NCBI GenBank assembly: GCA_020630595.1
Contig: JAHDBC010000027.1
Location: 1-32,600, forward strand
Source of the DNA: Planktomarina sp.
GTDB taxonomy: Bacteria > Pseudomonadota > Alphaproteobacteria > Rhodobacterales > Rhodobacteraceae
Direction: 5' to 3'
Length of the DNA: 32,600 nucleotides
Position 1 is the first letter of the stretch; each line of letters starts with the position of its first letter. The notes beneath the pieces are model-generated. The model was not told where the DNA came from, did no database searches, and saw only the letters and a program-made list of their open reading frames with translations. The position numbers and the translations under genes were made by a program. Shown one piece after another: positions 1-32,600 of the stretch.

Positions 1-48
1 GAAGCCGAAGCCGAAGCCGAAGCCGAAGCCGAAGCCGAAGCCGAAGCC
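1..48 (+). repeat. (GAAGCC)8 tandem hexamer inside a coding region
   Basis: Eight perfect copies of GAAGCC run from the first base and encode (Glu-Ala)8. The array touches the window edge, so its true copy number is unknown. The copies are identical at DNA level, not only at protein level, which suggests recent expansion by slippage. The hexamer is a multiple of three, so copy changes keep the reading frame. Confidence 0.9.
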
Positions 49-1374
49 GAAGAAGATGGCGATCTGGAAGACCTGCGTCAACTGGCTGCTGCCCGTCAGG
101 CGAAAGCGGAACAAGCATCCGAACAGAAAGATCGCCCAGATGCGGGCCCTGTTACCGATCGTTTGAAGCGTATTCAGCAGGTCGTTTCGGGCACCCAAAC
201 GCAAACCTTCAACGAAGATGAACACGCCGAAGACCTGCGCGATGATGCGGATCAGGATCAAAGGGATGCGTCCGATGATCAACCGGCTTTGCAGGCTGAA
301 AAACAGGCTGATGATGCATCTGCCAATGCAGCGGATCAGGCAGAACGTATTGTAGAACAGGCCCCTGCTGCACCAATTGCACCGCGCGTCATCAAGATGA
401 AAAAATCGGATCTGGCAAAGGCGATGGGTCAACCCGCGCCGGCCGCACCAGTGGCCGCGACAAACACTGCGCAAGATGCAGATGCATCCACTGATCTGGA
501 TGGGCTGGACGAATTCTTGTCTGGGTCGCAGGATATGCCGCTGTCAGAAGATGCAGATGCTGATCTTTTGGCGGCCCTTGCAGAAGTCGAAAGCGAAGAA
601 CAAGACACAGCCCCCACTGATCTGACGGATGACGCCCCGCTTGCGCCCTTGGCGTTGACCGAACGGGTGGATGTTCCGGCCACGGCATCGCAGGACGTGA
701 TGCTGGACCCTGATGTGGACCGTATTCTGCAACAGACCAACGCCGCGATGGACGCCCCAGACCAGCGCAGCCGGCACGAAGCGTTCAGCCAAATGAAGGC
801 CGCAGTTGTTGTGTCTGATGGCGAAGACAGTTCGGCAGATGAAGCACGCATGGAACAAACGTTCCGCGATGATCTGGCTGAAATCGCACAGACCACAGTG
901 CCCATGGCCGCAGCTCAACCGGCAGAGGAAAAAGTATCACCGCCACCGTTGAAGCTTGTCGCCTCCCAACGGGTCGATCTGCAGGACAGCCAGTCAGATG
1001 TGGATGATGCTGATCTTCCGACAACCATCACCCCGCGCAAGACCGGGCTGGCCAATGTATCTGCCAACGCGACCGCCCCCATCGAAAGCATGAGCTTTGA
1101 TGACTATCTGGCGAAAACAGGTGCGACAGAATTGCCCGACATTCTGGAAGCCGCCGCGGCCTACACTGCCTTTGTTGAAGGCCACGGCGCATTTTCGCGG
1201 CCGCAGGTGATGTCGAAAGTTTCGGCTGCGATGGATCAGGATTTCAGCCGCGAAGACTGTTTGAAAGTGTTTGGCATGCTGTTGCGCAACGGAACCTTGC
1301 GCCGTGAACGGGGGGGCCAGTTCGCCATCGACGAAGACAGCCGGTTCGGTGACGTCGCGCGCGCTGCCAGCTAA
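1..1374 (+). CDS. Acidic low-complexity protein of unknown function, 5' truncated
   Basis: The reading frame is open from base 1, so the gene begins outside the window; 457 codons and a TAA stop are visible. The fragment opens with eight Glu-Ala dipeptides, followed by a charged stretch likely to be helical or coiled coil. About 300 residues rich in Asp, Ala, Glu and Gln come next and look disordered. The last 90 or so residues (from about codon 365, 'FDDYLAKTGATELPDIL') are ordered in character. They end in a segment ('RPQVMSKVSAA ... GTLRRERGGQFAI') resembling a small helical or winged-helix domain. No catalytic motif or membrane segment is seen. A TTG at 163 is in frame but is internal, because coding-like sequence continues upstream. 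The gene converges on the purA-DUF2842 unit across a shared terminator. Function is unknown. Confidence 0.8.
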   Translation, partial: EAEAEAEAEAEAEAEAEEDGDLEDLRQLAAARQAKAEQASEQKDRPDAGPVTDRLKRIQQVVSGTQTQTFNEDEHAEDLRDDADQDQRDASDDQPALQAEKQADDASANAADQAERIVEQAPAAPIAPRVIKMKKSDLAKAMGQPAPAAPVAATNTAQDADASTDLDGLDEFLSGSQDMPLSEDADADLLAALAEVESEEQDTAPTDLTDDAPLAPLALTERVDVPATASQDVMLDPDVDRILQQTNAAMDAPDQRSRHEAFSQMKAAVVVSDGEDSSADEARMEQTFRDDLAEIAQTTVPMAAAQPAEEKVSPPPLKLVASQRVDLQDSQSDVDDADLPTTITPRKTGLANVSANATAPIESMSFDDYLAKTGATELPDILEAAAAYTAFVEGHGAFSRPQVMSKVSAAMDQDFSREDCLKVFGMLLRNGTLRRERGGQFAIDEDSRFGDVARAAS

Positions 1375-1393
1375 GGCCGCAAACCAGAACATC

Positions 1394-1424
1394 AAAAGGG
1401 CGCCCCCGATCGGCGCCCTTTTTT
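1394..1424. terminator. Bidirectional rho-independent terminator
   Basis: An 11-bp perfect stem (AAAAGGGCGCC at 1394-1404 with GGCGCCCTTTT at 1412-1422) encloses a 7-nt loop and runs into six T on the plus strand. The A-tract on the other side gives a T-tract on the minus strand. It lies between two convergent genes that end at 1374 (plus) and 1440 (minus), so it can serve both. Confidence 0.85.
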
Positions 1425-1439
1425 GTTGGTGGAAACGGA

Positions 1440-1664
1440 TCAGTTGTTCGGATCGTCCGGATCAGCCTGACCAATGCCTTTGAAGATAAACCGCAGCGGG
1501 ATCGCCCAAACGATGCCCAGCGCGACGTATACAAAAAATTCCACCACCAAAGGGGGCCGGCCCAACAGGTTCAGAACCGTCACGACGGACATGATGTAAG
1601 CGGGCAGACCAAAAATCAGGATCACCAGCGCCCAGCGTTTGCGTGCTTTGTAACTCAGTTTCAT
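1440..1664 (-). CDS. DUF2842 small membrane protein
   Basis: A 74-residue protein with a basic N-terminus (MKLSYKARKRW) and two hydrophobic segments, roughly residues 11-34 and 40-60, ending in an acidic Asp/Asn tail. This matches the alphaproteobacterial DUF2842 family in length, N-terminal motif and two-helix layout. It starts 9 nt after the purA stop codon on the same strand, so it is probably co-transcribed with purA. The unit would end at the shared terminator near 1394-1424. The role is unknown; it is presumably an inner-membrane protein. Confidence 0.8.
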   Translation of the reverse strand: MKLSYKARKRWALVILIFGLPAYIMSVVTVLNLLGRPPLVVEFFVYVALGIVWAIPLRFIFKGIGQADPDDPNN

Positions 1665-1673
1665 AAACGGCAG

Positions 1674-2969
1674 TTAGTCCGCAAAGGGGTCTTTGACCAG
1701 TATGGTGTCGTCGCGTTCTGGGGATGTGGATACAAGTGCGACCGGGCAATCGATCAATTCTTCGATCCGGCGCACGTATTTGATCGCCTGTGCGGGCAGA
1801 TCCGCCCATGACCGCGCCCCAGCGGTGCTGGCCGACCACCCTTCGATGGTTTCATAGATTGGCGTTGCACGGGCCTGCTGATCCGCGGCGGTTGGCAAAT
1901 AATCCAATGTGCGCCCGTCCAGTTCGTACCCCACGCAAATCTTAAGCGTTTCAAATCCATCCAGAACGTCCAGCTTGGTCAGGGCGATGCCCGAAACGCC
2001 CGATGTGGCGCAGGTTTGGCGCACAAGGCAGGCATCAAACCAACCACACCGACGTTTGCGCCCCGTGGTGGTGCCAAATTCATGACCCCGTTCCCCCAAA
2101 CGCTGACCATCATCATCTTCCAGTTCGGTTGGGAACGGCCCTTCCCCCACCCGGGTTGTGTAGGCTTTGGTGATGCCCAGCACATATTCGATGGCATTCG
2201 GGCCAAGCCCCGTGCCCGCCGCTGCCTGACCCGCAATCACATTCGACGAGGTCACGAACGGATAGGTGCCGAAATCAATGTCCAATAGTGCGCCCTGCGC
2301 GCCTTCGAACAGAATGCGTTTGCCCGCCTTGCGCTTTTCGTTCAGCACTTTCCAAACGGGCGCGGCATATTCCAAAATGGCGGGGGCGATATCTTCCAAC
2401 GCCTGCACCAATGCCGCCCGGTCGACAGGGTCCATTCCCAAACCTTTGCGCAGGGCATTGTGGTGTTCCAATGCCCGATCCACCCGCGCTTCCAGCGTGG
2501 CCTTATCAGCCAGATCAGCGACACGGATCGCACGGCGCCCCACCTTGTCTTCATAGGCGGGGCCGATGCCACGGCCTGTTGTGCCGATTTTGGTGCCCGG
2601 GTTCGCGGCTTCTTCGCGGCCCCGGTCCAATTCCCCATGCAGCGGCAGGATCAAGGGCGTGTTTTCGGCAATCATCAGCGTGTCAGCCGAAATGGTCACG
2701 CCTTGCGCCCGAACCGTTTCGATTTCTTTCACCAAATGCCACGGGTCCAAAACAACACCGTTGCCGATAACTGACAGTTTGCCGCCGCGCACCACGCCCG
2801 ATGGCAGCGCGTGCAGCTTGTAGACCTGTTCCCCGATCACCAGGGTGTGGCCCGCGTTGTGCCCCCCCTGAAACCGCGCGATCACATCCGCGCGTTCGGA
2901 CAGCCAGTCAACGATCTTGCCTTTTCCTTCGTCCCCCCATTGGGTTCCGACCACAACAACATTGGCCAT
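1674..2969 (-). CDS. purA: Adenylosuccinate synthetase
   Basis: PurA joins IMP and aspartate using GTP to form adenylosuccinate, the first committed step to AMP, in the cytoplasm. The 431-residue product shows the family landmarks in order: the N-terminal GTP loop '[11 protein letters not shown]', 'GGHNAGHT', '[14 protein letters not shown]', '[16 protein letters not shown]', '[13 protein letters not shown]' and the guanine-recognition 'LTKLD'. The ATG at 2969 is chosen because it begins '[18 protein letters not shown]', has AAGGAC upstream and gives the usual family length. The open frame extends to 3140, but that extension has no family resemblance. A DUF2842 gene follows by 9 nt. The gene is divergent from the small membrane protein at 3076. 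Confidence 0.97.
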
Positions 2970-3075
2970 CGACTGTCCTTTCGATCCTTGGCAAACCGGG
3001 CCTGCTATAGCGAAGGTGCGCGCATAGGGAAACTCGAATCTTGACCTGACAGGCAGGTTCGGGTTTTCGAAAGAA

Positions 3076-3474
3076 ATGACTGGTTTTCTGATCCGATGGG
3101 CGCTTGCCTTCATTTTGCTGTCGCTGACGTTTAATCCCACGCAGTGGAATTACATCAGCTGGGTGCTGCGCGAAGGCGCGGCGAATTTGCCAATGGCGCT
3201 TCTGTTGGGGCTGATCCTGCTGACGGGCTACATCATCTACCTTCGGGCATCGCTTCGGTCGATTGGGGCGTTTGGGATGATTCTGGTCCTTGCACTTGTG
3301 GCTGCATTGTTGTGGGTCTTGTATGACTGGGGCCTGTTGTCGTTGGAAAACCAGACCTTCAATTTGTGGCTGGGTCTGGTCGCGCTGTCGTTTGTGATGG
3401 CAATCGGATTGGCATGGTCCATCGTCCGGCGGCGCATTTCTGGCCAATATGACGTAGATGACCCGGACACCTGA
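3076..3474 (+). CDS. Small integral membrane protein, DUF6524-like
   Basis: A 132-residue hydrophobic protein with about four predicted membrane helices (near residues 5-22, 38-55, 62-84 and 95-115) and a short polar C-terminus ending in 'DDPDT'. It resembles the uncharacterised DUF6524 proteins of Rhodobacterales, but the family name is from memory of the general pattern and less certain than the membrane topology. No catalytic motif is visible. It lies between divergent purA and secG. The start has only a weak ribosome-binding sequence (GAAAGA), and no better in-frame start was found. Confidence 0.7.
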
Positions 3475-3496
3475 CCCATTTGTGCGCCCTTTGTGC

Positions 3497-3525
3497 TTGG
3501 CAAAGCGGGTGACGTTCCTTAGATA
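3497..3525 (+). promoter_or_regulatory. Putative sigma-70-type promoter for secG
   Basis: TTGGCA (3497-3502) and TAGATA (3520-3525) are separated by exactly 17 nt in the gap upstream of secG. They are followed by GGAAGG five bases before the secG ATG. The match is by eye only. Confidence 0.5.
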
Positions 3526-3552
3526 CCCCCCTGTCTTGATCCGGAAGGTCCC

Positions 3553-3900
3553 ATGCAAAACGTCGTTTTGATCATTCACCTGTTTCTTGCTGTCGCATTG
3601 ATCGGCATCGTTTTGTTGCAACGCTCCGAAGGGGGCGGTCTTGGCATGGGCGGGGGTGGCGGCGGCGGTGGCGTCATGTCCAGCCGTGGCGCGGCAACTG
3701 CGTTGACCAAGATCACATGGGTTTTGGCCATTGCGTTCATTTGCACATCCATTGGCCTGACCATTCTGAACGCTGCAGACACCGCAGGCAGTTCGGTGCT
3801 GGATCAACTGGCACCTACCGCTGATGGCGAAGCCACGGGTGCGGATGTGCTGCCACCCGCGCTGGATGACGGTGGATCGCTTCTGCCGGTTGCAGAATAG
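3553..3900 (+). CDS. secG: Preprotein translocase subunit SecG
   Basis: SecG is the small inner-membrane subunit of the SecYEG channel and stimulates protein export. The 115-residue product has the family plan: a first membrane helix ending 'IGIVLLQRSEGGGLGMGGG', a Gly-rich cytoplasmic loop, 'SSRGAATALTK', a second helix and a polar C-terminal tail. The loop carries eight consecutive glycines at residues 33-40. The alphaproteobacterial acidic and Ala/Asp-rich tail makes it longer than E. coli SecG. The start at 3553 has a good GGAAGG ribosome-binding site. pyrG follows on the same strand after 135 nt, so the two genes may be read separately. Confidence 0.95.
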   Translation: MQNVVLIIHLFLAVALIGIVLLQRSEGGGLGMGGGGGGGGVMSSRGAATALTKITWVLAIAFICTSIGLTILNAADTAGSSVLDQLAPTADGEATGADVLPPALDDGGSLLPVAE

Positions 3901-3912
3901 CCCAACATCTAG

Positions 3913-3944
3913 GCCACTGGGGGGCATTGCCCCCTGCATGTGGC
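3913..3944 (+). terminator. Stem-loop between secG and pyrG, possible terminator without T-tract
   Basis: GGGGGC (3920-3925) and GCCCCC (3929-3934) form a strong stem with an ATT loop. GCCAC (3913-3917) and GTGGC (3940-3944) can extend it around an internal loop. It starts 13 nt after the secG stop. No run of T follows, so rho-independent termination is uncertain. Confidence 0.4.
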
Positions 3945-4035
3945 ATTATCATTGTAGAATCGCCATGGGTCTGATAAGACTTTAATCCCGTGGTTATGGC
4001 CGATTTTGGCCCCATTAACGCGGGGGACGTTTCCA

Positions 4036-5679
<1,644 letters not shown>

Positions 5680-5881
5680 CACCCGCTTTCAGCGGTGGCG
5701 CGACACAAGATCATGGGCAGATGCGACGCCAGATCGGGCCCTGTCCGGAACCAAGTCGTCAGTGATTCGTTAACGTGGCACAAACCACGGAGACCCGCTG
5801 ATGCTTTCCACCGGACAAAAACCCTTTGCAATTGAACGGTATCGCGTTCAGGCTTTTCTCAGAACGATTTTGGACCGACCG

Positions 5882-6319
5882 ATGTTTGAACGCCTTCTTT
5901 CGCTGTTTGAAAAACACCCGACCTATCAAACACCATTGCCGCAGGCCGATGCTGGGCACGCATTCGGCGCGCTGTTGGTGCGTATCGCCAAAGCAGACAG
6001 TGCCTATCTGTTCGAAGAATTGGAAAGCATTGACCACATTCTGGCGGATCGGTTTGGGCTGAACCCTGTGGCCGCTGCCAAATATCGTGCGGAATGTGAA
6101 AAGCTGGAAGAAGCGATGCCCGACACGGCGGCGCTTTCCCAAATTCTTATCGAAGAACTGAACCACGAAACACGCGCGGGCATGGTCACCCAAATGTGGG
6201 AAGTCTTGATGGCCGATGGGTTCAAACACCGCAAAGAAGAAGAAGTCGTGGCCGAAGTTGCATCGGTTTTCGGGATGTCTGCCGATCACGTGAAAGCGTT
6301 GCGGCCTGACGACAGCTGA
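5882..6319 (+). CDS. TerB-family protein, first of a tandem pair
   Basis: A 145-residue soluble helical protein. It shares layout with the next gene: an 'MFERLLSLF' start, a helix 'AFGALLVRIAKADSAYLFEELESID', then 'EMWEVLMADGF'-like and 'VASVFGMSADHV' segments. This is the acidic metal-binding helical plan of TerB and DjlA N-terminal domains. The ATG at 5882 is preferred because it gives nearly the same length as the 144-aa paralog and the same MF start. The ATG at 5801 has a better GGAG site, but it would add 27 residues with codons (AGA, CGA, CTC) unusual here. TerB proteins are linked to tellurite and envelope stress, but most single-copy relatives have no proven role. The 202-nt region before it (5680-5881) holds no other gene that I can support. 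Confidence 0.8.
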   Translation: MFERLLSLFEKHPTYQTPLPQADAGHAFGALLVRIAKADSAYLFEELESIDHILADRFGLNPVAAAKYRAECEKLEEAMPDTAALSQILIEELNHETRAGMVTQMWEVLMADGFKHRKEEEVVAEVASVFGMSADHVKALRPDDS

Positions 6320-6327
6320 CCCCCCTG

Positions 6328-6356
6328 TTGCAACACATGCGCATGCGCCCTACCTG
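6328..6356 (+). promoter_or_regulatory. Putative promoter placing the next gene as leaderless
   Basis: TTGCAA (6328-6333) and TACCTG (6351-6356) are spaced by 17 nt. The predicted transcription start falls within about one base of the ATG at 6363. No ribosome-binding sequence is seen before that ATG, which fits a leaderless mRNA. This is weak evidence from motif reading. Confidence 0.3.
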
Positions 6357-6362
6357 TGCATC

Positions 6363-6797
6363 ATGTTTGGAAAACTGATCGCCAGCCTGACGGCAGACGC
6401 GCCCGACCCTTTGGATGAAAACGACACGCAACTTGCGCTTGCTGCGCTGATGGTGCGTCTTGCGCGGACCGACGGGTCATATGACGATGATGAAATCGCG
6501 GTCATTGATCAGATGCTGATGCAACACTTTGGGCTGACCGACGGCGCCGCTGCCGCCAAACGGGCAGAAGCGGAAACGGTCGAAGCACAAGCGCCGGACA
6601 CCGTACGCTTTACCCGCGCGATCAAAGAAACCGTGGCATGGGACGACCGGTTCGGCGTTATCAAGGCGCTGTGGTCTGTGGTGTTGGCCGATGGCGTGCG
6701 CGATGATGAAGAAGATGCGCAAATGCGCCTGATCGCCAATCTGCTGGGGATCAATGATCGTGATTCCGCACTGGCCCGGCAGGCGGCGAAAGTGTGA
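6363..6797 (+). CDS. TerB-family protein, second of a tandem pair
   Basis: A 144-residue acidic helical protein with the same layout as its upstream neighbour: 'MFGKLIASL' start, 'LAALMVRLARTDGSYDDDEIAVIDQML', 'IKALWSVVLADGVRDDEEDAQMRLIANLLGI'. The 'DGSYDDDE' and 'DGVRDDEE' pair, each following a hydrophobic helix, is the repeated acidic signature of TerB/DjlA domains and could bind divalent metal. The first copy has lost part of this signature ('ADSAYLFEE'), so the two copies have diverged. The stop codon overlaps the GTG start of the PhnD-like gene (GTGA), which implies translational coupling. Role unknown. Confidence 0.85.
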   Translation: MFGKLIASLTADAPDPLDENDTQLALAALMVRLARTDGSYDDDEIAVIDQMLMQHFGLTDGAAAAKRAEAETVEAQAPDTVRFTRAIKETVAWDDRFGVIKALWSVVLADGVRDDEEDAQMRLIANLLGINDRDSALARQAAKV

Positions 6798-7507
6798 TCT
6801 GCCATCTGCCCATGTACGACACCGCCGAAAATCGCGCGGCCCATGGGCGACTGTTTGAAGCGTTTGGTGACGCGCTTGGCATTCAGGTTACCCCAACAGC
6901 CCAATCGAATCTGTGGCAAGACTGGCGGTCCCCTGATCTGCTTTTGTCGCAGACTTGCGGCCTGCCGTACCGCGCGGAATTGCACGGGCGGGTCCGGCTG
7001 GTCGCCACGCCCAACAACCAGTTGCAAGATTGCCCGCCGGGGCACTATCGATCCGCGATTGTCGCCCGGGTGGGGTCTGACGTGGATTTGGCTGCCAACG
7101 ATTTCACGCTGGCTTATAACGAACCCCTGTCCCAATCGGGATGGGGCGCGCCATGGGCCGAAGGGGTGACCGGGGCGCGGCGCATTCAAACCGGGGGCCA
7201 TGCCTTATCTGCCGAAGCGGTGCGTGCCGGACGGGCGGATATTGCGTCAATCGACGCACTGACATGGCATTTTCTGAAACGTGATTGGGATGGCGCGGCC
7301 AAATTGCAGGTGGTCACCTGGACCCGGCCCACACCCACACTGCCCTACATAACCGCCTTTTCTCGTGATCCTGCCCCGATCCGGGATGCCCTCGCAGTGG
7401 CCATCACACAGCTTTCGCAATCAGATCGCGACCAGTTGCAGCTTTATGGGTTGGTCAATATTTCACCAGATGCCTATTTGGCCCACGCAATTCCGCCCTT
7501 GCCCTAG
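6794..7507 (+). CDS. PhnD-like phosphate/phosphonate-type binding protein without signal peptide
   Basis: A 237-residue protein resembling the periplasmic phosphate/phosphite/phosphonate-binding fold (PhnD/transferrin-like). It has a 'DLLLSQTCGLPYR' motif after the first lobe, 'GARRIQTGGHALSAEAVRAGRADIASIDALTWHFL' as the inter-lobe segment, and a late 'LPYITA' strand. The gene starts with GTG at 6794, overlapping the previous stop. No hydrophobic signal sequence precedes 'PMYDTAENRAAHGRLFEAFGDALG', so the protein appears cytosolic, unlike classic transport-binding proteins. No PhnC/PhnE genes are next to it. It may have been recruited as an intracellular ligand sensor or scavenger. Ligand unknown. 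Confidence 0.82.
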   Translation: MICHLPMYDTAENRAAHGRLFEAFGDALGIQVTPTAQSNLWQDWRSPDLLLSQTCGLPYRAELHGRVRLVATPNNQLQDCPPGHYRSAIVARVGSDVDLAANDFTLAYNEPLSQSGWGAPWAEGVTGARRIQTGGHALSAEAVRAGRADIASIDALTWHFLKRDWDGAAKLQVVTWTRPTPTLPYITAFSRDPAPIRDALAVAITQLSQSDRDQLQLYGLVNISPDAYLAHAIPPLP

Positions 7508-7583
7508 GGTCACGCATTGGCATGGGGATTGCGTCAGCCCCGCGTTTATGGCGTAGTCGCGTGAAACCAAAGGGCCGGCCCGC

Positions 7584-8351
7584 GTGACACATCCGATTCT
7601 GGACATTCAAGACCTGCACAAATCCTATGGGGATTTAGAGGTGCTGAAGGGTGTGTCCATTCAGGCAAACGCAGGCGATGTTGTCAGCCTGATCGGATCA
7701 TCCGGGTCTGGCAAATCGACCCTTTTGCGGTGTTGCAATCTGTTGGAAGTGTCACAGGCCGGAACGATCGCCTTTGATGGGGAACCTGTCGTTTGGTCCG
7801 GTACAGGTGCGCGCCGCAAACCCGCCAGTGCGGCCCAAGTCACGCGGATGCGCACCAATCTGTCGATGGTGTTTCAACAGTTCAACCTGTGGGCCCATAT
7901 GACGATCCTTCAAAACGTGATGGAAGCCCCGGTTACAGTTCTGAAACGCGATAAGGCGGCGACCGAAACCCTGGCCCGTGATCTGCTGGCCAAAGTCGGC
8001 ATTGGCGACAAATGTGATGTGTTTCCGGCGCAACTGTCGGGTGGTCAGCAGCAACGCGCGGCGATTGCCCGCGCTTTGGCAATGCAACCGCAGGCGCTGT
8101 TGTTTGATGAACCAACATCTGCGCTGGACCCTGAATTGGAACAGGAAGTGATCAAAGTCATCAAGGATTTGGCCGCCGAAGGGCGCACGATGCTGATCGT
8201 GACCCATGATATGGCCATGGCCCGCGATGTATCTGACCACGTTGTGTTCCTGCACAATGGATTGATCGAAGAACAAGGGCCACCGGCCGACTTGTTTGGC
8301 AATCCAAAATCCGAACGACTGCAGCAGTTCTTGTCTGCTGTGGCCGCTTAA
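7584..8351 (+). CDS. ABC transporter ATP-binding protein, polar amino-acid type
   Basis: The ATPase subunit of a HisP/GlnQ-type importer powers uptake through the two permeases encoded at 10312 and 11175. In the 255-residue protein, the Walker A loop 'GSSGSGKST' is at residues 38-46, the Q-loop at 'MVFQQFN' (about 96-101), the signature 'LSGGQQQR' at 151-158 and Walker B 'ALLFDEP' at 171-177 with catalytic Glu176. The switch His is in 'LIVTHDMAMA'. The start is GTG at 7584. A segment around residues 65-90 ('VVWSGTGARRKPASAAQ') matches the longer basic-amino-acid transporter ATPases. The periplasmic binding protein gene follows by 26 nt and is probably in the same operon. Confidence 0.93.
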   Translation: MTHPILDIQDLHKSYGDLEVLKGVSIQANAGDVVSLIGSSGSGKSTLLRCCNLLEVSQAGTIAFDGEPVVWSGTGARRKPASAAQVTRMRTNLSMVFQQFNLWAHMTILQNVMEAPVTVLKRDKAATETLARDLLAKVGIGDKCDVFPAQLSGGQQQRAAIARALAMQPQALLFDEPTSALDPELEQEVIKVIKDLAAEGRTMLIVTHDMAMARDVSDHVVFLHNGLIEEQGPPADLFGNPKSERLQQFLSAVAA

Positions 8352-8377
8352 CCATTGTTCATCCACGGGAGAGACTG

Positions 8378-9103
8378 ATGAAAAAACTGGTACTGACAAC
8401 GGCCGTTCTGGCCATTACGGCAGGCGCGGCCTTTGCTGCAAGCCATGGTAAAACGATCCGCATGGGAACCGAAGGCGCGTATGCACCCTATAACTTCCTG
8501 GACGATAACGGCGAAGTTGCAGGGTTCGAACGTGAACTGGGCGATGAACTGTGCGCACGCGCTGAATTGACATGCGAATGGGTCACCAACGAATGGGACA
8601 GCATCATTCCAAACCTGGTGTCTGGCAACTACGACACGATCATGGCCGGCATGTCCATTACAGCTGAACGGGATGAAGTCATCGACTTCACACAGGGCTA
8701 CACCCAGCCTGATCCATCCGTGTATCTGGCAATGTCAGACGACGTTGATTTGGCTGGCGGCGTGATCGCCGCGCAAACAAGCACGATCCAAGCGGCATTC
8801 ATCGCAGCGTCCGGCGCGACCTTGGTTGAATTCGCGACACCAGAAGAAACCATTGCTGCTGTGAAAAACGGCGAAGCTGACGCCGTTCTGGCCGACAAAA
8901 GCTTTCTGGAACCCATCGCGGCTGAAGATTCAGATTTGATGATGCTGGCACAGCAGGAATTGATCGGTGGCGGCGTTGGCATGGGCGTGCGCGAATCCGA
9001 TGGTGAACTGCGTGAAAAATTCGACGCAGCCATCACATCCATGAAAGAAGACGGCACATTGAATGCGCTGATCGAAAAATGGGGCGTTGGCGAACCGTTC
9101 TAA
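8378..9103 (+). CDS. Periplasmic amino-acid/amine binding protein of ABC importer
   Basis: A 241-residue binding protein of the HisJ/ArgT (SBP_bac_3) family. Residues 1-20 form a Sec signal peptide with probable cleavage after 'AFA'. The mature start 'KTIRMGTEGAYAPYNFLDDNGEVAGFE' is the hallmark of this family. 'GMSITAERDEVIDFTQGY' and 'VKNGEADAVLADKSFL' are further family signatures. The acidic, aromatic-lined pocket residues suggest a cationic or polar ligand such as lysine, arginine, ornithine or a related amine, but the ligand cannot be fixed from sequence. GGGAGAG lies before the ATG. A strong terminator follows at 9127-9151, which separates this half of the transporter from its permeases. 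Confidence 0.93.
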   Translation: MKKLVLTTAVLAITAGAAFAASHGKTIRMGTEGAYAPYNFLDDNGEVAGFERELGDELCARAELTCEWVTNEWDSIIPNLVSGNYDTIMAGMSITAERDEVIDFTQGYTQPDPSVYLAMSDDVDLAGGVIAAQTSTIQAAFIAASGATLVEFATPEETIAAVKNGEADAVLADKSFLEPIAAEDSDLMMLAQQELIGGGVGMGVRESDGELREKFDAAITSMKEDGTLNALIEKWGVGEPF

Positions 9104-9126
9104 GGCGGATTGTTTAACTCAAACGG

Positions 9127-9151
9127 AAAAGGGGCCACCGCGGCCCCTTTT
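9127..9151. terminator. Bidirectional rho-independent terminator
   Basis: AAAAGGGGCC (9127-9136) pairs perfectly with GGCCCCTTTT (9142-9151) around a 5-nt loop, and TT follows. The A-tract also supplies a T-tract to the minus strand. It ends the ATPase-binding protein unit, and it abuts the stop codon of the convergent FAD oxidoreductase at 9152. Confidence 0.85.
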
Positions 9152-10207
9152 TCATGTTACGGCAAAGCGATCCGGGCGATAGGGCGCAAGCCAATCGATT
9201 GTCTGGTTCGTTGCGCCGCGCATCACTTCCTGTGAAATCAGATCACCCATCAAGGCCGCAAGCGTCACACCCGAATGCATAACGGCCGCATAAACGCCGG
9301 TGCAAACCGCCCCAACAATTGGCACCCCATCACAGGGCATCGGACGATGCGCCAAAGTCAAACCAGCAGATGTCAGGCCCAAATCCGGGAACAGGCTGGT
9401 CAACCGGCCCATGGCATCGGCCTGCAGCGTGTCCAGTCTGGTACCCGCCGCATCGCCGTGATCCGATTGATGGTTCACATCGGTCGGCATGACAAAAACC
9501 CCATCAGATCGCTGCCGAATATCGCCAACCGGCGTCGCCAGAACATGGCGACTGACACGTCTGGCAGGTTGCGTGTGCAATACAAATGTCGGACTGGGCC
9601 GCAAGCAAAGATCGGCCCCCAACCCGGCTATCAGACGTTGGGTCTGTGTTCCCGCAGCAACCACAATGTCATCGGCACAAAGGGTGCCAAAAGCGGTATG
9701 GACCTTGCCCGGTGACAGGGCATCCACCCGCACCCCACGCACCACAGATGCCCCGCTTTGGGCCAACATGCGCGTCGCGCAGTCTGCCGCATCGATGACC
9801 TGTTCGCTTGGAAAAAACAACGCGGCGTCCGGTGGCCTGGCCACCCCCGGTTCCAGCTTTGAAAATTGATCCTTGGATATCCATTCGACCGGATAATCCA
9901 GATCTTTCAGGGTAGCGTATTGCCGGTGCAGGCCATCTTCGGGCTGATCCCACGCCAGGCTTCCCTGCGCCAAAGGTTGAACCCCCAGCGCGGCCAGCAG
10001 CGTTTGCCACGCTTGCATCCCGGCCGCGCGCAGGCGGAAATGATCGGCATTGGCAAAATAGCTGGCATTCACCCAGCCGAAACTGGCGTCTGTGGCACGG
10101 TCCGCGCCTGCATCGATGACCGTCACATCTGCACCGGCCCGCGCAAGGTGCCAGGCGGCCGACGCCCCGATGATGCCAGCCCCAACAATGATGATTTTCT
10201 GTGCCAT
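9152..10207 (-). CDS. DadA/glycine-oxidase-type FAD-dependent oxidoreductase
   Basis: A 351-residue flavoenzyme of the D-amino-acid dehydrogenase/glycine oxidase family. The N-terminal FAD-binding loop 'IIIVGAGIIGASAAWHLA' (GxGxxG at residues 9-14) is followed by 'VTVIDAG'. The C-terminal region has 'AHRPMPCDGVPIVGAV' and 'AVMHSGVTLAALMGDLISQ', the typical second flavin-contact block. These enzymes oxidise amines or amino acids to imines and ketones. The ATG at 10207 is chosen because it starts one residue block before the FAD loop; a GTG at 10237 would add ten residues. The gene lies antisense between the two halves of an ABC transporter, so it may process the same imported substrate, or it may be an insertion. 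The specific substrate is unknown. Confidence 0.88.
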   Translation of the reverse strand: MAQKIIIVGAGIIGASAAWHLARAGADVTVIDAGADRATDASFGWVNASYFANADHFRLRAAGMQAWQTLLAALGVQPLAQGSLAWDQPEDGLHRQYATLKDLDYPVEWISKDQFSKLEPGVARPPDAALFFPSEQVIDAADCATRMLAQSGASVVRGVRVDALSPGKVHTAFGTLCADDIVVAAGTQTQRLIAGLGADLCLRPSPTFVLHTQPARRVSRHVLATPVGDIRQRSDGVFVMPTDVNHQSDHGDAAGTRLDTLQADAMGRLTSLFPDLGLTSAGLTLAHRPMPCDGVPIVGAVCTGVYAAVMHSGVTLAALMGDLISQEVMRGATNQTIDWLAPYRPDRFAVT

Positions 10208-10253
10208 ACTATGCCCTAGGCCGTTGGACCCAATCACTCAACCCCGACAGGCG

Positions 10254-10291
10254 TTGACAGTTGCGCGCCATCAGCGTTTGACTGACGCAAC
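10254..10291 (+). promoter_or_regulatory. Consensus -35 hexamer overlapping an inverted repeat before the permease operon
   Basis: TTGACA (10254-10259) is a perfect -35 hexamer. At 17 nt spacing the -10 is poor (TTTGAC), as in an activator- or repressor-dependent promoter. GTTGCG (10260-10265) plus TCAG (10271-10274) is the reverse complement of CTGACGCAAC (10282-10291), apart from a 5-nt bulge. The inverted repeat would cover the promoter, so an operator is plausible. Confidence 0.35.
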
Positions 10292-10311
10292 CGCACCCCA
10301 AGGATCCGTGC

Positions 10312-11178
10312 ATGTTTTCATATTGCAGTGACCCCGATTTGTTGTCTGGCCTGACATGGTTGTCATGCTATCTGACAACCGGAAAACATATGCTGTTTTA
10401 CCAGTCGTTTTTCGTGGTGCTTTTGTTGTTGGCGATCACCGCGCCGGCTGCGCTGGCCTTCGGGTTTGGCGGTGCCATGGCGGCCCGGTCGCGAATTGCG
10501 CCGCTGTCTTGGCTGGGAAAGCTGTATATTTCGGCGGTCCGTGGTGTGCCGGATATCGCGTTCTTCTTGTTTTTCGTCATCGCGCTGGATCAGGGGTTCG
10601 AATATCTGCGCCATCAGGTCATATGTCCCGATTGGACAGATCCGATCCGACAGGGCAATGATTTCGTCGTATGTGATGCGGCCAAATTGCCCCTGAATTC
10701 CGCCCCGCAATGGCAGCATGAAATCTATGGATTTTTCACTGCAATCTTGACCTATGCAATTGTGTTTGGCGCCTTTGCGGCCAATGTGCTGTTTGGTGCC
10801 ATGCGGGCTGTTCCGAAGGCGCAACTGGAAACCGCAGAAGCGTATGGCATGTCGCGCAAACAAACATTCTGGCGCGTTTTGGTCCCACAGATGTGGATTT
10901 ATGCGCTGCCCGGTCTTTCGAACCTGTGGATGGTGCTGATCAAGGCGACGCCGCTTTTGTTTCTTTTGGGGATCGAAGACATTGTGTATTGGGCGCGCGA
11001 ACTGGGTGCCACGAAACAGGCCCGGTTCAGTGATTATCCCCATGGCGACTGGCGGCTTTGGTATTTTCTGGCGTTGCTTGTGTTTTATCTGGCGTTCACG
11101 CGCCTGTCTGAAATTGTGCTGGATCGCCTGACCCAGCGGCTGTCCAAGGGGCAAGCCTTTGCCGGGGGTGTCGCATGA
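10312..11178 (+). CDS. ABC transporter permease, HisQ-type
   Basis: The first inner-membrane permease subunit of the polar amino-acid importer (288 aa). It has several membrane helices, and the cytoplasmic EAA loop 'AEAYGMSRKQTFWRVLVPQ' that docks on the ATPase, followed by 'LSNLWMVLIKATPLLFLLG'. Between early helices it carries an extra loop, about residues 103-140 ('VICPDW ... FVVCDAAK'), with two cysteines; typical HisQ proteins have a shorter loop here. The start at 10312 has AAGGA at good spacing. The gene overlaps the next permease by ATGA. It heads an operon that runs into the glutamine synthetase-like genes, and its ATPase and binding protein lie upstream across the antisense oxidoreductase. 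Confidence 0.9.
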   Translation: MFSYCSDPDLLSGLTWLSCYLTTGKHMLFYQSFFVVLLLLAITAPAALAFGFGGAMAARSRIAPLSWLGKLYISAVRGVPDIAFFLFFVIALDQGFEYLRHQVICPDWTDPIRQGNDFVVCDAAKLPLNSAPQWQHEIYGFFTAILTYAIVFGAFAANVLFGAMRAVPKAQLETAEAYGMSRKQTFWRVLVPQMWIYALPGLSNLWMVLIKATPLLFLLGIEDIVYWARELGATKQARFSDYPHGDWRLWYFLALLVFYLAFTRLSEIVLDRLTQRLSKGQAFAGGVA

Positions 11179-11975
11179 GCTGTTGGCAAACCGTTCAAGA
11201 CTACGCGCTGCGTTCGATAGGCTACGGTGAACGCCAACTGCCGAAAACGGATTTCACCCTTTGCGAACATTTCACGCTGATCGGGTCCGGGCTGATTTGG
11301 AATGTCTATTTCGGCATTCTGGCCCTGTTGATCGGCTTTTTCATTGCAAACGCGATTGCAGCAGGCAAAGCCTATGGGCCGCGGTGGCTGCGAAAACTGT
11401 GTGATTGGTTTATCCTGATCTTTCGGGGATCACCGCTGTTTATCCAGTTCTTCTTGGCCTATTTCATCTTTCTGCGCCTGAAACAGGTGGGGATTTTGCC
11501 GTTTTTGACTGCGGCGCAGGCGGGGGCGTTGTTGGTTTTGATCCTGAATACGGCCGCTTATTCCGCACAGATCTTTTATGGTGCACTGATGTCCGTGCCA
11601 AAGGGCGATGTCGAAGCGGCATCGGCTTATGGGTTTACAGGGTGGAACCGATTTCGCCGGATTGTCTGGCCCACAACGCTGCGCCTTGCATGGCCCGCCT
11701 ATACGAACGAAGCGATCTTTCTGTTTCATGCCACGACATTGGTCTTTTTCAGCGGCTTTCCCGCGTGGCAACAACGGGGGGACGCGCTGTATTACGCCAG
11801 TTATTTTGCGGACAAAACATTCAACCCGTTCGTCCCCTATCCGATCCTTGCGTTTTATTTCATCCTTTTGACGTTGGTGATCATTGGCCTGTTCGGTCTG
11901 GTCAATCGGCGTTTGAACCGGCACCTGCCCGGCGCAACACCGAAACTGCGGTACAGGCCGCAATTGATCAGATGA
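11175..11975 (+). CDS. ABC transporter permease, HisM-type
   Basis: The second permease subunit (266 aa), pairing with the preceding HisQ-type protein. Membrane helices begin near residue 35 ('LIWNVYFGILALLIGFFIANAI' region). 'FILIFRGSPLFIQFFLAYF' is the characteristic N-terminal permease motif, and the EAA loop is 'VEAASAYGFTGWNRFRRIVWP'. It is joined to its neighbours on both sides by 4-nt ATGA overlaps, so permeases and the first glutamine synthetase-like enzyme are translationally coupled. This ties transport directly to glutamylation of the imported compound. Confidence 0.9.
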   Translation: MSCWQTVQDYALRSIGYGERQLPKTDFTLCEHFTLIGSGLIWNVYFGILALLIGFFIANAIAAGKAYGPRWLRKLCDWFILIFRGSPLFIQFFLAYFIFLRLKQVGILPFLTAAQAGALLVLILNTAAYSAQIFYGALMSVPKGDVEAASAYGFTGWNRFRRIVWPTTLRLAWPAYTNEAIFLFHATTLVFFSGFPAWQQRGDALYYASYFADKTFNPFVPYPILAFYFILLTLVIIGLFGLVNRRLNRHLPGATPKLRYRPQLIR

Positions 11976-13234
11976 GCCTTCGCATCGCCGCCGTTGACCT
12001 GAACGGTCAGTTTCGGGGCAAGCGCGTTCCGTCCCACGCGGTTGGAAAACGCGCGAATATGCCATTGTCCGTTTTGAACGTTGATATCGAAGGCGCCGAT
12101 ATCCAAGGATCGCCCCTTGTGTTTGCAACAGGCGATCAGGACGGCATTTTGGTGCCATACCGCGACCCGCTGCCCCTGCCGTGGTTGGGAAACACAGCAC
12201 TTTTGCAGCCTGCCATGATGACAACGGACGGTGATACCGGTTTTGCGGGCGATCCCCGTCAGGCCTTGATCGCGGTTCTTGATCGGTATGCGGCCAGTGG
12301 ACGATCCGTGATCGCGGCCTGTGAATTGGAATTCTACCTGTTAGAGGCTGACGGGGCCATGGCCCCTGCCTTGAACCCCGTTACGGGACGGCGTCTGTCC
12401 AAAACCAGCATCTTATCCATTCGTGAAATGGACGGTTTCAACGCATTCTTTGACGACATCGAACAGGGTGCCGCCGCAATGGGCATTGCCGATTTGACAA
12501 TCACGGCAGAAGCGGGCGTGGGCCAATTCGAAGTCACCTTGGCCCATGGCCCGGCCCTGCAAGCGGCAGATGACGTCGTCTTGTTGAAAGAATTGATCAA
12601 GGGAACGGCCCGCGCCCACGGCATGGCGGCCACATTCATGGCAAAGCCGTTTCCTTCGGAAAGCGGGAATGGCCTGCACACGCATTTTTCTGTTCTTGAA
12701 GGGGATCAAAACATCTTTACCGATGCGCCAACGTTGCAATCGGCGGTGGCAGGATGTTTGGATCATTTCACGGCATCAACATTGATTTTCGCGCCTTACA
12801 GCAATTCCTATGCACGTTTCGTGAATTCTGCCCATGCACCCACATCAGCAACATGGGGCCACGACAACCGCACGGTTGCGGTGCGCATCCCGGCGGGCTC
12901 CGCATCCGCCACACGTCTGGAACACCGGGTCGCGGGGGGCGATGTGAACCCCTATCTGTTGTATGCCGCAATTTTTGGCGCCGCGTTGCAAGGGATGGAC
13001 CGAAATCTTGTTCCACCCGATCCTGTCACGGGCAACGCGTATGAACAAACTGGCACAACACAGGTTTCACCATCATTGGAAACGGCGATTGCGGATTTCA
13101 GCACAGGCCGGTGGGACGATATCTTTCCGCCGCTTTTGGTCGAAAACCTGATTGCGACCAAACAGCAGGAACTGCGCCTATTCGGTGCATATTCCGACAC
13201 AGAAGCCCTTTGGAAACTTGTGGAAACTGTCTGA
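11972..13234 (+). CDS. Glutamine synthetase-like gamma-glutamyl-amine ligase, copy 1
   Basis: A 420-residue GS-fold ligase of the PuuA group, which joins glutamate to an amine using ATP. The N-terminal signature 'DLNGQFRGKRVP' (residues 9-20) is typical of this group rather than of GlnA. Active-site residues appear intact: E118/E120 in 'CELEF', E180 and E187 in 'AEAGVGQFEVTL', H236/H238 in 'GNGLHTHFS', R300 and R305 in 'DNRTVAVRIP', and E317/R319 in 'LEHRVAGGDVNPYL'. The ATG at 11972 overlaps the permease stop; the same frame is open upstream from 11405, but that part lies over the permease gene. It differs widely from the second copy at 13990, so the two may act on different amines or as hetero-oligomers. 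Confidence 0.9.
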   Translation: MSLRIAAVDLNGQFRGKRVPSHAVGKRANMPLSVLNVDIEGADIQGSPLVFATGDQDGILVPYRDPLPLPWLGNTALLQPAMMTTDGDTGFAGDPRQALIAVLDRYAASGRSVIAACELEFYLLEADGAMAPALNPVTGRRLSKTSILSIREMDGFNAFFDDIEQGAAAMGIADLTITAEAGVGQFEVTLAHGPALQAADDVVLLKELIKGTARAHGMAATFMAKPFPSESGNGLHTHFSVLEGDQNIFTDAPTLQSAVAGCLDHFTASTLIFAPYSNSYARFVNSAHAPTSATWGHDNRTVAVRIPAGSASATRLEHRVAGGDVNPYLLYAAIFGAALQGMDRNLVPPDPVTGNAYEQTGTTQVSPSLETAIADFSTGRWDDIFPPLLVENLIATKQQELRLFGAYSDTEALWKLVETV

Positions 13235-13294
13235 CCCCTTTCCAACCCCTGCGTTCCCCCGTATCGTTGCGCAAACACATCAAAAGAGGTTCCG

Positions 13295-13993
13295 ATGTTG
13301 ATCGGCATACTCCAAACTGGGCACGCGCCGGACCCGGTTCAGGAACACCACGGCGATTTCAAGGAAATGTTCGCCCGGCTGCTGGATGGCCATGGATTTT
13401 CGTTTCAGCACTGGGATGTCGTCGACGGGGATTTTCCGGCGTCGGTCACCGATGCAGACGGCTGGCTTGTGACGGGATCGAAACATGGCGCTTACGAAGA
13501 CCATGCCTTTATCCCGCCTTTGGAAGATTTCATCCGCGCGTGCTACGCCGATGGCCGCCCCATGGTGGGCGTATGTTTCGGCCACCAGATCATTGCACAG
13601 GCAATGGGGGGCAAGGTTGAAAAATATGACGGTGGTTGGGCTGTCGGCCATCAAGATTATTCTTACAATGGGACCAATCTGTCACTGAATGCATGGCATC
13701 AGGATCAGGTCGTTGATCTGCCACCCGATGCCTGTGTGATCGGTTCAAATGACTTTTGCGCAAATGCCGCGCTGGTCTATGGCAACCGCATTTATACGAT
13801 CCAACCGCACCCCGAACTGCGCAATCCGATCATCGAAGACTATCTGAAAGTGCGCGGATCAGATCCCACCTATCCCCGCGACTTGATCAACAGGGCGCAG
13901 GATTTGGTGGATGCGCCGACAGCTGATCTTCAAATCGCGGCGGATATGGCTGCCTTTTTCAAAGGGACGTTTATGCCAGAGGTGACATCATGA
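13295..13993 (+). CDS. Class I glutamine amidotransferase-like hydrolase
   Basis: A 232-residue stand-alone class I GATase domain. The nucleophile Cys94 is in 'VGVCFGHQIIAQAMGG', and His172/Glu174 in 'IQPHPE' complete the triad. A gamma-glutamyl bond hydrolase is the natural reading here: it sits between two glutamylating ligases, and in the Puu pathway PuuD releases glutamate from gamma-glutamyl-GABA. By sequence it is closer in style to GMP-synthase-type GATase domains (MLIGILQTG start) than to E. coli PuuD. An ammonia-supplying or amide-hydrolysing role is therefore also possible. AGAGG precedes the ATG. The stop overlaps the start of the second ligase by ATGA, implying equal expression. 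Confidence 0.88.
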   Translation: MLIGILQTGHAPDPVQEHHGDFKEMFARLLDGHGFSFQHWDVVDGDFPASVTDADGWLVTGSKHGAYEDHAFIPPLEDFIRACYADGRPMVGVCFGHQIIAQAMGGKVEKYDGGWAVGHQDYSYNGTNLSLNAWHQDQVVDLPPDACVIGSNDFCANAALVYGNRIYTIQPHPELRNPIIEDYLKVRGSDPTYPRDLINRAQDLVDAPTADLQIAADMAAFFKGTFMPEVTS

Positions 13994-15342
13994 CATGGCT
14001 GGACAAGGTGCCGCAATCCGCGCGGGATTATGTGGCACACAATACCCTGGATGAAGTGGAATGCATCATCGCAGATTATCCGGGCGTGGCCCGTGGCAAG
14101 GCGGTGCCTGCGGCCAAATTTGCCAAAACCAACAGCTTTTACCTGCCCAATTCGATCTACATGCAAACGATCACTGGCGAATGGGCCGAAGCGGCCGGGC
14201 CAGAAGGCTGGATCGAACCGGACATGACGCTGATCCCGGATTATTCGACCACGACCGCAGCGCCGTGGACGGGGGATTGGACATTGCAAGTCATCCATGA
14301 CGCCATTGGCCGTGATGGTGCCCCCATCCCATTTGCCCCGCGCAATGTGTTGAAACGGGTGGTCCAACTGTTTCGGGATAAGGGGCTGACCCCAGTGGTT
14401 GCCCCTGAAATGGAATTTTTCCTTGTTGCGAAAAACACAGACCCCGCCCAGGTGATCAAACCGATGATGGGGCGGTCCGGTCGGCCCGCAGCCGCCCGAC
14501 AGGCATACAGCATCAGCGCGGTCGATGAATACGGTCCCGTCATCGACGACATCTATGATTTCGCCGAAGCGCAAGGATTTGAAATCGACGGCATCACCCA
14601 AGAAGGCGGTGCTGGTCAGGTTGAAATCAACCTGAATCATGGGGACCCGGTGAAATTGGCCGACGAAGTCTTTTTCTTCAAACGCCTGATCCGCGAAGCG
14701 GCGCTGAAACACGATTGTTATGCGACCTTTATGGCAAAGCCCATTGCCGAAGAACCCGGGTCTGCCATGCACATTCATCATTCGTTTCTGGATGCGGATG
14801 GCAACAATATATTCAGCGGTCCACAGGGCGGGGAAACGGATGCATTTTTCCATGTGATTGCGGGGATGCAAAACCACTTGCCGTCCGTGATTGCGATGCT
14901 TGCGCCCTATGTGAACAGCTATCGACGTTATGTGAAAGACCACGCCGCCCCGATCAATCTGGAATGGGCGCGTGACAATCGCACGACCGGCATTCGCATT
15001 CCCCTTTCAACCCCGGACGCGCGGCGGGTGGAAAATCGGCTGGCTGGCATGGACTGCAACCCGTACCTTGGCATCGCGGCTTCGCTGGCCTGTTGTTATC
15101 TGGGTCTTGAAGATCAAAAACGGCCAAGCGCATCCTACAAGGGCGATGCCTATGATGGCGAAGAAGCCATCCCGCGCGACATTTTTTCCGCACTTGACCT
15201 GTTCGAAGGGTCAGACCGGTTGCATGATATCCTGCACCCCGAATTTGCGCGGGTCTATTCGATCGTGAAACGCACAGAACACGAAGAATTCTTGCATGTG
15301 ATTTCACCGTGGGAACGTGAACATCTGCTGCTGACCGTCTGA
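13990..15342 (+). CDS. Glutamine synthetase-like gamma-glutamyl-amine ligase, copy 2
   Basis: A 450-residue GS-family ligase resembling gamma-glutamylpolyamine synthetase PuuA. 'DYPGVARGKAVP' (residues 29-40) is the N-terminal signature. Active-site residues are E140/E142 in 'APEMEFF', E205 and E212 in 'QEGGAGQVEINLNHGD', H261/H263 in 'GSAMHIHHSF', R331 and R336 in 'DNRTTGIRIP', and E348/R350 in 'RVENRLAGMDCNPYL'. It is longer than copy 1 and has a more PuuA-like N-terminus. The expected reaction is ATP-dependent glutamylation of putrescine or another amine in the cytoplasm. It is coupled to the GATase by a 4-nt overlap, and the PuuB-like oxidase starts 3 nt after its stop. Confidence 0.92.
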   Translation: MTWLDKVPQSARDYVAHNTLDEVECIIADYPGVARGKAVPAAKFAKTNSFYLPNSIYMQTITGEWAEAAGPEGWIEPDMTLIPDYSTTTAAPWTGDWTLQVIHDAIGRDGAPIPFAPRNVLKRVVQLFRDKGLTPVVAPEMEFFLVAKNTDPAQVIKPMMGRSGRPAAARQAYSISAVDEYGPVIDDIYDFAEAQGFEIDGITQEGGAGQVEINLNHGDPVKLADEVFFFKRLIREAALKHDCYATFMAKPIAEEPGSAMHIHHSFLDADGNNIFSGPQGGETDAFFHVIAGMQNHLPSVIAMLAPYVNSYRRYVKDHAAPINLEWARDNRTTGIRIPLSTPDARRVENRLAGMDCNPYLGIAASLACCYLGLEDQKRPSASYKGDAYDGEEAIPRDIFSALDLFEGSDRLHDILHPEFARVYSIVKRTEHEEFLHVISPWEREHLLLTV

Positions 15343-15345
15343 CGG

Positions 15346-16647
15346 ATGAGCTTTCTGTTCGCAAACGAAAAGCAGGGCCACTATCCCGACAGTTGGTATG
15401 TTGCCAGTTCAGAAACCCTGCCTGCGTGCCCATCCCTGCGCGGTGATGCGGTCGCAGATGTGTGCATCATCGGCGCGGGCTTTACTGGACTGTCGGCTGC
15501 ACTGCATTTGGCAGGCAGCGGGCTGTCCGTGGTTGTGCTGGACGCGCACCGTGTGGGCTTTGGCGCATCAGGGCGCAACGGGGGGCAAGTTGGGTCTGGT
15601 TTGAACTGGGATCAGACGGACCTTGAAGAAAGGCTGGGCACCACCGCAGCCCACCAGATCTGGGATATGACAGAAGCGGCCAAATCTTTGGTACATGCAC
15701 TGGCAACAACCCATGCCCCCGAAGCGGGGATCGAACCGGGTGTCTGCCACGCAGACTTCAACGCCAAAGACCGCGATGCCGCCCACAAAGAAGCTGCGCA
15801 TTTGTCGGCCAACTACGGCTATGATCAGATTGAATGCCTGGACACGCATGGTCTGGCCGATGTGATCAAAACAGACCGCTACCGGGGCGGGGTGATCGAT
15901 TGGGGCGCATGGCATCTGCATCCCATGCGCTATGCTTTGGGGCTTGCCCGCGCGGCCTTGGACGCGGGGGCAGTCATCTTTGAAAAATCGGCTGTACATC
16001 ACGTCAAGCCCGGCCAACCCAACATAGTGCAAACGGACAAAGGCCGTGTGCGCGCGAAATGGGTTCTGCATGCAACCAACGGATATCATACGAGCCTGAA
16101 CCGTGTGCAGGCCGCGCGTGTTATGCCGATCAACAATTATCTGGTTGCCACTGCACCCTTGGTGGATCCGTCAGATGTTTTGACCAAACGTATCGCAGTC
16201 GCAGATAACAAGTTCGTTCTGAATTATTATCGTCTGTCCCATGACAACCGGCTGATATTTGGGGGCGGCGAAAGTTATGGCAAACGCTTTCCCGACGATA
16301 TGTTTTCAAAAGTGCGCAAGCATCTGATCGATATTTTTCCACACATGGCACATGTCGAACTGACCCACGCATGGGGCGGCACGTTGGGCATCACGCCATC
16401 CCGATTGCCACTGTTTGCCCAAGTGGCCCCCCATCAACTGACCGCATCAGGGTATTCGGGTCATGGCGTGGCCATGGCGACATTTGCGGGCAAAATTCTG
16501 AGCGATGTTGTACAGGGGCAATCGGGGCAGTTTGATATTCTGTCAAAACTGCCGCTGCCGCCCTTTCCCGGCGGGCAAATCCTGCGGGGGCCGATCATGA
16601 CGCTTGCAATGACGTGGTTCGCGCTGCGTGATCGGTTGGGCGTCTAA
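15346..16647 (+). CDS. puuB: PuuB-like gamma-glutamyl-amine FAD oxidase
   Basis: A 433-residue FAD-dependent oxidoreductase. The GxGxxG loop 'GAGFTG' is at residues 43-48, followed by 'GASGRNGGQVGSG', the combination seen in gamma-glutamylputrescine oxidoreductase PuuB. The late motif 'TASGYSGHGVAMATFAGKIL' is the family's C-terminal flavin-contact block. It would oxidise the gamma-glutamylated amine made by the neighbouring ligases to an aldehyde. The N-terminus 'HYPDSWYVAS' also matches PuuB. The start is 3 nt from the ligase stop. The gene ends 2 nt from the stop of the convergent lytic transglycosylase, with no terminator between. The symbol is by similarity; the exact substrate is not shown. 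Confidence 0.88.
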   Translation: MSFLFANEKQGHYPDSWYVASSETLPACPSLRGDAVADVCIIGAGFTGLSAALHLAGSGLSVVVLDAHRVGFGASGRNGGQVGSGLNWDQTDLEERLGTTAAHQIWDMTEAAKSLVHALATTHAPEAGIEPGVCHADFNAKDRDAAHKEAAHLSANYGYDQIECLDTHGLADVIKTDRYRGGVIDWGAWHLHPMRYALGLARAALDAGAVIFEKSAVHHVKPGQPNIVQTDKGRVRAKWVLHATNGYHTSLNRVQAARVMPINNYLVATAPLVDPSDVLTKRIAVADNKFVLNYYRLSHDNRLIFGGGESYGKRFPDDMFSKVRKHLIDIFPHMAHVELTHAWGGTLGITPSRLPLFAQVAPHQLTASGYSGHGVAMATFAGKILSDVVQGQSGQFDILSKLPLPPFPGGQILRGPIMTLAMTWFALRDRLGV

Positions 16648-16649
16648 GC

Positions 16650-17450
16650 TTATTGTGACACCCGAAACACACAACCATCCGTGATCAGCTGCGGCGGTGT
16701 CAGGCAAAGACCACGGGCCACGGTCCATGCGGCAAGCACCTTTGGCACGTAGTCCCGCGTTTCGGGGTAATCCGGCACACCGCCAGCCCGGGTCACAGCA
16801 TTTTCACCTGCATTGTATCCCGCCAGCATCAACACGGGGTCCTTGTCAAACATCTGGGCCAGAAGTTCCAGAAAGGCGACACCACCCTTCAAATTATCAA
16901 CCGGGTCGGTCCGGTCGGTTGTCCCAAACCGTTCTGCCGTTGCAGGCATAAGCTGCATCAGACCCACGGCACCCGCACCGCTTACCGCATCGGCCCGCCC
17001 GGCACTTTCCACGCTGATCAGGGCCAGAACAAAGGCCGGGCTGATATCGGTGCCGACCGTAGACAGCAAAATGGACCGACCGTGCTGTTGGGCGATGTTT
17101 TGCAAATCCTGCAAACGCGGGATCGAAACTGGCGGCGTTCCTTTATCCAGCGCGCGCACGGCCCCATCCAGCCGCCCCGGGCTTTGCGCAGACAGATCAG
17201 GGCTGACAACGGACCAATACCAAGGATAGCGCGCCTGCCCTTTCGGCGTTGTGGGCGTGGATGTCGGGGCTGCCGCTGGTGTTGATGTGGGCGCGTCTGG
17301 GGCGATCTGAACCGTGATGCGCGGTCCATTCCCCTGCGGGACAGTCACCCGCTTGAAGGTGAAATCACCTGATTGCGCCACAGCGACGCCAGGCAGAACA
17401 CTTAAGGTTGCAATGGCAACAGACCACAACAACAGACTTGGACGATTCAT
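16650..17450 (-). CDS. Periplasmic lytic transglycosylase (SLT domain)
   Basis: A 266-residue exported enzyme that cleaves peptidoglycan glycan strands. Residues 1-25 form a signal peptide (probable cleavage after 'AVA'). A Pro/Thr/Ala-rich linker follows near residues 50-70, then an SLT domain with catalytic Glu148 in 'LISVESAGR', 'GLMQLMPATAERFG' and 'LAGYNAGENAV'. Two late cysteines could form a disulphide. The ATG at 17450 is preferred because GAG lies upstream and it starts the signal peptide directly; the one at 17465 adds five residues without a ribosome-binding site. It lies divergently beside the tad locus, so it may open the wall for the pilus secretin, but a general housekeeping role is equally possible. 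Confidence 0.93.
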   Translation of the reverse strand: MNRPSLLLWSVAIATLSVLPGVAVAQSGDFTFKRVTVPQGNGPRITVQIAPDAPTSTPAAAPTSTPTTPKGQARYPWYWSVVSPDLSAQSPGRLDGAVRALDKGTPPVSIPRLQDLQNIAQQHGRSILLSTVGTDISPAFVLALISVESAGRADAVSGAGAVGLMQLMPATAERFGTTDRTDPVDNLKGGVAFLELLAQMFDKDPVLMLAGYNAGENAVTRAGGVPDYPETRDYVPKVLAAWTVARGLCLTPPQLITDGCVFRVSQ

Positions 17451-17533
17451 CAGCTCGATTCCCATCGGACGTGGGCTTTTGGGGATAACCTAAGCGAAAA
17501 ATACGCCCGGGAATAGAAAAACCGCCTCAATTC

Positions 17534-17548
17534 ACCCAAAATTTGGGT
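17534..17548. promoter_or_regulatory. Operator-like palindrome ACCCAAA-A-TTTGGGT
   Basis: A perfect 7-bp inverted repeat around one central base, just upstream of and overlapping the probable -35 element of the pilin promoter. Its position fits repression or control of the tad operon. The binding protein is unknown. Confidence 0.45.
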
Positions 17549-17572
17549 CAATTGAAATACGAAGTTTATTAT
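17543..17572 (+). promoter_or_regulatory. Putative pilin promoter
   Basis: TTGGGT (17543-17548) and TATTAT (17567-17572) are separated by 18 nt in an AT-rich stretch upstream of the Flp pilin gene. The -35 lies within the right arm of the palindrome at 17534-17548. Confidence 0.4.
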
Positions 17573-17757
17573 TTTCAAATGCTTAGCAAACGTCGACTGG
17601 AAACAGTCCGTCCACAAAACAACGGTTCGACGCCCAAATGCTGCCCCAAACCAGTGGCTTATTCTGTCCAGTCCAAAGGCAAGCGAGGCATACAGCAGTG
17701 TGGTGGGCGCCGCCGGGGGATCAAAAAACCGATGGACCTTAACGAAGGATGAGTAAC

Positions 17758-17958
17758 GTGTTGAAGAATTTTTTCGCTAACGAAGACGGCGCTGTGACCG
17801 TTGATTGGGTTGTGCTGACTGCCGCTGTTGTTGGTCTGGGCGCTGCTGTGCTGGCCTCTGTTTCGACTGGCGTTCTGTCGCTGGCAGGCAAAACAGAAAC
17901 CGCATTGGACGCGATGACTGTGCCCACATACACAACGACAACAACGACCCAGCCTTAA
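17758..17958 (+). CDS. flp: Flp/Fap-type IVb pilin subunit
   Basis: The major pilin candidate of the tad locus, 66 residues from GTG at 17758. It has a short basic leader 'MLKNFFANEDG', then the hydrophobic pilin helix 'AVTVDWVVLTAAVVGLGAAV'. Cleavage by the prepilin peptidase is expected after Gly11. The usual +5 Glu and +6 Tyr of Flp pilins are replaced by Asp16 and Trp17, a pattern I associate with Rhodobacterales. The C-terminus is Thr-rich with six consecutive Thr. The GTG is preferred because GAAGGA sits at proper distance. An ATG at 17749 directly abuts that sequence and is less likely; a TTG at 17761 is also possible. A terminator follows at 17987. Confidence 0.88.
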   Translation: MLKNFFANEDGAVTVDWVVLTAAVVGLGAAVLASVSTGVLSLAGKTETALDAMTVPTYTTTTTTQP

Positions 17959-17986
17959 ACCAAGGCGAAGTTCAGAAAAATTTGCT

Positions 17987-18016
17987 AAAGGGGCTGGCAC
18001 GCACACAGCCCCTTTT
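17987..18016 (+). terminator. Terminator after the pilin gene
   Basis: AAAGGGGCTG (17987-17996) pairs perfectly with CAGCCCCTTT (18006-18015) around a 9-nt loop and ends in four T. It lies 29 nt after the pilin stop and before cpaB. It would raise the pilin transcript over the machinery genes by partial termination. Confidence 0.8.
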
Positions 18017-18159
18017 GCTGTTTGAAGGGATGGCCTGCGCACCTGAATATGCCGCAGACTCTTCCCGAAGCTGCCCCGACATTTTCCTGATCCCGCCCCA
18101 TTGCTGGGCAAATATCAGACCATCGCCCGATCCGGGCCACCAAAGAACAGAGGCACATC

Positions 18160-19011
18160 ATGCGCTTGATATTCGGAGCTGTCCTTGCATTTGGTCTGCT
18201 GTTGGCAGGTCTTGCCGTTTACCTGATGCAATCGCATTTGGCCAATCAGCAATCCCAATTCGCCGCACGGATTCAGGCGACCGGAACCGTGGTGCCGACA
18301 GCGCCCGTGATCATTGCCGCGCGCCCCTTGCGGTATGGCGAAGTTCTGCGCCCGCAGGACGTTGCCGTGGTCGATTGGCCTACAACGGCCCTGCCCCCGG
18401 GCGTCATTGCAACGTTGGATCAAATGTTTCCAACCAACGGGGATCAGCGGCATGTGGTGCGCGCCATGGAACGCGGGGAACCGGTCTTGGCCGTGAAAGT
18501 CACAGCCCCCGGGGAAGACGCCGGCATCAGATCCCAACTGGCCCGCGGAATGCGCGCATTTGCCATCAATGTGGATGTGCAGACAGGTGTTTCGGGGTTT
18601 TTGCGCCCCGGTGACCGTGTTGATGTGTATTGGACGGGGTCTGCCCCCACAACGAACGGGCGGCGCGGCGCCAATATTACGCAGCTGATTGACCGCAGCC
18701 TGCCCATTATAGCTGTCGACCAAAGCGCAGATGCCCAAGCCAACGAAGCTACGATCGCGCGCACCGTTACAGTTCAAGTCACACCGCAGCAGGTCGCCGC
18801 ATTGGCGCAGGCGCAAACAAGTGGACGGCTTTCGCTGGCCTTGGTCGGCGCAGAAGACGACACCCTTGCCATGGCGGAAGAGGTCGACCAAAGATCCCTT
18901 TTGGGTCTGCAAGCGCCGCAAGTACAGACCCGGCAACCCGAACGGGTCTGCATGGTCAAGACCCGGCGCGGGGCAGAAGTTGTGGATATCCCGATCCCAT
19001 GCACAAATTGA
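18160..19011 (+). CDS. cpaB: Flp pilus assembly protein CpaB/RcpC
   Basis: A 283-residue periplasmic, inner-membrane-anchored protein of the Tad machinery. An N-terminal membrane helix (about residues 3-22) is followed by an SAF domain ('VIIAARPLRYGEVLRPQDVAVVDWP') and the RcpC/CpaB signature 'GFLRPGDRVDVYW'. SAF domains resemble sugar-binding folds, and CpaB is thought to link the secretin to peptidoglycan or pilus. The C-terminal 'VCMVKTRRGAEVVDIPIPC' has two cysteines that may pair. GAGG lies before the ATG. The gene is separated from the pilin by about 200 nt containing a terminator, so it may have its own promoter or depend on readthrough. Confidence 0.93.
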   Translation: MRLIFGAVLAFGLLLAGLAVYLMQSHLANQQSQFAARIQATGTVVPTAPVIIAARPLRYGEVLRPQDVAVVDWPTTALPPGVIATLDQMFPTNGDQRHVVRAMERGEPVLAVKVTAPGEDAGIRSQLARGMRAFAINVDVQTGVSGFLRPGDRVDVYWTGSAPTTNGRRGANITQLIDRSLPIIAVDQSADAQANEATIARTVTVQVTPQQVAALAQAQTSGRLSLALVGAEDDTLAMAEEVDQRSLLGLQAPQVQTRQPERVCMVKTRRGAEVVDIPIPCTN

Positions 19012-19021
19012 GGTAGTTTTT

Positions 19022-19069
19022 CCTGCCAAATCGCTTTCACCTGCCAAAACTGTGGATTTTCCGGCCAAT
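19022..19069 (+). repeat. Three iteron-like direct repeats upstream of cpaC
   Basis: CCTGCCAAA occurs at 19022-19030 and 19040-19048, and a degenerate CCGGCCAAT at 19061-19069. Each follows a T-rich triplet or quartet and they are spaced 18 and 21 bp apart, about two helical turns. A related inverted copy (AATTTGGCC) lies just downstream near 19077-19085. The site sits in the 125-nt cpaB-cpaC gap. Confidence 0.5.
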
Positions 19070-19136
19070 TTGTCTTAATTTGGCCCGAAAGCAGGCGCAT
19101 GACCTGTACAAAAAAGTGAACCTAGAGGCAGGTCAC

Positions 19137-20540
19137 ATGAGAGCAGCAAAATTATTGGGCGCCGCAGCTGTCGGCGTTCTTCTGGCTATGGGTGCGCCCA
19201 TGGCACCGATTGTACAGGCCGACACGTTGCATGTTTTGCGGGGTGCCGCCAGCAGACCATTGAACGTGCCCATGAACCGGGCTGTGGTGGTTGAAAGCGA
19301 AACACCGTTTGCAGAACTGTCCATCGCCAACCCACAGATTGCGGACATTTCAACCCTGTCTGATCGCACGATCTACGTTCTGGGAAAGACCCCCGGTCGT
19401 ACGACACTGACCCTGTTGGGTCTGGATGGGCGGTTGATCACCAGCGTCGAAGTCCACGTCGCCCCGGACATCGCAGAATTCAAAGAACGCCTGCGCCAGA
19501 TCATGCCCAACGAACGCATCGAAGTGCGCACCGCAAACGATGGCGTCGTGCTGTCCGGGACCGTGTCCAGCCAATCCAAACTTGACCGGGCGCTTGCGCT
19601 TGCACAACGTTACGCACCGGACCGGGTTTCGAACTTGATGATTGTCGGCGGCAATCAGCAGGTGATGCTGAAAGTCCAATTTGCCGAAATGCAACGGTCT
19701 GTTCGAAAGTCTTTGTCAAATTCATTGCTGTTTACAGACGGTGGTCGGATCACAGGCGGGTCTGGTGGATATGGCAACACGAATGCCTTGAACAATTCCG
19801 GGACATTTTCCGGCAGCGCGCCCAGCGCAGGCCAACTGCGAATTGGGTTTGGGGGCGGTTCTGTGCAGCTGGGTCTGGTCATTGATGCCTTGGAAAGCCA
19901 GGGCGTTGTACGCACACTTGCCGAACCCAACCTGATCGCGCTGTCCGGCCAAGAAGCCAAGTTTCTTGCCGGCGGCGAATACCCGATCCCGGTTGTGTCT
20001 GACGGAAGCACAAGCATTCAGTACCGCCCGTTTGGGATTGAGCTGAATTTTACCCCTACAGTGATTGATGATGGCACGATCCAGCTGCAGCTTGCCACGT
20101 CGGTCAGTTCGATCGACAGTGCAAATGGTGTGACCGCATCGGGCATATCCGTCAGCGCCTTTCGCAAACGCGAAGCATCGACAACCGTGGAAATGCGCGA
20201 TGGGGAAAGTTTTGCCATTGCCGGGCTTTTGCAAGATGATTTTCAGGATTTGAAAGGCCAGGTCCCGTGGTTGGGTGACATTCCTGTTTTGGGGATCTTG
20301 TTCCGGTCGGTAGAATACGAACGGGCCCAATCTGAATTGGTGATCATCGTCACCCCCCACTTGGTCAATCCCGTCCGCGGCGAGGCATTCGCCCTGCCCA
20401 CGGATCGTGTTGTTCCGCCAACCGAACGTGATCTGTTCCTGAACGGTCAACTGACGGGCAGTGCGCCGCCACGGTCTGGCGCAGCGCGTGAAGTTGCAAA
20501 TCAACAGTTCAGTGGATCGTATGGCTATGTCATGGATTGA
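19137..20540 (+). CDS. cpaC: Tad pilus outer-membrane secretin CpaC/RcpA
   Basis: A 467-residue secretin that forms the outer-membrane channel of the Tad pilus. A signal peptide covers residues 1-28 (probable cleavage after 'VQA'). The N-terminal domain ('RPLNVPMNRAVVVESETPFAELSIANPQIAD') is the pilus/secretion N-domain. A BON-like segment ('RIEVRTANDGVVLSGTVSS') follows, then the secretin barrel core with 'EPNLIALSGQEAKFLAGGEYP' and the closing 'VPWLGDIPVLGILFRS'. The ATG at 19137 is chosen for its AGAGG site and because it begins the signal peptide; a TTG at 19080 would add 19 non-signal residues. The 3' end overlaps the OmpA-family gene by 20 nt. Confidence 0.95.
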   Translation: MRAAKLLGAAAVGVLLAMGAPMAPIVQADTLHVLRGAASRPLNVPMNRAVVVESETPFAELSIANPQIADISTLSDRTIYVLGKTPGRTTLTLLGLDGRLITSVEVHVAPDIAEFKERLRQIMPNERIEVRTANDGVVLSGTVSSQSKLDRALALAQRYAPDRVSNLMIVGGNQQVMLKVQFAEMQRSVRKSLSNSLLFTDGGRITGGSGGYGNTNALNNSGTFSGSAPSAGQLRIGFGGGSVQLGLVIDALESQGVVRTLAEPNLIALSGQEAKFLAGGEYPIPVVSDGSTSIQYRPFGIELNFTPTVIDDGTIQLQLATSVSSIDSANGVTASGISVSAFRKREASTTVEMRDGESFAIAGLLQDDFQDLKGQVPWLGDIPVLGILFRSVEYERAQSELVIIVTPHLVNPVRGEAFALPTDRVVPPTERDLFLNGQLTGSAPPRSGAAREVANQQFSGSYGYVMD

Positions 20541-21135
20541 AGAAATGCAGTGGGACCCGCAATCAAAAGCCATTTGTGCGCTGGTTCTGGCGATCACGAT
20601 TGGCTGTGCGAACGTTCAACCCCCAAACAGCGCTGTGGCGTCTGTCAATCTTGATGCGCTTGGCTTTGCAGAAGCAAAGGCGAACCTGACGGTCACAGAA
20701 CAAACCGCCGCCCGGCTTGCGGTCGCAAAATGGTTTGCAGTCCACATCCCCACAAAGATCAGCTTTGCCAATGGGCGCAGTCATCTGTCTGCCGATGCCC
20801 GGCGCGCATTGACACAACAGGCTGATTTCATGAAACTTTTCCCTGAAATCGGATTTTACATCTATGGGCACGCGGACACCCGTGAATTGGGTGACGCAAC
20901 CGTTGCGCTTTCCGCAGCACGGGCACGGGCCGTTCACGATTTCCTGATCGCAAGCGGCGTTCCAGCGGCGCAACTTCAAGGCCAGATCGCGCGGGGCAGC
21001 GCGGACGTATCGCCCGCTTTGGCGTCTGATGCAGGCAATCGGCGCGTCGTCACAGAACTGGCGTCTTTCTTGGTGACCGATGTGCCCAGCCGGGACGATC
21101 TGATGATGCGCGTGTCTGCGCCCAATTCACCTTAA
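20521..21135 (+). CDS. OmpA-family outer-membrane/peptidoglycan-associated protein of the tad locus
   Basis: A 204-residue exported protein. After a short polar start comes a hydrophobic segment 'ICALVLAITIGC', where Cys29 might be lipidated, although the lipobox is poor (T-I-G-C). The C-terminal half is an OmpA-like peptidoglycan-binding domain: 'ISFANGRSHLSADARRALTQQADFM', 'IYGHADTRELGDATVALSAARARAVHDFL'. It would tether the secretin complex to the cell wall. It occupies the position often held by a CpaD or OmpA-type gene between cpaC and cpaE. The start at 20521 lies inside the end of cpaC; ATG 20527 is an alternative. A stem-loop begins immediately after its stop. Confidence 0.85.
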   Translation: MAMSWIEEMQWDPQSKAICALVLAITIGCANVQPPNSAVASVNLDALGFAEAKANLTVTEQTAARLAVAKWFAVHIPTKISFANGRSHLSADARRALTQQADFMKLFPEIGFYIYGHADTRELGDATVALSAARARAVHDFLIASGVPAAQLQGQIARGSADVSPALASDAGNRRVVTELASFLVTDVPSRDDLMMRVSAPNSP

Positions 21136-21168
21136 AGGGCGGATTTGGTCTCAAATTTGCCCTGTTTT
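21136..21168 (+). terminator. Intra-operon attenuator-like stem-loop between ompA-like gene and cpaE
   Basis: AGGGCGGATTTG (21136-21147) and CAAATTTGCCCT (21152-21163) form a 12-bp RNA stem with two G-U pairs and a 4-nt loop. GTTTTG follows. The stem begins at the base after the TAA stop. It is likely a partial terminator that lowers expression of the cytoplasmic machinery genes downstream. Confidence 0.65.
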
Positions 21169-21226
21169 GTTGCGACTGCTGGGCAGAGGCAATCTGTACG
21201 GATCACCAAAGGTCTGACGGCGAGAC

Positions 21227-22453
21227 ATGAACATGACTGAAAACACTCAAACTCAGACCACTTCTGCGCTGCGGGCGTGCTTGGTTGTGCGTGATCCCGA
21301 TGCATTCGCACTTTTGATTGAAGACATGTCCGAAGCATTGGGCGACGCGTGGGGCGAACTGAACCCGTCAGAAGCGCATGTATTCCTGAACCAACCCGAT
21401 GCCCACACGATGGATTGCATCATCGTAGCGGTCGATGAAGATGATCGCGATACCCTGCCAACTGTGGCTGCGGTGTTGGAACGGGCCAAGTCCGTTGGTG
21501 TGCCTGCGTTGTTGGTGGCCGAAGATCTGACCGCCACAGAACTGCACCGCCTGATCCAAGCGGGTGCCAAAGATTTCCTGCCCTATCCTTTGCCACAGGG
21601 CGCATTGGCACGGGCGATCGAAGGATTGAAATCAATCCTGCCCCCCGTTTCTGCCCCGGCGCCGGCCCCCTCCCCCGTTTCGGGAAAGAATGGGGCCTTG
21701 TTCGTTGTTCAAGGGCTTGCGGGGGGAACAGGCGCAACAACGCTGGCTGTTGGTCTTGCTGATGAATTGGCGGAACTGGGATCACACCGTGTGTGTCTGA
21801 TCGATCTGGACCTGCAATTCGGATCTTGCGGCAGCGCGCTGTCGTGCCAACCACGCGAAACGGTTCTGGATCTTTTGACCAATGTCGACACGGTTGATGC
21901 GGATGGCTTCACCCAGGCCCTGCAGCACCGGCCAAATGGGTTGCAGGTTCTGACTGCGCCGGGCGAAATCGTGCCCTTGGATATGATTTCTGATGCGGGT
22001 CTGGCCCGGCTTCTTTCGATTGCGCAGGCCGAATTCGATTACGTCGTGGTCGATATGCCGAAATCGATTGTTGGCTGGTCAGAAATCGTTCTGACAAGCG
22101 CAGACGTTGTGTTTTGCCCCATTGAACTGGACATTCGGTCTGCACAGGCCGCGTCGCGGTTCCGCGCGATCCTGTCGGCGGAAAGCATCGCGCTGGAACA
22201 ACTGCGGTTTGTTTTGAACCGTGCACCGAAATTTACAGACCTTGCCGGGAAATCCCGCGTCAAACGCTTGGCAGAGGTTTTGCAATCATCGCTTGATATC
22301 CTGCTTCCCGATGGCGGTCGTGTGGTTGCAAATGCGGCCGATCAGGGCGTTCCCCTTTCCGAAGCGGCCCCAAAATCAATTTATCGGCGGGATGTTCAGT
22401 TTCTGGCCCGCAGCATTGCGGAACATGGTCTGTCCGGCGACGTCGCGGCCTGA
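21227..22453 (+). CDS. cpaE: Tad pilus localisation ATPase CpaE/TadZ
   Basis: A 408-residue MinD/ParA-type protein that positions the Tad machinery at a cell pole. The N-terminal 120 or so residues form a response-regulator-like domain without an obvious phosphorylated Asp context ('ACLVVRDPDAFALLIEDMSEALG', 'LIQAGAKDFLPYPLPQGALARAIEG'). The ATPase domain follows: deviant Walker A 'GGTGATT' at residues 166-172 with Ala170 in place of the P-loop Lys, then 'VCLIDLDLQFGSCG' and 'FDYVVVDMPKS'. Loss of that Lys is known in atypical TadZ proteins. The start at 21227 has GAGAC upstream; ATG 21233 is an alternative. cpaF follows by 2 nt. Confidence 0.92.
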   Translation: MNMTENTQTQTTSALRACLVVRDPDAFALLIEDMSEALGDAWGELNPSEAHVFLNQPDAHTMDCIIVAVDEDDRDTLPTVAAVLERAKSVGVPALLVAEDLTATELHRLIQAGAKDFLPYPLPQGALARAIEGLKSILPPVSAPAPAPSPVSGKNGALFVVQGLAGGTGATTLAVGLADELAELGSHRVCLIDLDLQFGSCGSALSCQPRETVLDLLTNVDTVDADGFTQALQHRPNGLQVLTAPGEIVPLDMISDAGLARLLSIAQAEFDYVVVDMPKSIVGWSEIVLTSADVVFCPIELDIRSAQAASRFRAILSAESIALEQLRFVLNRAPKFTDLAGKSRVKRLAEVLQSSLDILLPDGGRVVANAADQGVPLSEAAPKSIYRRDVQFLARSIAEHGLSGDVAA

Positions 22454-22455
22454 CC

Positions 22456-23858
<1,403 letters not shown>

Positions 23859-23862
<4 letters not shown>

Positions 23863-24824
23863 CGGGAACGGAACTGGCCATATATGCGCTGGCGTTTCTG
23901 GGCGTCTTTGTCATCGTCGAAGGCGTCTATTTGCTGTTTTTCGGCAAGTCGATCACGCTTTACAATCGTGTCAGCGACCGGCTGGACGATCTGAACAAGA
24001 CCCATCAGCATGCATCGACACTGGCGCAGTTGCGCAAGGATCTTGTGGATGGGCACGACAGATCCCCCCTGCCCTTTCGCACCGTCCTGACGGATATGGC
24101 CCGCCGCGCAGGATTGGGCATCACCGCGCGCCAGATCATCATGGTTATGGCGCTGTTGTCCGCATTTCTGACGCTGTTGATTGCGATGACCGCAGGCACC
24201 GGCTGGCTTCCGGCCTTTCTTTTGGGGGCGCTTTTGGGCGTTGCCCTGCCCCTGGTCTGGATAAATGCCGCAGAAAAACGTCGCTTGAAACAGCTGGAAG
24301 AACAGCTGCCTGATGCAGTTGATCTTATGGTGCGTTCATTGAAAGTGGGGCACCCAATTTCGGCGTCCATCGCGATTGTGGCCAGTGAAATTCCAGAACC
24401 GTTGGCGACTGAATTTGCATTGATCAGCGACGAAGCGGCCTATGGCCGTGATATCAGCGATGCGCTCATGGCCTTGGCGGACCGTTTGAATCTGAACGAT
24501 TTGCGATTTCTGGCCGTCGCCATTTCGATCCAGCAACAGTCGGGCGGCAATCTATCAGAAATTCTGGATGGATTGTCCAAGGTGATCCGCGCCCGATTCC
24601 GCCTGTTTCGCCGGGTCAAGACCATCACCGCCGAAGCCAAATGGTCTGGCATGTTCCTGACCCTTTTTCCGGTCGTTGGGTTTTTGGGGATTATGGTGTT
24701 CAAACCCGACTATTACGCCCAAGTGCAGGCTGATGGCTATTACGGTTGGGGCGTCCTGATCGTTTGTGCTTTCATGTTGGTGAACCTGATCGCGATGCGC
24801 ATCATCGTAAACGTCAAGGTGTGA
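23859..24824 (+). CDS. tadB: Tad inner-membrane platform protein TadB
   Basis: A 321-residue inner-membrane protein with a T2SF (GspF-like) domain. There is one N-terminal helix, then a pair around residues 95-135 ('IIMVMALLSAFLTLLIAM', 'PAFLLGALLGVALPLVWINAA'). The cytoplasmic T2SF segment follows ('LPDAVDLMVRSLKVGHPISASIAIVASEIPEPL', 'QQQSGGNLSEILDGLSKVIRARFRL'), and then C-terminal helices. With TadC it forms the platform above CpaF that extracts pilins from the membrane. Its ATG overlaps the cpaF stop by 4 nt, and tadC begins 4 nt after its stop. Confidence 0.94.
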
Positions 24825-24828
24825 TGCG

Positions 24829-25794
24829 ATGCTAACGGCGGTTGTTGATCTTGTGTTCGGTCCCTTGGGGATGATCGCCCTTTTGGGGGGGCTAGGCATT
24901 GCGTTGATCCTGTTCGCCGTGCCGCTGTTTGTTCAGGCCAACCGTGATCCGTTTGAACAATTGAAACACCGACTTCAAAACCCCGTCACTGCGGAAGCCC
25001 GTACCGCCAAGCTGCGGCGGTCACGGGCCGGAAAGCTGGAACGCTATCGCAATTTTCTGGAACCCCAAAATCCAGAGGAATTGACAGCCATGCGCCTTGA
25101 AATGGTGCGTGCGGGGTATCCCGCCCGCAGCGCGGTGCAGGTGTTTTTCTTTGTTCAAATGGTTGCGTCACTGGCTTTGCTGACCATTGGGTTGATCGCG
25201 TCCTTTGTCTTCAGTTCCGCCGGTGACACCCCACTTTATCAAACGATGCTGTGGGTCATCTTGCCCGGCTTGGCTGGGTATCTGGGGCCACGGGTCTGGT
25301 TGCGCAGCAAACAGGACAAGCGGCGCGATGAAATCGCGGGCGGCTTTCCTGATGCGCTGGATATGCTTTTGGTCTGTGTCGAAGCGGGCCAGTCGCTGGA
25401 TCAATCCATTGCACGTGTGGCGCTGGAATTGCAGGTCGGCCATCCGACGCTGGCTGAAGAATTCGAAATGGTGTCATATGAAATTCGCGCGGGCAAAGGC
25501 AAAGACCAAGTTCTGAAAGAAATGGCGGAACGCGTTGATGTGCCTGAAATCCACAGCTTTGTGACGGTGCTGATCCAATCTCAGAATTTCGGAACCTCTG
25601 TCGCGGATGCGCTGCGCATGTATGCGTCTGAAATGCGCGACAAACGTGTCCAACGGGCCGAAGAAAAAGCAAACACCATGCCCACAAAGATGTCGCTTGC
25701 GACGATGCTTTTGACAACACCGCCTGTGCTGCTGATCCTGATCGGCCCTTCGATTTACCGGGTCTATCAGTCGCTGGTTCAAGGCGCGTTCTGA
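24829..25794 (+). CDS. tadC: Tad inner-membrane platform protein TadC
   Basis: A 321-residue T2SF-domain membrane protein, the partner of TadB and of identical length. It has an N-terminal helix, a middle helix pair (near residues 105-125 and 135-155), the T2SF core 'GGFPDALDMLLVCVEAGQSLDQSIARVALEL' and 'FVTVLIQSQNFGTSVADALRMYASEMR', and a final helix 'LATMLLTTPPVLLILIGPSIY'. The 'VCVEAGQSLDQSI' segment distinguishes TadC from TadB. It sits between tadB and the first TPR lipoprotein gene with gaps of only 3-4 nt, so it is co-transcribed. Confidence 0.94.
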   Translation: MLTAVVDLVFGPLGMIALLGGLGIALILFAVPLFVQANRDPFEQLKHRLQNPVTAEARTAKLRRSRAGKLERYRNFLEPQNPEELTAMRLEMVRAGYPARSAVQVFFFVQMVASLALLTIGLIASFVFSSAGDTPLYQTMLWVILPGLAGYLGPRVWLRSKQDKRRDEIAGGFPDALDMLLVCVEAGQSLDQSIARVALELQVGHPTLAEEFEMVSYEIRAGKGKDQVLKEMAERVDVPEIHSFVTVLIQSQNFGTSVADALRMYASEMRDKRVQRAEEKANTMPTKMSLATMLLTTPPVLLILIGPSIYRVYQSLVQGAF

Positions 25795-25797
25795 CCG

Positions 25798-26295
25798 ATG
25801 GGGCGCTGGGTTGTGGTTTGCGTGTTCGCCCTGCTGTGCGGGTGCAGCACATCAACCGGACCCTATGCCCCTGCCTCCCTTGGCGCGCCGACCGAAGACG
25901 GGTTGACCATTGGCCACCGCCTGATGGCGGCACACGAATACGAACTTGCCTTGGAAAGTTATACGCGTGCCTTAGGTCAGTTCGGAATGACGACCAAGGT
26001 GGCTGCGGCATTGGGGCACGCCAATCTGTCCTTGGGCCGGCTGGGTCAGGCCGAACCACAATTGCGGCAGGCCACGAAAGGTGCAGATGCGACCCCGGAA
26101 ATGTGGAACAATCTGGGGGTTTTGCTGCTGGAACGCGGCCAATATGCAGAAGCCGCCGGGGTCTTCCGCCGGGCCTTTGCGCTGTCGAATGGCCAGAATG
26201 CAACCATTCAAGCCAATTTGGCGCTGGCCCTATCCAAACGCGATGAAAACCGCTATGATACGGCCAACAATGAAGGGGCAGAACCCTTCCCGTAG
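25798..26295 (+). CDS. TPR lipoprotein, TadD-like (first copy)
   Basis: A 165-residue lipoprotein. A short signal peptide ends in the lipobox L13-C14-G15-C16, so Cys16 is the likely lipidated residue. After a Pro/Ala-rich linker it has about three tetratricopeptide helical repeats ('MAAHEYELALESYTRALGQFG', 'AALGHANLSLGRLGQAEPQLRQA', 'NLGVLLLERGQYAEAAGVFRRAF'). TadD lipoproteins help localise or assemble the secretin. The gene follows tadC by 3 nt. It is followed by a second, longer TPR lipoprotein. The two share only the general TPR plan, so they are probably both TadD-type pilotins with different partners. Confidence 0.88.
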   Translation: MGRWVVVCVFALLCGCSTSTGPYAPASLGAPTEDGLTIGHRLMAAHEYELALESYTRALGQFGMTTKVAAALGHANLSLGRLGQAEPQLRQATKGADATPEMWNNLGVLLLERGQYAEAAGVFRRAFALSNGQNATIQANLALALSKRDENRYDTANNEGAEPFP

Positions 26296-26341
26296 ACGAT
26301 CCCGGCGCAGACCGGGACGGCAGAGCAGGACAAGGACGCAC

Positions 26342-27196
26342 ATGACCATGCGCCGTATCACCACCACAGCAACCGTGGGGCTGATTGCCCTGGCCCTGTC
26401 TGGCTGTCTGCGTCAGGAAGACCCTGCTGAAAAAGCATTGAACGTTATCGATGCGACAAACCTGAATGATGTGATGTTGTCTGCTGCCGATCCCGCAGAG
26501 GCCGTTGCCTATTTTCAACGGTCAACGGCCGAAGATCCCGGGCGCATCGAATTCCGTCGTGGATTGGCCGCATCCCTTGTCCGGGCGAAACGCTATCCCG
26601 AAGCGGCCGCGGCGTGGCAGAATGTGCTGGCCCTGCCCGATGCAACCCACGATGATCGGGTGAATTATGCTGATGCGTTGATCCGCAACGGCAACTGGGG
26701 GGCCGCCGAACAGACCCTAAATCAAGTCCCCCCCACGATCGAAACCTATCGCCGCTACCGTTTGGAAGCGATGGTTGCAGATTCCAAGAAAGATTGGGCA
26801 CGGGCCGACAGTTTTTATCAAACGGCGGCGGGCCTGACCACGACGCCAGCAGGCGTGTTGAACAACTGGGGCTATTCAAATCTAACCCGTGGCAACTTCA
26901 GGCAGGCCGAAACCCTGTTTGGTCAGGCGTTGCAGCATGATCCGTCGCTTTTCACCGCCAAAAACAATCTGGTCATGGCGCGGGGGGCACAGCGGCGTTA
27001 CGAACTGCCGGTCATTCCAATGACCCAGACCGAACGGGCACAATTGCTTCACACCCTTGGACTGACAGCGGTCAAACAGAACGATGTGTCCACGGGCAAA
27101 GCATTGCTGCGCGAAGCGATCGATACCCATCCCCAATATTTCGAAGCTGCAGCACGTTCCCTTGCCGCGCTAGAGGGCACGTCGCAAGGCGGCTGA
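26342..27196 (+). CDS. TPR lipoprotein, TadD-like (second copy)
   Basis: A 284-residue lipoprotein with a clean signal peptide and lipobox L19-S20-G21-C22. The mature part contains multiple TPR units ('VAYFQRSTAEDPGRIEFRRGLAASLVRAKRYPEAAAAWQ', split here across two repeats; 'NNWGYSNLTRGNFRQAETLFGQALQHDPS'; a final 'LHTLGLTAVKQNDVSTGKALLREAIDTHP'). The ATG at 26342 is chosen for the AAGGAC site and the signal peptide start; the frame is open upstream to 26081, but that part overlaps the previous gene. It is separated from the prepilin peptidase by 3 nt. Confidence 0.88.
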   Translation: MTMRRITTTATVGLIALALSGCLRQEDPAEKALNVIDATNLNDVMLSAADPAEAVAYFQRSTAEDPGRIEFRRGLAASLVRAKRYPEAAAAWQNVLALPDATHDDRVNYADALIRNGNWGAAEQTLNQVPPTIETYRRYRLEAMVADSKKDWARADSFYQTAAGLTTTPAGVLNNWGYSNLTRGNFRQAETLFGQALQHDPSLFTAKNNLVMARGAQRRYELPVIPMTQTERAQLLHTLGLTAVKQNDVSTGKALLREAIDTHPQYFEAAARSLAALEGTSQGG

Positions 27197-27199
27197 CCC

Positions 27200-27694
27200 A
27201 TGAATGTGTTGACCCCCTTTGCGGCGCAGATGTTTTTGGTTCCGATGGTGCCACTGTGCCTGTTCGTCATGTGGGATGATTTGGCCCACCTGCGCATTCG
27301 CAACACAGTTGTTCTGATCACCCTTGGCAGTTTTGTTGCCGTGGGGCTGTGGGTCCTGCCATGGACCTATGTGGCTGTGCAGCTTGCCATTGCGGCCGCG
27401 GTTCTGGTGTTCACGTTCGGGCTGTTTGCAGCTGGGGTTATGGGGGGCGGCGATGCCAAATATATTGCCGCAATCGTTCCCTTTATCGACTGGAAACCGG
27501 ACTGGGCGTTGGCCGTGATCCTGTTTTGCGCATCAACGGTGGGATGTCTTGTCTTGCACCGCGTTGCGCGTGCGTTGGGCGCGGCCCGGCTGGCACCCAA
27601 TTGGGCAAGCTGGACCAGTGGAAAACGGTTCCCGCTTGGGTTTCCATTGGGGGTGATGATGCTGGCCTATCTTGGAATAGCTGCGCTTAGCTGA
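27200..27694 (+). CDS. cpaA: Prepilin peptidase CpaA/TadV (A24 family)
   Basis: A 164-residue inner-membrane aspartic protease that removes the pilin leader. Several hydrophobic helices are visible. The first catalytic Asp is in 'MWDDLAHLRIRN' (residue 26 or 27), and the second is Asp85 in 'GVMGGGDAKY', matching the GxGD signature. It lacks the N-methylation domain of PilD, as is usual for this family. It ends the tad operon here. Its substrate is presumably the pilin at 17758. The last 8 nt overlap tail-to-tail with the pdeM gene on the other strand. Confidence 0.93.
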   Translation: MNVLTPFAAQMFLVPMVPLCLFVMWDDLAHLRIRNTVVLITLGSFVAVGLWVLPWTYVAVQLAIAAAVLVFTFGLFAAGVMGGGDAKYIAAIVPFIDWKPDWALAVILFCASTVGCLVLHRVARALGAARLAPNWASWTSGKRFPLGFPLGVMMLAYLGIAALS

Positions 27695-28373
27695 CGCGCT
27701 GTTGTGCGGCCCGTGGCATGGGCAACCGATGCTGTGATGTTCCAGCCAAAATCACCTGTGCCCCCGGTCCCATCAACGATTGCAAAGCACCATGTGTCAG
27801 GCACAGCCCACCGGTATAGGTGCCATAGGCAGGCAAGATAAGACGCCGTGCGTCAAACAAAAAACAGGGGCGCGAAATCAACTTGCCCCGGACCGGCAGC
27901 CGCAATTTCGGGTGATAGTGGCCGCTGATCTCTGCCTGCAAATGCGGGTCAGCGATATGGCGAAACGTCAGCCCGTCCACTGTGTGTTCCGCCCGGTGGT
28001 GCCCCCCCAAAGACAGGGGCGCAGGATCGTGATTGCCTTCGATCCATGTCCAGTCCCGCCCGGACTGAAGGGTTAGGATCCAGTCGCGGTTTTTGGGATC
28101 CAGGTTTGCACTGGACGCCATATCATCAAAACTGTCACCCAGACAGATCACCTGTCTGGCCCCAGTTGTTGCGATGTCCGTTTCCAGTCGCAACAGCGTG
28201 TCATAGGTTTCATAGGGCGGCACCATCGTGCCCGTCCGTCGGGCGATCCGATCAGATTTTCCCAAATGAAGGTCAGACACGACAAGCAGATCGTGCGCCG
28301 CCCACCACAGCGCCCCCGATGGCAGGGCCGTCAGGGTGGCACCGGAAAATTCAAATTCGCAACCGTTGTTCAT
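27687..28373 (-). CDS. pdeM: Ligase-associated DNA-damage-response endonuclease PdeM
   Basis: A 228-residue metallophosphoesterase. The metal-binding motifs are in order: D34-x-H36 in 'VVSDLHLGKS', D80 in 'CLGDSFDD', N114/H115 in 'EGNHDP', and H152/H154 in 'ISGHYHPKL'. This is the calcineurin-like nuclease found with Lhr-type helicases and repair ligases in DNA damage operons. The ATG at 28373 is chosen because it starts the family's short N-terminus before 'FSGATLTALPSGALWW'; the frame extends to 28493 but overlaps the helicase gene there. It follows the helicase gene by 82 nt on the same strand. No ligase or exonuclease partner lies in this window. Confidence 0.92.
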   Translation of the reverse strand: MNNGCEFEFSGATLTALPSGALWWAAHDLLVVSDLHLGKSDRIARRTGTMVPPYETYDTLLRLETDIATTGARQVICLGDSFDDMASSANLDPKNRDWILTLQSGRDWTWIEGNHDPAPLSLGGHHRAEHTVDGLTFRHIADPHLQAEISGHYHPKLRLPVRGKLISRPCFLFDARRLILPAYGTYTGGLCLTHGALQSLMGPGAQVILAGTSQHRLPMPRAAQQRVS

Positions 28374-28455
28374 ATTTTGTTCATGGCAGAACGGCGGGTG
28401 ATTTGGCAAGGGGCGGTTGCAATGTCGACGGGTGCCCTGATGCATCACGGCACGT

Positions 28456-30894
28456 TTAGAACGGCACAGCCCATCGTTTCGGTTTGTCCACATCGGCCAA
28501 CCCCGATGCCACCATCAACCGTTCGGTTTCTTCGGCAAGCAGCCGTTCTTCCGCCATGCCTTTGATCGGAACCCTGCCGGGTTCCAAAAACAACGGCGCG
28601 GCCATTGGGGTCAAACGGTCCAAAACAACGTGATCAATGCGACCTTCGATCCGGTCCACCATTTCTTCGATGCGACCGAAATCAACCAAGCCGCGCAACG
28701 CTTCTTCGCGGGTGATCTGCATCAGCACATGGTCAGGATCGTATTTCAACAGCGTGTCATACAGAATATCAGACGACATCGTCGCCTGACGTCCGGTTTT
28801 GCGATTAGACGGCAGATTGCGTTCGATCAATCCTGCAATATGGGCAGACGCCTTGAACGTGCGTTTCATGACTGCATTGCCGGACAACCATTTTTCCAAC
28901 CCTTCTCGCAGCCCGTCACGGCTGAATAGCGGCGCGGGGTCCAACACCGGATCCAACGACCAGACCAAGATCGCGTAATCCGTAGCCACAAACCCCATGG
29001 GTGACAGCCCCTGTTCTTCCATGCGTTGGGTCACCAACAGACCAAGGGTCTGCATCGCGTTCCGCCCCGCAAACCCATATACAACCGTCTGCGCGCGCCC
29101 GTCGTGGGGAAAGCTTTCGACCAGCAGCCGGTCCGCCTTTGGCATGAAACTGACCTGTTTTTGCAGCTTCAGCCAATCACGGGTGTGATCAGGCAGGTCA
29201 GGCCAATCATCCTGCTGCATCATGTTCAGAATGCGATGCGTCAACTGGGTTGAGGTTGCAAATTTTGTTCCCAGAAACGTGGCGATCTTGGGCTTGTCAG
29301 ATGCGCGGCGGGTCACTTCCACCGTCATTTCACGCAGCCCTTCATAGCGCACAATCTGCCCGCCAATCAGGAACGTATCCCCCGGCGTCAGGGTCGCGGC
29401 AAACCCTTCTTCCACTTCGCCAAGGGGTTTGCCCCCACCCCGATTTTTCAATCGCACCTTTAGCGTATCCGTATCCTGAATGGTGCCGATATTCATGCGA
29501 ATACGTTGCGCCGCCCGGGGATCACGCAACTGCCACATGCCGTCTGGGCGTTGTAACAGCCGCTGCCAGCGATCATAGGCCCGCAAGGCGTATCCCCCGG
29601 TCGCGCAAAATTCCAGACAATCGTCAAATGCCTTGCGTGACAGCCCCGCATAGGCCCCTGCCGTGGTCATCTGATCAAACAAATCATCTGCGTGAAACGG
29701 TCCGGCGCATGCTGCAATCAAGATATGTTGGCACAACACATCACGTGGGCCGCTGCCGCGATCATCGCCATCCAGATCATGGGCTTTCACGGCGGCAAGG
29801 GCTGCAACACATTCGATCACTTCAAACCTGTTGGCCGGCACCAACAGCGCCTTTGACGGCGCGTTGTAGCGGTGGTTCGCACGGCCAATACGTTGCACCA
29901 GCCGCTTTACATTTTTGGGCGCACCAATCTGGATCACCAGATCCACATCGCCCCAGTCGATGCCCAAATCCAGCGATCCGGTGCAGACAATCGCCTTTAG
30001 CGTACCGTCCACCATCGCCTGTTCGACCTTCTGGCGCTGTTCTTTGGACAGCGATCCATGGTGAATGCCAATCGGTAGGCTGTCTGAATTGGCAAGCCAC
30101 AGATTATGGAAAAACAATTCCGCCTGCGCGCGCGTGTTGTGAAAGATAAGTGTGGTTTTATGTTTGCGAACTTCGTCTAAAACCGCAGGAATGGCGTATT
30201 TCGCACCGCCCCCGGACCATGGCGGGGGTTCATCAATTTGCAGCATTTGAATATCGGGCGGTGGTCCGGGATCCGCATGCACAATGTCACATGGGTTGGG
30301 ATGGGCCGCTAAAAAACGCGCAATGGCATCGGGATCTTCGACCGTGGCAGACAGCCCAATCCGCCGCATATCGGGGCACATTCGTTGCAACGCAGCAAGG
30401 GCAAGCATCAATTGGTCGCCGCGTTTGCTTTCGCTTAGGGCATGGATTTCATCTACAATGACCCGTTGCACCCCCCGAAACATGCGCGGCGCATCTTCGT
30501 AACTGGTCAGCAGGGCAAGGCTTTCGGGCGTGGTCAACAGAATGTGGGGTGGATCGACGCGCTGGCGCTTTTTCTGGGTTTGTGTTGTGTCACCGGTGCG
30601 ATCTTCAATCCTGATATCCAGCCCAATTTCGTCGACCGGTGTCCGCAGATTGCGTTTGATGTCTGCGGCCAACGCTTTGAGGGGTGACACATACAGCGTG
30701 TGCAGCCCATCGTGTGGGGCCGATGCCAATTCGGCCAGCGTTGGCAAAAAACCCGCCAGCGTCTTTCCCCCGCCGGTTGGTGCGATCAGCAGTGTGGTTG
30801 GATTTTCGGCCCGATCCAGCATGGCCTGCTGGTGTGGATGAACCGACCATCCTTTGGTGGTGAACCAGTCCGTTATTTTTGCAGGCAATTCCAT
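28456..30894 (-). CDS. Ligase-associated Lhr-like DEXH-box DNA helicase
   Basis: An 812-residue superfamily-2 helicase of the Lhr-like type that goes with PdeM, a presumed 3'-5' DNA translocase in repair. Walker A 'PTGGGKT' is at residues 39-45, the DEIH box at 148-151 in 'RVIVDEIHALSES', and motif III is 'IGLSATV'. The second RecA domain has 'GSLDLGIDWGDVDLVIQIG' and motif VI 'RLVQRIGRANHR'. The C-terminal third is the Lhr winged-helix and DUF4297-free tail typical of the shorter Lhr core form. The ATG at 30894 begins 'MELPAKITDWF', at the usual place before the helicase core; upstream in-frame sequence is not typical. A perfect palindrome lies 15-46 nt upstream of the start. Confidence 0.92.
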   Translation of the reverse strand: MELPAKITDWFTTKGWSVHPHQQAMLDRAENPTTLLIAPTGGGKTLAGFLPTLAELASAPHDGLHTLYVSPLKALAADIKRNLRTPVDEIGLDIRIEDRTGDTTQTQKKRQRVDPPHILLTTPESLALLTSYEDAPRMFRGVQRVIVDEIHALSESKRGDQLMLALAALQRMCPDMRRIGLSATVEDPDAIARFLAAHPNPCDIVHADPGPPPDIQMLQIDEPPPWSGGGAKYAIPAVLDEVRKHKTTLIFHNTRAQAELFFHNLWLANSDSLPIGIHHGSLSKEQRQKVEQAMVDGTLKAIVCTGSLDLGIDWGDVDLVIQIGAPKNVKRLVQRIGRANHRYNAPSKALLVPANRFEVIECVAALAAVKAHDLDGDDRGSGPRDVLCQHILIAACAGPFHADDLFDQMTTAGAYAGLSRKAFDDCLEFCATGGYALRAYDRWQRLLQRPDGMWQLRDPRAAQRIRMNIGTIQDTDTLKVRLKNRGGGKPLGEVEEGFAATLTPGDTFLIGGQIVRYEGLREMTVEVTRRASDKPKIATFLGTKFATSTQLTHRILNMMQQDDWPDLPDHTRDWLKLQKQVSFMPKADRLLVESFPHDGRAQTVVYGFAGRNAMQTLGLLVTQRMEEQGLSPMGFVATDYAILVWSLDPVLDPAPLFSRDGLREGLEKWLSGNAVMKRTFKASAHIAGLIERNLPSNRKTGRQATMSSDILYDTLLKYDPDHVLMQITREEALRGLVDFGRIEEMVDRIEGRIDHVVLDRLTPMAAPLFLEPGRVPIKGMAEERLLAEETERLMVASGLADVDKPKRWAVPF

Positions 30895-30908
30895 AGGGCA
30901 CAAATAGC

Positions 30909-30940
30909 ACGCCCCGGCGGTTTCGAAACCGCCGGGGCGT
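30909..30940. terminator. Perfect 32-bp palindrome between folD and the helicase gene
   Basis: ACGCCCCGGCGGTTTC (30909-30924) is followed directly by its exact reverse complement (30925-30940). On the minus strand it starts 49 nt after the folD stop and ends 15 nt before the helicase ATG. As RNA it is a very stable hairpin, but no T-tract follows on either strand. It may be a terminator, an mRNA-stabilising element or a protein-binding site. Confidence 0.6.
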
Positions 30941-30988
30941 TGGAATTCCAAAATTGGTTTGGGTCTTTGCGCCCTGTCCCAACCCGGC

Positions 30989-31891
30989 CTAAGCGGTCAG
31001 CCCAGTCGGTTCAGGAAGATCATGGGCCCGGCAGGCTGCAGTCAGCGTGTTGGCCAGCAGGCAGGCAATGGTCATTGGCCCAACACCACCGGGCACTGGG
31101 GTGATGCCGGCCGCCACTTTGGCTGCGCTTTCGTAGTGCACGTCGCCCAACAGTTTGGTTTTGCCGGGCTTATCTGGGTGCGGAATGCGGGTGATGCCGA
31201 CGTCGATCACGGTGGCCCCCGGTTTGACCCAATCGCCCTGCACCATTTCCGCGCGGCCTACGGCGGCAACCAGAATGTCGGCGCGTTTGCAAACCTCTGC
31301 CAAATCCTGGGTGCGGCTGTGTGCGATGGTCACTGTGCAGTTTTCTTTCAACAGCAGCTGGCCCATCGGTTTGCCAAACAGGTTCGACCGGCCAATGACC
31401 ACGGCGTTCTTGCCAGACATATTGCCCAACTGGTCGCGCAGCAACATCAAGCAGCCCAGCGGCGTACACGACACCAGACCCTTTTCCCCAGACGCCAGAA
31501 GCCCTGCGTTCACAACGCTTAGCCCATCCACGTCTTTGTTCGGGTCAATGCGCGCCACCACCCGGCGTTCGTCCAGATGATCCGGCACCGGGAATTGGCA
31601 CAGGATGCCATGCACGGTTGGATCAGCGTTTAACTGATCGATGACAGCAAACAGATCTTCTTCCGACACATCGGCGGGCAATTTGTGTTCAAACGACGCC
31701 ATGCCGACTTCGACGGTTTGGCGATGTTTGGCGGCCACATATACCTCTGACGCGGGATCTTCGCCCACCAAGATCACTGCAAGGCCCACGGTTATCCCGT
31801 TTTCCTCTTTCAGGCGCGCGACATGTTCGGCCACTTGACCACGGACATCCGCCGCAAAGGCTTTGCCGTCAATTTTGTTATCCGTCATCAT
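30989..31891 (-). CDS. folD: Bifunctional methylene-THF dehydrogenase/cyclohydrolase
   Basis: FolD interconverts 5,10-methylene-, methenyl- and 10-formyl-tetrahydrofolate with NADP, supplying or oxidising one-carbon units in the cytoplasm. The 300-residue protein shows catalytic Tyr51 and Lys55 in '[11 protein letters not shown]', '[12 protein letters not shown]', '[14 protein letters not shown]', the cofactor motif '[12 protein letters not shown]' and the C-terminal '[14 protein letters not shown]'. The start is MM at 31891 with AAGGGG upstream at good spacing. It lies 182 nt downstream of the fhs stop on the same strand. FolD and formate-THF ligase act in sequence, so the pairing gives a formate-to-methylene-THF route or its reverse. 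Confidence 0.96.
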
Positions 31892-31989
31892 TTTTCCCCT
31901 TCTTTGTGCCGGAACATGCGTCAGGGCTCACCCAAAGATCACCAACATCCGTGGTTTCCCAAATGCTCCGGCCGCAGGTGCTCCCTTTG

Positions 31990-32069
31990 GTAGGTTGCGC
32001 CCACCCTACATGGTTCATGCAGGATGGGTGCCAAAGCGTATTTAGCTCGCTGAGTGCGAGCAATCCTAC
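31990..32069. repeat. 80-bp MITE-like element with 9-10 bp terminal inverted repeats
   Basis: GTAGGTTGC at 31990-31998 and GCAATCCTAC at 32060-32069 are inverted copies differing by one base (GTAGG(A)TTGC). They enclose a stretch with two further hairpins: GTAGG...CCTAC near 31990-32009, and GCTCGC/GCGAGC at 32045-32061. It fills the central part of the folD-fhs gap. No transposase is present and no target duplication was confirmed. Confidence 0.35.
32045..32061 (-). terminator. Stem-loop downstream of fhs, possible weak terminator
   Basis: GCTCGC (32045-32050) and GCGAGC (32056-32061) form a 6-bp stem with a 5-nt loop, 12 nt beyond the fhs stop on the minus strand. The sequence after it (TAAATACG) is AT-rich but not a T-tract, so termination would be weak. 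It may be part of the MITE-like element. Confidence 0.35.
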
Positions 32070-32073
32070 TCAG

Positions 32074-32600
32074 CTAGAACAGACCTTCGATTTCGCCTGC
32101 GTCGTTCAGCATGATGGTTTCTGCCGCTGGTTTGCGCGGCAGACCCGGCATGGTCATGATTTCACCGCAAACCGCAACCACGAACCCGGCACCGGCAGAC
32201 AAGCGAACTTCGCGAACCGGAATGTCGAACCCGGTGGGTGCGCCACGTTGACCGGGGTCAGTGCTGAACGAATACTGGGTCTTGGCCATGCAAACCGGCA
32301 GATTGCCGTAGCCTTGGTCTTCCCAGATTTTCAGCTGGTCCAGGATTTTCTTGTCCATCGTTGCACCGTCTGCGCGATAGATCTTTGTCGCTATGGTGTT
32401 GATTTTGTCAGCCAAGGACATGTCATCGTTGTACAATGTCTGGAAGTTGGCTTCGCCACGGTCGATCACCTCGACCACTTTGCGGGCCAGATCAGCAGAT
32501 CCTTCGGACCCCAGTTCCCAGTGGCGTGACAACACGGCCTCTGCGCCTTGGGATGCGACGTAATCTTTCACGGCCTGCACTTCGGCGTCTGTGTCGGTGA
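32074..32600 (-). CDS. fhs: Formate--tetrahydrofolate ligase, C-terminal part
   Basis: The frame runs off the right edge of the window, so only about the last 175 residues are visible. Fhs condenses formate with THF using ATP to give 10-formyl-THF, which the neighbouring FolD can convert further. Landmarks of the C-terminus are '[17 protein letters not shown]', '[16 protein letters not shown]' and '[38 protein letters not shown]', which together are diagnostic of this enzyme (written here in pieces of the conserved region). The stop is TAG at 32074. The visible GTG near 32580 is internal. Confidence 0.95.

Follow-up and report, generated by a model that had tools for sequence, protein, structure and literature searches.

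A putative gamma-glutamylation gene cluster with a basic-amino-acid-type importer and two divergent ligases in Planktomarina and other Rhodobacteraceae, a candidate amine-catabolism operon

Introduction

Uptake routes for marine dissolved organic nitrogen are often named by homology only. The described systems closest to the locus reported here are gamma-glutamylation pathways. The Puu cluster of E. coli (puuP, A, D, R, C, B, E) has one ligase, the permease PuuP, and PuuC and PuuE. In P. aeruginosa, the spu operons hold GS-like and GATase genes with an ABC importer, given the functions of SpuA and SpuB. The accessible portions of three sources describe a Pau/Spu system (spuABCDEFGH-spuI, PauA1–7, PauB1–4, PauC, PauD1–2) with multiple GS-like ligases, PuuB-like oxidases, GATase-class hydrolases, and an ABC importer (PMC9397018, PMC8274714, PMC10606097); the spuABCDEFGH and spuI operons are divergent there. 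That importer is of the Pot/Spu type, and the system also includes the aminotransferase SpuC and an aldehyde dehydrogenase. A GS-like ligase is also paired with a GATase-like hydrolase in the glutamylation of aniline and naphthylamine (AtdA1A2, NpaA1A2; GoaS enzymes), according to the available text of PMC11335346.

We analyzed a 32,600-nt stretch (the window) of contig JAHDBC010000027.1 from the marine bacterium Planktomarina sp., in which the genes at 7584–16647 appear to form such a module. It resembles the Pau/Spu system in gene content, with a weak sequence match to PauA7 only (PDB 4hpp, E 1e-14 and 3e-16 for the two ligases), and the combination of more than one GS-like ligase with a GATase and an ABC importer recurs in the window and its relatives. 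Its importer, however, is of the HisJQMP/LAO type (PF00497/HisPQM), with no Pot/Spu-type importer in the locus, and its operon lacks both the aminotransferase and the aldehyde dehydrogenase. Unlike the E. coli cluster, it has two ligases and an ABC importer, whereas ligase and oxidase are homologous to their E. coli counterparts (36–37% identity) and expected to perform the same chemistry. Compared by description, the AtdA/NpaA-type systems use a Rieske dioxygenase, in place of which the window's operon has an FAD oxidase and no Rieske protein. We regard the module, with a probability of roughly 0.6, as a Puu/Pau-type gamma-glutamylation operon for amine catabolism in which a basic-amino-acid-type importer replaces the usual polyamine transporter. 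It looks like a widely shared variant of a known amine-degradation pathway.

Results and discussion

Pfam domains bore out the gene content that a sequence-only reading of this DNA had described, namely an importer, two GS-fold ligases with a GATase between them, and a PuuB-like oxidase (Table 1). Inspection of the sequence likewise located the three ATGA overlaps that it had listed, between permeases 1 and 2 (11175–11178), permease 2 and LIG1 (11972–11975), and GATase and LIG2 (13990–13993). Its further claim, that transport and LIG1 are translationally coupled, fits the overlap in the window; among relatives having both genes, however, only 14/51 share the overlap (start codons picked by a script rule), so coupling does not characterize the module as such. 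Rfam and tRNA searches gave no matches.

Table 1. Genes of the Planktomarina sp. locus, in window coordinates
Feature	Position	Strand	Domain and remarks
ABC importer ATPase, HisP/EhuA-like	7584..8351	+	PF00005 (ABC_tran), GTG start
Periplasmic SBP, family 3	8378..9103	+	PF00497 (SBP_bac_3)
DAO1, second FAD-dependent oxidoreductase	9152..10237	-	PF01266
ABC permease 1, ArtQ/HisQ-like	10312..11178	+	PF00528 (BPD_transp_1)
ABC permease 2, HisM-like	11175..11975	+	PF00528 (BPD_transp_1)
LIG1, predicted GS-fold gamma-glutamyl amine ligase, 420 aa	11972..13234	+	PF00120 (Gln-synt_C), 279 bits
Predicted class I GATase-fold gamma-glutamyl hydrolase	13295..13993	+	PF00117 (GATase)
LIG2, predicted GS-fold gamma-glutamyl amine ligase, 450 aa	13990..15342	+	PF00120 (Gln-synt_C), 331 bits
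DAO2, PuuB/AmaA-like FAD oxidase	15346..16647	+	PF01266 (DAO)

Besides LIG1 and LIG2, the genome encodes a separate GlnA, together with an enzyme of the type III/GmaS-like kind (647.5 bits with TIGR03105, against a cut-off of 469.6). LIG1 and LIG2 share 37% and 36% identity with E. coli PuuA, and score 164.4 and 170.2 bits against the NCBIfam PuuA equivalog NF045547, below its cut-off of 650. Alignments confirmed that the E, H, and R active-site residues are intact in both: the equivalents of E129, E131, E212, E220, H269, R321, R339, R344, E357, and R359, which in GS serve metal, ATP, and glutamate, are present in all LIG1 (77/77) and LIG2 (58/58) sequences. The ammonia-site Glu327 of GS is absent, being replaced by H in 77/77 LIG1 and by A or S in 58/58 LIG2 sequences. 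Together with the NCBIfam profile scores, this absence rules out either protein as an ordinary glutamine synthetase. In a tree made by a quick method, with long branches and an unsure placement of PuuA (row L144_LIG2p, a misread frame, is to be disregarded), LIG1 forms its own clade and the ligases fall into two distinct lineages. The proposed divergence of the two is borne out, in clade and in ammonia-site replacement. The accompanying statement that a single ligase serves in known Puu pathways is incorrect, since P. aeruginosa has seven pauA genes, beside four pauB and two pauD genes, in the accessible text of PMC9397018.

The GATase and DAO2 also have counterparts in described enzymes. The GATase triad Cys94-His172-Glu174 is invariant (37/37), and the predicted structure (mb2fa69c95e36, pLDDT 97.3) has Arabidopsis gamma-glutamyl peptidase 1 (GGP1) as its top match (TM 0.89/0.84). 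GGP1 is also the best sequence match (PDB 9k7i-9k7l), but as a plant enzyme with 22–23% identity it is expected to differ in substrate; no BLAST match to E. coli PuuD was found at E 0.01. Because it models as GGP1, the GATase is probably a hydrolase. The same structural match ruled out a GMP-synthase-like glutaminase subunit. DAO2 is 36% identical to E. coli PuuB over 423 aa (E 2e-93) and reaches 189.6 bits with NCBIfam AmaA, whose cut-off is 600. On an R. pomeroyi plasmid, the match to DAO2 has no ligase adjoining (L105).

The importer belongs to the same SBP/permease/ATPase group as the HisJ/ArgT (LAO) cationic amino-acid importers and PDB 3i6v, and shares key ligand residues with them. It differs in being coupled to ligases and in falling short of the NCBIfam cut-offs at equivalog and subfamily level: the best model is HisP for the ATPase (333.5 bits, cut-off 466), and permeases 1 and 2 reach 112.7 bits with ArtQ and 127.8 bits with HisM, each under its cut-off. 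In relatives, too, an ATPase ortholog lies upstream of the SBP. The proposed tie between a polar amino-acid-type importer and a gamma-glutamylation module is supported. The SBP is 74% identical to 3i6v from Silicibacter pomeroyi (phmmer E 6e-100), whose ligand we take to be lysine; a search of the open-access literature found no paper on PDB 3I6V with lysine. In Foldseek, 3i6v was the top match by E-value to the SBP model (m1bb784f8cef7), with a TM of only 0.54/0.59, a poor superposition that perhaps reflects domain closure; relatives of the SBP include the opine-binding NocT/OccJ. In an alignment that included ArgT and HisJ of E. coli, the SBP keeps the LAO/HisJ-site residues R98, D173, S93, and Y35, of which R98 and D173 (Arg77 and Asp161 in LAO numbering) are invariant in 31/31 sequences, the window's own counted. 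In LAO, these residues presumably hold the alpha-carboxylate and the alpha-amine, both absent from polyamines. Since the alpha-amino-acid site is kept, the importer probably takes up a cationic amino acid rather than a polyamine.

This site also bears on the reading of the module as an ordinary putrescine (Puu) pathway, with putrescine or another polyamine imported and the ligases as redundant PuuA copies. The PuuA/PuuB homology of the ligases and DAO2 agrees with it, as does a LIG2-like paralogue that lies with Pot-type genes and an agmatinase. Yet the SBP retains residues for groups that polyamines lack, given the roles assumed above, and the ligases differ in clade and ammonia-site replacement. 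In favor of a polyamine importer, the accessible text of one source labels R. pomeroyi SPO2699-2702, which resemble the window's importer in their gene order ATPase-SBP-permease-permease, an 'opine/polyamine ABC transporter' (PMC9870897); against it, that of another assigns R. pomeroyi polyamine uptake to potFGHI (PMC10130141). We consider an ordinary Puu pathway unlikely.

An SBP ortholog is present in 320 of the 394 Rhodobacteraceae genomes sampled. Gene neighborhoods were compared in 80 genomes of the family, chosen by handle (an SBP match was present in 65 and absent from 15), with ortholog thresholds of 46% for LIG1 (45% if near the SBP) and 66% for LIG2; near meant within 12 kb on one contig, so that contig ends can hide neighbors (as in G098 and G084). 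Importer, LIG1, and LIG2 were clustered in 45 genomes, and the two ligases lay near each other without the importer nearby in six. In a comparison of 80 loci, many of them cut by contig ends, all eight module genes recur in 43, and the layout is therefore not a product of chance. Its parts are not strictly tied, and by this sequence comparison the gene order is conserved but modular: 11/80 loci carry ligases and GATase with no importer within the fetched flank, and three LIG1 orthologs (50–51%) have no importer, GATase, or LIG2 near.

This modularity weighs on the suggestion, made in the sequence-only reading, that LIG1 and LIG2 might together make up a heteromeric ligase. Their proximity in the 45 and six genomes above would suit a heteromer, as would the LIG2-like match (E 1e-120) in every one of the 59 genomes, among the 80, with a LIG1-like match (E 1e-80). 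Either ligase, however, can adjoin the importer when the other is not beside it: the importer adjoins LIG2 with no LIG1 ortholog in 5/80 genomes, and LIG1 with LIG2 only elsewhere in 4/80 (G066, G080, G118, and perhaps G098), one of which has LIG2 as a 53% paralog while G098 perhaps reflects a contig break. In the same-genus genome G009, LIG1 is split into two pieces, one with a stop, possibly through assembly error, and LIG2 is open. Each ligase has a complete active site, and GS-fold enzymes are, to our knowledge, homo-oligomers. We rejected the heteromer on the modular occurrence of the ligases beside the importer; it is extremely improbable.

Other arrangements bear on import and salvage of gamma-glutamyl amines or peptides that the GATase would hydrolyze. 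Loci L145–L149 carry the importer alone or with the GATase and no ligase; both genes are present in L145 and L146, which would suit salvage, as would the resemblance of the GATase to GGP1 and the kinship of the SBP with NocT/OccJ. Salvage nevertheless leaves bond-making ligases unexplained, and the importer occurs without an adjoining GATase in L132, L136, L137, and L147–L149. It appears very unlikely.

The remainder of the genome supplies possible partners. No aldehyde dehydrogenase or class III aminotransferase was found in the locus by Pfam, in line with the earlier remark that PuuC and PuuE are missing, and relatives of both are encoded elsewhere, including a PuuC-like aldehyde dehydrogenase on contig C36. 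A close relative (L025) has a class III aminotransferase directly downstream of DAO2, with an 81% ortholog elsewhere in the window's genome. Of four fetched contexts of LIG2-like paralogues, three contain Pot-type or class III aminotransferase genes: one with PotF-like and PotG-like genes (under equivalog cut-offs) and an agmatinase (L143), two with class III aminotransferases (L142 and L144), and one with neither (L139). Agmatinases are encoded in the window's genome, the only PF02784 decarboxylase match of which is LysA; no lysine or ornithine route to a diamine was found there by the PF02784 search.

That single match would favor direct glutamylation, in which LIG1 adds glutamate to the omega-amine of imported lysine or ornithine, DAO2 oxidizes the product, and the GATase then takes the glutamate off again. 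The cationic amino-acid-type SBP with its 74% identity to 3i6v points the same way, as do the four genomes with LIG1 by the importer and LIG2 elsewhere and a Paracoccus locus (L106) with importer and LIG1 and no adjoining LIG2. Against this, we know of no GS-fold enzyme that glutamylates free lysine, and in Sinorhizobium a LIG1-like gene (45%) occurs in a diamine-like context, near an FAD oxidase, an aldehyde dehydrogenase, and an agmatinase. Direct glutamylation seems quite unlikely.

Under the preferred Puu/Pau-type reading, the importer would take up a cationic alpha-amino acid or a closely similar compound, and the ligases would spend ATP on linking an amine to the gamma-carboxyl of glutamate. 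DAO2 would oxidize the resulting gamma-glutamyl amine at its free amine end, yielding an aldehyde. An aldehyde dehydrogenase from another part of the genome, perhaps the PuuC-like enzyme of C36, would turn this into the acid; the GATase would then release glutamate and an omega-amino acid. LIG2 and DAO2 would most likely serve a small diamine, putrescine or cadaverine, with LIG1 as a second ligase of other amine specificity that can be lost. In favor of this reading are the PuuA and PuuB homology, the invariant catalytic residues with the differently replaced ammonia-site Glu, the GGP1-like GATase and its triad, the neighbors of the LIG2-like paralogues, of DAO2 in L025, and of the Sinorhizobium LIG1-like gene, the SBP site, the agmatinases and PuuC-like aldehyde dehydrogenase of the genome, and the clustering in 45 of 80 genomes. 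Speaking against amine catabolism are the sub-threshold PuuA equivalog scores, the lack of a diamine route in the search above, and the loose ties among the parts. A marine basic-amino-acid route, with lysine- or ornithine-like import, LIG1 acting on the side-chain amine, LIG2 on a diamine or amino compound formed later in the route, and both arms sharing DAO2 and the GGP1-like hydrolase, has little likelihood in our estimate. If a basic-amino-acid or diamine route did hold, it would show which substrate a conserved transporter and its two accompanying ligases handle in the cycling of marine dissolved organic nitrogen. The substrate had been left open before, and we found no publication naming one for the operon in the accessible portions of the open-access literature. 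The available parts of papers on SAR11 polyamines, the RCA cluster, and L. algarum do not describe the operon; the P. inhibens literature offered no more than a remark on pipecolate oxidase and fitness results on unrelated matters.

DAO1, absent from the sequence-only reading, splits the importer by separating the SBP gene from those of the permeases. A same-strand relative was present in only 1/80 loci (L040, 46%), with opposite-strand matches of 26–28% in L058 and L083. Judged by this distribution, DAO1 is probably a lineage-specific insertion outside the conserved module.

Operon structure and conservation

The locus is a real, conserved and modular gamma-glutamylation operon, whose novelty lies in its amino-acid-type importer. 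Its two ligases, the putative GS-fold gamma-glutamyl amine ligases LIG1 and LIG2, are both intact and belong to separate lineages; its putative pathway-level mechanism is supported by homology. The gene positions and three 4-base overlaps described in the sequence-only reading were borne out by the window sequence. Pfam domains of the module comprised ABC_tran, SBP_bac_3, BPD_transp_1 (twice), Gln-synt_C (twice), GATase and DAO.

Features of the Planktomarina window, contig JAHDBC010000027.1
Feature	Position	Strand	Remark
GAAGCC repeat run	1-60		window start falls within the run
CTP synthase, then two TerB-domain genes	4006-6797		
PhnD-like protein (PF12974)	6794-7507	+	directly 5' of importer ATPase
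Second DAO-type FAD oxidase	9152-10237	-	between binding protein and permeases
LIG1	11972-13234	+	420 aa
GATase	13295-13993	+	class I GATase fold
LIG2	13990-15342	+	450 aa
DAO2	15346-16647	+	PuuB-like FAD oxidase
Tad-type pilus cluster	19080-24821		downstream; secretin, AAA, T2SS ATPase, TadB/TadC genes

The source genome is 2.74 Mb in 63 contigs and 94.5% complete. Relatives of the module were examined at the best 80 of 112 LIG1-anchored loci, many of them cut by contig ends. Within these 80, all eight module genes were present at 43, LIG1, GATase and LIG2 occurred with the importer missing from the fetched flank at 11, and LIG1 stood without importer, GATase or LIG2 nearby at 14, comprising 11 paralogues (41-45%) and three orthologs (50-51%; L052, cut by a contig end, L075 and L081). 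LIG1 was followed by GATase in 62/80, GATase by LIG2 in 58/80, and LIG2 by the oxidase in 55/80. Permease 2 lay upstream of LIG1 within 6 kb at 51/80 loci (spacing within 300 bases in 48/51), and the two genes overlapped in 14 of those 51. The GATase/LIG2 junction (n = 58) overlapped by 4 bases in 28, 1 base in 18 and 8 bases in 8 loci. A relative of the PhnD-like gene was found at 36/80 loci. A Paracoccus plasmid, like the window, carries CTP synthase and a TerB gene 5' of the importer.

The second FAD oxidase, absent from the sequence-only reading, interrupts the importer operon in opposite orientation. It is probably a local insertion, because a same-strand relative occurred at only 1/80 LIG1-anchored loci (L040, 46%), and two further matches (L058, L083) were weak (26-28%) and on the other strand.

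Modularity across genomes

LIG1, LIG2 and the binding protein were each searched for in 80 picked Rhodobacteraceae genomes, 65 selected for having a binding-protein match and 15 for lacking one, and the positions of the matches were compared. All three clustered in 45/80 genomes. LIG1 and LIG2 occurred without the binding protein near in six (G084 perhaps reflecting a contig break), the binding protein and LIG2 without a LIG1 ortholog in five, and, in four (G098 perhaps a contig break), the binding protein and LIG1 with LIG2 confined to another site or represented by a paralog; the binding protein adjoined neither ligase in six, and 14 had neither a binding-protein match nor a linked pair. Fetched stretches contained the importer with GATase, LIG2 and oxidase (L130, L131, L133, L134), LIG2 (L132), LIG1 and GATase (L135), LIG1 (L136, L137, Paracoccus plasmid L106), GATase and no ligase (L145, L146), or the importer on its own (L147, L148, L149). 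Thus, either ligase can be missing beside the importer. The GATase-LIG2-oxidase block was inverted in L138. In G009, of the same genus as the window, the LIG1 frame was in two pieces, one with a stop, and LIG2 was open; in G028, of a different genus, LIG1 also contained a stop (assembly error is possible in both). Within-genus identity of LIG1 (about 59-65%) was well below that of LIG2 (78-86%) and the permeases (73-83%).

Ligases

The earlier view of two divergent ligases held: LIG1 and LIG2 formed separate clades in a 57-row tree built by a quick method. PuuA joined the LIG1 side with 94% support, but the fork is unresolved and its branches are long, and its position is given no weight. Identity to E. 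coli PuuA was 37% (LIG1) and 36% (LIG2), and neither came close to the NCBIfam cut-off of PuuA, type I GlnA or type III GS. An alignment to GlnA of the window's genome covered 77 LIG1 and 58 LIG2 sequences, those of the window among them; each of ten sites for metal, ATP or glutamate was retained throughout (77/77 and 58/58). Glu327 of glutamine synthetase is part of the ammonia pocket; this site was His in 77/77 LIG1 and Ala or Ser in 58/58 LIG2 sequences. The D50 site was variable, and N264, whose placement was unreliable, was left out.

Importer and published systems

A binding-protein ortholog was detected in 320/394 family genomes at E 1e-60. The window's protein was 74% identical to 3i6v, titled as a complex of a periplasmic His/Glu/Gln/Arg/opine family-binding protein from Silicibacter pomeroyi, with a ligand that we take to be lysine. 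This match rests on sequence because the model superposed poorly (TM 0.54/0.59), perhaps due to domain closure. LAO positions named in titles of LAO-mutant structures (D11, Y14, D30, F52, S69, S70, S72, R77, D161) correspond respectively to E32, Y35, E51, W73, A90, G91, S93, R98 and D173, counted by hand from an alignment with E. coli ArgT and HisJ. R77 and D161 anchor the alpha-carboxylate and alpha-amine of the LAO ligand, and their equivalents R98 and D173 were unchanged in 31/31 sequences, so the importer probably takes up a cationic alpha-amino acid rather than a polyamine.

The open-access literature searched yielded no published substrate assignment for the operon. The pau genes of P. 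aeruginosa comprise seven pauA, four pauB, one pauC and two pauD copies (PMC9397018), and P. putida clusters contain several glutamylation genes, one of these clusters including an ABC importer (PMC10606097). The SpuI cadaverine route, in which PauD2 is termed a class I glutamine amidotransferase, formed no product after transfer to Bacillus methanolicus (PMC8274714). Aniline and naphthylamine breakdown likewise pairs a GS-like ligase with a GATase (PMC11335346). R. pomeroyi SPO2699-2702, an 'opine/polyamine ABC transporter', was up 3.1-5.4-fold in Micromonas co-culture (PMC9870897) and matches the window importer in gene order, which makes it a candidate for the same locus; polyamine uptake in this species is by potFGHI (PMC10130141).

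GATase and oxidase

BLAST with the GATase protein gave no match to PuuD. Its closest solved relatives by sequence, and the closest fold match of its model (pLDDT 97.3; 9k7j, TM 0.89/0.84), were Arabidopsis gamma-glutamyl peptidase 1, ahead of the GMP-synthase domains among the listed matches. Together with a Cys-His-Glu triad unchanged in 37/37 sequences, this supports a predicted role as a hydrolase of gamma-glutamyl bonds. DAO2 was 36% identical to PuuB.

Genomic context

Four contexts of LIG2-like paralogues (52-61%) were fetched. L143 encoded PotF-like (460.5 of 636 bits) and PotG-like (456.8 of 613) proteins under equivalog cut-offs, exceeded the potA subfamily cut-off, and carried an agmatinase (TIGR01230, 223 bits vs cut-off 174.3). 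Class III aminotransferases (subfamily PRK07480) adjoined the paralogue and oxidase in L142 and L144; L139 had only oxidases. A class III aminotransferase also lay downstream of the oxidase in L025, with an 81% ortholog on another contig of the window's genome. A Sinorhizobium LIG1-like gene had an FAD oxidase, aldehyde dehydrogenase and agmatinase nearby.

In the window's genome, LysA was the only PF02784 decarboxylase match, which counts against a decarboxylation route. The genome also encoded an aldehyde dehydrogenase with PuuC as best NCBIfam match (499.5 of 850 bits, under cut-off), a PotA-type ATPase above cut-off, and five ureohydrolase matches (of four scanned, three passed the agmatinase equivalog and one that of arginase). 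Elsewhere in this genome (L167, G000:C17:1-12000), a GmaS-like type III ligase (TIGR03105 above cut-off) adjoins a protein that by eye is glutamate-synthase-like, a pair that suggests the N-methylglutamate methylamine pathway.
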